This document shows positions 1 through 49,578 of a stretch of 49,578 nucleotides of DNA, in pieces; the first letter of the stretch is position 1; each line of letters starts with the position of its first letter. The position numbers and the translations under genes were made by a program. The notes under the pieces were generated by a model that made no database searches, was not told where the DNA came from, and saw nothing but the letters and a program-made list of their open reading frames with translations. The stretch is from a virus. The DNA is taken from positions 1 to 49,578 of the IMG/VR virus record IMGVR_UViG_3300045016_000121; one strand, written 5' to 3'.

Positions 1-1107
1 GATGGAAAACTTAAAAAACTCTACCAATATACATATGATTACTCACAATTTAGGGATATATTAGATAAATCAGTAAAACCGAACAAAGAAATACAGCAAC
101 TAATTAAACCACCACTAAATTCTAAACCAGAAATCCTAGTTAGATTTTGTGCATGTGCGGGTTCTCGTTGGCCAGAAGCAGAACCAACCATAGCCAAAGA
201 CCCAGAATGGGCATATTATTACGCTCAAAACGTCTTACAAGGACGTTTCCCAGAAGCAGAACCAATCATAGCTAAAACTCCAGAATTGGCATATAAGTAT
301 ACTCGAGAAGTCTTGAAATGCCCTTGGCCAGAAGCAGAACCATGCATAGCCCAGGACCCAATGTATGCATATTATTATGCTAAAGACGTCTTAAAGGGAC
401 GTTTTCTCGAAGCAGAACCATACATAATTAAAGATCCAATGTTTGCATATTATTATGCCAAAGAAACCTTAAAAAGTCGTTTTCCTGAAGCAGAACCATA
501 TATAATCAAGGACCCACAATGGGCATATTATTACGCTAGTGATGTCTTGAAACGTCCCTGGCCAGAAGCAGAACCATATATAGTTAAAGACCCAGAATGG
601 GCATATGGTTATGCCGCAGATGTCTTGAAACGTCCCTGGCCAGAAGCAAAATCAATCATAATTCAGGATCCAGAGTGGGCATATGATTATGCTAAAGATG
701 TCTTGAAACGTCCCTGGCCAGAAGCAGAATCAATTATAATTCAAGACTCAATGTGGGCATACCGCTACGCTAATGATGTCTTGAAACGCCCTTGGCCGGA
801 AGCAGAATCAACCATAGCCAAGAACGCAATATGTGCATATCATTATGCTAGAAATGTCTTGAAACGTCCCTGGCCAGAAGCAGAACCAATCATAGCTCAA
901 GACCCGATGTATGCATATTGTTATGCCCGAGATGTTTTGGAACGTCCCTGGCCAGAAGCAGAACCATATATAGCCAAGAACACATTTTGGGCATGCAATT
1001 ATGCTAAAAATGTTTTGAGAGATCGTTTCTATGAGGCAGAACCATATATAGCTAAAAACCCAGGATATTGGGCACGTTATAAGCGATATTTTAACGTTGA
1101 AGGTTGA
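1..1107 (+). CDS. Repeat-array protein, copy A (5' truncated)
   Basis: The reading frame is open from the first base, so the start lies outside the window. The visible part begins in the conserved module (LYQYTYDYSQF, then IKPPLNSKPE) and continues into 11 full 26-residue repeats, the largest number of any copy here. A typical unit is WAYYYA-x-DVLK-RPWPEAEP-x-IAKDP. The gene ends with the family cap (GYWARYKRYFNVEG) and TGA. Near-identical units alternate between RPWPEAEP and GRFPEAEP types, and differences concentrate at the loop residues between units and around the aromatic triplet. Function is unknown. A short conserved linker of 13 bases separates it from copy B. Confidence 0.9.
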   Translation, partial: DGKLKKLYQYTYDYSQFRDILDKSVKPNKEIQQLIKPPLNSKPEILVRFCACAGSRWPEAEPTIAKDPEWAYYYAQNVLQGRFPEAEPIIAKTPELAYKYTREVLKCPWPEAEPCIAQDPMYAYYYAKDVLKGRFLEAEPYIIKDPMFAYYYAKETLKSRFPEAEPYIIKDPQWAYYYASDVLKRPWPEAEPYIVKDPEWAYGYAADVLKRPWPEAKSIIIQDPEWAYDYAKDVLKRPWPEAESIIIQDSMWAYRYANDVLKRPWPEAESTIAKNAICAYHYARNVLKRPWPEAEPIIAQDPMYAYCYARDVLERPWPEAEPYIAKNTFWACNYAKNVLRDRFYEAEPYIAKNPGYWARYKRYFNVEG

Positions 1108-1120
1108 TCAAACCTAATAT

Positions 1121-2530
1121 ATGAGACTCGCCTCCCTATACCTTGAAGCCATAAACTATACCTCCCACAAACCACAACTAGACTCACTATCAAAACAACT
1201 TGATAAAACTCCACAAGAAATAATCACCTTGATAGAACCCATCACGGATGCCGCAAGATATGTGGAATGGATACTTAGGCAACTCAAAACAAACACAATT
1301 AGGCTCCCAGAAGACGCAAACAGAGTTAAACAATTATTGGTGGATTTTGATCATTACAAATCCATAGGTTCAGCCGACATCAATAAGGACATAGGCTCCT
1401 ATAAAACAATCTACGACTTAGAGGCCGTGATCGATAAACTCAAAGGTGTAGATCTTAAAGGTCGGGCAGAAATACGCCAAGAATACCGGGAAGGAGCCCA
1501 ATGGGTCAAAGAAAGCTCAAACTACAAACTCCTCAAAATCACAACACCCGAGGCTGCCGCACACTATGCCCTAAATACTAAATGGTGCACAAGCGATGCA
1601 GAAACAGCAAAAGAATACCTTGAAGAAGGCCCACTCTACATAATCTTCAAAAAACAATCAAATGGAAAACTCGAAAAACTCTACCAATATACATATGATT
1701 ACTCACAATTTATGGATATATTAGATAACCCAGTAGAACCAGGTAAAGAAATACAGCGATTAATTAAACCACCACTAGATTCTAAACCAGAAGTCCTAAT
1801 TAAATTTTGTTTACTTGTGGGTTCTCGTTGGCCAGAAGCAGAGCCAATCATAGCCAAGACGGGATGGGCATATTTTTATACTCGAGATGTCTTGAAAGGT
1901 CGTTTTCCAGAGGCAGAACCATATATAGCCAAGGACCCACAATGGGCATATTATTACGCTAGAGGTGTTTTGGAATGTCCCTGGCCAGAAGCAGAACCAT
2001 ATATAATTAAAAACCCAGCATGGGCATATAATTACGCTCTGAATATTTTGAAACGCCGTTGGCTAGAAGCAGAACCAACCATAGCTAAAGATCCAGAATG
2101 GGCATACTATTACGCCCGAGATATCCTAAAAGGTCCTTTCCTAGAAGCAGAGCCATATATAACCAAGGGCCCAGGATGGGCATGTCGTTATGCTAGAGAT
2201 ATCTTGAAGCATCCTTGGTTAGAAGCAGAACCGCTTATAGCTCAAGACCCAGAATGGGCATGCCGTTATGCCGCAGGTGTCTTGAAACGCCGTTGGCCAG
2301 AAGCAGAACCATATATAATTCAAAACCCAGAATGGGCATATTGCTATGCTCGAGATGTCTTGGGGCATCCATGGCCAAAAGCAGAACCAATCATAGCCAA
2401 GCACCTATTTTGGGCATGCCATTATGCTAAAAATATCTTGAGAGATCGTTTCTACGAGGCAGAACCACTCATAGCCCAATATCCAGGATATTGGGTAGAT
2501 TATAAACGATATTTTAACATCGAAGGTTAA
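1121..2530 (+). CDS. Repeat-array protein, copy B (8 repeats)
   Basis: This 469-residue protein serves as the reference copy. Residues 1-11 are a leader-like MRLASLYLEAI. Residues 20-85 are helical, with IRLPED and a D-x-DHYK segment. Residues about 130-205 hold a module I recall from many phage hypothetical proteins: NTKWCTS at 152-158, GPLYIIF at 170-176 and QFMDILD at 196-202. From about residue 236 there are eight 26-residue helical repeats and a tyrosine-rich cap. The product looks like a soluble alpha-solenoid suited to binding a partner; no enzyme motif is seen. No Shine-Dalgarno sequence precedes the start. Instead the 13 bases TCAAACCTAATAT lie before the ATG, as in most other copies. 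Function unknown. Confidence 0.93.
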   Translation: MRLASLYLEAINYTSHKPQLDSLSKQLDKTPQEIITLIEPITDAARYVEWILRQLKTNTIRLPEDANRVKQLLVDFDHYKSIGSADINKDIGSYKTIYDLEAVIDKLKGVDLKGRAEIRQEYREGAQWVKESSNYKLLKITTPEAAAHYALNTKWCTSDAETAKEYLEEGPLYIIFKKQSNGKLEKLYQYTYDYSQFMDILDNPVEPGKEIQRLIKPPLDSKPEVLIKFCLLVGSRWPEAEPIIAKTGWAYFYTRDVLKGRFPEAEPYIAKDPQWAYYYARGVLECPWPEAEPYIIKNPAWAYNYALNILKRRWLEAEPTIAKDPEWAYYYARDILKGPFLEAEPYITKGPGWACRYARDILKHPWLEAEPLIAQDPEWACRYAAGVLKRRWPEAEPYIIQNPEWAYCYARDVLGHPWPKAEPIIAKHLFWACHYAKNILRDRFYEAEPLIAQYPGYWVDYKRYFNIEG

Positions 2531-2543
2531 TCAAACCTAATAT

Positions 2544-3956
2544 ATGAGACTCACCTCCCTATACCTCGAAGCCATAAACTATGCCTCACATAAGCCACAA
2601 CTAGACTCACTAGCCAAACAACTTAGCAAAACTCCACAAGAAATAATCACATTAATAGAACCCATCACGGATGCTGCAAGATATGTAGAATGGGTACTTA
2701 AACAACTCAAAACAAACACAATTAGACTCCCAGAAGACGCAAATAGGATTAAACAATTACTAATAGATTTTGACCATTACAAATCCATAGGTGCAGCCGA
2801 CATTAATAAAGACATAGGTTCACATAAAACAATCCACGACCTAGAGGCCGTGATCGATAAACTTAAAGGTATAGATCTCAAAGGTCGGGCAGAGACACGC
2901 CAAGAATACCGGGCAGGAACTCAATGGGTCAACGAAAGCCAAAACTACAAACTTCTCAAAATCACAACACCAGAGGCTGCCGCACACTACGGTTTAAACA
3001 CCAAATGGTGCACAAGCAATCCACAAACAGCAAAAACGTACCTTAAGGAAGGTCCACTCTACATAATCTTCCAAAAACAACCGGATGGAAGACTCGGGAA
3101 ACTTTACCAGTACACACATAACTACTCACAATTTATGGATATATTAGATGTCTCAGCAAAACCAGATAAAGAAATACAACAATTAATTAAACCACCACTA
3201 GATTCTAAACCAGAAGTCCTAATTAAATTTTGTTTACTTGTGGGTTCTCGTTGGTTAGAAGCAGAACCAATCATAGCCCAAGACCCAGGATGGGCGTATA
3301 ATTATGCTCAAAACGTCTTGAAAGGACGTTTCCCAGAAGCAGAACCATATATAGCTCAGGATCCACAATGGGCATATCATTACGCTAAAGGTATTTTGGG
3401 ACGTCCCTGGCCAGAAGCAGAACAATACATAATTCAAGACTCAGCGTGGGCATGCCGCTATGCTAGAGATGTTTTGAAACGTCCTTGGCCGGAAGCAGAA
3501 CCACATATAGCTAAAGATTCATACTGGGCATATCGTTATGCTTTAGATATTTTGAAACGTCCCTGGCCAGAAGTTGAACCAACCATAGCTAAAGAATCAC
3601 ACTTGGCATATTATTACGCTCGAAATGTCTTGAGACGCCCTTGGCCGGAAGCAGAACCAATTATAGCTCAAGAATCATTCTGGGCATACAGTTATGCCCT
3701 AAATGTTTTAAGACGCCCTTGGCCGGAAGCAGAACCAACCATAGCCAAGAACCCAGAATGGGCATATGGTTATGCTAAACATGTCTTAAAACGTCCCTGG
3801 CCAGAAGCAGAACCATACATAGCTCAAGACCTAAAATGGGCATATCGTTATGCTATGTATATCTTACGAAAACGTTTCCTTGTAGCAGAACCATACATAA
3901 TTAGAGACTCAGAATATTGGGTAGATTATAAACGACATTTCAAAATTAAAGGTTAA
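2544..3956 (+). CDS. Repeat-array protein, copy C (8 repeats)
   Basis: A 470-residue paralogue of copy B with the same N-terminal module (KWCTS, GPLYIIF, QFMDILD) and eight 26-residue repeats. Its repeats are mostly of the RPWPEAEP type and differ from copy B at the inter-repeat loops (KDSY, KESH, QESF), so the copies are not simply recent identical duplicates. The last unit is altered (KRFLVAEP). It is the third and last plus-strand copy and is followed within six bases by the DUF5662-like gene, whose upstream sequence (TCTAATATG) looks like a shortened version of the array linker. Function unknown. Confidence 0.93.
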   Translation: MRLTSLYLEAINYASHKPQLDSLAKQLSKTPQEIITLIEPITDAARYVEWVLKQLKTNTIRLPEDANRIKQLLIDFDHYKSIGAADINKDIGSHKTIHDLEAVIDKLKGIDLKGRAETRQEYRAGTQWVNESQNYKLLKITTPEAAAHYGLNTKWCTSNPQTAKTYLKEGPLYIIFQKQPDGRLGKLYQYTHNYSQFMDILDVSAKPDKEIQQLIKPPLDSKPEVLIKFCLLVGSRWLEAEPIIAQDPGWAYNYAQNVLKGRFPEAEPYIAQDPQWAYHYAKGILGRPWPEAEQYIIQDSAWACRYARDVLKRPWPEAEPHIAKDSYWAYRYALDILKRPWPEVEPTIAKESHLAYYYARNVLRRPWPEAEPIIAQESFWAYSYALNVLRRPWPEAEPTIAKNPEWAYGYAKHVLKRPWPEAEPYIAQDLKWAYRYAMYILRKRFLVAEPYIIRDSEYWVDYKRHFKIKG

Positions 3957-3962
3957 TCTAAT

Positions 3963-4502
3963 ATGAAGCTTACCCAATTATATGAAGAGAAATTAGATAA
4001 AAAAGAACAATTTTTCCATGCTAGGACTCGAAAACATATCAAATTGATTAAACAAGCAGCAAGACAAATAGTGGCAAAATATCCTGAACTTAAAAAATTA
4101 TTAATTCAAGTTGAAAGCCATGATGCTTCAAAATTCCAAGAGCCAGAATACACGCCATATTTAAGCTTAACTTGGAATAAATTTAAGGGGATTAAAGATA
4201 CTGACGCAAGATTTAATGCGGCGACTTTGCATCATATGACCACTAATTCGCACCATCCAGAGTGTCATTTGGATGACAAAGCTAAGGCTAATTTAGACCC
4301 CAAAGATAAATCGTTAAAATGCGTTGATGCCACTAAAATGCCAGACTTAGATATAGCCGAGATGGTGGCTGATTGGCAAGCAATGTCGGTTGAACTAAAG
4401 AAAAATACAGTTAAACAATGGTATGATTCGCAAAAAGATGTTAGATGGCATTTTTCAGATGAGCAAGATGCCTTGATAAATAAACTTATTGAAGTATTTT
4501 GA
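3963..4502 (+). CDS. DUF5662-like protein
   Basis: This 179-residue protein carries the features I associate with the phage/bacterial family DUF5662: H-x5-K/R-H-x2-L near residues 24-31, SHDASKF followed by PEYTPY, a TLHHMTTNSHHPE stretch, and an aspartate-rich segment ending in EMVADWQAMS. The spaced His and Asp residues suggest an HD-domain-like metal site, but no activity is established. Its first residues, MKLTQLYEEKL, resemble the MRLTSLYLEAI leader of the repeat-array proteins although the rest is unrelated. It is read from the same strand as copies A-C and probably co-transcribed. The family call is from memory of motifs. Confidence 0.65.
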   Translation: MKLTQLYEEKLDKKEQFFHARTRKHIKLIKQAARQIVAKYPELKKLLIQVESHDASKFQEPEYTPYLSLTWNKFKGIKDTDARFNAATLHHMTTNSHHPECHLDDKAKANLDPKDKSLKCVDATKMPDLDIAEMVADWQAMSVELKKNTVKQWYDSQKDVRWHFSDEQDALINKLIEVF

Positions 4503-4503
4503 T

Positions 4504-5265
4504 TTATTTTAACCTGCCGATTGGCGTGTTGAATTTTCGGATTGTCATGGCTGGTTTAACTAGATATGCGGGATTTGGGCTGATGACTTTTGGCGCTTCC
4601 TTGGGCATTTTCAAAGGTTCCTGAGCGCCGAATACTTTTTTAATGTGTGCTTTTCCGGCCGGGCCGGTCCAGTGCATTATCAATGCATCTGGTGAGTCGC
4701 CATCTAATCTTAAGCGATTAAATTGTTGCGGCATTTGTAAGACGCTATCGCCCCATTCTGAGACCATGTCGTTGAATATTTCCTGGTCACCACGTTTATT
4801 TGGTCGTCGGCACCTATCCGCCCATTTGCCAATTAAGGCGTGGCTTGATGGCCAAGCTCCTATGACCCCCGAATTTAATGGCGTTTCATTGACGCACCAC
4901 CTATTATGCTTGTCTGGGGCCATCGCTACTTTGCCATAGGTGATGAAATTAAATATTGGTTCAACATTGGCTCGTATTTCACAGTCAACGTCTATCCATA
5001 GGGCTATGTCTATCCCGGATTGAAAGATGGCGAATGGTTTCTTGAACCATCCGCGTATGTTTGATGGTATTCTCAAGCCTAGAACTGTGCCGCGTTTCTT
5101 GCACCATTCAACGTGGGATGGGTGTAGACCGAAATCCGCGAATATTATTGGGTATTTATTGTGTTTTATATAATTGCCATACCACCAATCAAGCATCCAT
5201 GCTTGTTCGGCATCCGCTCCAACAATTACTGCGCGTGTTGGATTTTTGATTTGCTGGTTTATCAT
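4504..5265 (-). CDS. GT-A-fold glycosyltransferase-like protein
   Basis: A 253-residue protein with the layout of a nucleotide-diphospho-sugar transferase: an N-terminal Rossmann-like strand (AVIVGADAE), a DxD-type metal motif in LWIDVDCE at about residues 90-97, NSGVIGAWP around 131-139, a D/E-rich GDQEIFND, and a C-terminal HWTGPAGK as in GT8-like enzymes. It would transfer a sugar from a nucleotide sugar; the acceptor (phage DNA, virion protein or host surface) is not shown. It is convergent with the DUF5662-like gene, with stop codons nearly touching, and heads toward 4.5 kb from a minus-strand run that begins near 6.2 kb. Confidence 0.7.
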   Translation of the reverse strand: MINQQIKNPTRAVIVGADAEQAWMLDWWYGNYIKHNKYPIIFADFGLHPSHVEWCKKRGTVLGLRIPSNIRGWFKKPFAIFQSGIDIALWIDVDCEIRANVEPIFNFITYGKVAMAPDKHNRWCVNETPLNSGVIGAWPSSHALIGKWADRCRRPNKRGDQEIFNDMVSEWGDSVLQMPQQFNRLRLDGDSPDALIMHWTGPAGKAHIKKVFGAQEPLKMPKEAPKVISPNPAYLVKPAMTIRKFNTPIGRLK

Positions 5266-5634
5266 TTAGATGTACCAAATGGGGCATTTTGCTTTTAGGT
5301 TTAACTGCATTATTGCATATGTCCCTGGTAATGCTGCGCGTACTGCTGTTGCATGCAATATTATTCCTCTTTTATTTTTAGGGGCGATGGGTGTCGTTAG
5401 TAGTAGTTTTATATTGCCATCTTTAATTATATATAGATTGCCGTCAACATCTATGCTGCTTATTACCCCAAACCATTTAGTCCTGGAGAACCAGCCATGC
5501 TTGATAATGACATCCCCTAATTTTGGGATATAGGTTTTGATATCCGCATATACTGCCAGGTCAGCCGTTATTTGTGTCGTCGGCTGGCTTCTGGGTAAGT
5601 TTTGAGGTGAAGGGGTCGAAGTAATATGTGCCAT
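5266..5634 (-). CDS. Hypothetical protein (122 aa)
   Basis: I do not recognise this protein. The first 22 residues are Pro/Ser/Thr/Gln-rich and look disordered. The rest alternates hydrophobic and charged residues as in a small beta-barrel (DVIIKHGWFSRTKWFGVI, DGNLYIIKDG). It abuts the glycosyltransferase gene (start of that gene at 5265) and its chosen start overlaps the end of the upstream gene by 74 bases, so translation may be coupled or the true start may lie downstream. A tiny SH3-like or OB-like fold would fit the pattern; this is a guess from hydrophobicity only. Confidence 0.6.
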   Translation of the reverse strand: MAHITSTPSPQNLPRSQPTTQITADLAVYADIKTYIPKLGDVIIKHGWFSRTKWFGVISSIDVDGNLYIIKDGNIKLLLTTPIAPKNKRGIILHATAVRAALPGTYAIMQLNLKAKCPIWYI

Positions 5635-6022
5635 CTGGTAACTCCCATTTTATTCGGAGGCCGTCCCGTTGCCCTCCGAGACGCCTCTTGATCAAATCAT
5701 CCAGCCACATATGTCCATCTATTCTGATGGGTGACGGAGTACCTTCCTTGAGCTTCGCTTGGGCTTCGACGCGCTTTTTTAATTTGTTAAAGCCTTCTAT
5801 AAGCATCGATTTAGGATCGCCTTGTATGTCAGTTTTCAAATTTATGTCGCGGCCATTCTCACCCTTGACGGCCATGACATATGTGCCACCAGGCTGGATT
5901 GCCATAAATTCCTTTAATACGCGCCGTAGTTCATGAATATCATGGACGACGACTTCGCTGACCTTAGGCGGGGTAGACCGAGAAGCACCCAAAGCATTGG
6001 TAAAAGATGGCTGTTCCACCAT
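5561..6022 (-). CDS. Hypothetical protein (153 aa)
   Basis: I do not recognise this protein. It has a low-complexity N-terminus (about 20 residues), a helical segment with VHDIHELRRVLKEFM, a central PGGTYVMAVKGENG strand-turn-strand, and a C-terminus that reads DGTYYFDPFTSKL. Codon use matches the neighbours and the frame is fully open, so it is likely a real gene. It overlaps the genes on both sides (59 bases upstream, 74 downstream), consistent with a compact minus-strand transcription unit. Confidence 0.65.
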   Translation of the reverse strand: MVEQPSFTNALGASRSTPPKVSEVVVHDIHELRRVLKEFMAIQPGGTYVMAVKGENGRDINLKTDIQGDPKSMLIEGFNKLKKRVEAQAKLKEGTPSPIRIDGHMWLDDLIKRRLGGQRDGLRIKWELPDGTYYFDPFTSKLTQKPADDTNNG

Positions 6023-6239
6023 TGGATCTCCTACTAATAGGTTTGCATGCTTTGCTGCATTTCGGGCATTGTCTTACGTTTGGCAATAACCTATTTGCAA
6101 CAAAGACAGGGGGTTTAGCCCCTACATTATTTACCGGCTGGACAACATGAACAGTCGGCTGCTTACTAGGTTTCTTTTGACAACCGCAGGCCATTTTAGG
6201 TCCGTTAGATATATTTGCTATTCTAGCTACCATACTCAT
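5964..6239 (-). CDS. Small zinc-ribbon protein
   Basis: A small protein with a CGC pair near the N-terminus and a C-terminal treble of cysteines: CPKCSKACK, then YQCFGC, which together look like a zinc ribbon. The frame is open further upstream (to 6362), but that region is the coding sequence of the divergent HNH gene. I therefore place the start at the ATG at 6239 (MSMVARI); the ATG at 6194 (MACGCQKK) is an alternative that would leave 58 bases for divergent promoters. Role unknown; such ribbons usually bind nucleic acid or protein. Confidence 0.55.
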   Translation of the reverse strand: MSMVARIANISNGPKMACGCQKKPSKQPTVHVVQPVNNVGAKPPVFVANRLLPNVRQCPKCSKACKPISRRSNGGTAIFYQCFGCFSVYPA

Positions 6240-6252
6240 AGGTAAATATTGT

Positions 6253-6654
6253 ATGGCTAAACGCAAACTATCACGAAGAATAGCTGACCCCATTTCAAAA
6301 TACTGGCGAACCAAAGCAGATAAAGCGTGGAGCGAGGTGGTTCGCAAGAACAATAAATGCACCGTATGTGGCAGCGACCAAAATCTCCAGGCCCATCACA
6401 TGATAAACAGGCATGTCCTTAAATATAGACACATGCCATTAAATGGCTTAAGCTTATGCCCGAGCTGCCACAAATTTAACCGCAAAATCTCTGGACATCA
6501 AGGACCACTGGGATTAGCTTGGGTATTGCAAACTAAACATCCGGATAGATGGAAGTGGCTGTGCGAACAATATGAAAACTGGGACAGCAATCTTAAACCA
6601 CTTAATTATAAGGAACGATATACTGAACTTATGAAAATTCTTGATGAATCGTAA
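6253..6654 (+). CDS. HNH endonuclease
   Basis: A 133-residue protein with the HNH core: CTVCGSDQNLQAHH (zinc CxxC then His-His), N at about residue 77 in LNGLSLCP, and CPSCHKFN closing the zinc site. Downstream helices (HPDRWKWLCEQYE) match small phage HNH proteins that act as free-standing homing or recombination-type nickases. It would cut or nick DNA using one metal ion. It stands alone on the plus strand between two minus-strand genes inside the cassette flanked by the facing repeat-protein arrays, which fits a mobile homing gene. An AGGT near the ATG is a weak ribosome-binding site. Confidence 0.8.
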   Translation: MAKRKLSRRIADPISKYWRTKADKAWSEVVRKNNKCTVCGSDQNLQAHHMINRHVLKYRHMPLNGLSLCPSCHKFNRKISGHQGPLGLAWVLQTKHPDRWKWLCEQYENWDSNLKPLNYKERYTELMKILDES

Positions 6655-6672
6655 TTCTACTTCGGTGACAAA

Positions 6673-6924
6673 TCATGCGTGCGTAATCACATAATATTGA
6701 TCTATGTGTGCAATGTGAAACCCAGAAACATCTTCCAATTCAAGATATGTCTTAAGAGTTGGGTATCCAGCAGTATTTGGGATCTGTGGATCGACATTAA
6801 CGCGTAATTCGGTGGTGCTATTCATACCTTCTAAGAGCGTCATCTGTTCTTTGGTTTTGACGGTCCCAGTGGTATTATGCACCTGGACTTGCACCATTGT
6901 TGCCACATGTATTGCCATGGCCAT
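6673..6924 (-). CDS. Hypothetical protein (83 aa)
   Basis: I do not recognise this protein. It reads as a small beta-rich protein: VATMVQVQVHNTTGTVKTKEQM, then ELRVNVDPQIPNTAGYPTLKTYLELEDV. There are no cysteines and no membrane segment. An AGGAATGG stretch just before the ATG may serve as ribosome-binding site. It is convergent with the HNH gene, with 18 bases between the stops. It lies between the cassette and the decayed repeat-protein remnant. Confidence 0.55.
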   Translation of the reverse strand: MAMAIHVATMVQVQVHNTTGTVKTKEQMTLLEGMNSTTELRVNVDPQIPNTAGYPTLKTYLELEDVSGFHIAHIDQYYVITHA

Positions 6925-7000
6925 TCCTCTTATTTATGTTTGCGACGAAGTAAACGTTGTTTATAATACGCCCAACATCATGGGTTTTGAGCCATGAGAA

Positions 7001-7097
7001 GGTTCTACCCAGGTGACTATTTCTTGTGGGGTTTTACCAAATTGTTTTGATAGTGAGTCTAGTTGTAGGTTTCGAGGTATATGGAAGTGAGTCTCAT
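7001..7097 (-). pseudogene. Remnant of an eighth repeat-array gene (N-terminus only)
   Basis: Read on the minus strand, this piece matches the first hundred or so bases of the array genes: ATG-AGACTCACTTCC (MRLTS), then ACTAGACTCACTATCAAAAC and CCCACAAGAAATAGT. About 20 bases encoding INYTSHK are missing, which shifts the frame and brings an in-frame TAG. The match stops at GTAGAACC (7001), after which the sequence is unrelated. The remnant's ATG overlaps the stop of copy D, so copy D reads into it. It marks the decayed outer end of the minus-strand array. Confidence 0.75.
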
Positions 7098-8275
7098 ATA
7101 GGTTTGATGTTAAAACGTCGTGTATAGGTTGCCCAACATGTTGAATCTTGAGCTATAGTTGGTTCTGCTTCTGGCCAGCGACGTCTTAAGACATCTAAGG
7201 CATAAAAATATGCCCATTGTGGATCCTTAGCTATAGTTGGTTCCGCTTCTGGCCAGGGACGTCCTAGGATATCTCGAGCATAAAAATATGCCCATCCTGG
7301 GGTCTCAGCTATGGCTGGTTCTGCTTCTGGCCAAGGACGTTTCAAAATATTTCGAGCATAATAGTATGCCCATCTCCGGTTTTTGGCTATATATAGTTCT
7401 GCTTCATGGAAACGATCTTTCAAGATATTTTGAGCATAATAGTATGCCCATTCTAGGTCTTGAGATATCGTTGATTCTGCTTTGAGAAAACGTCCTTTTA
7501 AAACGTCCTGAGCATAATAACACGCCCACTGTGGGTCTTGGGCTATAGTTGGTTCTATCTCTGGCCAACGAGAACCCACAAGCACACAGAATCTAGCTAA
7601 GATCTCTGGTTTGGAGTCTAGCGGTGGTTTGATTAATTGTTGTATTTCTTTATCTGGTTTTATTGATTTATCTAATATATCCATAAATTGTGAGTAATTA
7701 TGTGTGTATTGGTAGAGTTTTTTAAGTTTTCCGTTTGGTTGCTTTTTAAAGATTATATAGAGTGGGCCTTCTTTAAGATATATCTTTGCTGTTTTTGGGT
7801 TACTTGTACACCATTTAGTGTTTAAAGCATAGTGCGCGGCAGCCTCGGGTGTTGTGATTTTGAGGATTTTGCAGTTTGGGCTTTCTTTAACCCATTGGGT
7901 GCCTGCCCGGTATTCTTGGCGTGCCTCTGCTCGACCTTTAAGATCTATACCTTTGAGTTTATCGATCACAGCCTCTAGATCATGGATTATTTTGTAGGAC
8001 CCTATGTCTCTGTTGATGTTGATTGCACCCATGGATTTATAATGGTCAAAATCCATTAATAATTGTTTTATCCTGTCTGCGTCTTCCGGGAGTCTGATTG
8101 TGTTTGTTTTGAGTTGCCTAAGTATCCATTCTACATATCTTGCGGCATCCGTGATGGGTTCTACTAATGCGATTATTTCTTGTGGGGTTTTACCAAGTTG
8201 TTTTGATAGTGAGTCTAATTGTGGTTTGTGTGAGGTATAGTTTATGGCTTCGAGGTATAGGGAGGTGAGTCTCAT
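7094..8275 (-). CDS. Repeat-array protein, copy D (5 repeats)
   Basis: A 393-residue paralogue with the full N-terminal module but only five 26-residue repeats, so it is one of the shortest copies. Its repeats include diverged units (LKAESTISQDLE, HEAELYIAKNRR). The gene lacks the usual GGT-stop end: the frame runs through the former linker (coding NIKPI) and stops at a TGA that overlaps the ATG of the downstream remnant. The start overlaps the stop of copy E by four bases (ATGA), giving likely translational coupling. Confidence 0.9.
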   Translation of the reverse strand: MRLTSLYLEAINYTSHKPQLDSLSKQLGKTPQEIIALVEPITDAARYVEWILRQLKTNTIRLPEDADRIKQLLMDFDHYKSMGAININRDIGSYKIIHDLEAVIDKLKGIDLKGRAEARQEYRAGTQWVKESPNCKILKITTPEAAAHYALNTKWCTSNPKTAKIYLKEGPLYIIFKKQPNGKLKKLYQYTHNYSQFMDILDKSIKPDKEIQQLIKPPLDSKPEILARFCVLVGSRWPEIEPTIAQDPQWACYYAQDVLKGRFLKAESTISQDLEWAYYYAQNILKDRFHEAELYIAKNRRWAYYYARNILKRPWPEAEPAIAETPGWAYFYARDILGRPWPEAEPTIAKDPQWAYFYALDVLRRRWPEAEPTIAQDSTCWATYTRRFNIKPI

Positions 8276-9681
8276 ATATTAGGTTTGATTAACCGTTTAT
8301 AGCTCATCCAATATCCCAAGTTTTGCACTATGGTTGATTCTGCTTCGGGGAAACACCCTTTCAAGACGTCTTGGGCGTAATAGTATGCCCAGCATGGATC
8401 CTTGGCTATATATGGTTCTGCCTCTGGCCAGGGACGTTTCAAGACATCTTTGGCGTAACCGTATGCATACGCAGGTTTTCTAGCTATGTGTGGTTCTGCC
8501 TCCGGCCAGGGGCGTTTCAAGACATCTACGGCATACCAGTATGCGTGTGGGTCTTGTGCTATGGTTGGCTCCGCTTCTGGCCAGGGATGTCCTAAGACAT
8601 CTCGAGCGTAAAAACATGCCCGTACTGGATCTTGAATTATGGTTGGTTCTGCCTCTGGCCAAGGACGTTCCAAAACATCTTTAGCGTAATAATATGCCCA
8701 TGCTGAATCTTTAATTATGCATGGTTCTGCTTCTGGCCAGGGGCGTTTCAAGACGTCTCGAGCATAGTAATATGCCCATTTTGGGTCTTTAGCTATGTAT
8801 GATTCCGCTTCGGGCCAGGGATATTTCAAGATGTTTACAGCGTAATCATATGCAAGCCCTGGGTCCTTGGCTATGTATGGTTCTGCTTCCGGGAAACGTC
8901 CTTTTAAGATGCCTCGGGCGTAACCGTATGCCCATTCTGGGTCCTTGGTCATGATTGGTTCCGCTTCAGGCCAGCGAGAACCCACAAATAAACAAAATCT
9001 AACTAAAATTTCTGGTTCGGAGTCTAAGGGTGGTTTAATTAATCGCTGTATTTCTTTATCTGGTTTTATTGGTTTATCTAATATATCCATAAATTGTGAA
9101 TAATCATATGTGTATTGGTAGAGTTTCTTGAGTCTCCCGTCTGATTGTTTTCGGAAGATTATATAGAGTGGGCCTTCTTTAAGATATGTTTTTGCTGTTT
9201 GTGGGTTGCTTGTGCACCATTTAGTGTTTAACGCATAATGTGCAGCAGCCTCTGGTGTTGTGATTTTGAGAAGTTTGTAGTTCTGGCTTTCGTTGACCCA
9301 TTGGGTACCTGCTCGGTATTCTTGGCGCGTCTCTGCCCGACCTTTGAGGTCTATGCCTTTAAGTTTATCGATTACGGTTTCTAGATCGTGGGTTGTTTTA
9401 TAGGACCCTATGTCTTTATTAATGTCAGCCGCACCTATGGATTTGTAATGGTCAAAATCCATTAATAATTGTTTAATCCTGTTTGCGTCTTCTGGGAGTC
9501 TGATTGTGTTTGTTTTGAGTTGTTTAAGTATCCATTCCACATATCGCGCGGCATCTGTGATGGGTTCTATCCAGGCGATTATTTCTTGTGGGGTTTTACC
9601 AAGTTGTTTGGCTAATGAATCTAGTTGTGGTTTGTGTGAGACATAATTTATAGCTTCGAGATATAGAGAGATGAGTCTCAT
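8272..9681 (-). CDS. Repeat-array protein, copy E (8 repeats)
   Basis: A 469-residue paralogue with eight repeats. One unit lacks its first aromatic residue (PHAYWYAVDVLKRPW), a one-residue slip in the 26-residue register. As in copy D the terminal cap is shortened and read into the old linker (LIKPNI), so two successive copies have lost the normal cap YKRYFN-x-EG. It is preceded by the standard 13-base linker after copy F. Function unknown. Confidence 0.92.
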   Translation of the reverse strand: MRLISLYLEAINYVSHKPQLDSLAKQLGKTPQEIIAWIEPITDAARYVEWILKQLKTNTIRLPEDANRIKQLLMDFDHYKSIGAADINKDIGSYKTTHDLETVIDKLKGIDLKGRAETRQEYRAGTQWVNESQNYKLLKITTPEAAAHYALNTKWCTSNPQTAKTYLKEGPLYIIFRKQSDGRLKKLYQYTYDYSQFMDILDKPIKPDKEIQRLIKPPLDSEPEILVRFCLFVGSRWPEAEPIMTKDPEWAYGYARGILKGRFPEAEPYIAKDPGLAYDYAVNILKYPWPEAESYIAKDPKWAYYYARDVLKRPWPEAEPCIIKDSAWAYYYAKDVLERPWPEAEPTIIQDPVRACFYARDVLGHPWPEAEPTIAQDPHAYWYAVDVLKRPWPEAEPHIARKPAYAYGYAKDVLKRPWPEAEPYIAKDPCWAYYYAQDVLKGCFPEAESTIVQNLGYWMSYKRLIKPNI

Positions 9682-9694
9682 ATGTTAGGTTTGA

Positions 9695-10951
9695 TTAACC
9701 TTCAATTTTAAAATGTTGTGTATAGATTGCCCAATATCCTAGGTCTTGAGCTATCGTTGGTTCTGCTTCCGGCCAGGGATGTCCCAGGACATCTTTGGCA
9801 TAAAAGCATGCCCATCCTGGGCTTTGAGCTATAAGCGGTTCTGCTTCTGGCCAAGGGCGTTTCAAGACATTTTGAGCGTAACGGCATGCCCATGCTAGAT
9901 TTTGAACTATGATTGGCTCTGCTTCTGGCCAAGGATGTTCCAAGATATCTTGGGCGTAATAGCATGCCCATTGTGGGTCCTTGGCTATGTATGGTTCTGC
10001 TTCAAGGAAACGCTTTTTTAAGATACACCTAGCATAATAGTATGCCTTTTCTGGGTCTTTAGCTATATATAGTTCTGCTTCTGGCCAGGGGCGTTTCAAG
10101 ACATCTCGGGCATAAAAATATGCCCATTTTGGGTACTTAGCTATGATTGGTTCTGCTTCTAAGAAACGTTCTCTCAAAGTATTTCGGACGTAATAGTATG
10201 CCTCTTCTGGGTCTTCAGCTATGATTGGTTCTGCTTCTGGCCAACGAGAACCCACAAATGCGCAAAATCCAGTCAGGATTTCTAGCTTGGAATTTAGTGG
10301 TGGTTTGATTAATCGCTGTACTTCTTTACCTGGTCTTACTGAGACATCTAATATATCCATAAATTGTGAGTAATCATATGTATATTGATAGAGTTTCTTA
10401 AGTTTCCCGTCTGGTTGTTTTTTGAAGATTATATAGAGTGGGCCTTCTTTAAGGTATTTTTTTGCTGTTTTGGGGTTGCTTGTGCACCATTTAGTGTTTA
10501 GAGCGTAGTGTGCGGCAGCCTCTGGTGTTGTGATTTTGAGGATTTTGTAGTTTGGGCTTTCTTTGATCCATTGCGCGCCTTCCCGGTATTCTTGGCGTGT
10601 CTCTGCCCGACCTTTAAGATCTACACCTTTAAGCTTATCGATCACAGCCTCTAGATCGTGGGTTGTTTTATAAGACCCTATGTCTCTGTTAATGTCAGCT
10701 GCACCTATGGACTTGTAATGATCAAAATCTATTAATAATTGTTTTATCCTATTTGCGTCTTCTGGGAGTCTAATTGTGTTTGTTTTGAGCTGCCTTAGTA
10801 TCTATTCCACATATCTCGCGACATCCGTGATAGGTTCTATTAATGTGATTATTTCTTGTGGGGTTTTATTAAGTTGTTTGGATAGTGAGTCTAATTGTGG
10901 TTTGTGTGAGGTATAGTTTATGGCTTCGAGGTATAGGGAGGTGAGTCTCAT
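9695..10951 (-). pseudogene. Repeat-array gene copy F, interrupted by an amber codon
   Basis: The family ATG is at 10951, preceded by the usual linker, and the N-terminal module is well kept. Codon 50, which is Trp (TGG, in RYVEW) in all other copies, is TAG here (10802-10804). The rest of the frame is open to 9695 and encodes six repeats and a normal cap. A shortened protein of 316 residues could start at the ATG at 10645 (MIDKLKG). TAG ends other genes in this window (for example at 22638 and 23603), so it is not generally reassigned. I read this as a recent nonsense mutation, unless amber suppression occurs. Confidence 0.75.
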
Positions 10952-10964
10952 ATATTAGGTTTGA

Positions 10965-12143
10965 TCAACCTTTAATGTGAAAATGTCGTGCATAGATCAC
11001 CCAATATTCTAGGCTTTTAGCTATGGTTGGTTCCGCTTCTAGGAATCGCTCTTTTAAGACATCTACGGCATAACAATATGCCCAAAATGTGTCCTTGGCT
11101 ATGCATAATTCTGCTTCTGGCCAGGGGCGTTTCAAGACATCCAGGGCATAATAGTATGCCCATCTTGGGTTTTGAGCTATAGCTGGTTCTGCTTCTGGCC
11201 ATGGGCGTCTCAAGGTATATCGAGCGTAATAATGTGCCCATTGTGGATTTTTAGCTATGGTTGGCTCTGCTTCTGGCCAGGGACGTTTCAAGACATATAG
11301 GGCATAAAAATACGCCCATATTGGGTCCTTGACTATATATGGTTCTGCTTCTGGCCAGGGGCGTTTCAAGACATCCAGGGCATAATAGTATGCCCATCTT
11401 GGGTTTTGAGCTATAGCTGGTTCTGCTTCTAGCCAACGAGAACCTATAAGCACACAAAATCCAGCTAAGCTCTCTGGTTTAGAATTTAGTGGTGGTTTGA
11501 TTAATTGCCGTATTTCTTTATTAGGTTTTACTGGTTTATCTAATATATTCATAAATTGCGAGTAATCATATGTATATTGGTAGAGTTTCTCGAGTTTTCC
11601 GTCTGGCTGTTTTTGGAAGATTATGTAGAGTGGGCCTTCTATTAGGTATTTTTTTGCTGTTTCTGCATCGCTTGTGCACCATTTAGTGTTTAAACCATAG
11701 TGGGCGGCAGCTTCAGGTGTTGTGATTTCGAGAATTTTGTAGTTTGGGCTTTCGTTGACCCATTGTGTTCCTGCCCGGTATTCTTGGCGTGTCTCTGCTC
11801 GACCTTTAAGATCTATGCCTTTAAGTTTATCGATCACGACCTCTAAGTCGTAGATGGTTTTGTATGAACCTATGTCTTTATTGATATCAGCCGCACCTAT
11901 AGATTTGTAATGGTTAAAATCTATTAATAGTTGTTTAACTCTGTCTGCGTCTTCTGGTAGCTTGATTGTGTTTGTTTTGAGTTGTTTAAGTATCCATTCT
12001 ACATATCTTGCGGCATCTGTGATGGGTTCTATCCAGGTGATTATTTCTTGTGGGGTTTTACCAAGTTGTTTGGATAGTGAATCTAGTTGTGGTTTGTGTG
12101 AGGTATAGTTTATGGCTTCTAGGTATAGGGAGGTGAGTCTCAT
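10965..12143 (-). CDS. Repeat-array protein, copy G (5 repeats)
   Basis: A 392-residue paralogue with five repeats and an intact cap. Two of its repeats and their flanks are almost identical at DNA level (around 11100-11200 and 11350-11430), pointing to recent internal duplication of repeat units. It is the first minus-strand copy in reading order. The array linker (CAAACCTAATAT) still precedes its ATG even though the next gene upstream is the unrelated exonuclease, which suggests that another copy once lay upstream. Confidence 0.92.
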   Translation of the reverse strand: MRLTSLYLEAINYTSHKPQLDSLSKQLGKTPQEIITWIEPITDAARYVEWILKQLKTNTIKLPEDADRVKQLLIDFNHYKSIGAADINKDIGSYKTIYDLEVVIDKLKGIDLKGRAETRQEYRAGTQWVNESPNYKILEITTPEAAAHYGLNTKWCTSDAETAKKYLIEGPLYIIFQKQPDGKLEKLYQYTYDYSQFMNILDKPVKPNKEIRQLIKPPLNSKPESLAGFCVLIGSRWLEAEPAIAQNPRWAYYYALDVLKRPWPEAEPYIVKDPIWAYFYALYVLKRPWPEAEPTIAKNPQWAHYYARYTLRRPWPEAEPAIAQNPRWAYYYALDVLKRPWPEAELCIAKDTFWAYCYAVDVLKERFLEAEPTIAKSLEYWVIYARHFHIKG

Positions 12144-12188
12144 ATATTAGGTTTGACCAATAAATCGCACTGTGTATATGGGTATTAG

Positions 12189-13085
12189 CTAAAAGTTAAA
12201 TAAGTTCTCTTGGAATGCCGCTGAATCTACATCTACCATTGATTTGAAAGGTTGCACTATGCTTGAATATTCAGTGCCCAATCCAGTTATTTTTAGCTCC
12301 ATAGCTTTGCGCATAATTATGCTTCGGTCATATTTAATTGACTTGTTCATTTCTCGCCTAATATATAATTCATTATTTATTCTATTTGGATTGATTGATA
12401 TGTCTATTAACATGATGTTTTGTTTGAATTTTGCATCGCCATGTTTATCCAGGAATTCAATTAATGCTTTCGAGTTCCGGGCTAATAATTCACTTTTCTT
12501 TTTGCCTATTCCGAGATATCCATCAATATTGTCAGCCTTGTCGCCCATTAATGCTTTTTGAATTATAGGGTTAAAATCGGATTTCCCATGCATAATTTTG
12601 TTTTTGGGCTCATAATGTCTTACGTTTTCGATTAAGTATGGTATTTGCGACATATCACTGTCGCTCGAAATAATTATTATCGGTGATCCGCGCAATATGT
12701 TACATGCAGCGTATATTAAATCATCTGCTTCCTGGTGATTGCGCATATATTGCCTACAGCCTATGTGTGGCATTATTTCGAATGCTATTTTCTGTATTTC
12801 ATCGATTCTGTCGTGTGCCATGGCGTGTGCCATGGCGTCACGATGTGCTTTGTATTCTTTCAGTATATTACATCTCCATATATCATGTTTATGACAATCC
12901 CAAAATATATGAATGGACGATGGTGAGAATTCCCGGAGCCAGAAATGTATGAACCTTAGCCAGATGATGAAATAGTGATATTCGCTATTTCGGAATTTGA
13001 GGTCCGTTACCCCAGCATAATATGCCCGATATGCAGCATTTCTCCCATCTATTAATAATATTGGCTTCTGTTGCATTATATCCAT
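12189..13085 (-). CDS. 5'-3' exonuclease / flap endonuclease (FEN family)
   Basis: A 298-residue FEN/PIN-like nuclease related to the N-terminal exonuclease of DNA polymerase I and T4 RNase H. Acidic metal-binding motifs appear in order: LLIDGRNAAYRAYY near residues 10-23, IFWDCHKHDIWR, QEADDLIY, SSDSDMSQ, and GDKADNIDGYLGIGKKKS, the last being the helix-three-turn-helix DNA clamp. It would remove RNA primers and 5' flaps in lagging-strand synthesis. It lies at the end of the minus-strand replication block, downstream of SSB, and is separated from it by a strong GC-rich inverted repeat. Confidence 0.88.
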   Translation of the reverse strand: MDIMQQKPILLIDGRNAAYRAYYAGVTDLKFRNSEYHYFIIWLRFIHFWLREFSPSSIHIFWDCHKHDIWRCNILKEYKAHRDAMAHAMAHDRIDEIQKIAFEIMPHIGCRQYMRNHQEADDLIYAACNILRGSPIIIISSDSDMSQIPYLIENVRHYEPKNKIMHGKSDFNPIIQKALMGDKADNIDGYLGIGKKKSELLARNSKALIEFLDKHGDAKFKQNIMLIDISINPNRINNELYIRREMNKSIKYDRSIIMRKAMELKITGLGTEYSSIVQPFKSMVDVDSAAFQENLFNF

Positions 13086-13161
13086 TCAATTCATACTCCC
13101 ATACTGGGACGACCATATAGTCCTATAACCATCGGATCTAAGGCCGAACCCGTCGCTACCA

Positions 13162-13213
13162 ATTCACGTCCCGCGCGGGGTGGCCTGGGACCACCCCCGC
13201 GCGGGACGTGAAT
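13162..13213. terminator. Long GC-rich inverted repeat between SSB and exonuclease genes
   Basis: Bases 13162-13183 (ATTCACGTCCCGCGCGGGG then TGG) pair with 13191-13213, leaving a 7-base loop and one bulged C. This forms a stem of about 22 pairs with a GC-rich core, which is striking in an AT-rich region. It begins four bases after the SSB stop on the minus strand. No T-run follows, so it is not a classic intrinsic terminator. It could be a processing/stability hairpin, a factor-dependent terminator or a protein-binding site. Confidence 0.6.
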
Positions 13214-13217
13214 CCAT

Positions 13218-14264
13218 TCATTTATTGTCTTCGTTCAAAGCGTTGAGGAGTTCATCCAAGTTAGGATCTTCGCTTGATTCTGCATTGCCAGATTGAGAGG
13301 GTGTGTCCTCCTCACTTACTGGCACCTCGCCCGCTGTCTCGTCTGGCGCGGGTGCAGCTGGTTCCTCTGCTTTTGGCTTTGGAACTTGCTTGGCAGCCGG
13401 TTTGGATGGCGATGGCTTAGCAGCTGGTTTTGAGGTGACCCTGGTCTGTGCCTCATCGTCATCAAATCCAGCTCCCTCGACTTCCATCTTCTTGATTGCA
13501 TCGACAATCTGCGTGAGTTTGTCGATATCCGGTGCGCTGAATTTGACAAACAAATCATGCCGCTGGTCTAATACCTTTTGGATCTCTTCCTTGTTCGGCA
13601 CATAAATATTGTTCTTAACGGTGAAGCAGATTGGCCGCTTTTTGGCCAGGAATCTGGACGTCTTGTACTCTGGGTACTTGCCGGACTTGGTCACAATCAA
13701 TTGGAATGGATAGGCTGCGTTCTCATCATAGAACACGCCAAAGGCTTGTGGATCCTGCGGGTCACCAGAATTATCACGATTGATGCATGCTTCGGTGATC
13801 GTCTGCACTTGCATCGATGGATTGTACCACATCACCTTGCCAGTGTATTCTTTTGGATTGGGAGAATTATCGTGTGGATAGAAATAAATGTTCATTGCCC
13901 AACCTTTGCGCGGCATCCACATACCGGCAATTGCTCTTCGCTCATCATCGTCGCTTGAAGCGTTCATCTTCTCGAATCCGATGGAACATGCTGGGCATTC
14001 CGAGTCTGAATAGATTCGAGGGCAGGTGTATGGCCGCTGGTTGAACCAGTGAGTGCCATTATGATAGTACCACAGGTCATCCATGCCTCGGCTGGCCTGG
14101 CCGTCGATTACCTTATCGCCCTTGTTGAGCGGCGGCAGGATAATAAACCGATATGCTACCGCTTTTCCGTCCGGCGATGCTTGTGGGCGGAATTCATTTG
14201 GGTCGCGTACCTTCGAGTTCTTCTCTTGCATTTTCTTGCGGATTTTCTTGAGGTCGTAAGTCAT
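13218..14264 (-). CDS. gp32-like single-stranded DNA-binding protein
   Basis: A 348-residue protein with the T4 gp32 layout: a basic N-terminus (LKKIRKKMQEKNSK), a core OB-like region with a zinc-binding pattern (H in NGTHWFNQRPYTCP, then CPACSIGFEK), many aromatic residues for base stacking (MNIYFYPHD, VMWYNPS), and a long Pro/Ala/Lys linker ending in an acidic tail (SSEDPNLDELLNALNEDNK). It would coat ssDNA during replication and recombination and recruit partners through the tail. A strong AAAGGAG lies just before the ATG, suggesting high expression. It sits among the helicase, RecA, polymerase and exonuclease genes. Confidence 0.85.
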   Translation of the reverse strand: MTYDLKKIRKKMQEKNSKVRDPNEFRPQASPDGKAVAYRFIILPPLNKGDKVIDGQASRGMDDLWYYHNGTHWFNQRPYTCPRIYSDSECPACSIGFEKMNASSDDDERRAIAGMWMPRKGWAMNIYFYPHDNSPNPKEYTGKVMWYNPSMQVQTITEACINRDNSGDPQDPQAFGVFYDENAAYPFQLIVTKSGKYPEYKTSRFLAKKRPICFTVKNNIYVPNKEEIQKVLDQRHDLFVKFSAPDIDKLTQIVDAIKKMEVEGAGFDDDEAQTRVTSKPAAKPSPSKPAAKQVPKPKAEEPAAPAPDETAGEVPVSEEDTPSQSGNAESSEDPNLDELLNALNEDNK

Positions 14265-14285
14265 TTCAGACTCCTTTGTAGTTGT

Positions 14286-14309
14286 AGCACTAGTACTAGC
14301 ACTGGTGCT
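14286..14309. repeat. Short inverted repeat upstream of SSB
   Basis: AGCACTAG (14286-14293) pairs with CTGGTGCT (14302-14309) with one G-T pair, in the 62-base gap between the stop of the 165-residue gene and the SSB start. It could be an operator or translational control hairpin for SSB, comparable in position to the gp32 leader of T-even phages; this is inference from position only. Confidence 0.35.
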
Positions 14310-14326
14310 TAGTTGATTTAGTTTGT

Positions 14327-14824
14327 TTAGGAACCAGTATATTCAAGCTTTGCAAATCCTGCTAACGATCTTAAATTATCGCATTTCATCTTTATTGCGT
14401 CCACCATGAAATACATTTTGCCCAATTGCTTTTGCAATATGAGCATTTTTCTTTCGTATTCTATAAGCGTTTCATCAGATTCGATGATCGATAAAACTTG
14501 CTTGTCAGTTGGCTTGCCGCCAGCTTTCGTGATTTCTAGGACTATGTCTTTCGTCAATTTTCCACGGTATGCTTTGATGTGCAATTCGAGCCTATTGACT
14601 TGATATTTTAATTCGCTTAGCATTGCTGACCAATATGAGAATTGCGATGGTGTTGTTTGCAGTTCTTCTATTATATTGTCATAGTCTATACCTATGTCAG
14701 CCAGCATATCTACTTGAACTGGTTCCTTACTAGTTAATATTGTGAATTTGAATATTGTGCCATCGTATATTTCTTCTGGAACTGTTTCTTTAAACCATTT
14801 TGGTATTTTGGGTTTTTGGTTCAT
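14327..14824 (-). CDS. Hypothetical protein next to SSB, possible UvsY-like recombination mediator
   Basis: This 165-residue protein is not recognised with confidence. Its middle and C-terminal parts look mainly helical (SQFSYWSAMLSELKYQVNRLELHIKAYRG, DETLIEYERKMLILQKQLGKMYFMVDAIKMKCDNLRSLAGF, shown only in part). Size, helical character, a C-terminal A-x2-K-x3-D-x-LRSL pattern and adjacency to a gp32-like SSB in a block containing RecA are reminiscent of T4 UvsY, the RecA/UvsX loader. That is inference from context; no diagnostic motif proves it. It may equally be a structural or packaging accessory protein. Confidence 0.6.
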   Translation of the reverse strand: MNQKPKIPKWFKETVPEEIYDGTIFKFTILTSKEPVQVDMLADIGIDYDNIIEELQTTPSQFSYWSAMLSELKYQVNRLELHIKAYRGKLTKDIVLEITKAGGKPTDKQVLSIIESDETLIEYERKMLILQKQLGKMYFMVDAIKMKCDNLRSLAGFAKLEYTGS

Positions 14825-14966
14825 TTTTCCATGCTTCTGTGTCGAAAGTCTTTGGTATTTGGTGTGGCTGTTGAGGTTGTAGTTGTAGTTGTGGTTCTTG
14901 TTGTGTCTTGAAACTGGTGGCGTTGAAAGTAGGTGTAGATGTTTTTGTGTTTTTGTGTTTAAGCAT
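14790..14966 (-). CDS. Small Gln/Pro/Thr-rich ORF (58 aa)
   Basis: An open frame fills the gap between the A-family polymerase stop (14980) and the 165-residue gene. I start it at the ATG at 14966 (MLKHKNTKTST), so that it does not overlap the polymerase; the frame itself extends to 15032. Composition is biased (QLQLQPQQPHQ), with no predicted fold. It overlaps the next gene by 35 bases. It may be a real short disordered protein or chance. Confidence 0.3.
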   Translation of the reverse strand: MLKHKNTKTSTPTFNATSFKTQQEPQLQLQPQQPHQIPKTFDTEAWKNEPKTQNTKMV

Positions 14967-14979
14967 CAAAAAATTCGCT

Positions 14980-16179
14980 CTAATTGCTCTCCGCTTTAGC
15001 TCTCTCTTTCTGCAATGCTTCTGCATCGTCAAACCTCTTATATAATGCCCATTGTTTGAACTTCCTGCCGATGCTAACCTTCAGCGGAAACGCAGGATTA
15101 TCTTTTAAAATACCCTCGAAGGGATATAACATTATTCCGGCAACGTCGAAGATAATCTTCTTGGCGGACTTAGTGGACTTTGCGGTCATTACAATAGAGT
15201 CGTGATGCTCAGAAAGTATATTATCTGGATATATATCCCATATTCTCCTAATGCTAAGCTGCATCGCGTGGGCAACGGATCCCTGGCACATAGCATTCAT
15301 AATTGACAGGTGTGATCTATCCTTCGATAGCGCAAATTCCCTACCGAGTATGCTCTTGGTGGTCTTCATTGTAAGCACATTATGCCTCATTTCTTGAATC
15401 CATTGCCGTAGCCCGCGATAAAATAACAATGCTTCATTATTGAGATTCATCGAATATATGGCCTCAAATAGCATGCGCTTACAATCACCTCTGTTCATCC
15501 CAACGTTAACCATTTTGTCTGCCATATACTGATATGGGTCATTGTGTATAAATGAGCCAAGCAATTTCTGATCCTGACTCATAAATGCAATTGCTCTTAT
15601 GTCTGCGGCAACCCAGTCAAAATGTATCAAAATAGGATCACAGCTAATGTTCATCAAATCATCTTCGCTTGACATACCTTGTATATTAGTCCCAGACGTC
15701 TTACTGCGACCACTGAAAGTGTTTAAATCCCATGTTGGATATACTGAATTGCCAAAGTATAGCACACCTCTATCCTGAAGATATTTATAGACGACTGCCG
15801 CTCTTGCTAATATTTCTTGCCATTTGTATGGGCCATATTCTAATTGTGCGGCAATTGCGTCTTTGACTTCATCTAATTGTTCCATGGTCGATATTGTGGC
15901 ATGTTGCAATCCAGTGTCATATATGGTCAGGCCGACGTCGTCATTCAACCCAAATGCTGCCATGTGTCTTTTGAAATCATTTAGGACTATCGTGTTGCCG
16001 ACAGCAAACACCTTCTGCTTGACAGCCTTTACTAACTCTTGCGCACGATAATATGTGAGGTGATTGCCTCTAATATATATTGGCACAATCGCGATTTTTG
16101 AATTATGTGATATGACCAAAGCCACAGGCCTATCGCGGCCCTTGCTAAATATTGTATGCACATAATATAGCTTGGACAT
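14980..16179 (-). CDS. Compact A-family DNA polymerase (PolA-like)
   Basis: At 399 residues this is far shorter than DNA polymerase I Klenow (about 600). Residues 1-110 look like a reduced 3'-5' exonuclease domain (VGNTIVLNDFKRHMAAFG, then IYDTGLQHA), with the usual first DxE motif not evident. Polymerase motifs follow: TFSGRSKTSGTNIQ (154-167), motif A FDWVAADIRAIA with catalytic Asp about 188, motif B R-x2-CKRMLFEAIYSMN (230-245), NAMCQGSVAHAMQ (295-307), and motif C EHHDSIVM with Asp about 327. Motif C has Ser where HDE normally has Glu, and motif B lacks the standard FGxxYG. It may fill gaps or repair. Its start overlaps the upstream stop by one base. Confidence 0.75.
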   Translation of the reverse strand: MSKLYYVHTIFSKGRDRPVALVISHNSKIAIVPIYIRGNHLTYYRAQELVKAVKQKVFAVGNTIVLNDFKRHMAAFGLNDDVGLTIYDTGLQHATISTMEQLDEVKDAIAAQLEYGPYKWQEILARAAVVYKYLQDRGVLYFGNSVYPTWDLNTFSGRSKTSGTNIQGMSSEDDLMNISCDPILIHFDWVAADIRAIAFMSQDQKLLGSFIHNDPYQYMADKMVNVGMNRGDCKRMLFEAIYSMNLNNEALLFYRGLRQWIQEMRHNVLTMKTTKSILGREFALSKDRSHLSIMNAMCQGSVAHAMQLSIRRIWDIYPDNILSEHHDSIVMTAKSTKSAKKIIFDVAGIMLYPFEGILKDNPAFPLKVSIGRKFKQWALYKRFDDAEALQKERAKAESN

Positions 16180-16535
16180 TATAAGCCGACTTTTTTAGGC
16201 CGTGGATTATGCTCTCGCGCCTTTTGTAATCGTCTAATTACTTCTTTGCTTTCGCCAGGAGGCCTTATTGAAGCATAAGGATCATTACCATGCATCATCG
16301 CATGCATGTCTGAATCACGCTTCATGCCATCCTTGTCGGTTAACCCATATCCACGTACATATGTTGTCAATACGCTAAATATCCTTATGATATTTTTATC
16401 GCCGCATTTTGGGCATGCGTTGGAATCAGTGCTGAACGAGTGTTCCGATGCTATTTTATTATAATCTACAGCATTGAGTTTATCTACATCAACGCCAATA
16501 TTGTTTAGGCACGATTTGCAGATGTATTGATTCAT
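16179..16535 (-). CDS. Zinc-ribbon protein (118 aa)
   Basis: CKSCLNN at residues 6-9 and CPKCGDKN at 41-44 form a two-knuckle zinc ribbon, followed by a basic C-terminal tail (RRLQKAREHNPRPKK). The spacing resembles FmdB-type regulatory ribbons, but no family is certain. It is coupled to both neighbours: its stop overlaps the polymerase ATG by one base and its ATG overlaps the GroES-like stop by four. Possibly a nucleic-acid-binding accessory of the replication operon. Confidence 0.65.
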   Translation of the reverse strand: MNQYICKSCLNNIGVDVDKLNAVDYNKIASEHSFSTDSNACPKCGDKNIIRIFSVLTTYVRGYGLTDKDGMKRDSDMHAMMHGNDPYASIRPPGESKEVIRRLQKAREHNPRPKKVGL

Positions 16536-16837
16536 TCGAACTGGTATTCTTGATCTCTATCCCCTATGATTATTAATACATCGGCGGCCCTAATAATTTT
16601 AATGATCATATCTTTATAACACCCTGATGACGGCCTTAACGTCTGATATTGCGGCCCAGCCCTAAATAATATCCATTGCCCTGGTCTAGCAACTTGATTA
16701 GTCCCAGGGCCTACGCCGACGACAAGCCCTTCAACCATCGTGGCGGCTGTTTTGTCATCGATTATCAAATCGCTGGTCGGGACCATCATCACAGCGACAT
16801 AATCATTACGGACATCAACTTTATGCAGTTTTGGCAT
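16532..16837 (-). CDS. GroES/Hsp10-like co-chaperonin
   Basis: The 101-residue length and pattern fit a GroES barrel: VRNDYVAVMMVP as the first strand, a loop (TSDLIIDDKTAAT) in the place of the mobile loop, the hallmark EGLVVGVGPG near residues 36-45, RPGQWILF, and a terminal DVLIIIGD where GroES has DILAIV. T4 gp31 shows that phages can replace host GroES to fold a large capsid protein; that role is possible here but unproven. The mobile loop lacks the usual hydrophobic GGI/IVL tripeptide in clear form. It overlaps the membrane-protein gene by 17 bases. Confidence 0.65.
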   Translation of the reverse strand: MPKLHKVDVRNDYVAVMMVPTSDLIIDDKTAATMVEGLVVGVGPGTNQVARPGQWILFRAGPQYQTLRPSSGCYKDMIIKIIRAADVLIIIGDRDQEYQFE

Positions 16838-17102
16838 TTGCTTCTGGCTCCAGTGACACCATTGTTAGCATTTGTTTGGCATATGTCTTGACGAAGGCCA
16901 ATAATTCTTTTTCGGCATCCGTCAGGTCTTTCCTTTTTTCCAATACTGACACCAGTGTCATAAGATATACACCATTTTGCCGGCATGTTTGAATATACAG
17001 CATGATCCTGCTCTTATAGCTGGAGGCCACAATTAGCATTATTAAGGACACCACTGAAGATATTATAACGGTGGCATACATGATTGCTTGGTTATCCACC
17101 AT
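16821..17102 (-). CDS. Small membrane-anchored protein (93 aa)
   Basis: One clear transmembrane segment occupies about residues 8-27 (YATVIISSVVSLIMLIVAS), followed by a basic residue cluster (YKSRIM) and a soluble helical part rich in Lys/Glu (LEKRKDLTDAEKELLAFVKTY). By the positive-inside rule the C-terminal part is cytoplasmic. It may be a single-span anchor or holin-like protein, but it sits in the replication block rather than with lysis genes. Function unknown. Confidence 0.6.
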   Translation of the reverse strand: MVDNQAIMYATVIISSVVSLIMLIVASSYKSRIMLYIQTCRQNGVYLMTLVSVLEKRKDLTDAEKELLAFVKTYAKQMLTMVSLEPEANAKTA

Positions 17103-17119
17103 ATGTTGCTCCTATGTAG

Positions 17120-17320
17120 TTACCTTTGGCCAGCTGACTGTGTAAAGCCGCTGCTTGTCATATCAGTGACCGATACTTTGCACAATCTATCATTGAGTTT
17201 GACGTCGTTGACCGTAATTGTTCTTTTACGTCCATTTATTGTGATTGTACCAAAGCTCAATATGGCATTTGCGATGCTGTTTGGAACTTCTGCTTCTATA
17301 GTAAGTCTTATTTTCTTCAC
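17120..17320 (-). CDS. Hypothetical protein (66 aa)
   Basis: I do not recognise this small protein. It is beta-rich: IRLTIEAEVPNSIANAIL, TITINGRKRTITVNDVKL, KVSVTDM. It lies between the helicase (9 bases from its stop) and the membrane-protein gene, so it is probably translated from the same message. The opposite-strand frame covering it has no support from neighbours and was set aside. Confidence 0.5.
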   Translation of the reverse strand: MKKIRLTIEAEVPNSIANAILSFGTITINGRKRTITVNDVKLNDRLCKVSVTDMTSSGFTQSAGQR

Positions 17321-17329
17321 CTTGTTCCC

Positions 17330-18670
17330 TCACATCTTTGATTTCATGGTCATTGAGGCCATGTTCATTGTCGCTTGAACGTCTTTGTAAGTTGGGCCGT
17401 TTCTATTCTTAGCTATATATAATTGCACATCTTTGATTTCATCTCCGGATTTACTGTCACCGATTGGGTTAATGCTGATTAAATAATCAATTGGCATTGC
17501 CTTGCCAAAACTTTCCGCGATCTGTGATTGATCTATGCTTTCACCTTTTAGCATTTTTTCATTGCCCGCTCTATTAGTTTGTGTGGCGGTGAAAATGCAT
17601 GTATTGGTGTTATGCGCCAAACCGCGCGTTTGCGTTGCCACAGCCTTTTGCTTTAAATAGTTATCCACATTATCGGCTTTATGTCTGCCAATTAGTAGTT
17701 CAAGGTAATCTATGATTATTATGTCGGGCGTAAATCCTTTATGATGTCTGTGTAGTTCGTCAATTTTTGAATATATTGTGTCGACGTTGATTTCGTCTGG
17801 TGGATATTGGACGATGATTACATTGCCACCCGATTCTCGCAGTGCATCTCTGACGTGCAATATTGCGTTCTTATTGGCCATCCTGCATTCTTGGGTGACA
17901 ATTTTGAGGCCGGATGCTGCACCCATTAACCTGATTGCAGTCTTTTTTGCCGATAGTTCTAACGTAATGTATAATATATGCTTTCCTCTCTTAAGGTTAG
18001 CTGCAGCGTTGTTCACTAACGTGAGCGATTTACCTATGCCAGTGGGGGCCATCCAAACCAATACTTCTCCACGGTTTGGGCCTCCGTCATCCAGATAAAC
18101 ATCAAGCTCTTGTATTCCGGTAGTGAATTTTTCCTTGTGCTCCACATCGAACAACGACGGCATATCTTCTAGAAAATCTAAATCTTTAGCTCCTTCTAAC
18201 TGAATTTTTGCTGCTTCCTCACATATCTTTATGACGTCATCGGAACTACGTTTTTGCTTCAAAGCCGTCGAGAATGTTGGATCCCATAGTTTAACTATTG
18301 TCTGCCATTTGGCAAATTCGGTTATTTGCTTATTTACATAATCTATTTTGCGCGGCTCAATTTTATGGCGTATGACATCCATTATTGTATCTGATTCCTC
18401 GAGATCGTCGGTCGTCATGATTCTTGATATTGTATCTTCTAATATGTCTCTGGTCGGGATTTGACCACATTCAGCATATATGTCGAATATGTAACTTGCC
18501 ACAAATTTACATGGTGGGTCTGTAAATAGGTCTCTTTCTAGATGTTTTAATTTTGAGATACACTTGTGCGGATAATCTATGATTAACGATATAATATCTT
18601 TTTGTATTGTATTCCCAAATGGCTGCGGAATGTCAGTCTGAGCTTCTTCCTTTAAAGCTGCCGGTATCAT
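17330..18670 (-). CDS. DnaB/gp41-like replicative helicase
   Basis: A 446-residue RecA-fold helicase. The N-terminal part (1-150) is helical like the DnaB/gp41 N-domain. The C-terminal motor starts with TTGIQELDVYLDDGG, Walker A APTGIGKS at 208-215, a catalytic Glu in ITLELS, Walker B DIIIIDYLELL near 320, the H3/H4 region TATQTNRAGNE, and a final KNRNGP, the arginine-finger region of DnaB. It would form a hexamer on the lagging strand and unwind 5' to 3'. No separate primase gene was recognised in the window. The start overlaps the upstream gene's stop by four bases (ATGA). Confidence 0.9.
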   Translation of the reverse strand: MIPAALKEEAQTDIPQPFGNTIQKDIISLIIDYPHKCISKLKHLERDLFTDPPCKFVASYIFDIYAECGQIPTRDILEDTISRIMTTDDLEESDTIMDVIRHKIEPRKIDYVNKQITEFAKWQTIVKLWDPTFSTALKQKRSSDDVIKICEEAAKIQLEGAKDLDFLEDMPSLFDVEHKEKFTTGIQELDVYLDDGGPNRGEVLVWMAPTGIGKSLTLVNNAAANLKRGKHILYITLELSAKKTAIRLMGAASGLKIVTQECRMANKNAILHVRDALRESGGNVIIVQYPPDEINVDTIYSKIDELHRHHKGFTPDIIIIDYLELLIGRHKADNVDNYLKQKAVATQTRGLAHNTNTCIFTATQTNRAGNEKMLKGESIDQSQIAESFGKAMPIDYLISINPIGDSKSGDEIKDVQLYIAKNRNGPTYKDVQATMNMASMTMKSKM

Positions 18671-19011
18671 AGAGGTTCCTCCATTTTCTCGATGATTAGG
18701 TTGACTGTTTTGTCAAGGTTAAAAAGTGGATCATAAGCATCTAGTTGTGCTTGATATATGTATTTATTATCTGCAAACCAGTGTTTGGCCGCCATGGACC
18801 AGCACCATATGCGAATTTCTATGATTCCATCATGTTCGCACACTGTACACCGTTTATTTATTAGTCCTTGTGAACATAGGATTCTTATGCCATTGATTAT
18901 ATATAAATTATCAATTGCCCATTTATGACGATCCAACTTAGTGTTTAATACTTCTACTAATAGGTGCATTATTGCAGATAATCTAATTGTTGGCTTATAT
19001 GTCTTAACCAT
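18667..19011 (-). CDS. Hypothetical protein upstream of helicase (114 aa)
   Basis: I do not recognise it. The central part holds CTVCEHDG and many Trp residues (IRIWCWSMAAKHWF); the C-terminus is a charged helix (LIIEKMEEPL). It overlaps the helicase start by four bases and is preceded by 12-base direct repeats. Adjacency would fit a helicase loader, but its size and sequence give no direct support. Confidence 0.6.
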   Translation of the reverse strand: MVKTYKPTIRLSAIMHLLVEVLNTKLDRHKWAIDNLYIINGIRILCSQGLINKRCTVCEHDGIIEIRIWCWSMAAKHWFADNKYIYQAQLDAYDPLFNLDKTVNLIIEKMEEPL

Positions 19012-19062
19012 CGTTTAATTTATTGTGAACTAGGCACATAATATCTCATCTATCTTTTTACA

Positions 19063-19107
19063 TATACTTTCACGTATACTTTCACGTATACTTTCACGTA
19101 TACTTTC
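19063..19107. repeat. 12-base direct repeats upstream of the helicase operon
   Basis: TATACTTTCACG occurs three times perfectly in tandem (19063-19098), followed by nine more bases of a fourth unit (to 19107). On the minus strand the unit reads CGTGAAAGTATA. It lies 50-100 bases upstream of the minus-strand gene that precedes the helicase, in a gap of about 140 bases. It could be an iteron-type binding site for a regulator or replication initiator, or simple slippage. Confidence 0.6.
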
Positions 19108-19153
19108 TACACATCTTATTGGCAATTATCTATGATCAGCGTTGATGATGGTA

Positions 19154-19576
19154 TTATTCGCTCCCGCTCCCGCTGCCGCTACCACTGCCGCTACCGCTGC
19201 CACTCCCGCTGCCACTCCCGCTGCCACTCCCGCTGCCACTCCCGCTCCCACTCCCACTGCCGCCACCGCAATATGACTCTATTAACGCATTTACCCTTGT
19301 TATCTGTGATTGCAAATACGTTTGCGCATAGGTCAAAGCTTCACACATAGTACACAATTCACTCTCAGGAAATTCTAATTTCAACGTATATTGTAGCGTA
19401 TTGCTGTCGCCAACAATGGCAGCTCGTACGGTAGGTTTCTGTGGTATACCTATCTGATACCACCATCTATTAGATGCATCAAGCCTAACACCGCCGACCG
19501 AATATGACTCAAGAAAACCACGTTTGGCTGATTCAACTAAATATATTGTAGTACCAATTGAGTACTTATTGGCCAT
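19154..19576 (-). CDS. Protein with long Gly-Ser C-terminal tail
   Basis: Residues 1-100 form a small unrecognised domain (GTTIYLVESAKRGFLESY, WWYQIGIPQKP, LEFPESELCTMCEAL). This is followed by an almost pure (Gly-Ser)n tail of about 37 residues ending in Glu. The start at 19576 is chosen because GAGGAGG lies six bases upstream; an ATG three bases earlier is too close to it. The start region overlaps the end of recA, so it is probably co-translated. A Gly-Ser tail is a flexible linker with nothing attached, so the tail may be expanding by slippage of the DNA repeat. Function unknown. Confidence 0.6.
   Translation of the reverse strand: MANKYSIGTTIYLVESAKRGFLESYSVGGVRLDASNRWWYQIGIPQKPTVRAAIVGDSNTLQYTLKLEFPESELCTMCEALTYAQTYLQSQITRVNALIESYCGGGSGSGSGSGSGSGSGSGSGSGSGSGSGSGSGSGSE
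19157..19267. repeat. CCGCTCCCACT-type microsatellite coding for Gly-Ser
   Basis: A run of six-base Gly-Ser codon pairs, in places organised as a 12-base unit (CTGCCACTCCCG), makes up the 3' end of the preceding gene. Codon mixing (GGG/GGC, AGC/AGT) shows it is partly old, while the identical 12-base units around 19200-19245 look recent. Length is probably variable between isolates. Confidence 0.75.
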
Positions 19577-20648
19577 CATCGTCCTCCTCGATGGACTCTA
19601 TGTTGTCCATGTTTATATTTGGGCTGATGGTCTCATATTTTTCACGGCACTGGGCGAGAATCTTCTCTGTTAATTCATTATTTGACATCAATAATTTTGC
19701 GGCATTAACATACCCATTCCCAAGCCTCGTTTCTTCATGAATCAAAAATGATCCTTCCTTTGTGATTGCTCTGCAACCTATCGCCAGATCTATTATGGAA
19801 CGATATCTATCAATGCCATATGTTTTACGGGCATCTTTCCCGAAATAAATATATGCGATTGCATGCTCAAATGGTGGAGCTACCTTATTCTTGACGACCT
19901 TAATCTGCACCTTATTAGCTACTGCTACGTCCCCCTCCTTCTCGGTCGCTAATCTGCGAATTTCAAGTCTAATTGATGCATAGAATTTAAGAGCCTTCCC
20001 GCCAGGTGTCACCGTTGGATCTCCATATCCAAATCCACCTATCTTGTCGCGGGTCTGATTGACAAATATTAGAGCGGTTTTTGACCTACCTAATGCACCC
20101 ACTATTTTCCTGAATAGTTGTCCCATTAACCTAGCCTGGAGACCGACATATTGGTCTCCGATCTCACCTTCGAGCTCGGCTTTTGGAACCATCGATGCTA
20201 TTGAATCCAATACTATTATATCTATCGCGTTTGACTTTATTAGTTCATCGATTAAATTTAGAGCTTCCTCGGCACACGAAGGCTGCGATATCACAAATTT
20301 ATTATCGCTGATATCGACCCCTATATTCTTGGCCCAATCTATATCAAGGGCGTTTTCAACATCTATATATGCCACTGCACCGCCCATTCTCTGGCATTGG
20401 GCAACTATTGCCAGAGCTAACGTTGTCTTGCCGGACGATTCCGGTCCATATATCTCTATCATTTTACCCCTGGGTATACCCCATACTCCAAGTGCTTTGT
20501 CGAGCGTCATACATCCCGTAGATATAACTTCACACGGCATAGATACTCGAGTCTTATCACTAAGCGTCATGAGGGTGCCTTTGCCATGTTTTGTGTTAAT
20601 TGCCTCGATTATGCCGCTGAGCGATGGACCTTCTTGCTTTTTAACCAT
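19566..20648 (-). CDS. recA: RecA recombinase
   Basis: This is a bacterial-type RecA of 360 residues from the ATG at 20648. That start has AGGAG six bases upstream, whereas the frame extends 20 codons further without a signal. Features in order: Walker A GPESSGKTT, ENALD (the EHALD region), Walker B IDIIVLDSIASMVP, Gln in QARLMGQ, loop L2 NQTRDKIGGFGYGDPTVTPGG, and an acidic C-terminus (ESIEEDDDGQ). It catalyses ATP-dependent strand exchange and would work with the gp32-like SSB and possibly the UvsY-like protein. It begins the minus-strand replication block and is divergent from the plus-strand gene at 20775. Confidence 0.96.
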   Translation of the reverse strand: MVKKQEGPSLSGIIEAINTKHGKGTLMTLSDKTRVSMPCEVISTGCMTLDKALGVWGIPRGKMIEIYGPESSGKTTLALAIVAQCQRMGGAVAYIDVENALDIDWAKNIGVDISDNKFVISQPSCAEEALNLIDELIKSNAIDIIVLDSIASMVPKAELEGEIGDQYVGLQARLMGQLFRKIVGALGRSKTALIFVNQTRDKIGGFGYGDPTVTPGGKALKFYASIRLEIRRLATEKEGDVAVANKVQIKVVKNKVAPPFEHAIAYIYFGKDARKTYGIDRYRSIIDLAIGCRAITKEGSFLIHEETRLGNGYVNAAKLLMSNNELTEKILAQCREKYETISPNINMDNIESIEEDDDGQ

Positions 20649-20735
20649 TGGTAGCTCCTGTTGCCCTATTGTCAGACATGCTAGTTTTAAAATACTGCTA
20701 ACCACCATTACATTTTAGACAAATATAATCTTGGA

Positions 20736-20761
20736 TGGACTAGGTAGAACCAGATAGTCCA
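20736..20761. repeat. Inverted repeat in the recA divergent promoter region
   Basis: TGGACTA (20736-20742) and TAGTCCA (20755-20761) form a seven-pair dyad with a 12-base spacer, just before the start of the plus-strand gene at 20775 and in the 126-base gap shared with recA. The position fits an operator or leader hairpin for the plus-strand gene. No clear -35/-10 pair was identified. Confidence 0.45.
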
Positions 20762-20774
20762 TAGGGTAACTACA

Positions 20775-21185
20775 ATGGCAAAATCAACCCTTAGCGATAG
20801 CGAGGCCAAACTGCTGGACGCTATCAAGAAGCACCTTGGCGGCAGTAACCTACTCCAAGATGAATCATATCTCCCGCAATTCTTATATGAAAATATAAAC
20901 CAGCAATTTAGACTCGGTGTGCTCGGACTAAGTCACGAAGATGGCATATGTGCATCATTCTACAAAGTTCACGGCGTCAAACATTTAAATAGTCCATTAT
21001 TTTCAGAAATGCTTGAATGTGAAATGAAATCGCAGGGAATACCGGCCGATCAACGCAAAACTGCCATTGAAACCAAAGAATTAGTCCTGAAGAAACTATT
21101 AAAGGAAATGGACGAAAAAGACGCCGGAGTGCACCCAGATATTGATGAAATTAAGAAGGTATCACAACCGCCACAGTATGAATAA
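20775..21185 (+). CDS. Hypothetical protein (136 aa)
   Basis: I do not recognise this helical, charged protein (SDSEAKLLDAIKKHLGG at the N-terminus, KELVLKKLLKEMDEKDAG near the end). The middle part has QQFRLGVLGLSHEDGICASFYK. There are no transmembrane segments or metal motifs. It is the first plus-strand gene after the divergent recA promoter region and overlaps the start of the next gene by eight bases. Confidence 0.65.
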   Translation: MAKSTLSDSEAKLLDAIKKHLGGSNLLQDESYLPQFLYENINQQFRLGVLGLSHEDGICASFYKVHGVKHLNSPLFSEMLECEMKSQGIPADQRKTAIETKELVLKKLLKEMDEKDAGVHPDIDEIKKVSQPPQYE

Positions 21186-21486
21186 ATATCACAAAATAAT
21201 CAGCGAAGAGGGTATTGAAGGCCTCGGGTTAAAAAATGCTCTTGGTCTCGGCGGTAAGATAGCTGGGGCTATGGGTATGAAAGCCATAGGCATGAAACAG
21301 CACATATCATATATGCGTAGTCACAGACCAGAATCTGGAACTGGGCTACCTACCACATCTAGCTTCCTATCCATACCGGTGCAAATGAAGTCACGCCACC
21401 GGCGGTTTTTTAGTGGGAATATGAATCCCGGCGGGACTGGCATCAGTGGGCATGTTGGCAATGTCAGGGCGCGAAAGTCATCCTAG
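21178..21486 (+). CDS. Hypothetical Gly/Met-rich protein (102 aa)
   Basis: I place the start at the ATG at 21178 (MNKYHKIISEEG), which overlaps the upstream stop (ATGAATAA), rather than the first ATG of the frame at 21142, which lies deep in the upstream gene. Residues 15-35 are glycine-rich with hydrophobics (LGLGGKIAGAMGMKAIGMK), possibly membrane-active, and the rest is basic and Ser/Gly-rich (KSRHRRFFSGNMNPGG). Convergent with the next gene; the last four bases overlap. Function unknown. Confidence 0.5.
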   Translation: MNKYHKIISEEGIEGLGLKNALGLGGKIAGAMGMKAIGMKQHISYMRSHRPESGTGLPTTSSFLSIPVQMKSRHRRFFSGNMNPGGTGISGHVGNVRARKSS

Positions 21487-22265
21487 GTCTCTATGTCAAT
21501 GATGCCCATGCCATTGCATTTCTTACATTTTGGTCTAGCTTGATCGTGATTGCGGCACATTGGGCATGTAATGGTTCTAGTCGAATATTTCGTGGCCCCG
21601 GGCTCTTGGTCTGAAGTGGAAGAATTACGGGCTTTCGTGCGGTCTTGAATATCTTTGTCGGTCGTCCTGACTATTTGGATTACAGTGGTTCCAAGCGGAC
21701 CAGTTTGCGTGCGCGGGATTACGGTTTCCACTCCTGCACGCCCGGCAGTTACGCCTAGTTCTGTCGTTTCCTCAGATATGGCCCGCTTTAAATTTGGGTC
21801 ATCCAGTTTGACCTCAGCGACAGCCGGGGTTGGGATAGTGCTGGTTGATGCGGTCTTAGGTCTCTTGGCATCCATTATGCGCTGAGCTGCCGCATGGTCC
21901 AATTGCGTGGCTTTAGGTTGGTTAACCACTATGTTTTTATTAGCGGTTGGCGTTATTCCTTGCGCGGGCTGTGTTTGTTCGGCTTCGACGTCCGGTTCCG
22001 GTTTAACTGGTGATGGCGGGGTTGCTTTCGGTGACACTATAAACCCATATTTATCCGCTAACTGATGCATTAATTTAATATCGCTTTCATATTTTGCCTG
22101 GTTTTTTATGAATGCATCTCTGGCGGATTTTGGGGTCGCCGACTCTATCCATTCGTCAGATATCCATACTGTTATCTTGTTGCCTTCAGGCAATGTTATG
22201 ACCATGGAAGTATTTAGATTTTCAGTGGAGCCGCTGAAAACGCATACTTTAGGCTGAGCTGGCAT
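21483..22265 (-). CDS. Protein with DnaJ-like C-terminal zinc motif
   Basis: A 260-residue protein. The N-terminal 85 residues look folded (SMVITLPEGNKITVWISDEWIES). The middle 130 are a Pro/Thr/Ala-rich disordered linker. The last 40 contain CPMCRNHDQARPKCKKCNGMG, a CxxC plus CxxCxGxG pair as in one zinc module of DnaJ. It could bind an unfolded or nucleic-acid partner through this module. It has no J-domain and no HPD motif, so it is not a DnaJ. Divergent from the plus-strand gene starting at 22270. Confidence 0.65.
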   Translation of the reverse strand: MPAQPKVCVFSGSTENLNTSMVITLPEGNKITVWISDEWIESATPKSARDAFIKNQAKYESDIKLMHQLADKYGFIVSPKATPPSPVKPEPDVEAEQTQPAQGITPTANKNIVVNQPKATQLDHAAAQRIMDAKRPKTASTSTIPTPAVAEVKLDDPNLKRAISEETTELGVTAGRAGVETVIPRTQTGPLGTTVIQIVRTTDKDIQDRTKARNSSTSDQEPGATKYSTRTITCPMCRNHDQARPKCKKCNGMGIIDIET

Positions 22266-22269
22266 AGCT

Positions 22270-22638
22270 ATGTTTACCTCGGAATTTGAAATACATTTAG
22301 ACGTTAGAGATCAGAAGATCACTATGCCAGAAATCTGTGAGAATTCGAAAAAATTGATTGCAGAAATAGTGAATAATACTATATTAGCAAATAAGATTGA
22401 ACAAGAACGCATTAGAGTGATGAACGCTAAGCTACAGGTGATCATCGAAATATATAGGGAATTATTGTTATCACCTCATGGCATGTCCGGGCCTGAAATG
22501 ACAAGCATGGGTAGCACGGATGATTTGCTTGAGATCTTAAAACCCCTTAAAAAATATATAAAACATAGGGGTACGCATGTCTTGAAGTCAAGAAGATTGC
22601 ACGATGTCAAGATGTTCTACCTTGACCCACTTAGATAG
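22270..22638 (+). CDS. Hypothetical protein (122 aa)
   Basis: I do not recognise it. It is mostly helical (NSKKLIAEIVNNTILANKIEQER, VIIEIYRELLLSP) with a basic C-terminus (LKKYIKHRGTHVLKSRRLHDVK). It ends with TAG, one of the examples showing amber is used as a normal stop here. It starts five bases from the divergent gene's start, so the two probably share a short promoter region. Confidence 0.6.
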   Translation: MFTSEFEIHLDVRDQKITMPEICENSKKLIAEIVNNTILANKIEQERIRVMNAKLQVIIEIYRELLLSPHGMSGPEMTSMGSTDDLLEILKPLKKYIKHRGTHVLKSRRLHDVKMFYLDPLR

Positions 22639-22655
22639 CCATTCAAATCTAAAGT

Positions 22656-23603
22656 ATGTGTTTTCGCATGCTGTTAGAATGCATCTTTAATGAAAATAAG
22701 TACGGTTCATTATATCAAGATTTATATGATTTATATGCATTGGCACAAACAGATAATCTAAATGCAAATCCACGGATTTCCGAATTTCTGGCGACGGAAG
22801 TCTTCAACAAATTATATAAGGGCGTGGCAATAGCCACAATACAGGTATGCGACACAATGTTTAATTTGCCATCATCTATTAAAATGTATCATCTTAATGA
22901 ATATACTATCCAGCAGCTGCGTGAATTCATAACTTTTATTAGTGAAACCGCGACTGAAGAAAACCTTACACCACAATGGATTAGAAATGCCGCCATATTA
23001 AAAGGCATGAATCCAGCAACCGTCAGAGATAAAGTGGTTGCAATTGACACAATATTAGGCATGATTCATGATAGTGGCAGCATGTTAGACTATATAGATC
23101 GCAGCGCTGACATTTTAGACATACTCAATACGCTTGAACATGCGAATACTAAAACATTGGTGAACCATAGTTCGTCATATATAAAGGAAATTGTGTGGTC
23201 TGCGTCCCACGGCTTGGTTCATCGAACACCAACCATGATGGATAAGTTGGCCACCATAATAGTTAGAGCAGCCAAAGTCCACGAAATATCAAATGTACGG
23301 AGTGGACCTGATGGTGTGTCCCTTGACATATCCATATTTTGCCGTGAATCAGAGTGGGATCATAAAATTAAAACTTCGTTAACGCGTCTTGGCGCGGATT
23401 TTGAAATATCGGTGCATGTTAAAATTCTCGAGAGTGGCAGCAATTTATTAGTTAAAAGCGCATATAATGGTTACGTCGCATCATATACTATTGATGGTCT
23501 AATTGCAGTTTCTACAATCTATAACATATTGAGCGCCGTTCGCACGTCGGTTGATAAATTCATAGAGATGGATTTAGTGAAGCCGCAAGCGTCAAGCAGG
23601 TAG
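22656..23603 (+). CDS. Hypothetical protein (315 aa)
   Basis: I do not recognise it. The N-terminal two thirds are helical (NKYGSLYQDLYDLYALAQ, QQLREFITFISETATEE). The last third alternates strands and helices (VSLDISIFCRESEWDHKIK, FEISVHVKILESGSNLLVKSA). No catalytic pattern, membrane segment or zinc site is evident. Start ATG could be 22656 or 22668. It is convergent with the NPYDD-family gene, overlapping by 12 bases. Confidence 0.65.
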   Translation: MCFRMLLECIFNENKYGSLYQDLYDLYALAQTDNLNANPRISEFLATEVFNKLYKGVAIATIQVCDTMFNLPSSIKMYHLNEYTIQQLREFITFISETATEENLTPQWIRNAAILKGMNPATVRDKVVAIDTILGMIHDSGSMLDYIDRSADILDILNTLEHANTKTLVNHSSSYIKEIVWSASHGLVHRTPTMMDKLATIIVRAAKVHEISNVRSGPDGVSLDISIFCRESEWDHKIKTSLTRLGADFEISVHVKILESGSNLLVKSAYNGYVASYTIDGLIAVSTIYNILSAVRTSVDKFIEMDLVKPQASSR

Positions 23604-24086
23604 ACTCGCATTGATCAATGCGCGTAGTTTAGGTGAATGTTCTCGAATGATCGCTGCGGTACTATGATCATACTTTTTATTATATAGCTGCTCGTATAAT
23701 TCATCATTTAATGATTTATATTTCTGGTGATGTTGTATCATGCTGCGTCGCGACGCAAGTGCACCCGTGCTGGCATATGAATTCGTAATCACGCCATTGT
23801 CTATGGCTATGTATATGCTAAAATGCATAGATTGGTATGGACTTGGTGCACCTAGCTTAAATATATATGTAACCCATATTGTGGTGGCTTTAAACGTATT
23901 TATGAAGTCATCATATGGGTTTGGTGCCTTATATTGCTTAGCATAATCTTGGATGGCGGCGATAGCTTTATTCTCGTCGACATTTGAATACCATATGCGA
24001 TCACTATAAAGCCCACCGGCCCATTCTGTATCATCTAATGCCCTTAAATTCTCTGGAGCATCTATATTGATCGCATAATCAGCCAT
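23592..24086 (-). CDS. NPYDD-family protein 1 (164 aa)
   Basis: One of four paralogues in this window sharing an NPYDD motif about 30 residues before a Y-x-(A/L)-x-DNGVI-(T/E) segment. Here they read APNPYDDFIN and YIAIDNGVITNSYAS, followed by a helix and QLY. The start at 24086 (MADYAINID) is chosen because AAGGAGAC lies just upstream; the frame continues into the preceding gene without a signal. The conserved core looks like an alpha/beta domain of about 100 residues. Function unknown. It overlaps the upstream paralogue by eight bases. Confidence 0.7.
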   Translation of the reverse strand: MADYAINIDAPENLRALDDTEWAGGLYSDRIWYSNVDENKAIAAIQDYAKQYKAPNPYDDFINTFKATTIWVTYIFKLGAPSPYQSMHFSIYIAIDNGVITNSYASTGALASRRSMIQHHQKYKSLNDELYEQLYNKKYDHSTAAIIREHSPKLRALINASLPA

Positions 24087-24573
24087 CTTTTCGTCTCCTT
24101 GACCATGAGGTAATTGCGTCAACCTCATACTGGATGTCTACGGCGAAATCTTCAATGGCTTTAATTGTATGAGCATCGAACAGCCGATCTATAATGCTGT
24201 CCAAGAGATTCGAATAAATCATTAGAAAGCGTGAATCCGTGCTCACAAACCCTCGATTAACCGCATCCGGTGTGTCTTCAGACCATGGTGAATCAAGATA
24301 TGTCTCAATGACTACTCCATGATTATCCAAGTATAATATTAAATTGAATTCACTACCAGAGACGGTAATCGTAATGGCCTCGACTGCAAATGCATCATTT
24401 GTATCGTCATATGGGTTCATTACTGATTTTTGTAATTTGGCAATATACTCTACCAATTTACGCCTGTCTGGATAGTTCCAATATGCAAATTTATCGGCGC
24501 GACCATAGACAATGGGATGATCGTTGAATAATGGAGCTAATGTAACGTCTATTCTTATCTGGACTATGGTCAT
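24079..24573 (-). CDS. NPYDD-family protein 2 (164 aa)
   Basis: A paralogue of the downstream gene: MNPYDDTNDAF and LILYLDNHGVVIETYLD occupy the same places as in the other members. The ATG at 24573 follows the pseudopilin stop by one base (TAA-A-ATG), which suggests translational re-initiation; an in-frame ATG four codons earlier is possible. The N-terminal half has RADKFAYWNYPDRRKLVEYIAKLQ, matching the helix before NPYDD in the plus-strand copies. Function unknown. Confidence 0.7.
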   Translation of the reverse strand: MTIVQIRIDVTLAPLFNDHPIVYGRADKFAYWNYPDRRKLVEYIAKLQKSVMNPYDDTNDAFAVEAITITVSGSEFNLILYLDNHGVVIETYLDSPWSEDTPDAVNRGFVSTDSRFLMIYSNLLDSIIDRLFDAHTIKAIEDFAVDIQYEVDAITSWSRRRKDG

Positions 24574-24574
24574 T

Positions 24575-25651
24575 TTAACGACCATCTACACCACGTTGTG
24601 CTGCCACCCACCAATATGGTGCTTGCGTATAGAAATCGCCAGGATATCCAATAGTAAACCCGTCTTGCATGCTACCAGTACTAAGTTGATCAATCGTCCA
24701 CGCACCAGCGCCGAACCATCCCCAGATGGCACTCAGCGGCTTGTAAACCATCGTAATGCTGCCATCCACATTGACGCGAACAATTTCGGTTGGCAGTAAC
24801 CATGTACGGGAACTACCATCATCATAGAGTAAATTTACACTCTGCCCATCATGCGGCATCATGCTAGTGTCCGGCGGAAGCGGCGTCCACGTTGGTTGGG
24901 TTGAGTCCTCACGATATCCAAACCAGAAGCACGTCATGATCGGGGTATTGTGCGTCCATGGTGAACTCGGCCGACTTAGCAGACACGTAGTCCAATTGCC
25001 ATAATTGGGGTCAGTTGAATAGCCATTTGCCCATCGTGGGTCAGCGTCTGGCATATATACATCTCTAGCATATGCCCCGCCACGATAGAAATATGTGGTT
25101 ATAGTACCGCGCCCTTGCTTCCCAAAACCATTATAGCCTGTGTCGGGGATGCCAGTCCATGTCGAATACCAGGCATCATGCCCTTCGTACCATGTATAGT
25201 TTGCGCCAGCGCTGGCGGTGAAGCTAGCAGCCGTTCCGGGGCAGTAGAATAATCTCCCGTCACCCTCTATAAATGGGTATACATGGCCCATACCGCTCAG
25301 GCCAGAAGGTTTTTCGTCTTGCACACCGTATCCATATAGATAATCACGCCAGAAATCATCTCCATTGGTCATCCATGCCTGTAGACCGCCATAAAAATAC
25401 ATCGATCCCCACGGTTTTGACCAATATGTACCTTCCATATAGTTGAGCCCCGGGATTTGACCATATGTCTCAATATATTGTGAATAGGCTATGCCAAGGA
25501 TCCTTTGATTGGTCTGACAGGCGCTTGAGACTGCATAGTTCCGTGCTTGCCTAACGGCTGGGATTAATGTGACAATCATCGTTATTAATGTCGCTACTGC
25601 AATCGCCAATTCAAGCAGCGAAAACCCATGGTTGCGTTTATTATGTTGCAT
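24575..25651 (-). CDS. Pseudopilin with prepilin-type N-terminal cleavage/methylation motif
   Basis: A 358-residue protein. The start at 25651 is chosen for GGAAG five bases upstream. A short basic leader (MQHNKRNHG) is followed by the prepilin peptidase site G|FSLLELAIAV with Glu at +5, a 20-residue hydrophobic helix, and a large Trp/Tyr/Gly-rich globular domain (residues 45-358) ending in a VNLLYDDGSSRTW segment like the VNVLFADGHV region of planctomycete-type H-X9-DG/DUF1559 pseudopilins. It would be cleaved by a host prepilin peptidase and sit in the inner membrane or a type II-like filament. Such a gene in a phage is unusual and may be host-derived. Confidence 0.8.
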   Translation of the reverse strand: MQHNKRNHGFSLLELAIAVATLITMIVTLIPAVRQARNYAVSSACQTNQRILGIAYSQYIETYGQIPGLNYMEGTYWSKPWGSMYFYGGLQAWMTNGDDFWRDYLYGYGVQDEKPSGLSGMGHVYPFIEGDGRLFYCPGTAASFTASAGANYTWYEGHDAWYSTWTGIPDTGYNGFGKQGRGTITTYFYRGGAYARDVYMPDADPRWANGYSTDPNYGNWTTCLLSRPSSPWTHNTPIMTCFWFGYREDSTQPTWTPLPPDTSMMPHDGQSVNLLYDDGSSRTWLLPTEIVRVNVDGSITMVYKPLSAIWGWFGAGAWTIDQLSTGSMQDGFTIGYPGDFYTQAPYWWVAAQRGVDGR

Positions 25652-25674
25652 TACGCTTCCTTTCACTTGGCTAT

Positions 25675-25707
25675 ACTATTTTTGCACTGTTGATCACACT
25701 ATTTTTG
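25675..25707. promoter_or_regulatory. Direct repeat upstream of the pseudopilin gene
   Basis: ACTATTTTTG occurs at 25675-25684 and 25698-25707 (CAAAAATAGT on the coding strand), 23 bases apart, about two helical turns. They lie just before the pseudopilin start within the divergent gap 25652-25875. The spacing suits a dimeric regulator. No convincing sigma-70 promoter was identified in this gap, which otherwise appears to hold no gene. Confidence 0.3.
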
Positions 25708-25875
25708 TCGTATTTGAACCACCGTTGAGATCGCCCCGCAGGCATGGATTGACTTAATTGTCCAAGCCACGGTCGGTAGCTACTAGTGCCAACATTGTGT
25801 GGCCGAAGGTTGCGGCACGACTTTGGGCCAAGGCAAAAAGGGTTACTATCCACACGGAAATGAAATGAAACAAAA

Positions 25876-26184
25876 ATGAAAAGACACGTCGAACCTAACC
25901 CAGGCGGCATAAGCGTTACTATTCTTGAAGTTAACGATGAAGAATTTGACAAACTAGCTGGCATGATGCATGGTCTCGATCATCAGGGTAGTTTAATTGA
26001 TGATGAAGACATAGAGTCATTCAAAGAAAGCCGTATGATATTGAATATTTCGCGATGCAACGGTACGAGGAAATTGTTTGAAAAGCTCCTAATTGAGACA
26101 AAAACTCTTTCCATCCTAGTTGACGGCCATGATTATGGAGTAGGCAATGGTAATAAAGACAGTTTTGGAGAAACACAGTCTTAA
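25876..26184 (+). CDS. Hypothetical protein (102 aa)
   Basis: I do not recognise it. It is acidic in the middle (LIDDEDIESFKES), with beta-strand-like ends (SVTILEVNDEEFDKLAGM, TLSILVDGHDYG). It opens the plus-strand operon that carries the C-terminal part of DnaE. An opposite-strand frame covering its start is Ser/Pro-rich and was rejected. Function unknown. Confidence 0.6.
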   Translation: MKRHVEPNPGGISVTILEVNDEEFDKLAGMMHGLDHQGSLIDDEDIESFKESRMILNISRCNGTRKLFEKLLIETKTLSILVDGHDYGVGNGNKDSFGETQS

Positions 26185-26185
26185 A

Positions 26186-26341
26186 ATGGCCCTATATAAA
26201 ATGGCCGAATGTTTGGGCATTAAACCCAAACCACACAATTTATCCTGCGACATAACCAATATCCATGGATACTATGAATTAATAATATATGTGAATGAAA
26301 ATGCGTGTGACAAAGAGGCACCTGTGAATGAAAACAACTAA
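26186..26341 (+). CDS. Hypothetical protein (51 aa)
   Basis: The start at 26186 (MALYKMAECLGI) follows the upstream stop by one base (TAA-A-ATG), the same junction style as at 24573. The frame reaches back to 26147, but that would overlap the upstream gene by 38 bases. The product is small with an ITNIHGYYELIIYVNEN strand pair. Its last 14 bases overlap the start of the intein-C/DnaE gene. Function unknown. Confidence 0.5.
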   Translation: MALYKMAECLGIKPKPHNLSCDITNIHGYYELIIYVNENACDKEAPVNENN

Positions 26342-26453
26342 GATTATATCAATTAAACCAGCTGGCCGCCAGAGGGTCTTCAACATACATATGCAAGGTC
26401 CGCATCATAATTATATCACATCGCCAAGCCAAGGGCAACCAGTCCACAAGAAC
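26328..26453 (+). other. Split intein, C-terminal half (DnaE)
   Basis: A 42-residue intein-C fragment, a typical size for natural split inteins. It ends His-Lys-Asn before Ser+1, so the penultimate residue is Lys rather than the usual His. Its partner is the Cys1 fragment at 30771-31070 on the other strand. The insertion point, FNK|SHS, is three residues after the cyanobacterial DnaE split-intein site (which lies before CFNKSHS). Confidence 0.88.
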
Positions 26454-27578
26454 TCGCACTCCTGCGCCTATAGCGTAGTGGCGTATTGGACGGCATGGCT
26501 TAAAGCACACTATCCAGCTGAATGGTGGGCCTCGGTGGTGAATAACTGCGATAGAGATAAAATAAAGAAATACATTAACACAGCACGCGCCGACGGCATA
26601 AAACTTAACTCAATAGACATCGACAACATGGCGTCAACATTCTATGCCGATAAATCCGGCACAATCACAATGGGTTTATCAAGCATAAAGAACATTGGCG
26701 ACAAGAAAGCCGAGGAACTAGCCAAAATCTCACAAGATAGACTGCAGAAAGGGCTAAAATACTCCAGTATAGATGAATTCGTTGAAATTAACGGCAAAAG
26801 CAAAATCGTCATGCAGCGGTTGATTCATCTTGGCGCGTTCAAACATTTACATAACAATACTCACGCAGCTTGGGCTTGGTACTTGTACAAACATGGCAGC
26901 GCCAGCGATGAAAAACGCAAAATGAAAGAATTGATCAGAGCTAAAATAAACGAAAGAGACGGATGGACAAAAGATAAGATTGAAGTAGAACGCAAACGAC
27001 AAATTGAATTCTTCAAGTCATTCCATCCAAAGAAAAAGATACCAGCTAAAATATTAAACTGGGAACCCAATGCCAATAATCTTACGATTGAAGACATGGC
27101 TACCATAATACCAGATTATGACGCGCACATTAAATTTGAATTTGAAAGGGAATATCTAGGATACTATATACACTCACCGCTCGATCTATATGTTAAACCG
27201 AATAATTGCACACTAAGAGAAGCCCGCGAATATGAACCAGAAGATGAAAATGGGGCCACTATAGCTGGATTCATCGAAAGCTGGACTAAAGCAAAGTCAA
27301 AAAACAAAAATAACATCGGCAGAATAACCTTAAATGACGGCATTGAAACGGATAAAATAATCGTATGGAGCGATTGCATAAATATGGTTGACAATACATT
27401 ACAGAAAGCAATGCATGAAAAACGCCCCGTGAAATTTAGAGTTGAATATGCGGAAAACGAAAGAGACAGTAAAATCTTTCATTCACTAATATATAAGAAA
27501 ATCCTAATAATCAACGGTCAAGCACGCCCAAACATCCCCATTTTCCTCGATAGAATAACAAATGTCCCAACTGCCTGA
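26328..27578 (+). CDS. dnaE: DNA polymerase III alpha, C-terminal third, preceded by split intein C-half
   Basis: Residues 1-42 are the C-terminal half of a split intein (KIISIKPAGRQRVFNI, block F HHNYITS, block G PVHKN). Residue 43, Ser, is the +1 extein residue and opens SHSCAYSVVAYWTAWLKAHYP, the classic DnaE sequence after FNK. The rest gives the finger/thumb end (NTARADGIKLN), a helix-hairpin-helix (SIKNIGDKKAEELAK, about residues 119-133) and an OB-like domain (ATIAGFIESW, around 308-317). After splicing to the minus-strand gene at 30771-32603 it would rebuild the polymerase. Alone it has no catalytic Asp. Start overlaps the previous gene; AGAGG lies 10 bases upstream. Confidence 0.9.
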   Translation: MKTTKIISIKPAGRQRVFNIHMQGPHHNYITSPSQGQPVHKNSHSCAYSVVAYWTAWLKAHYPAEWWASVVNNCDRDKIKKYINTARADGIKLNSIDIDNMASTFYADKSGTITMGLSSIKNIGDKKAEELAKISQDRLQKGLKYSSIDEFVEINGKSKIVMQRLIHLGAFKHLHNNTHAAWAWYLYKHGSASDEKRKMKELIRAKINERDGWTKDKIEVERKRQIEFFKSFHPKKKIPAKILNWEPNANNLTIEDMATIIPDYDAHIKFEFEREYLGYYIHSPLDLYVKPNNCTLREAREYEPEDENGATIAGFIESWTKAKSKNKNNIGRITLNDGIETDKIIVWSDCINMVDNTLQKAMHEKRPVKFRVEYAENERDSKIFHSLIYKKILIINGQARPNIPIFLDRITNVPTA

Positions 27579-28059
27579 TAAAACCGGCATAGCCTGCGAC
27601 TATTGCCATTCCGAGATCAACTATGATTTTGTATACTATTCATGGGACTTCAGACGCATAAGGATGGTTAATAATACTAGATTGACCGGCAATGGAGACA
27701 TTATATTGTCTATCGACATATGTGATAGATGCATGGATATATTTAAAGATAGGATAAGGGTGGCTTATAAACCGCCGAGCGGTAATAATATATATTGCGA
27801 TATATCTGGCGCACAAATACCTTTAGATAATTCTGAATATTATCTATGCAACGTCACTGAAGTAAAAATTAAATTCTCTGACGCCAAACTTATGTGCGTC
27901 AAATGCAACAATCCAATGGTGGAAAATCAACCATGTGGTAAATGCGGCTCACTGACCGCCGATTTCAAGGCCACCATAAATGCTGACGACAAGTATTTAG
28001 AAATTGTGTTTAGCGATCGTATGTTTAGCATGTTGCAATACAGTGTAAATAAAGCTTAG
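27562..28059 (+). CDS. Multi-zinc-ribbon protein (165 aa)
   Basis: Four cysteine knuckles are seen: CDYCHSE (residues 12-15), CDRC (about 54-57), CVKCNNP (about 112-115) and CGKCGS (about 125-128), giving two zinc ribbons. Between them are beta-rich stretches (NIYCDISGAQIPLDNSEYYLC). It overlaps the end of the DnaE-C gene by 17 bases. A role as polymerase or transcription accessory is possible from position only. Confidence 0.65.
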   Translation: MSQLPDKTGIACDYCHSEINYDFVYYSWDFRRIRMVNNTRLTGNGDIILSIDICDRCMDIFKDRIRVAYKPPSGNNIYCDISGAQIPLDNSEYYLCNVTEVKIKFSDAKLMCVKCNNPMVENQPCGKCGSLTADFKATINADDKYLEIVFSDRMFSMLQYSVNKA

Positions 28060-28068
28060 GGTGAAACC

Positions 28069-28398
28069 ATGCCAGACACAGAAACACCATGGGATCTAGT
28101 AAAGGTTAATATAGGAGGTATTATGATAGATGCCAGACCAATTAAATGGGATGGCAACCCCATAGATAATGAAGGTCGAATGGCCACCGGCATAATGGTA
28201 AGACCACTATTATATATGACCACTTGCCCACATTGCGGTCAACTAATTGAATTTAAAGCTAACCACAAAACAGCCAAATGCCCATCATGCGGCAAAGGTG
28301 AAACATTCATAGAACCCATCCTAGACGAACAAGCGTTCGAACCATTCCTTGAATGGGTAGACATAGATCTATCAATATATAGGAAGGATGTGGCGTGA
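28069..28398 (+). CDS. Zinc-ribbon protein (109 aa)
   Basis: A single zinc ribbon, CPHCGQLIEFKANHKTAKCPSCG at about residues 53-75, is embedded in an otherwise unrecognised acidic protein (PFLEWVDIDLSIY). GGTGAAACC precedes the ATG but is a weak ribosome-binding site. Its stop overlaps the next start by four bases (GTGA). Function unknown. Confidence 0.65.
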   Translation: MPDTETPWDLVKVNIGGIMIDARPIKWDGNPIDNEGRMATGIMVRPLLYMTTCPHCGQLIEFKANHKTAKCPSCGKGETFIEPILDEQAFEPFLEWVDIDLSIYRKDVA

Positions 28399-29297
28399 AA
28401 TATATTCTCGGAGGCGGCCTTATAGGATTGATCGCCAGAGACATATTGGGGCCATCATATAAATTAATCCCAATGGGTCGCAGCCTATATTATTCATGGA
28501 ATCCACCCTTAGCCGACAACCACATCATAAAAGGTGAAGACATCGACGAGTATATAGCACAATATGCTACCATACCGTTATATATCAAACATGCATTCAC
28601 CCTGGGCGGCCATCTAACAAATGACATGACATTATTGCCGGATTGGCTGAATAAGATGCATGACAATAAGCCACAACCACACTGCGAAATATATTACAAA
28701 AGCCACCTTGAATACTGGGCTATGGGGGACTGCCATAAAATATATAAGAGCTTACAGTCTAAATATAAAAATGAAATCGCAGACGGCATATCGAACGGTA
28801 ACGCAAAAGCGATTGACTGGCGAAACCACATCATTAAGACTGATAAACAGTCATTCCAATATGACAATCTACTAAGCACGATACCGCTAGACGCCCTAAT
28901 AGCCATGGCGGGCATTAATGTTCATTTATCAGCCTGTGATACATGGTATTATCACGTCGAGACGCCGTATTTGGGCTTCGAAGGTAATTATGGGGTATTG
29001 GTGGTCGACAAGAGCTTGCCAGATATATTTAAGGCAATCAAAATAAGCGATAATAATTATATATTCATGGCCAATAGACAATTAAAACTACCCGGGGCGT
29101 TCTTTCACCTATTCATCAAGGATTTCAGGTTGATAGCCGAAACATCCGTCCCAAGATCAATCCCATGTGGCTTAATTCAAGAAATAACCGAGTTCACGGA
29201 CGGCGGGATTAAGACAATTGGCAGCACAGCTTCGTGGGATAGCTGCCAGGATGTTGGCACATGCATTAAACGCCTATTAAAAATGCGCAATGGATAA
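28395..29297 (+). CDS. Rossmann-type FAD/NAD(P)-binding oxidoreductase-like protein
   Basis: A 300-residue protein starting MKYILGGGLIGLIAR, a GxGxxG dinucleotide-binding fingerprint at the very N-terminus. Later FQYDNLLSTIPLDAL resembles the YDxLISTIPL segment of UDP-galactopyranose mutase and protoporphyrinogen/amine oxidase-type flavoproteins, and a final GIKTIGSTASWDSCQDVGTCI is where such enzymes have a second FAD-contacting GD motif, here altered. It may modify a nucleotide sugar or another small molecule. The acidic residue expected after strand 2 is not clear, so cofactor use is uncertain. Overlaps both neighbours. Confidence 0.6.
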   Translation: MKYILGGGLIGLIARDILGPSYKLIPMGRSLYYSWNPPLADNHIIKGEDIDEYIAQYATIPLYIKHAFTLGGHLTNDMTLLPDWLNKMHDNKPQPHCEIYYKSHLEYWAMGDCHKIYKSLQSKYKNEIADGISNGNAKAIDWRNHIIKTDKQSFQYDNLLSTIPLDALIAMAGINVHLSACDTWYYHVETPYLGFEGNYGVLVVDKSLPDIFKAIKISDNNYIFMANRQLKLPGAFFHLFIKDFRLIAETSVPRSIPCGLIQEITEFTDGGIKTIGSTASWDSCQDVGTCIKRLLKMRNG

Positions 29298-29886
29298 AAT
29301 CGCACAACTTAAATTAATTAAAGATTCATGCCAGCACTGTGGCATGTGTCCACTGGGCCACAATAAGCCCGAAGGCAAAGACCCACACGTCTTTAGCAAC
29401 CTAGACTTGCTCCAACTTCCAAACATCATGGTCGTTGGTCAAAATCCAGGATGGAATGAAGTCTTGCAAGGCACACCATTTGTTGGTGAAGCTGGCAGGA
29501 ATTTTGACAAAGAACTCGAGAAAGGTAGCGTCGACCGCAGTTCACTATATATCACCAACATCGTCAAATGCCACACACCGGGCAACGCCAAGCCCGACGA
29601 CAATAACATCAACATGTGCAAATCATATTTGAACCTTGAAATCGGCATCATAAAGCCAAAATTCATAGCCACACTTGGGTCCGTAGCTTTTAAAACATTA
29701 TGCCCAGACATGAACTATAATGACAACATAGGGAAACTCGTCAACAGCACCGTCTTCCCATATAAGATATTTGCCATATTACATCCTTCTCCATTAAACC
29801 TGGCCGACCCAGCAAGACGTAAAAAATTCGTCAAATGCATGAATTATTTCACACGCATGGTCCAATATATCATAACGCCCTTTTGA
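29290..29886 (+). CDS. Uracil-DNA glycosylase, family 4 (Fe-S)
   Basis: A 198-residue family-4 UDG. N-terminal cysteines (SCQHCGMCPLG, residues 14-20) and later CHTPGN and MCKSYL supply a [4Fe-4S] site. Motif 1 is VVGQNPGWNE with G-x-PFVGEAG following, the middle motif is ITNIVKCHTPGNAKPD, and motif 2 is HPSPLNLADPARR, which inserts into DNA. It removes uracil from DNA and so implies that this phage keeps thymine rather than uracil DNA. It overlaps the oxidoreductase-like gene by eight bases and is followed by the duplicated NPYDD genes. Confidence 0.9.
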   Translation: MDKIAQLKLIKDSCQHCGMCPLGHNKPEGKDPHVFSNLDLLQLPNIMVVGQNPGWNEVLQGTPFVGEAGRNFDKELEKGSVDRSSLYITNIVKCHTPGNAKPDDNNINMCKSYLNLEIGIIKPKFIATLGSVAFKTLCPDMNYNDNIGKLVNSTVFPYKIFAILHPSPLNLADPARRKKFVKCMNYFTRMVQYIITPF

Positions 29887-30778
29887 CCTCCTCGAAACGC
29901 TAGCAAATATAATGCGTGATAATCTCAAGTGTTTTCATACCCAAAATCCTCCCAGCATTACCGCGCTATTCAGCATCTCATGCTTCATTTCCAACCGCCA
30001 TATATGCACAATATCGCAACGTTAACAGCAACGACATAATAGAATACGCCGACAATTTGAGCCGTGTACACGTTCCACCAATGAATCCATATGATGATAC
30101 CGATGATAAATTTGTAAATGCATCCATATTGCTTTGCTGCCATGGATGTATAGGCCATGGCCAGACTTTGTATGTTACTTTAGCGGACAATGGCATAATT
30201 ACTGACGTATATAGCACGAGTCGTGACGTGGCACGTGATCATTTCGATTGGTTTCAGATAGCCAAAAAACATATTGGACGCATACCTGACACAGAATTTT
30301 TTACAATCATTCAACACATCGAATCTATTTAGCTTGCATTTTGACCTTCTTGAAACGCTAGCAAATATAATGCGTGATAATCCCAAGTGTTCTCATACCC
30401 AAAATCCTCCCAGTATTACCGCGTTACCCAGCATTTTATGCTTCATTTCCAACCGCAGTATATGCGCACTATTACAACGTCAGCAGCAACGACATAATAG
30501 AATACGCCGACAATTTGAGCCGTGTACACGTCCCACCAATGAATCCATATGATGATACCGATAATAAATTCATAGACGCATCCATATTGCTTTGCTGCCG
30601 TGGATGTGTAGATATTACTTTAGCAGACAATGGCGCAATTACTGACGTATATAGCACGAAACGTGACATGGAGCATAATTATTCTGATTGGTTCCAGATA
30701 GCTAAGAAACATGTTGGACGCACGCCCAACCCAGAATTTTTTACAATCATTCAACACATATCGAATCTATTTAGTTTG
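29881..30778. repeat. Tandem duplication of about 455 bases
   Basis: Bases 29881-30333 and 30339-30778 are two copies of one segment (offset about 458), including the non-coding lead-in GAAACGCTAGCAAATATAATG and the whole NPYDD gene. The second copy lacks 18 in-frame bases in the middle (after GGATGTGTAG) and differs at scattered positions, several of them silent, so the duplication is not brand new but is younger than the split from the minus-strand paralogues. Confidence 0.85.
29916..30332 (+). CDS. NPYDD-family protein 3 (138 aa, GTG start)
   Basis: It shares PPMNPYDDTDDKF and LYVTLADNGIITDVYS with the minus-strand members at 23.6-24.6 kb and is nearly identical to the next gene. No in-frame ATG fits, so a GTG at 29916 is taken as start, with no obvious Shine-Dalgarno sequence. 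The helix NSNDIIEYADNLSRVHV precedes the motif as in the paralogues. Function unknown. Confidence 0.65.
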   Translation: MIISSVFIPKILPALPRYSASHASFPTAIYAQYRNVNSNDIIEYADNLSRVHVPPMNPYDDTDDKFVNASILLCCHGCIGHGQTLYVTLADNGIITDVYSTSRDVARDHFDWFQIAKKHIGRIPDTEFFTIIQHIESI

Positions 30779-30790
30779 TATTTATACTGA
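30374..30790 (+). CDS. NPYDD-family protein 4 (138 aa, GTG start)
   Basis: The tandem duplicate of the previous gene with the same GTG start, PPMNPYDDTDNKF and DITLADNGAITDVYS. It is six residues shorter in the middle and has a slightly different C-terminus (SNLFSLYLY). Its end overlaps the convergent DnaE-middle/intein-N gene by 20 bases, so the intein-N stop lies inside this gene on the other strand. Function unknown. Confidence 0.65.
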   Translation: MIIPSVLIPKILPVLPRYPAFYASFPTAVYAHYYNVSSNDIIEYADNLSRVHVPPMNPYDDTDNKFIDASILLCCRGCVDITLADNGAITDVYSTKRDMEHNYSDWFQIAKKHVGRTPNPEFFTIIQHISNLFSLYLY

Positions 30791-31070
30791 TTACATCTAA
30801 GTCGCCATCAATTATCTCTCTAATTGTATAGTACTCACCGTCAGAGCACAATAATTTGTGATCTAAAGTGGTTTTTAGAGTTACACCATTGCCAAGTTGA
30901 ACCTCATATATCTCCTGCAATCCATTATCTATGGTTTCAACCATTTCGTTAATGATCGGCTCGCGATCATAGCTTAATAGATGGAACTTTCTGGGGTTCT
31001 TATGCAGTTCACCAATCGTCGTTGACTCGCCAGTCTTGGGATCAACTATAACCGTATCCTCGCTAAGGCA
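30771..31070 (-). other. Split intein, N-terminal half (DnaE)
   Basis: A 99-residue intein-N fragment beginning CLSEDTVIVDP (block A). It contains NGVTLKTTLDHKLLCSDG (block B with the T-x2-H pattern) and ends at DVISINTN. There is no endonuclease domain. The fragment stops where natural split inteins are usually broken, between blocks B and F. Confidence 0.9.
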
Positions 31071-32603
31071 TTTATTGAAGGCATACCTGCCGAAGGTTTC
31101 CATTCTTTTCCAATATTCTTCAGCCCAGGTAGCCCCGAGAGTCTTGGTGGCCCCTTTGATCCATTGCTCTTTAATTGGCTTGAGCTTATGCGTCCATTTC
31201 TTGGCCACAGCCTTACGTGCGGCCTCTGCCTCGGGGGCCGTAAACCCACCGAATTGTCTCCAGGCTTGAGCCAGGGCCTCTTGGAAGATAATGATCCCCA
31301 ACGTATCTTTTAGCATCTTGGCCATCTCAGGATGCTCTTCCTGCACCCATGTCTCTTCTGTATCATTCCGTCTTCTGACGTAATCAGGGATCATGTCAAT
31401 CGGGCCAGGATGCCCGAGAGCGTTGAAAATTTGTAGGTCTTTGAAGTCGTTTACGCCGTTCGCCAGTGCACCGCGTTGAATGTCTGTCTCAAACTGGAAT
31501 ACCGTTTCCAATCGTAGCTGGTTGATCATTTCGAACGTCTTCTCATCATCCATCTTGATGAAGTGTTTATTGTTGTCTGCGTCATAATAATATCCTAAAT
31601 GCTTCTCGTTGGGGTCCATGCCATCCCATGGTATGACGTTAAACCTTATATTGTGATTTTTGGCGATTGCGTTGCAGCATTCATAGATATATTGTAGAGT
31701 TCTGAGTCCTAGGATGTCCCATTTCACGTACCCAAACTTTGACAATTGGGCGTTGCGCCCTTCGGTCCACGTGCTGACTTTATGCCCGCTGGTGATGGCC
31801 ATTGGCACATTGCCATATAGGGCATTGTTTGATATGATTAGTCCTCCGGCATGCATGGATAGGGCCTTCATCTTGCCTATTAGTCTCACGGCCATGTCGA
31901 CGACACTGGTCGTGTATTCATCTTTGTGATAGTATTGCGCTAATTCTTCGAACTTCTCTATCGCCATGCCGATAGTTAGGCCGTCTTCAACTTCCGTACA
32001 TCCGCATTTGCATTTTGTCTTATCGTGTTTCTTTTTGCACCTGATGCACGCGCACATCCCATTTTCTTGTATTTCATCGACGTCATCTGGCATTGTAGTT
32101 GTGGCGTCGAGGGCTTCCCTGAACCTAATGTTTCTAATATTGTCTTGATCGGCTTGGCCTGATTTCTGATCTGATTTCTGATATGGGCTTAAAGCTTTTG
32201 CTACATCCTGAATTGCGGATCTGAATTTATAGGTTTGATATATCGCTACGCTGCATACTTTATCTTCGCCATATTTCTCGCGAGCATATTCTTTTATCTT
32301 CTCTCTGGCTGATGGAAGATAGTCGCAGTCTATGTCAGGGTAATCCGTCTGCTGTATCCAGATGTGTTCAGTGCTTGGCCTGACGGACGTCATACCCAAT
32401 ATCCATGGCAATATTAACCCGCTTTTATTTGTATGATATCTATATTTCTCATTATATTGTTGTGCAAACCCTCCATTAGCGCCCTGTTTCTCAAATTCAG
32501 CGATCTCAACCTTTAATTTCTTGACGTGTACATCATCTAGATTTTGCTCCTTAGCCTTTTGGAGCGCTAGCATCTTTAAATCAGACCATTCTAATTGGGG
32601 CAT
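30771..32603 (-). CDS. dnaE: DNA polymerase III alpha, middle third, followed by split intein N-half
   Basis: The protein has 610 residues. After a unique N-terminal stretch (1-85) comes YPDIDCDY with catalytic Asp 90 and 92, then REKYGEDKVCSVAIYQTYKFRSAIQDVAK, a Cys-rich insert (CACIRC...CKCGC, 184-202) likely binding zinc, HAGGLIIS (251-258), WDILGLR with the third catalytic Asp (296), and ALGHPGPIDMIPDYVRRR. The extein ends GRYAFNK (511). Residue 512 is Cys1 of intein-N, which runs to the stop. Splicing in trans to the plus-strand gene at 26328 would restore FNK-SHSCAY. Replicative polymerase core; the PHP part is a third gene. Confidence 0.92.
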   Translation of the reverse strand: MPQLEWSDLKMLALQKAKEQNLDDVHVKKLKVEIAEFEKQGANGGFAQQYNEKYRYHTNKSGLILPWILGMTSVRPSTEHIWIQQTDYPDIDCDYLPSAREKIKEYAREKYGEDKVCSVAIYQTYKFRSAIQDVAKALSPYQKSDQKSGQADQDNIRNIRFREALDATTTMPDDVDEIQENGMCACIRCKKKHDKTKCKCGCTEVEDGLTIGMAIEKFEELAQYYHKDEYTTSVVDMAVRLIGKMKALSMHAGGLIISNNALYGNVPMAITSGHKVSTWTEGRNAQLSKFGYVKWDILGLRTLQYIYECCNAIAKNHNIRFNVIPWDGMDPNEKHLGYYYDADNNKHFIKMDDEKTFEMINQLRLETVFQFETDIQRGALANGVNDFKDLQIFNALGHPGPIDMIPDYVRRRNDTEETWVQEEHPEMAKMLKDTLGIIIFQEALAQAWRQFGGFTAPEAEAARKAVAKKWTHKLKPIKEQWIKGATKTLGATWAEEYWKRMETFGRYAFNKCLSEDTVIVDPKTGESTTIGELHKNPRKFHLLSYDREPIINEMVETIDNGLQEIYEVQLGNGVTLKTTLDHKLLCSDGEYYTIREIIDGDLDVISINTN

Positions 32604-32615
32604 CCTTGGCTTCCC

Positions 32616-33149
32616 TTATGATTTCGGCTTGGCAGTTTTGCTGGGCTTTGGGGCTGGCTTTTGGGCTGGTTCCGGGGCCGGGGCTGGCTCCGGGGCTGGT
32701 TCTGCATTCGAAACCGATTTCTCCGATGAGACGCCGTTCTTCATAATGCTCTTCAAAGTCCTCTGGCAAATAACAAATCCTTTATCTCTCACGGATGAAG
32801 ACACCTTGATCACGCTATATGTATCCAGCTCATTCCTGACATCTTTGATTAACATCTTATTCACTTTTGGATTCCCAACCCACTCATCATCAACTTTGTT
32901 TAATAACGGTCTGACATGTTTTGACGTTGTGTTAATAGTCATCTTATATCCCCTATATTCCGGTTTAATACGCTTGGCTGCCAAAAGTATGGCTATAAGG
33001 TCTAGTTGATTTCTAGTAAATCCTATTAATCGATCCTCCGTCAAAATCATGACCCTAGTTGTCTTGCCATTCGATGCTTCAATGTGGCTAACTATATATC
33101 CCACATTATCTTTCAAATCACTAATCACGCTTATTTTTGTGTACTCCAT
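32616..33149 (-). CDS. Hypothetical protein with Pro/Ala tail (177 aa)
   Basis: Residues 1-130 look folded (SVISDLKDNVGYIVSHIEASNG, VMILTEDRLIGFTRNQLDLI). The last 40 are a repetitive AEPAPEPAPAPEPAQKPAPK tail with basic end. It lies between the PHP and middle parts of DnaE on the same strand, 12 bases before the middle part. It could be a bridging subunit of the fragmented polymerase, but nothing in the sequence proves this. Otherwise unrecognised. Confidence 0.65.
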   Translation of the reverse strand: MEYTKISVISDLKDNVGYIVSHIEASNGKTTRVMILTEDRLIGFTRNQLDLIAILLAAKRIKPEYRGYKMTINTTSKHVRPLLNKVDDEWVGNPKVNKMLIKDVRNELDTYSVIKVSSSVRDKGFVICQRTLKSIMKNGVSSEKSVSNAEPAPEPAPAPEPAQKPAPKPSKTAKPKS

Positions 33150-33164
33150 GATTGCTTCCTTACT

Positions 33165-33563
33165 TCACTGTACTTTTACCTCTATTAATGCCTCTAATGG
33201 CTTCAAATCGTCGTTTGATTTTACGACCTTCATCAATATCTCAGTATACTTATTATAGGCAGCCATAACTTCATTCGCCTGCAATAGCGCATCGGCCGCC
33301 TCAACGTCATCAGCGGCCATCTTGTATTGCTCGGCAAATGCCGTCGCGATGGATCTCTGAATTAAAACAGCAGCCTTAAACACATCATTAGAAGCACTCT
33401 TCCCGCTTATAATGCAATCATATCCATCTATTAATATATTAGCAACCGTGGCCATTATCTTATCGCTCTCATTGCCGACCAATTTAAATAGCAACACCGA
33501 CGAGCGCTTCAGACAGCATATGGCTACCGGCAAAAAGTTTTCCTGGTTAGCTACTTCCACCAT
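33165..33563 (-). CDS. Hypothetical helical protein (132 aa)
   Basis: Alanine-rich helices dominate (AAVLIQRSIATAFAEQYKMAADDVEAADALLQANEVMAAYNKY, given in part), with no metal or membrane motif. It overlaps the following upstream gene by 13 bases and belongs to the minus-strand unit that runs from the PHP fragment to the middle fragment of DnaE. A coiled-coil or four-helix protein is plausible. Function unknown. Confidence 0.6.
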   Translation of the reverse strand: MVEVANQENFLPVAICCLKRSSVLLFKLVGNESDKIMATVANILIDGYDCIISGKSASNDVFKAAVLIQRSIATAFAEQYKMAADDVEAADALLQANEVMAAYNKYTEILMKVVKSNDDLKPLEALIEVKVQ

Positions 33564-33778
33564 CTTCGTGTCTCCCTACCACGTTTATCCTTAACTACCT
33601 CAACAGTAATGCGACACTTGACCAGTTTAACACCTTTAAGATCTGGCATATGGGGGCATGGATATGCTACCTCACGGATATTATTATATACAAACTGTGG
33701 TACACACCATCCTATCTGCCCGTCGCTCCATCTCCCAGTCCAACCATATGCTACTGATTTATTTTTATCGCGAGCCAT
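33551..33778 (-). CDS. Hypothetical basic protein (75 aa)
   Basis: A small Trp- and Lys/Arg-rich protein (YGWTGRWSDGQIGW, VVKDKRGRETRRWWK) with a single PCPHMP segment. The composition suits nucleic-acid binding, but no family is recognised. It follows the PHP-fragment gene by three bases, so the two are probably translated together. Confidence 0.6.
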   Translation of the reverse strand: MARDKNKSVAYGWTGRWSDGQIGWCVPQFVYNNIREVAYPCPHMPDLKGVKLVKCRITVEVVKDKRGRETRRWWK

Positions 33779-33781
33779 GAT

Positions 33782-35179
33782 TCACTCCAGTTTAATGTTT
33801 AGAAGCTTTCCGCCTCGACTCTCACTCAGAAACCTATCAAACGACAAACCCCACGCAAGTGGATCAAGGGACGTAATCCCAAGAAGATAGCACACTAACG
33901 AACCGCCAACGCTCCCCCTCGGTCCTACCGGGCTACGCATGTTCACAACGCTATGATTCACTAAATCCTCAGTTATCAAGAAATAACTCGAAAAATTCTT
34001 GTTTTCGATCCGTCGCAATTCTATGGCCGCCTGTTCAGTATATGTAACCATCCTATTATCCATCAAATATCTCTTCTTGATGTTGTTAAGCCCACGTTTG
34101 GCAAGTTCACTCTTTACTTTAGCCACCAGCTTACCATAAGCATTCTCATAATTAGGCACTTTGGGAGACTTATCCAACGTATAAGTCTCACATTTCCGAG
34201 CTACCTCCAAAGTATTATCGCACATATCATTAAAATGCCAATCCTTAACATGCTCATGGTATTTATTTGACTTAAACGTATCCCACAACTCAGCTCTGGT
34301 TTTAAAATACTGTTCGTCTGTCTTGGAGTAAAACAACTCTGGATCGTTTATCGAAGTTTTCTGCTTTGTAGCCATCATAATTCGCTGCAATATGGCGTCG
34401 CTTTTGGACATATAATGCGTATCGTTTGTCAACACCTTTTTGATGCCGTATTCGTTGGCATACGAATTGAGAATCCAAAATATCATATAGTCATCTATCT
34501 TGCCATCCTCATGCGGCAAGCATGGCATCTGCAACTCTATATAAAAATCATCGCCGAACAACTCCCTGAATTTTAGGATATGTTTCTTGACAGCATCCGA
34601 GTCTCTTCTCGCCGCCATAAAATCCTGATACCTGCCATATTTCCGTATCTCATGTGAGATCAAACCATTCAAACACCCACTTAATACAATCAATCCATCT
34701 TTAAACTTTATTAAATCATCGAAAGTAATCCTAGGATACCCGCGGAATTCATTTTGCCACGCATCAGTGGCCATACAAATAAGATTTCTGACGCCGACGG
34801 CATTTTTGGCCAATATGGTGATATGTCTATTCTTGGCCACCTGATCATATATGTCCAATATCTCACGCTCGCCAGAATCCTTGGCCTGATTTATCGCAAA
34901 TCCCTTACTCTTCAATAGAGCAACCAATTCATCACGCCTTCTTGCTGAATCATTAAAGTACATCTCTATACCTGGAATATACTTTATACCGTGCTCAATG
35001 GACGCAAAATGCGCATCGGGCATCGAGGCTAAATTGCCATGCTCGGTTATAGCCAGGGCTGGCCACCCTCTTGTCTTACACTCGGCAAACATTTGATCAG
35101 GGGTGGCGACGCCATCCAACAGACTATAAACACTGTGCACGTGAAGGTGCACAAATCCGGCTGGACCATCATAGGGCAT
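33782..35179 (-). CDS. dnaE: DNA polymerase III alpha, N-terminal third (PHP domain)
   Basis: A 465-residue protein. The PHP phosphoesterase signature is present: FVHLHVHSVYSLLDG (residues 9-23), ITEHGN (44-49), IPGIEMYF and a LTNDTHYM histidine motif. It continues through the palm start to SPVGPRGSVGGSLVCYLLGITSLDP and FDRFLSESRGGKLLN, then stops just where intact DnaE would run on to the first catalytic aspartates. It therefore ends a short way before PDIDCD, which is in the next DnaE gene. There is no intein at this break, so the pieces must associate non-covalently. PHP metal residues look intact, so proofreading or pyrophosphatase activity is possible. Confidence 0.92.
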   Translation of the reverse strand: MPYDGPAGFVHLHVHSVYSLLDGVATPDQMFAECKTRGWPALAITEHGNLASMPDAHFASIEHGIKYIPGIEMYFNDSARRRDELVALLKSKGFAINQAKDSGEREILDIYDQVAKNRHITILAKNAVGVRNLICMATDAWQNEFRGYPRITFDDLIKFKDGLIVLSGCLNGLISHEIRKYGRYQDFMAARRDSDAVKKHILKFRELFGDDFYIELQMPCLPHEDGKIDDYMIFWILNSYANEYGIKKVLTNDTHYMSKSDAILQRIMMATKQKTSINDPELFYSKTDEQYFKTRAELWDTFKSNKYHEHVKDWHFNDMCDNTLEVARKCETYTLDKSPKVPNYENAYGKLVAKVKSELAKRGLNNIKKRYLMDNRMVTYTEQAAIELRRIENKNFSSYFLITEDLVNHSVVNMRSPVGPRGSVGGSLVCYLLGITSLDPLAWGLSFDRFLSESRGGKLLNIKLE

Positions 35180-35192
35180 GCCCTTAAAATAC

Positions 35193-35828
35193 TCAAGACA
35201 TACCAGGAAAACCTTCCTTACGTCGCCTCTCGAAAATGCCTCTATCCTTAGACCACAACGATCTGGCTTTGGCTAAATATGCGGGCCTAGGTTTCTTCAA
35301 TCTATGCCAATTAAGATGCTCATGCGACAAATCCTGCCTCTGCCATAATATGCCAAGAGACTTAGTGACCTCATACATCTCACGATCACAGAAATAATGA
35401 TAATATTCATGCCAAAATGGACCATTGCCATTATATATAGACTTTATAAACTTACGGCCCATCCATGGACTCCCACATATCATACGTATAACTTCCTGAT
35501 TCCAATTGTCACCAACCGGCTGCATAACTCCATACAGATCCTTAAACCTATCAGTGAAAGACCTAGCTATATCATCCTTACTATGCCTATCAGGATACAT
35601 ATCATCCCCAGCGGCTATGATAATGTCAGCATTAGTCATATCACATAATTTCTTGATGGCGCTTGGATATCCAGCATAATTAGATTCATATATTACCACA
35701 TCCGCTCTCGCTTGATGAGATCGATCGTCAAATAACACAGCTGTCTTATAGCCCAACCCACTCCACGCCCTAAGGCAATCTGCGGCCTTTACCGGGTCAG
35801 CCGATGGGAAAACACACCATATTTCCAT
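35193..35828 (-). CDS. Glycosyltransferase-like protein (211 aa)
   Basis: It starts MEIWCVFPSADP and shows a GT-A-like order: KTAVLFDD, ADVVIYESNYAGYPSAIKKLC, ADIIIAAGDDMYPD with a DxD-like metal site at about residues 75-80, then MQPVGDNWN and CGSPWMGRKF. C-terminal aromatic and basic residues (LNWHRLKKPRP) could hold the acceptor. It is probably an inverting GT2-like enzyme acting on an unknown acceptor. It precedes the DnaE PHP gene by 13 bases, so is in the same unit. Confidence 0.6.
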   Translation of the reverse strand: MEIWCVFPSADPVKAADCLRAWSGLGYKTAVLFDDRSHQARADVVIYESNYAGYPSAIKKLCDMTNADIIIAAGDDMYPDRHSKDDIARSFTDRFKDLYGVMQPVGDNWNQEVIRMICGSPWMGRKFIKSIYNGNGPFWHEYYHYFCDREMYEVTKSLGILWQRQDLSHEHLNWHRLKKPRPAYLAKARSLWSKDRGIFERRRKEGFPGMS

Positions 35829-35836
35829 AGTTTATC

Positions 35837-36229
35837 CTAGATTATTTTAAACCACTTGATAATCTCGTTTACACTATCTGGACTACATAAATCCCATGGT
35901 TTGGGTATTTTTGGCTTCACAGGATATTTTGCCCAGTTAACGCAATGTTTTACCCCATCAATGCTATATTCTGGTGGAATTAACCATGTATGTTTTTCTG
36001 GCGGAACTAGCCATGTGTGATGTTTGATGTCAATGACGCGCATAATCATATTATTATATGTAATAGATATGTCAAAATGTCGCCCAGATATTAGAGCGCT
36101 ATATGTATAAAAATCATTGTGATGAGCTGTATACCCATAGGTTTTGCAGATACAGCCAGCACTGTGCTCTATGGTATTTAGCACTGTACTAAACGTCGTA
36201 TCAATGTCTAGAGGGTCTACTAGATACAT
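35837..36229 (-). CDS. SVNE-family small protein 1 (130 aa)
   Basis: A paralogue of the next gene. Shared features in the same order are a helix with (N/S)TVLN-x2-(I/E)H, a strand block GRHFDISITYNNMIMRVIDI, and a C-terminal PWDLCSPDSVNEIIKWFK. This copy has an internal near-duplicate (TWLVPPEKHTWLIPPE). Two close cysteines (GCICK) may bind metal. Function unknown. Its start overlaps the upstream paralogue by 29 bases. Confidence 0.6.
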   Translation of the reverse strand: MYLVDPLDIDTTFSTVLNTIEHSAGCICKTYGYTAHHNDFYTYSALISGRHFDISITYNNMIMRVIDIKHHTWLVPPEKHTWLIPPEYSIDGVKHCVNWAKYPVKPKIPKPWDLCSPDSVNEIIKWFKII

Positions 36230-36596
36230 TCATTTTTTCAGTCGTCTTAAACCATGCAACCATTTCATTTACACTAGTGGGATTTGATAAATCCCACGAA
36301 GTCCAAGCCGTGAGTCTTACGTGTGCACGATGTCTATAATTATTAATGCTTACCACTCGCAAAATCGCGTTATGATATATACAATGCATCATAAGGTGCT
36401 CCCCTATTAGTGTGACAGTATATTCATTGTGATTGGTGCGGCATTGCGCACTGAAACAATCAATGCAAAATATTCCTGGCATGCAGATAGCATTGGGGCA
36501 GGTATAATTTGTGTTGGACGTTATAGCATGTATTGCCGCATTAAGTACCGTGTTGCCTGTTTGCCCTAACCTCAAACGACCGCATTTACGTTTCAT
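36201..36596 (-). CDS. SVNE-family small protein 2 (131 aa)
   Basis: Matches the downstream gene at NTVLNAAIHAIT, GEHLMMHCIYHNAILRVVSI and SWDLSNPTSVNEMVAWFK, at perhaps 30-35 percent identity by eye. It is richer in cysteine (CPNAICMPGIFCIDCFSAQC), suggesting a metal site lost or reduced in the other copy. Its ATG overlaps the stop of the actin-like gene by four bases (ATGA). Function unknown. Confidence 0.6.
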   Translation of the reverse strand: MKRKCGRLRLGQTGNTVLNAAIHAITSNTNYTCPNAICMPGIFCIDCFSAQCRTNHNEYTVTLIGEHLMMHCIYHNAILRVVSINNYRHRAHVRLTAWTSWDLSNPTSVNEMVAWFKTTEKMNVSSRPSRH

Positions 36597-37615
36597 TCAC
36601 ATGCCTCAGCGGCAATCAAACATCCCTCAGCGACCGCAAACAAAGTCCTGGGATGAACAATGACCTCAGTAACCACAAAAGGCAACCGCATGCCGCGCAA
36701 AACCTTCTCAAAATATGCCCCAAATCCAATAGGCATGGCCGTCCCACCCGCCAGAACAAATGGCACCTCCAACACTTTAGCCTTATCAGGATTGTTCACG
36801 AACCCATCAATAATTCCCTTAACGACATTTTCAATCAACACCTGATAAGCCACAGCCACAGCTTGATCGACCCTATCCATGCTGGCTATCGTCTTGGTTA
36901 AATCGATAGCCTCTTTACGTTTACAAATAGTTGTTGGAGTCTCTTGGCTACGCTTATCGGGCCTATCAGGATCATATCCAAACTGCCTAGCTGCCTCGAT
37001 ATCTATGTAATCTCCAGATCCAACCAGCGCAAACTCAAAAATCGGCATCTTCGAAATATAGTATCCGACGTTCACCATCCCCGCACCAAGACTAATGGAT
37101 ATTACATTGTCCTTCTCACTGGCTATGGCCAGCGCCCTGGACTCGCTAATATGGTTTGCTTTGATGTTAACTTGTGACCTCTTATACCCATCTATAATCA
37201 TTTGGACAATTTTCTGGTGCATCTGCACGTTTACTTGTTTATTAATGGCATTTGAAGGTACGCAATAATATATCAAAGCATCCTGCTCGAGTTTGCCCAT
37301 TATGGCATGGACTATGGAGGCCATCAGAGCTATGGCTTCCTGCTCTCGGCTTATAGTTCCATCCGCCATTGGCCGCCGCAAAGTTGAATTCACAGCATAT
37401 GCAAACTGTTCGGCCTTACGCCCAAGAGCATATATCCTTCCATCCCTGTCAACGAAGGGAATCTGTTGTTTTGTCAATAACTGTTTTGTGAATGCGTCAG
37501 GGTTGGGGAATTCGTAGAATCCATTGATCTCATGTTTAAATATTGGGCGACCATCCTCACCCCTACGGGCTGATACGATTGTTTTCGTGCCTATATCAAG
37601 GCCTACTTTTAGCAT
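36593..37615 (-). CDS. Actin-like ATPase (ParM/MreB superfamily)
   Basis: A 340-residue protein with the actin/Hsp70 ATPase fold motifs: phosphate-1 VGLDIGTKTIVSARR (residues 4-18), connect-1 around ESRALAIASEKDN, phosphate-2 ISISLGAGMVNVGYY (about 172-186), and adenosine motif FVLAGGTAMPIGF (about 285-297). It lacks the HSP70 substrate domain and is the size of ParM/MreB-type filament proteins. It could build a filament that positions or segregates phage DNA, or act as a virus cytoskeleton. No ParR or centromere repeat is evident next to it. The adjacent small genes downstream may be partners. Confidence 0.8.
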   Translation of the reverse strand: MLKVGLDIGTKTIVSARRGEDGRPIFKHEINGFYEFPNPDAFTKQLLTKQQIPFVDRDGRIYALGRKAEQFAYAVNSTLRRPMADGTISREQEAIALMASIVHAIMGKLEQDALIYYCVPSNAINKQVNVQMHQKIVQMIIDGYKRSQVNIKANHISESRALAIASEKDNVISISLGAGMVNVGYYISKMPIFEFALVGSGDYIDIEAARQFGYDPDRPDKRSQETPTTICKRKEAIDLTKTIASMDRVDQAVAVAYQVLIENVVKGIIDGFVNNPDKAKVLEVPFVLAGGTAMPIGFGAYFEKVLRGMRLPFVVTEVIVHPRTLFAVAEGCLIAAEACE

Positions 37616-37628
37616 CTTTAGCTCCGTT

Positions 37629-37919
37629 TCAAACTTTCATAGCCTTTTTAATCTTATCTACACATTTGTCAATATATTTTTCAAAATCACATATAGGGTT
37701 TGCGACGTCGTATTCGGTTGATTCAAATATAATCCCTCTATTATTTAAAACGCCATAAATGATGGATGTGCCATCAATCATGAACAATATTACATATGAT
37801 TTCGACGCCTTTGCAGTATAGACTACTAGACCATCTAAATCACATGGATTTGTATCAAGTTTAATGTCAGGTATTTCATCTCGCAATCTTGACGTTATCA
37901 TTTTTATCACTTGGTGCAT
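37629..37919 (-). CDS. Hypothetical protein (96 aa)
   Basis: I do not recognise it. The pattern is a small alpha/beta protein: ITSRLRDEIPDIKLDTNPCDLDG, SYVILFMIDGTSIIYGVLNNRGII, ending in a Lys-rich helix (KYIDKCVDKIKKAMKV). It is the immediate upstream gene of the actin-like ATPase (13 bases), a place where filament adaptors are sometimes found, but no DNA-binding motif is visible. An ATG six codons in is an alternative start. Confidence 0.55.
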   Translation of the reverse strand: MHQVIKMITSRLRDEIPDIKLDTNPCDLDGLVVYTAKASKSYVILFMIDGTSIIYGVLNNRGIIFESTEYDVANPICDFEKYIDKCVDKIKKAMKV

Positions 37920-38257
37920 AAAATATATTTGGTTCTATGGGTTATGTTATTCCTGACGATTCTAAATTTATAGTTTTGCAGTGTGCCAACCATATATTGC
38001 AGCATTTTGTTGGCGATGTTAATGTCATATGTTCCGTAAACACCGAATTTTCCCTGGAAGTCCATGTCTGTGAATGATTTAACCGGTTCAATCATTAAAT
38101 CGTCTTTGAATTTTGCGCATACTGGTAGTGAGTCAATGACCCACCATAAGTCTGGTAGGATGTTCCACCATGTTCTGGTGTTAGGTTCTTTATATTCTAT
38201 GTAGTATATGATATATTTAGCCGTCTTTGCCAAAGTTTGCTTTGATTTCTGGGGCAT
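37907..38257 (-). CDS. Hypothetical protein (116 aa)
   Basis: I do not recognise it. It is rich in aromatic residues (KYIIYYIEYKEPNTRTWWNILPDLWWVI) and basic at both ends. A PVKSFTDMDFQGKFGVYGTYD stretch follows. It overlaps the upstream gene by 41 bases and the downstream one by 13, which is heavy overlap; all three frames look coding from residue usage. Function unknown. Confidence 0.55.
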   Translation of the reverse strand: MPQKSKQTLAKTAKYIIYYIEYKEPNTRTWWNILPDLWWVIDSLPVCAKFKDDLMIEPVKSFTDMDFQGKFGVYGTYDINIANKMLQYMVGTLQNYKFRIVRNNITHRTKYILCTK

Positions 38258-38480
38258 TGTTTATTGCATCCTTGATGTCTAGCGTTATTTGCTCTTGTGT
38301 TTGTTGGGCTTGGACTTGTTTGCTATTTTGTGTCTTAATGTCAAAATACGATTGTGGTTGTGTGATTGATTGAGCGTTTGATTCGATGGTTTTCCCGATA
38401 TGTTCAATCGTGCCGGATATGTTTACATTGATGGTTATCGTGGTTGATTTTGAGAATATTTTGCGGAGCCAATTTATCAT
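38217..38480 (-). CDS. Hypothetical protein with Gln-rich linker (87 aa)
   Basis: It begins MINWLRKIFSKSTTITINVNIS, an amphipathic basic helix followed by a strand, then a Gln/Ser-rich stretch (NSKQVQAQQTQEQ) and a C-terminal acidic helix. It could be a small membrane-associated or adaptor protein. It is the first gene of the minus-strand unit leading to the actin-like ATPase, immediately downstream of the structured non-coding region. Function unknown. Confidence 0.5.
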   Translation of the reverse strand: MINWLRKIFSKSTTITINVNISGTIEHIGKTIESNAQSITQPQSYFDIKTQNSKQVQAQQTQEQITLDIKDAINNAPEIKANFGKDG

Positions 38481-38580
38481 GTTATATCTACTGCCAGTTA
38501 TCTTACGGATTTTGGATGGAGACTATCCCTTTGTTGCATCTTCCACTCATCTTAATTCTTATTCTATCTTATTTATCTTA

Positions 38581-39008
38581 TCTTGTTGTGGAAGAGTTTA
38601 AGCTCAAAAGATAGGGAGGCAAAGTCCCTGGATCTTTGCCTTTTCCTCTTTTGACTATCCTTTTGGGATAGTAGCTCGCAACATTGAAGATCAAGAGATC
38701 GATTCGGCACCCTTTTAGCTTTATGCCATGGAATCGAAGCGTAAGTAGGGTGGTTTCGTTTCCCTTGACCAGGTCTAGGCCCGTTGCACCATACTACTGG
38801 GTGTAGCATGAATTTTAACCCTTGTGGGGATGCAGTCATATGGCAGGCCCCATAGTCTCGGGGGGATCCTACCGGGCTCTCTGTCAGACCTGGATTTTCA
38901 GCCACTGATGTTCTCATCTATGGCTGGCAAGACTCCGTGGGTTTATTTATGTCCAGTGCCCTATATCCATGAGTGGATATATCCTCCTGGCTAACCCTTG
39001 TTAGGGTT
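38581..39008. ncRNA. Candidate large structured non-coding RNA
   Basis: The 520 bases between the genes at 38480 and 39001 hold no convincing gene but many stems. 38700-38709 pairs with 38724-38736 (CGATTC/GAATCG and GGCA/TGCC). ACTATCC 38654-38660 pairs with 38666-38672. Long-range CCAGGTCT 38769-38776 pairs with AGACCTGG 38886-38893, enclosing GCCCG 38779-38783 / CGGGC 38873-38877. CAGCCA 38899-38904 pairs with TGGCTG 38921-38926 around GATG/CATC. TATATCCA 38962-38969 pairs with 38974-38981. AACCCT 38993-38998 pairs with 39003-39008. GGGA/TCCC and GGCAAAG/CTTTGCC interleave at 38614-38640. Size and multi-stem layout recall phage ornate RNAs (GOLLD, ROOL class), but no family was matched. 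Strand undecided. Confidence 0.6.
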
Positions 39009-39312
39009 GCTTGCCGTGACCGATGGAGGTTTTGGACTCATTCGTATTATATAGCAGATTGTTGACATTGATTGTAGATGCATATTCATCGAGAACATTT
39101 GAGTGAGCTGTTGGAGAGATTGTGATGGTCTGGGGTGATGGGTTAAATGAGATGTAGTTCGTTTCCAGGAGAGTTGGTTCTGTTATGATGTCTACGAAGG
39201 GGATTGCTTGTTCTATTGGGATTACAATCCATTGTTTGTGCATGTTTAGGCGTTGTTTGAATTCTTGCGTTAGTTGTTGCGCTAGTTGTGGATTTAGTTG
39301 TTGGTGGTACAT
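39001..39312 (-). CDS. Hypothetical protein (103 aa)
   Basis: The N-terminus is Gln-rich and helical (HQQLNPQLAQQLTQEFKQRL). The remainder is beta-like (QWIVIPIEQAIPFVDIITEP, YISFNPSPQTITISP). The stop codon lies inside the last hairpin of the candidate RNA (AACCCT-AGGGTT), which may end its transcript or mark the start of the RNA. It is divergent from nrdJ; the 220 bases between them appear to hold no gene and are T/G-rich on the plus strand. Confidence 0.55.
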   Translation of the reverse strand: MYHQQLNPQLAQQLTQEFKQRLNMHKQWIVIPIEQAIPFVDIITEPTLLETNYISFNPSPQTITISPTAHSNVLDEYASTINVNNLLYNTNESKTSIGHGKQP

Positions 39313-39532
39313 TTTTCTCTTCTATGTACTAGGTGATGGCGATTGTCTTTAGTTGTCTTTTATATACGTTGACGGGGTGCGTAATTATTTGGCTGTCAAT
39401 TGCTTGATGATTGATTTCAACGATGGTGGAATTCTTTGTCTGGTGGCGTATTTTTAATTTGGGTTCTGAATAGTTATGTTTCGTCAAACATATTATCGTA
39501 TCATTTTCGGGGGATTTAACAGGAGATGTTCG

Positions 39533-42391
39533 ATGACGACTTTTGTGACTGGTTCTCCGATTCAGACCGTGAGTGCGACGCCAAATCAAGTGAAAGTAAT
39601 TGAGAAGCCAGTTGAGAAGCCAGTCGAACCAATCGAGAAGACTGAAACAGAAAATATAGTTGTAATCAAGAGAGATGGATTCACAAAACAACCGTTCGAT
39701 AAATCCAAAATAGATAGAGCTATCCAGAAAGCCTTCGCCGAACTGAACAAAAGAATAAACGGCGACTATATCGATTTAATCAACCTAATATCAACGCACG
39801 CCTGCGACGTCGCACGCATCTCTGGCGACAAAATCACAGTCGACCAAATCCAAGCCATCGTCAAAAGAGACTTAATAAAATCACAATACCCAGACGTGGC
39901 CGAAGCATACATCATTTACGCTTCTAAGCGCGACGAACTTAGGAAAGCCAGGCTCGTGCCTAGCAAAGACATCATCTCAGATTACATCCAAGCTTCAAGA
40001 TATGCCAGGCATGATGCGAAATTAAAAAGGCGTGAATTATATAAGGAAACTAACGACAGAGTCCGTAAGATGCATATAGATAGATATCCAATGCTTAAAG
40101 ATGACATCAATTGGGCTTTTAACATGATCGATCAAAAGAAAATCCTACCAAGCATGAGATCCAGACAATTTGGCGGGAAAGCCATTGAAGTCTGCCATGC
40201 CAGACAATATAATTGTTCATTCTCACCCTGCAACCGTCCCGAATTCTTCCAGGAAGCCCTATATTTGCTGCTTGCCGGATGCGGGGTCGGGTTTAGCGTT
40301 CAATTTCATCACGTCGAGCAACTTCCGGCTTTGAAGGTCGTTGATAGGTTCAAAGTTAAACATTTCAGTATCCCCGATACGATTGAGGGATGGTCTGAGT
40401 CCCTTGGTGAGCTTATCCAGAGCTATATTAAGGGGCATTATGTCGAGTTCAATTATTCTAGAATTAGGGATCAAGGGATGCCGTTGGTGGTGAGCGGTGG
40501 GAAGGCTCCTGGGCATCTTCCTTTGAAAGAGGCTTTGGACAGGATTCGCGTGGTGTTGGATGGTGCTCAGGGGAGGCAGCTTGAGCCGATTGAGTGTTGT
40601 GATATTACTTGTATGGCTGCTGACGCCGTGTATTGCGGTGGGATTCGTGAGGCGGCTTTGATTTGTTTGTTTTCGTTTGATGATCCTATTATGAGGGTTG
40701 CCAAGACTGGGAATTGGCATCAGACGCATCCGTGGCGTGTTAGGTCGAATAATAGCGTTGTTCTGGTGCGTAAAGAGGCTAGTAAGAATCAGTTCATGCG
40801 GGTTTTTAAGTCCATTAAGGAGTTTGGGGAGCCTGGATTTTTCTTTACGGATGATCCTGATTATGGGTGCAATCCGTGCTTGACGGGCGACATGAAGCTT
40901 GTGACTCCCGGTGGTTATAAGACGTTGCGTGAGTTGTGGGAGAGCGGCGGTCGCCATGAGTATTCGAAGGATAAGCCAATTGGCAGTTATGGTACGATGA
41001 AGATCATTAATAGGCATGGCATTGTTGATGCGTCAAATGTGTATCGTACCGGTATGGATGATGTGTATAGCGTCGTTCTTTCTGGCAATCATGTCATTAA
41101 GGCGACGGCGAATCATGAGTTTATTGTGCTTGATGGTGGTTTTGAGGTTCGTAGAAAGTTGAAGGATTTGAAGCCTGGCGATAATTTGTTTATTAAGGAT
41201 GATCCTTTTGGTAGGTCGATTAGGTGTAGCGTTGATTATATTAGGGTGATTGTTCCTTGCGGCGCGGAGGAGACTTTTTGTCTTACTGAGCCGGTTAATC
41301 ATGAGATTATAATTAATGATATGGTGATTGGGCAGTGTTGTGAGGTTGGGATGAATTCTAAGTTGGTCATTACGCCAGAGACGAAGGCTTGGGTTGAGGA
41401 GTGGGCGGCCAAGAGTGGGCGGAAGATTCCTAAGCTTAAGATAGGGCAGGTTTATTGGGGTTTTCAGTTTTGTAATTTGACTGAGGTTAATGCTTCCGCT
41501 TGCAAGACGCCGGATGAGTTATATGAGGCTGTTAGGGCTGCGGCGTTTGTCGGGACTGTGCAGGCTGGGTATCAGGATTTTCCGTATCTTGGCTGGGTCA
41601 CCGAGGCCATTACGGCTCGTGAGTCTTTGCTTGGCGTGTCGATGACGGGCATAATGGATAATCCCACGGTTGCGCTGGATCCTGAGGTTCAGAAGACTGC
41701 CGCTCAGACTGCCATTGAGGAGAATATGAGGGTTGCTAGAATCATTGGGATTAATCCTGCGGCCAGGGTGAGCACTGTGAAGCCGAGCGGTAGTGCGTCT
41801 TTGCTGCTTGGATGTTCCGCTGGGATACATCCGCATCATGCTCGTAGGTATTTTCGCAGGATTAGGTCGACTCCTGATTGCTCGGTTTATCAGGAGTTTA
41901 AGCGCGTGAATCCGCATTGGTGCACTAAGATTAATAGGACTAAGGAGCTTATAACTGTGCCGGTTCAGGCTTCTCATGGTGCGATGATCAGGAAGGATTT
42001 GACGGCCATTCAATTTCTGAAGCATGTTCTGAGCACTAAGCTTAATTGGATTGACGCTGGGACTGCTAGACCTAGTTCGAGTCCTGGGTTGACGCATAAT
42101 GTGTCTAATACTGTGACTGTGAAGCCGGATGAGTGGGATGCGGTTGCTGAGTTTATTTGGCAGAATAGGCAGAATTTTGGTGGGGTTACTTTATTGGCTT
42201 ATGTTGGCGATAAGGTTTATGAGAATGCTCCATTTGAGGAGGTCGTTACTGAGGCTGATGAGGCTAGGTGGCAGCATTTGATTAAGAGTTATAAGGCTGT
42301 TGATTGGGCGTGTTTCAATGAGGAGGTTGATGGGACGAGTTTGGCTGGTGAGGTTGCTTGTGCTGGTGGGGCTTGCGAGTTTAGTACATAA
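39533..42391 (+). CDS. nrdJ: Class II (adenosylcobalamin) ribonucleotide reductase NrdJ with mini-intein
   Basis: The start at 39533 (MTTFVTG) has AGGAG eight bases upstream. Residues about 40-130 form an ATP-cone (VIKRDGFTKQPFDKSKI) for allosteric control. The catalytic part resembles the monomeric Lactobacillus-type enzyme: NCSFSPCNRPEFFQEALYLLLAGCGVGFSV, CCDITCMAADAVYCGG, the active-site loop NP|CCEVG, KPSGSASLLLGCSAGIHPHH and a C-terminal CAGGACE redox pair. The intein at residues 449-601 interrupts the loop just before the radical Cys. The spliced enzyme has 799 residues. It makes deoxynucleotides independent of oxygen and needs host B12. A/C-rich before about 40260 and G/T-rich after. 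Confidence 0.92.
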   Translation: MTTFVTGSPIQTVSATPNQVKVIEKPVEKPVEPIEKTETENIVVIKRDGFTKQPFDKSKIDRAIQKAFAELNKRINGDYIDLINLISTHACDVARISGDKITVDQIQAIVKRDLIKSQYPDVAEAYIIYASKRDELRKARLVPSKDIISDYIQASRYARHDAKLKRRELYKETNDRVRKMHIDRYPMLKDDINWAFNMIDQKKILPSMRSRQFGGKAIEVCHARQYNCSFSPCNRPEFFQEALYLLLAGCGVGFSVQFHHVEQLPALKVVDRFKVKHFSIPDTIEGWSESLGELIQSYIKGHYVEFNYSRIRDQGMPLVVSGGKAPGHLPLKEALDRIRVVLDGAQGRQLEPIECCDITCMAADAVYCGGIREAALICLFSFDDPIMRVAKTGNWHQTHPWRVRSNNSVVLVRKEASKNQFMRVFKSIKEFGEPGFFFTDDPDYGCNPCLTGDMKLVTPGGYKTLRELWESGGRHEYSKDKPIGSYGTMKIINRHGIVDASNVYRTGMDDVYSVVLSGNHVIKATANHEFIVLDGGFEVRRKLKDLKPGDNLFIKDDPFGRSIRCSVDYIRVIVPCGAEETFCLTEPVNHEIIINDMVIGQCCEVGMNSKLVITPETKAWVEEWAAKSGRKIPKLKIGQVYWGFQFCNLTEVNASACKTPDELYEAVRAAAFVGTVQAGYQDFPYLGWVTEAITARESLLGVSMTGIMDNPTVALDPEVQKTAAQTAIEENMRVARIIGINPAARVSTVKPSGSASLLLGCSAGIHPHHARRYFRRIRSTPDCSVYQEFKRVNPHWCTKINRTKELITVPVQASHGAMIRKDLTAIQFLKHVLSTKLNWIDAGTARPSSSPGLTHNVSNTVTVKPDEWDAVAEFIWQNRQNFGGVTLLAYVGDKVYENAPFEEVVTEADEARWQHLIKSYKAVDWACFNEEVDGTSLAGEVACAGGACEFST
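40877..41335 (+). other. Mini-intein in NrdJ
   Basis: A 153-residue intein in frame inside nrdJ. It starts CLTGDMKLVTPGGY (block A), has NHVIKATANHEFIVLDGG (block B) and ends with PVNHEIIINDMVIGQ before CysCysGluVal. There is no LAGLIDADG or HNH domain. The last residue is Gln instead of Asn, a variant known from a few inteins, and the usual penultimate His is Gly. The +1 Cys is the residue aligned to the thiyl-radical cysteine of the enzyme. Confidence 0.9.
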
Positions 42392-42460
42392 TTGTGGTTG
42401 GCAAAAATAATTGGTTGAAGAGGTGTCGTTATTAGGGTAACAAACGGTCAGGAGTGTTCA

Positions 42461-44359
42461 ATGGCGCTTTCTAAAACTCTTAGTACGGCGACGATCACCC
42501 CTGTGGACCCTGGCATTGGGGTCCCGGCGAAAATTGAAGTAAAGCTCTTGAATGATCGTGGAAAGCCATTTCTCGCAGCATGTGTGGTTGAACCATTACT
42601 CTTGTCCGGAAGCGGGGCATTCGATAGCGCTAAGATGGTGTATGTGGGTAGTGGGGTCTATGAGTGTCGATTTGTGCGTGAGGGGACGGATGCTGTACGT
42701 ATAGGTTATCGAGTTAGTGTGGTGTCTTGGCAGCAGTTGGCGGCAACGACAGATATTTCGGCGATTGTAGAACCTCCGCCTCCACCGCCTCCACCGCCTC
42801 CACCGCCTCCACCGCCTCCACCGCCTCCACCGCCTCCACCGCCTCCACCGCCTCCACCGCCTCCACCGCCTCCACCGCCTCCACCGCCAGACACTGGGTG
42901 GACGGACATCTCGCCAATCGTAGGCGTGAGTCGGCAAATTTATGTGTCATCCAGTACCGGTAACGATGCCAATAATGGAAGCTCGGTTTCGCCGGTCAAA
43001 ACGATCGCCAAGGCGTTGACATTAGTCCGTGACGGATTACCAGATCAGGTTCTTTTGCGCTGTGGGGATTCATGGACCGAAACGTTGCAGGGGTGGAGCC
43101 TCAGCGGTCAGGATGCCACCCACAGATTCGTGGTCGCAACTTATGGTAGTGGGCCACGTCCAATCCTACGATGTGGGGCTAATGAGGGTCTGACACGTGG
43201 GGCAAATGTGCATGACGTGGCATTTGTGGGCCTTGACTTTTATGCCCACACTAGGGATCGATCAGTACCGGGGTATAGTAATGCTGGTGGTGATGGCGGG
43301 ATATTCTGGCTTGGTACAGCTAGCCGGTTATTGTTTGAAGATTGTGTATTCAGGTGCTTTACAGGTAACGCGCTACAGTATGTGGTTGCGGGAATTAGCT
43401 TCCGCCGTTGTATGTTCCTAGATATGTGGAATTCTGGTGCTCATTCACAGGGTATCTATATGGGTTATCCTGGTGATGGGACTAGTGGTGGTCCGACAGG
43501 TATACTTATTGAGGAATGTTTATTTGATGGCTGTGGTTGGGCATGTGACGCAAGCCTTGCTAGCGACAGGAACCATTCAATATATCTGAACAACGCCTGT
43601 GGATTGGACGACGCGATCGTTAGAAACAATATCATTCTACGCTCGTCTAGCCACGCTATGCAAGTCCGTGCTGGTGGATCATGTACAGGTAACCTGTGCG
43701 TACAAAACCCGATAGGAATTCAAGTCGGTGGTGGTGACACTCCCAATCCTGGTGGAGTTCTTGGTATTGTGACGGACAATGTGATTCTTGATGGTCAGGA
43801 TATTCCTGCAATCCGGCCGTTGGCGTTCGGGATTATTGGTGATAATGTTCGCGCTTTGACTGCGAGCCGGAACGTGATTGCTCATGATCGTAGTGCGTCG
43901 CCTTATGGACGTGGGTTTGATTTAGGCGATTCAATTGGTACGACCTCAGACAATATAGTGTATGATTGGCGCAACCCAGTGCAACACTATGGGACCCCAC
44001 GAGTACTTGCATATGCGTCTAATGATTTTCAGGAGGTTCGTGCGGGTGAGGCGTTGGTATGGCTTGAAGTTGGCTATGGTGCTGCGACGTTCGCTGGCAA
44101 TAAGTATTGGTCACCATCGATACAATTCTACGTTAACGGGTCATTACTTAACCAGACTCAGTGGGCGCAAATCGATCGCACCGCAACGTTCACACGCATA
44201 ACCTACCCGGATCCTAATCGTTCGTTGGCGAGCGTTCTGGGTGTAGCTGATACTGCGGCTGCGGCGGCGTTGCTGCGTAGCAGGGGTCGTGGGCAGTGGC
44301 CGCTGAATCAGACTGCGGTGGCGATTAATGCGGCGATTCGCGCTGGGTTTGGGCGTTGA
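42461..44359 (+). CDS. Parallel beta-helix protein with Ig-like N-domain and poly-Pro linker
   Basis: A 632-residue protein. Residues 1-100 resemble an Ig/cadherin-like domain (VPAKIEVKLLNDRGKPF, GVYECRFVREGTDAVRIGY). Residues 105-143 are an unbroken run of about 39 prolines. From about 150 there is a right-handed parallel beta-helix beginning IYVSSSTGNDANNGSS-x5-TIAKAL, a signature of surface polysaccharide-acting or planctomycete-type beta-helix proteins, with rungs such as FRRCMFLDMW, ILIEECLFDGCGW and DAIVRNNIILRS. It may be a tail-spike, fibre tip or virion-bound lyase. No signal peptide. GGAGTG is upstream of the ATG. Confidence 0.8.
   Translation: MALSKTLSTATITPVDPGIGVPAKIEVKLLNDRGKPFLAACVVEPLLLSGSGAFDSAKMVYVGSGVYECRFVREGTDAVRIGYRVSVVSWQQLAATTDISAIVEPPPPPPPPPPPPPPPPPPPPPPPPPPPPPPPPPPPPPPPDTGWTDISPIVGVSRQIYVSSSTGNDANNGSSVSPVKTIAKALTLVRDGLPDQVLLRCGDSWTETLQGWSLSGQDATHRFVVATYGSGPRPILRCGANEGLTRGANVHDVAFVGLDFYAHTRDRSVPGYSNAGGDGGIFWLGTASRLLFEDCVFRCFTGNALQYVVAGISFRRCMFLDMWNSGAHSQGIYMGYPGDGTSGGPTGILIEECLFDGCGWACDASLASDRNHSIYLNNACGLDDAIVRNNIILRSSSHAMQVRAGGSCTGNLCVQNPIGIQVGGGDTPNPGGVLGIVTDNVILDGQDIPAIRPLAFGIIGDNVRALTASRNVIAHDRSASPYGRGFDLGDSIGTTSDNIVYDWRNPVQHYGTPRVLAYASNDFQEVRAGEALVWLEVGYGAATFAGNKYWSPSIQFYVNGSLLNQTQWAQIDRTATFTRITYPDPNRSLASVLGVADTAAAAALLRSRGRGQWPLNQTAVAINAAIRAGFGR
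42773..42889. repeat. Nine-base CCGCCTCCA microsatellite (poly-Pro linker)
   Basis: About twelve near-perfect copies of CCGCCTCCA encode the proline run. Near identity of units at DNA level shows recent expansion by slippage. All changes in multiples of nine keep the frame, so linker length can vary without breaking the gene; the antisense frames over it are artefacts. Confidence 0.9.
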
Positions 44360-44394
44360 GGCAAAGATATTTTGGTTGATGTTGGTGTTTGAGC

Positions 44395-44420
44395 GTTAGT
44401 GACGTTAGTGACGTTAGTGG
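44395..44420. repeat. GTTAGTGAC direct repeats before the 301-residue gene
   Basis: GTTAGTGAC is present twice perfectly and a third time as GTTAGTGG (44395-44420), in the 107-base gap between the beta-helix gene and the next gene. It may be a regulator site or slippage product. Confidence 0.5.
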
Positions 44421-44466
44421 TGTAGTAGTGTTGGTTTTGCAGCGTAGGCTGCGGAAGGAGTAGAAG

Positions 44467-45372
44467 ATGAGCGTTGCTGATAAGTTTACGTCTGTTCGTG
44501 TCTTGATTGACGAGCACAATAAGGCGATTGGTGACAAGGAGAAGCCAGGGTTTGTGGACCCTGGTGATTTTATTGCATGTATTCAGGTTGCTGGTGGGAC
44601 TAGTGATGATCGTTTGAAGAGGTTTAGTTATGAGGATATTTTGCGGTGTTTGCCGACTGTGGAGTTGGGTGGCGGCAAGAATAATATTCAGCCGGTTGCT
44701 TTGGCTAAAGATATTGCGGCTATATTTCGCGGGAAGGACGAGGAGCCAAAGAAATATTATAGCCATAATCGTGTGGAGGCTATGTCTATTGACGAGTTGG
44801 TTAAGGCTTTTGATCCACAGGAGCATGATAATGCTATTGGGCGTCGTTTGAAGTTGATTAGTCGTGGTGAGCCATGCGTTGTTTTTGAGTCTGGGAATTC
44901 AGTGAATGTGCAGTTGTCGGGTTTGTTGCTTCGGGAGATTAAGCAGGGGATGGCTGGCCGTACGTTGATTAATGGAAAGCGTGTCTATAAGGTTGGTGAG
45001 CTGCCTAGTATTTTGGTTGACGAGAATCCATTGTATCCTGGGAGGCATTTGCGGTTGGATGATAATGGTGATTGGTGTATATGTGATCAGACTGGTAGGT
45101 CATGGTCTGGTGTGCCGGTTGATGTCAGGCAGTTTTTGCGCGTGGCTGTGAAGTGTAATGAGATTGGTAATGATATTGATAGTGTTCATCGGGCTATTGA
45201 TATGGCTATTGAGCAGGATGCGTTTGCAAAATTGCGCAAGAGGTATCAAAAGGTGGCCGTTAAGTTTGATGAGTTGAAGCATGCTGATAATTTACCCAAG
45301 TTGATGTCTCCTGTTTGTTTTTCTCGCGCTGGTGATTTGAATGCGTCTGGTAAGAAGGTTGAGGTGTGGTGA
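44467..45372 (+). CDS. Hypothetical protein (301 aa)
   Basis: I do not recognise it. The N-terminal part has KPGFVDPGDFIACIQVAGGTSDDRLKRFSYEDIL, reminiscent of a SAM-like helical domain. The centre has GRRLKLISRGEPCVVFESGNSVNVQLSGLLLREIKQG and a beta-rich RHLRLDDNGDWCICDQTGRSW. A strong GAAGGAG precedes the ATG by seven bases, so it is probably well expressed. Lies between the beta-helix and VWA genes. Function unknown. Confidence 0.7.
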   Translation: MSVADKFTSVRVLIDEHNKAIGDKEKPGFVDPGDFIACIQVAGGTSDDRLKRFSYEDILRCLPTVELGGGKNNIQPVALAKDIAAIFRGKDEEPKKYYSHNRVEAMSIDELVKAFDPQEHDNAIGRRLKLISRGEPCVVFESGNSVNVQLSGLLLREIKQGMAGRTLINGKRVYKVGELPSILVDENPLYPGRHLRLDDNGDWCICDQTGRSWSGVPVDVRQFLRVAVKCNEIGNDIDSVHRAIDMAIEQDAFAKLRKRYQKVAVKFDELKHADNLPKLMSPVCFSRAGDLNASGKKVEVW

Positions 45373-45469
45373 GTGGCGTGAGTGGCGTGGGTAAGTGGTA
45401 GATGGGTGTTTTTATGTTCCAGCTCATGCCCCATATGGGTGTGTGGGTATGTGGAACGAGGAGTGTAAA

Positions 45470-46261
45470 GTGAAAGAAGTTAAAGAGGCGAAGGATGTAA
45501 AGGATGTTCGTCGGACATATATTGCCATTATTCTTGATAAGTCTGGGTCGATGGAATCTATTCGAGAATCAACCATTAAAGGATATAATGAGCAAGTGCA
45601 ACAAATTAAGATGAATTCGAAGGATTTGGAAACATATGTTTCATTAATCACGTTTAATGGCAATGTATATGAGCATTTGTGGAATAAACCAGCTGATGAG
45701 CTCACTTTAACTGATGATAGTGGGTATGTCACTATCGGTTCGACCGCCATGCTCGATGCTGTTGGATATACAATTAATAAATTATGTGAGACCACGGACG
45801 TTGCCGATAAATTCAATGCATATCTAATTATTGTTATATCAGATGGTGAGGAAAATGCGTCTGCTCATTATAATGTTGATAATTTGCGAGAATTGATTCA
45901 ATCCAGACAGGATGCCAAAAATTGGACGTTTACATATATAGGGTGTGATAAATCATACTTAAATAAATTGGCTACGCATATGAACATTGGCGTTGGGAAT
46001 GTCGCCATTGCGGATTTGGTGAGTAATGCTGGCGCTGCGTATTCGAATGCCGCGATTGGCACTGCTCAATATATGTGTGCTCGTAGCGTTAGCTCTACTG
46101 CTAATTTCTGCCGTGATAATTTATATAGTAGTAGTGGTGATATGGCAGATTGGTCTGGTGATGATGTTAAGAATAATGTGACTTTGGATAAGTCAGCCGC
46201 CACAATGCCGGTTCTTGGTACGTGTAAATTGGTTGATTGGTCGAAGAAGCCGTCTAAATGA
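45470..46261 (+). CDS. von Willebrand factor A-domain protein
   Basis: The GTG at 45470 is chosen as start because GAGGAG lies just upstream; the open frame reaches back to 45395 with no signal. Residues 1-15 are Lys/Glu-rich. The VWA fold follows: AIILDKSGSM (MIDAS DxSxS at about residues 18-28), GSTAMLDAVGY (MIDAS Thr), and LIIVISDGEENAS (MIDAS Asp). The C-terminal 80 residues are Ser/Ala/Asn-rich with a possible helical adhesive region. It would bind a protein partner through a metal ion. Phage VWA proteins are often part of stress/tellurite-type or virion modules; no MoxR ATPase is present here. Confidence 0.8.
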   Translation: MKEVKEAKDVKDVRRTYIAIILDKSGSMESIRESTIKGYNEQVQQIKMNSKDLETYVSLITFNGNVYEHLWNKPADELTLTDDSGYVTIGSTAMLDAVGYTINKLCETTDVADKFNAYLIIVISDGEENASAHYNVDNLRELIQSRQDAKNWTFTYIGCDKSYLNKLATHMNIGVGNVAIADLVSNAGAAYSNAAIGTAQYMCARSVSSTANFCRDNLYSSSGDMADWSGDDVKNNVTLDKSAATMPVLGTCKLVDWSKKPSK

Positions 46262-46378
46262 GGCGGGCGTAGGGAATTTGGTTTGTCTATGAGCGCAACA
46301 TGCCAAGCGAGCTGCACAGCAGCGAGTGCGGAATAATTAGTAGAACCGGCGGTATATATTGTAATGAAGGAGCGATGA

Positions 46379-46534
46379 ATGGCTTGGCGAAAAATGTATA
46401 GACAATTGATGATCTCAAGCGTACCGACGCTCGTGATGATGTGCGGCGTTGCGGCGGGTTTCGGTAATTGGTACATGGTGGCTTGGTTGGGTGCTACCGT
46501 GCCAAAAGGCAACGACGTGAGGTTTTCTCGTTAG
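46379..46534 (+). CDS. Small membrane protein (51 aa)
   Basis: A short open frame reads MAWRKMYRQLMISSVPTLVMMC and onwards, with AGGAG seven bases before the ATG. A hydrophobic stretch from about residue 10 to 40 (VPTLVMMCGVAAGFGNWYMVAWLG) can span the membrane, with a basic N-terminus and a short polar tail. The strong ribosome-binding site and the matching spacing to the next gene support it. A holin-like or envelope role is possible; no family is recognised. Confidence 0.6.
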   Translation: MAWRKMYRQLMISSVPTLVMMCGVAAGFGNWYMVAWLGATVPKGNDVRFSR

Positions 46535-46549
46535 CAAAGGAGTAATGTA

Positions 46550-46738
46550 ATGACTAGGATATTTTGTGATAAGTGCAAAAAAGAACTGCTTGATCACCGG
46601 GAAGACCGTGTGATGCGTAGTCTTGGCATTTGGAAGATTGAGATATTGGTCGCTAAGGATGGGGTATGGAATGCCGGGGATGTTTGTCAAGATTGCGTAT
46701 TGAAGATAGTCAATGAGGGCAAACCGTGCAAGGAGTAA
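46550..46738 (+). CDS. Small zinc-ribbon protein (62 aa)
   Basis: AAAGGAG precedes the ATG. CDKCKKE (residues 6-9) and CQDC (about 46-49) form a zinc ribbon around a hydrophobic middle (IWKIEILVAKDGVWNAG). Its stop overlaps the ribosome-binding site of the next gene. Likely a nucleic-acid- or protein-binding accessory; function unknown. Confidence 0.65.
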   Translation: MTRIFCDKCKKELLDHREDRVMRSLGIWKIEILVAKDGVWNAGDVCQDCVLKIVNEGKPCKE

Positions 46739-46742
46739 GACA

Positions 46743-46952
46743 ATGGCCGAAAAGATGACCGCAAGTGAGGCAGTGTACGGATTTGCGGCATGGCTGACAT
46801 GCCGTCAGAATGGAGTTATGATTGGAGCCACACATAATGCGGCTCTTGTGATGGACTTGGTGAAGCGCTGGTGTGATGCGAATAACCTTTCGCCGCCGCG
46901 TGATGGCGTGTATCCTAACAATGTCGTGCAGCCCAGCCGATTTGGTTCTTAG
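46743..46952 (+). CDS. Hypothetical protein (69 aa)
   Basis: The start at 46743 (MAEKMTASEAVYGF) has AGGAG nine bases upstream, whereas the frame's earlier ATG at 46713 has none. It is a small helical protein (AVYGFAAWLTCRQNG, ALVMDLVKRWCDANN). No known domain. It is in a chain of tightly spaced plus-strand genes with good ribosome-binding sites (46379-47826). Confidence 0.6.
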   Translation: MAEKMTASEAVYGFAAWLTCRQNGVMIGATHNAALVMDLVKRWCDANNLSPPRDGVYPNNVVQPSRFGS

Positions 46953-46965
46953 CCCGCTGGTGAGT

Positions 46966-47826
46966 ATGAAGACGTGTGCGTTGATGCTCGCCAGGAATGA
47001 GGAATGGATTATAGGTTTGTCGGCTAGAGCTGCGCTGAAATGGTTTGATAATCTTATAGTGTTTGACCATGCTTCGGCTGACAACACCGCATCTATAATT
47101 AAGATGGTATCTGATGAACATCCCGGGAGATTGATATATATTCGTGAAAACAATCAGACGTGGTATGAAATGGCATATCGCCAGCGGATGCTTGATGCCG
47201 CGAGGGGTGTTCGAGCCACGCATATTGCCACAGTTGATGCTGATGAGGTATTGTGTTGTGGCGTGTGGCAGAAGATGCTGCCGGTTGTTGAATCGTTGAA
47301 GCCCGGTGAGATTTTGTCCATGCCACTTTTGTGTATGTGGAGGTCGATTAATAAGTACCGTGATGACAATAGTAAATGGTCTAAGGAGAATACTCCATTT
47401 ATATTTAGGGACGCTCCTGGGTTATATTGGAGATCTAATAATGGATATGATTTTCATCATCGGCAGCCATATGGTTCTATTAATAAACAATGGTCTGGTT
47501 TAAAGCGCGATGGCAGTTTGATGCATTTGCAGTTTGTTGATTGGGAGAGATTGAAGATTAAGCATGTGTGGTATAAGATGGTGGAGGTTATAAGGTGGCC
47601 GGGGCGTGAGCCGGTATCTAGGGTTGATGCTAGATATAGTAAGGCGGTAGATGAGTCTGGGATGGTTTTGGCTGAGGCCAAGAAGGAATGGTGGGAGTGT
47701 TATGGGGATATTGTTAATAGGTTGCAGGTTGGGCATGTTCCATGGCATTTGCAGGAGTGTCGTGAGATGATGAGGAAGTATGGTAGAGATAAGTTTAATG
47801 GTTTGAATTTGTGGGGTGTGGTTTGA
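46966..47826 (+). CDS. Family 2 glycosyltransferase
   Basis: A 286-residue protein from the ATG at 46966 (MKTCALMLARNEEW); the open frame upstream overlaps the preceding gene. Features are the GT2 start MLARNEEWIIG, a donor-binding FDNLIVFDHASADNTASI, and the DxD-type site ATVDADEVLC at about residues 90-99. A C-terminal region with DFHHRQPYG and LMHLQFVDWERLKIKHVWYKM resembles the extended form used by polysaccharide-type transferases. It would transfer a sugar from a nucleotide donor; the acceptor is unknown. Its TGA overlaps the metallophosphoesterase start. Confidence 0.8.
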   Translation: MKTCALMLARNEEWIIGLSARAALKWFDNLIVFDHASADNTASIIKMVSDEHPGRLIYIRENNQTWYEMAYRQRMLDAARGVRATHIATVDADEVLCCGVWQKMLPVVESLKPGEILSMPLLCMWRSINKYRDDNSKWSKENTPFIFRDAPGLYWRSNNGYDFHHRQPYGSINKQWSGLKRDGSLMHLQFVDWERLKIKHVWYKMVEVIRWPGREPVSRVDARYSKAVDESGMVLAEAKKEWWECYGDIVNRLQVGHVPWHLQECREMMRKYGRDKFNGLNLWGVV

Positions 47827-48440
47827 ACATTTTCTTTACGGCCGATACGCATTTCGGGCATAAAAATATATTGAAGTATGCTTCCAGACCGTTTAAGTGC
47901 ATTAGAGACATGGATGAACGGTTGATAGAGAATTGGAACATGATAGTTCCAATGGATGGTATGGTCTATCATCTTGGTGATTTTGCGTTTAAGGGTTCAC
48001 CGAAGTATCATAGGGATATTGTTAGTCGGCTTAATGGTAAGATATGTTTGGTGCGTGGTAGTCATGATAAGTTGGCCATTACTCAGTTAGGTAATAGGTT
48101 TGAATGGATAGAGAAATATTATGAATTGGTGTTTGATGACGTTGATGCACCGATGAATCAGAGGTTCATTGTGTTGTGTCATACTGCTTTTAGGGTGTGG
48201 GAGCGTTCTCATTATGGTTCTTGGAATTTATATGGGCATTCGCATGGACGGTTATCGGATATTCCGGGTGCGTTAGCGTTTGATGTTGGGGTGGATAGTG
48301 CGGCCAAGTATTTTGGGCATGGAGATCCTATGCCAGAGAATTATAGGCCTTTTACATATCAAGAGATAAAGGATGTTATGGCGGGAAAGGTTAATGGAGC
48401 CGGGCGGATTTGCACCGCCGTCACGGATGATAAGCATTAG
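47823..48440 (+). CDS. Metallophosphoesterase
   Basis: A calcineurin-like phosphoesterase of about 205 residues. It carries the full metal-binding set: FTADTHFGHKN (D-x-H), YHLGDFAF (GD), RGSHDK (here GSHD in place of GNHD), VLCHTAF and YGHSHG (GHxH). The start is taken as TTG at 47823, overlapping the previous stop (TTGA); GTG at 47811 is an alternative. It could be a nucleotidase, phosphodiesterase or DNA/RNA end-processing enzyme. The Ser for Asn change in the third motif is uncommon but keeps a polar ligand. Confidence 0.85.
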   Translation: MNIFFTADTHFGHKNILKYASRPFKCIRDMDERLIENWNMIVPMDGMVYHLGDFAFKGSPKYHRDIVSRLNGKICLVRGSHDKLAITQLGNRFEWIEKYYELVFDDVDAPMNQRFIVLCHTAFRVWERSHYGSWNLYGHSHGRLSDIPGALAFDVGVDSAAKYFGHGDPMPENYRPFTYQEIKDVMAGKVNGAGRICTAVTDDKH

Positions 48441-48468
48441 GGCTTTACATGCTTCTGCTATTGGCTTT

Positions 48469-48498
48469 TAGCTGCTGGCTAGCAGTATCAGGCAGCTA
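48469..48498. repeat. Inverted repeat downstream of the metallophosphoesterase gene
   Basis: TAGCTGC (48469-48475) pairs with GCAGCTA (48492-48498); the loop can fold further (TGCTGGCTAGCA). It lies 29 bases after the stop, so it may end or stabilise the transcript. There is no T-run after it. The surrounding 48441-48717 stretch is otherwise without an assured gene. Confidence 0.45.
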
Positions 48499-48530
48499 GT
48501 CGAACTGGAGCGAACGTTAGGGTAAACCGT

Positions 48531-48698
48531 GTGGTTGACCCTTTGAACCAATTGAATATGCTGGTTATTTTGCCAATGATTTTGTTGGCACTTTTGGTTG
48601 CACGGTGTTTATCGAGGCCAACGTGCGTCCTCGGCATGTGGCCGCCAATGTTATTCAGCCGCTCGATTCTATTCGGCCCCAAGTTGTCAAAGAGTTAG
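48531..48698 (+). CDS. Possible small membrane protein (55 aa, GTG start)
   Basis: An open frame from a GTG at 48531 contains MLVILPMILLALLVARCLS, a good single transmembrane helix followed by basic residues. No ribosome-binding site is evident and the remaining sequence (RSILFGPKLSKS) is unremarkable. It may be a real single-span protein or chance; it fills a gap that otherwise has no gene. Confidence 0.3.
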   Translation: MVDPLNQLNMLVILPMILLALLVARCLSRPTCVLGMWPPMLFSRSILFGPKLSKS

Positions 48699-48717
48699 TC
48701 TATTGAATATATTTGAT

Positions 48718-49335
48718 TTAGTCTGGCGCTGTGTGGTATGTTATGTAAGACCATTTCTCGAGGCTTTGTGCGTTCTTATATGGTAGGTTGCATATTCCTG
48801 AATTTATGTCAGAGATTATGTTAAGCATGGATTTTTTGTCTCTGTGGATGTAGTATTGGTATGCGGTATGGTCGAGCATTAGAAGTTCTGATAGTCCATA
48901 TATGCCAATGATGTCTTGCGGGTACCATATGAATATCGGTATGTTTCTGCCTATGCATATTTCTAATTCATCGATTGTCCCCCAGCTGAATTTGTCGCAT
49001 ATTCTGGCTATTAGGATGTCGCATGTATTGGCTAGTTTTCGGCATACTCGGCGTATGTCATTGTTGGTATATAAGACGTTGCTTAGGAAGTTTATGTTTT
49101 TGTCATTTTGCGGGTCACGTGAGTGGTTTTCTATGGCTGTTTGTATGCCGTATACGGTAGGGGGATCTGAGCATAGTGCGTTCATCCAGCGTGGTTTTAC
49201 CATTGGGTCCCAGATTATTAATGTCGGTTCGATGTTAAGTAGGTCTGTTGTGAGTTCTGCCCTCCAGGCTGCGCATTCTTTATCTTTTTCGACTTGGCCG
49301 CATAAGTATATTCTGCTGTTTTGTAGTTTGCTCAT
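48718..49335 (-). CDS. Nucleoside 2-deoxyribosyltransferase-like protein
   Basis: A 205-residue protein with the NDT-type fold pattern: RIYLCGQVEKDKECAAWRAELT at the N-terminus, IIWDPMVKP, then NDIRRVCRKLANTCDILIARICDKFSWGTIDELEICIGRNIPIFIWYP. The D-x-L/W-GT-x-DE-LE segment, where family members carry the nucleophilic Glu (here in DELEIC), is clear. It may cleave or exchange deoxyribosyl groups for base salvage or for building modified nucleotides. It is convergent with the plus-strand genes and divergent from the next one. Confidence 0.7.
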   Translation of the reverse strand: MSKLQNSRIYLCGQVEKDKECAAWRAELTTDLLNIEPTLIIWDPMVKPRWMNALCSDPPTVYGIQTAIENHSRDPQNDKNINFLSNVLYTNNDIRRVCRKLANTCDILIARICDKFSWGTIDELEICIGRNIPIFIWYPQDIIGIYGLSELLMLDHTAYQYYIHRDKKSMLNIISDINSGICNLPYKNAQSLEKWSYITYHTAPD

Positions 49336-49385
49336 GGTTGTAAAATACGTTAGGTGATGTATTTGAAAGTTTAAAGGAGTTGACG

Positions 49386-49578
49386 ATGATACTCAGAGAT
49401 GTTGAGATTGATGCGTTTAACATTAAGGGACCGATGGTTGATAGCATTGTGGATTTGGCTGGCAACAATGGGTGCCAGGCGATAGTTGCTTCGCCTGATA
49501 TATTGCCTCAGTTGTTTATAAAGCGTGGCGTTCGTAGGTTTGAGCAGAAGTTTCGGATCATTACTGTTGTTGATTGGC
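49386..49578 (+). CDS. Hypothetical protein (3' truncated by window end)
   Basis: AAAGGAG lies before the ATG at 49386, and the frame MILRDVEIDAFNIKGPMVDSI continues to the window edge without a stop. Strand-helix alternation (CQAIVASPDILPQLF, FRIITVVDW) suggests an alpha/beta protein. About 64 residues are visible; family cannot be assigned. Confidence 0.65.
   Translation, partial: MILRDVEIDAFNIKGPMVDSIVDLAGNNGCQAIVASPDILPQLFIKRGVRRFEQKFRIITVVDW

What the first reader, a model, noticed from the sequence alone, without database searches (positions are those of the whole stretch)
26328..35179. Replicative polymerase DnaE broken into three genes, two rejoined only by a trans-splicing split intein on opposite strands
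Seen: the PHP part (33782-35179, -), the catalytic middle ending in intein-N (30771-32603, -), and intein-C plus the C-terminal part (26328-27578, +). GRYAFNK|Cys1 and Lys-Asn|SHSCAY join to the canonical FNKSHS of DnaE. Known: DnaE split inteins in cyanobacteria and 'fractured' genes with split inteins in environmental viruses. New aspect: three genes, one break without intein, the intein halves on facing strands about 3.2 kb apart, so no read-through transcript could ever make one protein.
Basis: partly seen in the sequence, partly recalled or inferred. Interest (0 to 1): 0.9.

Follow-up and report, generated by a model that had tools for sequence, protein, structure and literature searches.

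The report
DNA polymerase split across three genes
An uncultured phage, probably a giant one, encodes its bacterial-type DNA polymerase as three separate proteins: two carry the halves of a self-splicing element that should stitch them together although their genes face each other on opposite DNA strands, and the third must simply dock; relatives show step by step how the gene came apart.

Summary
A C-family (DnaE) polymerase is encoded as PHP part (33782-35179 -), catalytic middle plus IntN (30771-32603 -) and IntC plus C-terminal part (26328-27578 +). IntN and IntC are a proper split intein inserted at FNK|SH. About 38 related contigs (up to 408 kb) explain the layout. The PHP|palm break is ancestral: separate genes in all 34 contigs that show both parts. 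It is not a clean cut: the middle gene starts with a decayed second copy of the palm segment that ends the PHP gene. The intein break is sporadic: most relatives have none; several carry split intein plus a Vsr-like endonuclease gene (classical 'fractured gene'); the closest, L150, keeps only endonuclease debris; the window has none. In every relative the C part follows on the same strand. In the window one inversion of about 4.5-5 kb, with a breakpoint at the intein, flipped it. So the novelty is narrower than claimed: distant dnaE halves are known from cyanobacteria, and intein-free split phage polymerases are known. Still, the series intact > fractured > endonuclease lost > inverted makes a proposed route of gene breakage testable. 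Splicing and assembly are inferred. Misassembly is unlikely but not excluded.

The parts
33782..35179 (-). DnaE part 1: PHP domain plus start of palm, 465 aa, ends at FDRFLSESRGG; carries the GPRGS..GS motif
   Evidence: AF2 pLDDT 90 and Foldseek to PolIII alpha E 3e-28
33815..34129 (-). palm segment copy X (PHP residues 351-455), intact, with GPRGS motif
   Evidence: profile match to the head of the middle gene, E 1.7e-9; upstream parts of PHP give none
33165..33563 (-). 132 aa gene between parts 1 and 2, unknown
   Evidence: similarly sized ORFs at this place in L088 and L089 (position only)
32616..33149 (-). 177 aa gene between parts 1 and 2; homologous gene at the same place in relatives; RNase H-like by eye only
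   Evidence: L088, L151, L153, L155, L159, L165, L174, L181; no Pfam match
30771..32603 (-). DnaE part 2: palm and fingers with all three catalytic Asp, fused to IntN; 610 aa
32349..32603 (-). decayed second copy X' of the palm segment (residues 1-85 of part 2), GS motif lost
   Evidence: hhalign 98.4% / E 7.6e-15 to one-piece DnaE, 96% / E 3.4e-9 to PHP tails; positional control
30771..31070 (-). IntN, 99 aa from Cys1 (CLSEDT..TTLDH..DLDVISINTN) and stop codon; last codons lie in the inversion junction
30756..30783 (.). inversion junction 1: end of the second unit of a 440-458 bp tandem duplication runs into the 3' end of IntN
26328..26453 (+). IntC, 42 aa, ends VHKN before Ser+1
26454..27578 (+). 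DnaE part 3: C-extein (SHSCAY.., helix-hairpin-helix, OB-like end)
26328..30783 (.). inverted block: IntC-C part, 27562, 28069, 28395, UDG 29290 and the tandem pair 29916/30374; outer left limit uncertain (25667-26327)
   Evidence: gene order of about 38 relatives
29290..29886 (+). uracil-DNA glycosylase gene, conserved member of the inverted block
   Evidence: PF03167 E 2e-26
25664..26327 (.). inversion junction 2 region: 102 aa ORF 25876-26184 and 51 aa ORF 26187-26340, no homologue found, no endonuclease remnant

Best explanation
A DnaE polymerase made of three gene products. Parts 2 and 3 are translated from different, convergent transcripts. Their intein halves find each other, the intein excises itself, and a peptide bond joins ..FGRYAFNK to SHSCAY.., giving palm-fingers-C-terminal domains as one chain (anatomy shown, reaction inferred). 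Part 1 (PHP plus the first palm segment with the dNTP-binding GS motif) binds this chain without covalent linkage, so the active site is completed in trans (inferred). The PHP|palm break is ancestral in this phage family and arose with partial duplication of the palm segment. The second break arose when a split intein with a Vsr-like homing endonuclease entered dnaE. The endonuclease then decayed (as in sister L150) and was lost, and in the window's lineage one inversion of about 4.5-5 kb with a breakpoint at the 3' end of IntN turned the IntC-C part-..-UDG block round.
For: Domains and junctions. Orthologous IntN/IntC at the same site in L150, L152/L153, L159, L088, L166/L167, L168 and (in cis) L170, with Cys1, block-B T..H, HN(Y), terminal Asn and Ser+1 kept. 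Endonuclease between the halves is Vsr-like (TIGR00632 E 5e-4). L150, closest relative (tree clade window+L150+L151, 100/97), has only its N-terminal ~230 residues and a C-terminal scrap. Gene order ParM-PHP-RNH-MID-C-Zn-28069-FAD-UDG-p21483-RecA-DnaB is co-directional in the relatives; C is on the MID strand in all but the window. Restoring the block also makes the paralogues 29916/30374 and 24079 co-directional. PHP and MID separate in 37 of 37 loci (34 contigs). X/X' duplication. Single DnaE in 10 of 12 large relatives. Both parts model well and match PolIII alpha.
Against: No reads, so the inversion rests on one assembly. No splicing or binding data. The PHP-middle interface could not be modelled (single chains only). 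The intein lacks the usual penultimate His (Lys here) and the block-F Asp, though cyanobacterial DnaE inteins also lack that His (PMC5874633). The contig is a fragment, so a second dnaE elsewhere cannot be excluded; 2 of 12 large relatives have a second, shorter finger-bearing ORF. A PolA-like gene exists, so the replicative role is not proven. No exact copy of junction 1 was found in other viral contigs, which is uninformative.
Confidence: 0.75

Rival explanations
1. Assembly artefact: the block is really on the MID strand and the facing-strand layout is a misjoin; the genome would then be an ordinary fractured or split-intein dnaE.
For: One contig only; no reads; a tandem duplication (440-458 bp) ends exactly at junction 1.
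Against: No long inverted repeat that could mislead an assembler (best pairs 20-26 nt at 73-81%). Block genes are closest to L150/L151, like PHP and MID, so no chimera of two genomes. All ORFs across both junctions intact; IntN has a stop codon at a normal length. Inversion of neighbouring genes (FAD-28069-Zn) is seen independently in L088 and L165, so local inversions do occur here.
Confidence: 0.12
2. The intein no longer splices; parts 2 and 3 work as unligated subunits, or the polymerase is dying.
For: Non-canonical penultimate Lys and no block-F Asp; endonuclease gone, so only splicing keeps the intein under selection.
Against: All ORFs open; Cys1, T..H, HN, terminal Asn and Ser+1 kept across diverse members; catalytic Asp residues and PF17657 core intact. 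IntN and IntC are on different strands and would be shed easily if useless.
Confidence: 0.1
3. The PHP protein is not a polymerase subunit but an independent PHP hydrolase; the middle's own copy X' supplies the palm segment.
For: X' is homologous to the same segment and is modelled with confidence; the two genes are always separate.
Against: Only the PHP copy keeps the invariant R-G-S / GS motif (X' has lost it in all 17 heads). The PHP protein extends through the DnaE palm entry to SRGG, which a free hydrolase would not need. It is always encoded near the middle gene.
Confidence: 0.15

Closest known systems
Fractured genes with split inteins and free-standing Vsr-like endonucleases in phage metagenomes (Dassa et al. 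2009, NAR 37:2560; content from memory, paper not held; cited in PMC6892783 and PMC7090010)
   Same: Enzyme gene broken by a split intein; sister loci L088, L152/L153, L159, L166/L167, L168 have exactly IntN - Vsr-like endonuclease - IntC
   Different: Window has lost the endonuclease and carries the halves on opposite strands after an inversion; a second, intein-free break in the same enzyme
Cyanobacterial split dnaE inteins (Ssp, Npu DnaE)
   Same: Same protein, same Hint fold, same IntN/IntC split position; halves on separate genes
   Different: Insertion at FNK|SH, four residues after the cyanobacterial Y|CFNKSH site (latter from memory); Ser+1 instead of Cys+1; phage; PHP part is a further gene
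Genes-in-pieces of T4-like phages: Aeh1 nrdA/mobE, T4 gene 39/60, phage 25 and 44RR gene 43A/43B (PMC2988022)
   Same: Essential enzyme split without intein; pieces assemble and 43A/43B have polymerase activity; L150, L088 and L165 have an endonuclease-like gene right after the PHP part
   Different: C-family polymerase; break universal in the family; both products carry a copy of the same ~85 aa palm segment
PolB split by a split intein plus HNH endonuclease in jumbo phage MIJ3 (PMC6892783)
   Same: Jumbo-phage DNA polymerase in two genes with a split intein
   Different: B-family; two genes, endonuclease still between them

Membership tests
C-family (DnaE) DNA polymerase | PHP, palm/NTPase (PF07733), fingers (PF17657) and HhH in this order | tested here: met
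   spread over three ORFs
C-family (DnaE) DNA polymerase | three catalytic Asp (two in PDIDxD, one in KxDxLGL) | tested here: met
   D90, D92, D94 and D296 conserved in A5; aligned to Taq
C-family (DnaE) DNA polymerase | polymerase activity of the assembled enzyme | not testable with these tools
   needs expression of all three proteins
Naturally split intein | N-terminal splicing region with Cys/Ser1 and block B T..H | tested here: met
   TIGR01445 over its cut-off; alignment
Naturally split intein | C-terminal region with HN, terminal Asn, and Ser/Thr/Cys +1 | tested here: met
   GPHHNYI..VHKN|S; penultimate His absent, as in DnaE inteins (PMC5874633)
Naturally split intein | halves on separate polypeptides that splice in trans | tested here: inconclusive
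   separate polypeptides shown; splicing not testable
Fractured gene (Dassa type) | conserved enzyme gene broken in two by a split intein | tested here: met
Fractured gene (Dassa type) | free-standing endonuclease gene between the intein halves | tested here: not met
   no endonuclease similarity above chance in the window; met in L088, L152/L153, L159, L166/L167, L168
Cyanobacterial DnaE split-intein allele | same insertion site | tested here: inconclusive
   profile NF005616 (cyanobacterial dnaE-C) aligns with an offset of 2, consistent with a site 4 residues upstream, but no cyanobacterial gene was aligned here
Genes-in-pieces (intein-free break 1) | pieces on separate ORFs with no intein at the break | tested here: met
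   37 of 37 loci; no intein motif at PHP end or middle start of the window
Genes-in-pieces (intein-free break 1) | endonuclease gene at the break | tested here: not met
   not in the window; present right after PHP in L150, L088 and L165
Genes-in-pieces (intein-free break 1) | pieces assemble into an active enzyme | not testable with these tools
   needs co-purification

The most novel reading that the evidence does not exclude
In this giant-phage family the DnaE palm is always built from two polypeptides: the PHP protein donates the dNTP-binding GS segment in trans, while the catalytic subunit keeps a decayed copy of that segment as a placeholder (or gate) that PHP must displace or dock onto, so catalysis is tied to the PHP subunit. 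In the window a third piece joins by trans-splicing from the opposite strand.
Probability: 0.3. Interest if true: 0.75.

Novelty: new variant of a known kind. Interest (0 to 1): 0.62.

Why it matters
Split inteins with halves far apart or on opposite strands are thought to come from a fractured gene by later rearrangement, but intermediate states are rarely seen together. Here one gene in one phage family shows the empty site, the fractured state with endonuclease, the endonuclease-decayed state and the rearranged state. The same enzyme also carries an older intein-free break with a duplicated palm segment, conserved across the family, which allows a direct test of how a C-family polymerase active site works when split. 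The intein pairs are new candidates for trans-splicing tools.

Tried and rejected
Single-protein searches for close relatives in viral contigs found none for middle and C part; alignments were needed. First idea that the middle's N-terminal 85 aa is a lineage-specific insertion loop: rejected, because one-piece DnaE relatives have only ~12 residues between FERF and PDID, while the profile shows it is a second copy of the preceding segment. Idea that the inversion was mediated by long inverted repeats: none found. Endonuclease remnants in the window: none above chance. Search for a second contig carrying junction 1, and for the FGRYAFNKCL motif in DNA: no hit (the second pattern fixed one Phe codon and was too strict). 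Promoter and terminator scan near random. Foldseek coordinates of X' within the palm could not be read from the output; no complex model was possible.
Full report
Observation. The window is a whole IMG/VR record of 49,578 bases, classed as linear, so probably a fragment. PHP part, middle and C part match PF02811/PF07733, PF07733/PF17657 and HHH_6 and line up end to end with Taq and E. coli PolIII alpha. The middle ends in 99 residues that score above the curated cut-off of the intein N-terminal model. These 99 and the first 42 residues of the C part together match DnaE inteins in the PDB, with the IntN/IntC border at the same place as in Npu DnaE. Joining at the predicted splice sites gives TFGRYAFNK-SHSCAYS, the unbroken reading of relatives such as L087 (FGRYAFNKSHAVAYS) and L004 (FGRYAFNRAHAVAYC).

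Relatives. Close relatives appeared mostly with alignments as queries. Scans of viral contigs gave about 38 contigs of one family, many over 200 kb and up to 408 kb, at 34-54% identity in the middle part; L150 and L151 are closest and form a supported clade with the window (100/97). No named phage is close (best matches about 25-31%).

Break 1 (PHP | palm). In all 37 loci where both parts are present (34 contigs, window and the outgroup L008/L018 included) PHP and middle are separate ORFs, with about 0.4-3.2 kb between them. The PHP proteins end at a conserved F-x-RF..(S/A)RGG.. tail, just before the catalytic PDIDxD, which opens the middle's core. The middle does not start at PDID: it has about 85 extra residues. 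These are not an insertion, because one-piece DnaE relatives have about 12 residues between FERF and PDID. Profile comparison shows they are a second copy of the segment before PDID: 98.4% probability, E 7.6e-15 against one-piece DnaE; 96%, E 3.4e-9 against the family's own PHP tails. As a control, sliding along PHP gives significant matches only in windows that reach the last ~140 residues (E 7e-10 and 1.7e-9 for 326-440 and 351-465) and nothing upstream of residue 250. The PHP copy keeps the invariant R-G-S and GS residues; the copy in the middle has lost them. So break 1 is an overlap break: both products carry the segment, one intact, one decayed. This fits a partial duplication followed by loss of complementary parts. 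L150, L088 and L165 have an endonuclease-like gene directly after PHP, so endonuclease insertion, as in the T4-like genes-in-pieces (PMC2988022), is a possible cause.

Break 2 (FNK | SH). Most relatives have no intein here and read straight through. Orthologous intein halves at the same site occur in L150, L152/L153, L159, L088, L166/L167 and L168; L170 has a cis intein there. In L152/L153, L159, L088, L166/L167 and L168 a gene of about 510-570 aa, Vsr-like by TIGR00632 in L088 (E 5e-4) and homologous in the others, lies between IntN and IntC and overlaps or abuts both, the classical fractured layout. In L150 that gene is reduced to its first 230 residues and a C-terminal scrap. In the window nothing is left. 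On the tree the intein is patchy, as expected of a mobile element.

Inversion. Gene order in the relatives is ParM-like actin, PHP, RNH-like, middle+C, Zn-like, 28069-like, FAD-like, UDG, 21483-like, RecA, DnaB, co-directional. In the window everything keeps this order and orientation except one block, from IntC-C part to UDG and a tandem gene pair, which is reversed in place. One inversion explains it, and putting the block back also makes the paralogues 29916/30374 and 24079 co-directional (similarity E 1e-4). Junction 1 is precise: the last codons and stop of IntN lie in the end of a 440-458 bp tandem duplication belonging to the block. The left end is less sure (25,667-26,327). No inverted repeat longer than 26 nt was found, and the block genes are closest to L150/L151 just as PHP and MID are, so neither a repeat-driven misassembly nor a chimera is likely; without reads it cannot be excluded. 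A different inversion, of FAD-28069-Zn, occurred in the L088/L165 lineage.

Mechanism. Shown: three intact ORFs, complete splicing motifs, conserved catalytic residues, confident models of part 1 (pLDDT 90) and part 2 (80.7) that match PolIII alpha. Inferred: trans-splicing of parts 2 and 3; non-covalent docking of the PHP part to complete the palm. Ten of twelve large relatives carry a single DnaE, which argues that the split enzyme is the only DnaE. A short PolA-like gene is also present, so calling it the replicative polymerase is reasonable but not proven. Non-canonical features of the intein are the penultimate Lys and the missing block-F Asp; the lack of penultimate His is shared with cyanobacterial DnaE inteins (PMC5874633).

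Comparison. It works like the cyanobacterial split DnaE, like fractured phage genes (Dassa 2009, from memory) and, for the PHP piece, like genes-in-pieces polymerases (phage 25 gene 43A/43B co-purify and are active, PMC2988022). It is not a fractured gene in the strict sense, since the endonuclease is missing (tested, not met), though its relatives are. A jumbo-phage PolB with a split intein and endonuclease is known (PMC6892783). New are the combination of both break types in one C-family polymerase, the duplicated palm overlap, the inversion, and the graded series of states in one family.

Verdict. Real, explained mostly by known processes, and a good natural series for them. New variant of a known kind.

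Noticed in passing
L169:10555-10640, L175:9945-10035, L176:1610-1700, L183:10455-10545, L089:5450-5540, L199:160-245: In six relatives the catalytic motif PDI|DxD of DnaE is itself cut by a stop codon and a change of frame: GTT TGA C in L169 (like the prfB +1 frameshift site; sister L187 reads GTT GAC), ATA TAG AT in L175/L176/L183, GAC TAG T GAC in L089 (matched take-off and landing codons, like a short T4 gene 60 bypass), CCA TGA GCG T GAT in L199. L175/L176/L183 have no ATG, GTG or TTG in the core frame before DxD, so a frameshift or bypass seems needed. Not in the window.
   Followed up: partly
L169:9950-10611, L175:8562-10004, L183:9950-10515, L089:4864-5499: Upstream of that cut, after the decayed palm copy, an intein-like split element without an obvious Cys1: N piece ends ..GDEL*, small C ORF MKIVKINI..GAYN.SGI.VLP.IGIPHR.EY..DLPDI*. 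No Pfam or NCBIfam intein match.
   Followed up: partly
L170:11330-12640: Cis intein (396 aa) at the same FNK|SH site; a LAGLIDADG endonuclease ORF (11685-12509, PF14528 E 1.3e-7) lies inside it in another reading frame, while the intein frame stays open throughout: an overprinted endonuclease.
   Followed up: partly
L088:2747-4810: Cis mini-intein of 178 aa inside the GPRG|S motif of the PHP part, in a genome that also has the fractured FNK|SH intein.
   Followed up: partly
L159, L166, L167, L177, L182: dnaE is a hot target: further insertions at PHP ~71, ~253 and ~422 and in the middle at ~414 and ~443; in L182 an intein N-half lies inside the fingers.
   Followed up: partly
L142:8494-17608: A distant viral DnaE in at least four pieces.
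   Followed up: no
L016, L024, L032, L035: DnaE ORFs stop about 33 residues after FNKSH; a small ORF that looks GIY-YIG-like by eye follows.
   Followed up: no
window 39476-42391 (+): Ribonucleotide reductase (RTPR-like, ATP-cone) with an intein; TIGR01445 at residues 468-551.
   Followed up: no
L088:4824-6392, L087:14681-16054; similar genes in L150 and L165: Putative endonucleases (DUF559/MTES_1575-like) fused to a Mom/GNAT-like domain (PF25680, PF00583).
   Followed up: no
window 36593-37615 (-): Volactin-type viral actin (PF25216 E 3e-44), conserved upstream of dnaE in the relatives.
   Followed up: no
window 14980-16179 (-) and 12189-13085 (-): Short PolA-like ORF (PF00476 E 7e-8, just under cut-off) and a separate 5'-3' exonuclease gene; PolA-like genes also in 11 of 12 large relatives.
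   Followed up: partly
window 29881-30783: 440-458 bp tandem duplication giving two paralogous 138 aa ORFs, related to 24079-24585 on the other strand.
   Followed up: partly
window 24575-25666 (-): Protein with a prepilin-like N-methylation motif (PF07963, weak).
   Followed up: no
window 48395-48680 (-): ARAGORN predicts a tmRNA with an unusually long tag (33 aa, ends LAA); may be spurious.
   Followed up: no
records of L160 (86513-86884 -) and L156 (1517-1873 -): A second, shorter finger-bearing DnaE-like ORF (561 and 588 aa frames) in two large relatives.
   Followed up: no
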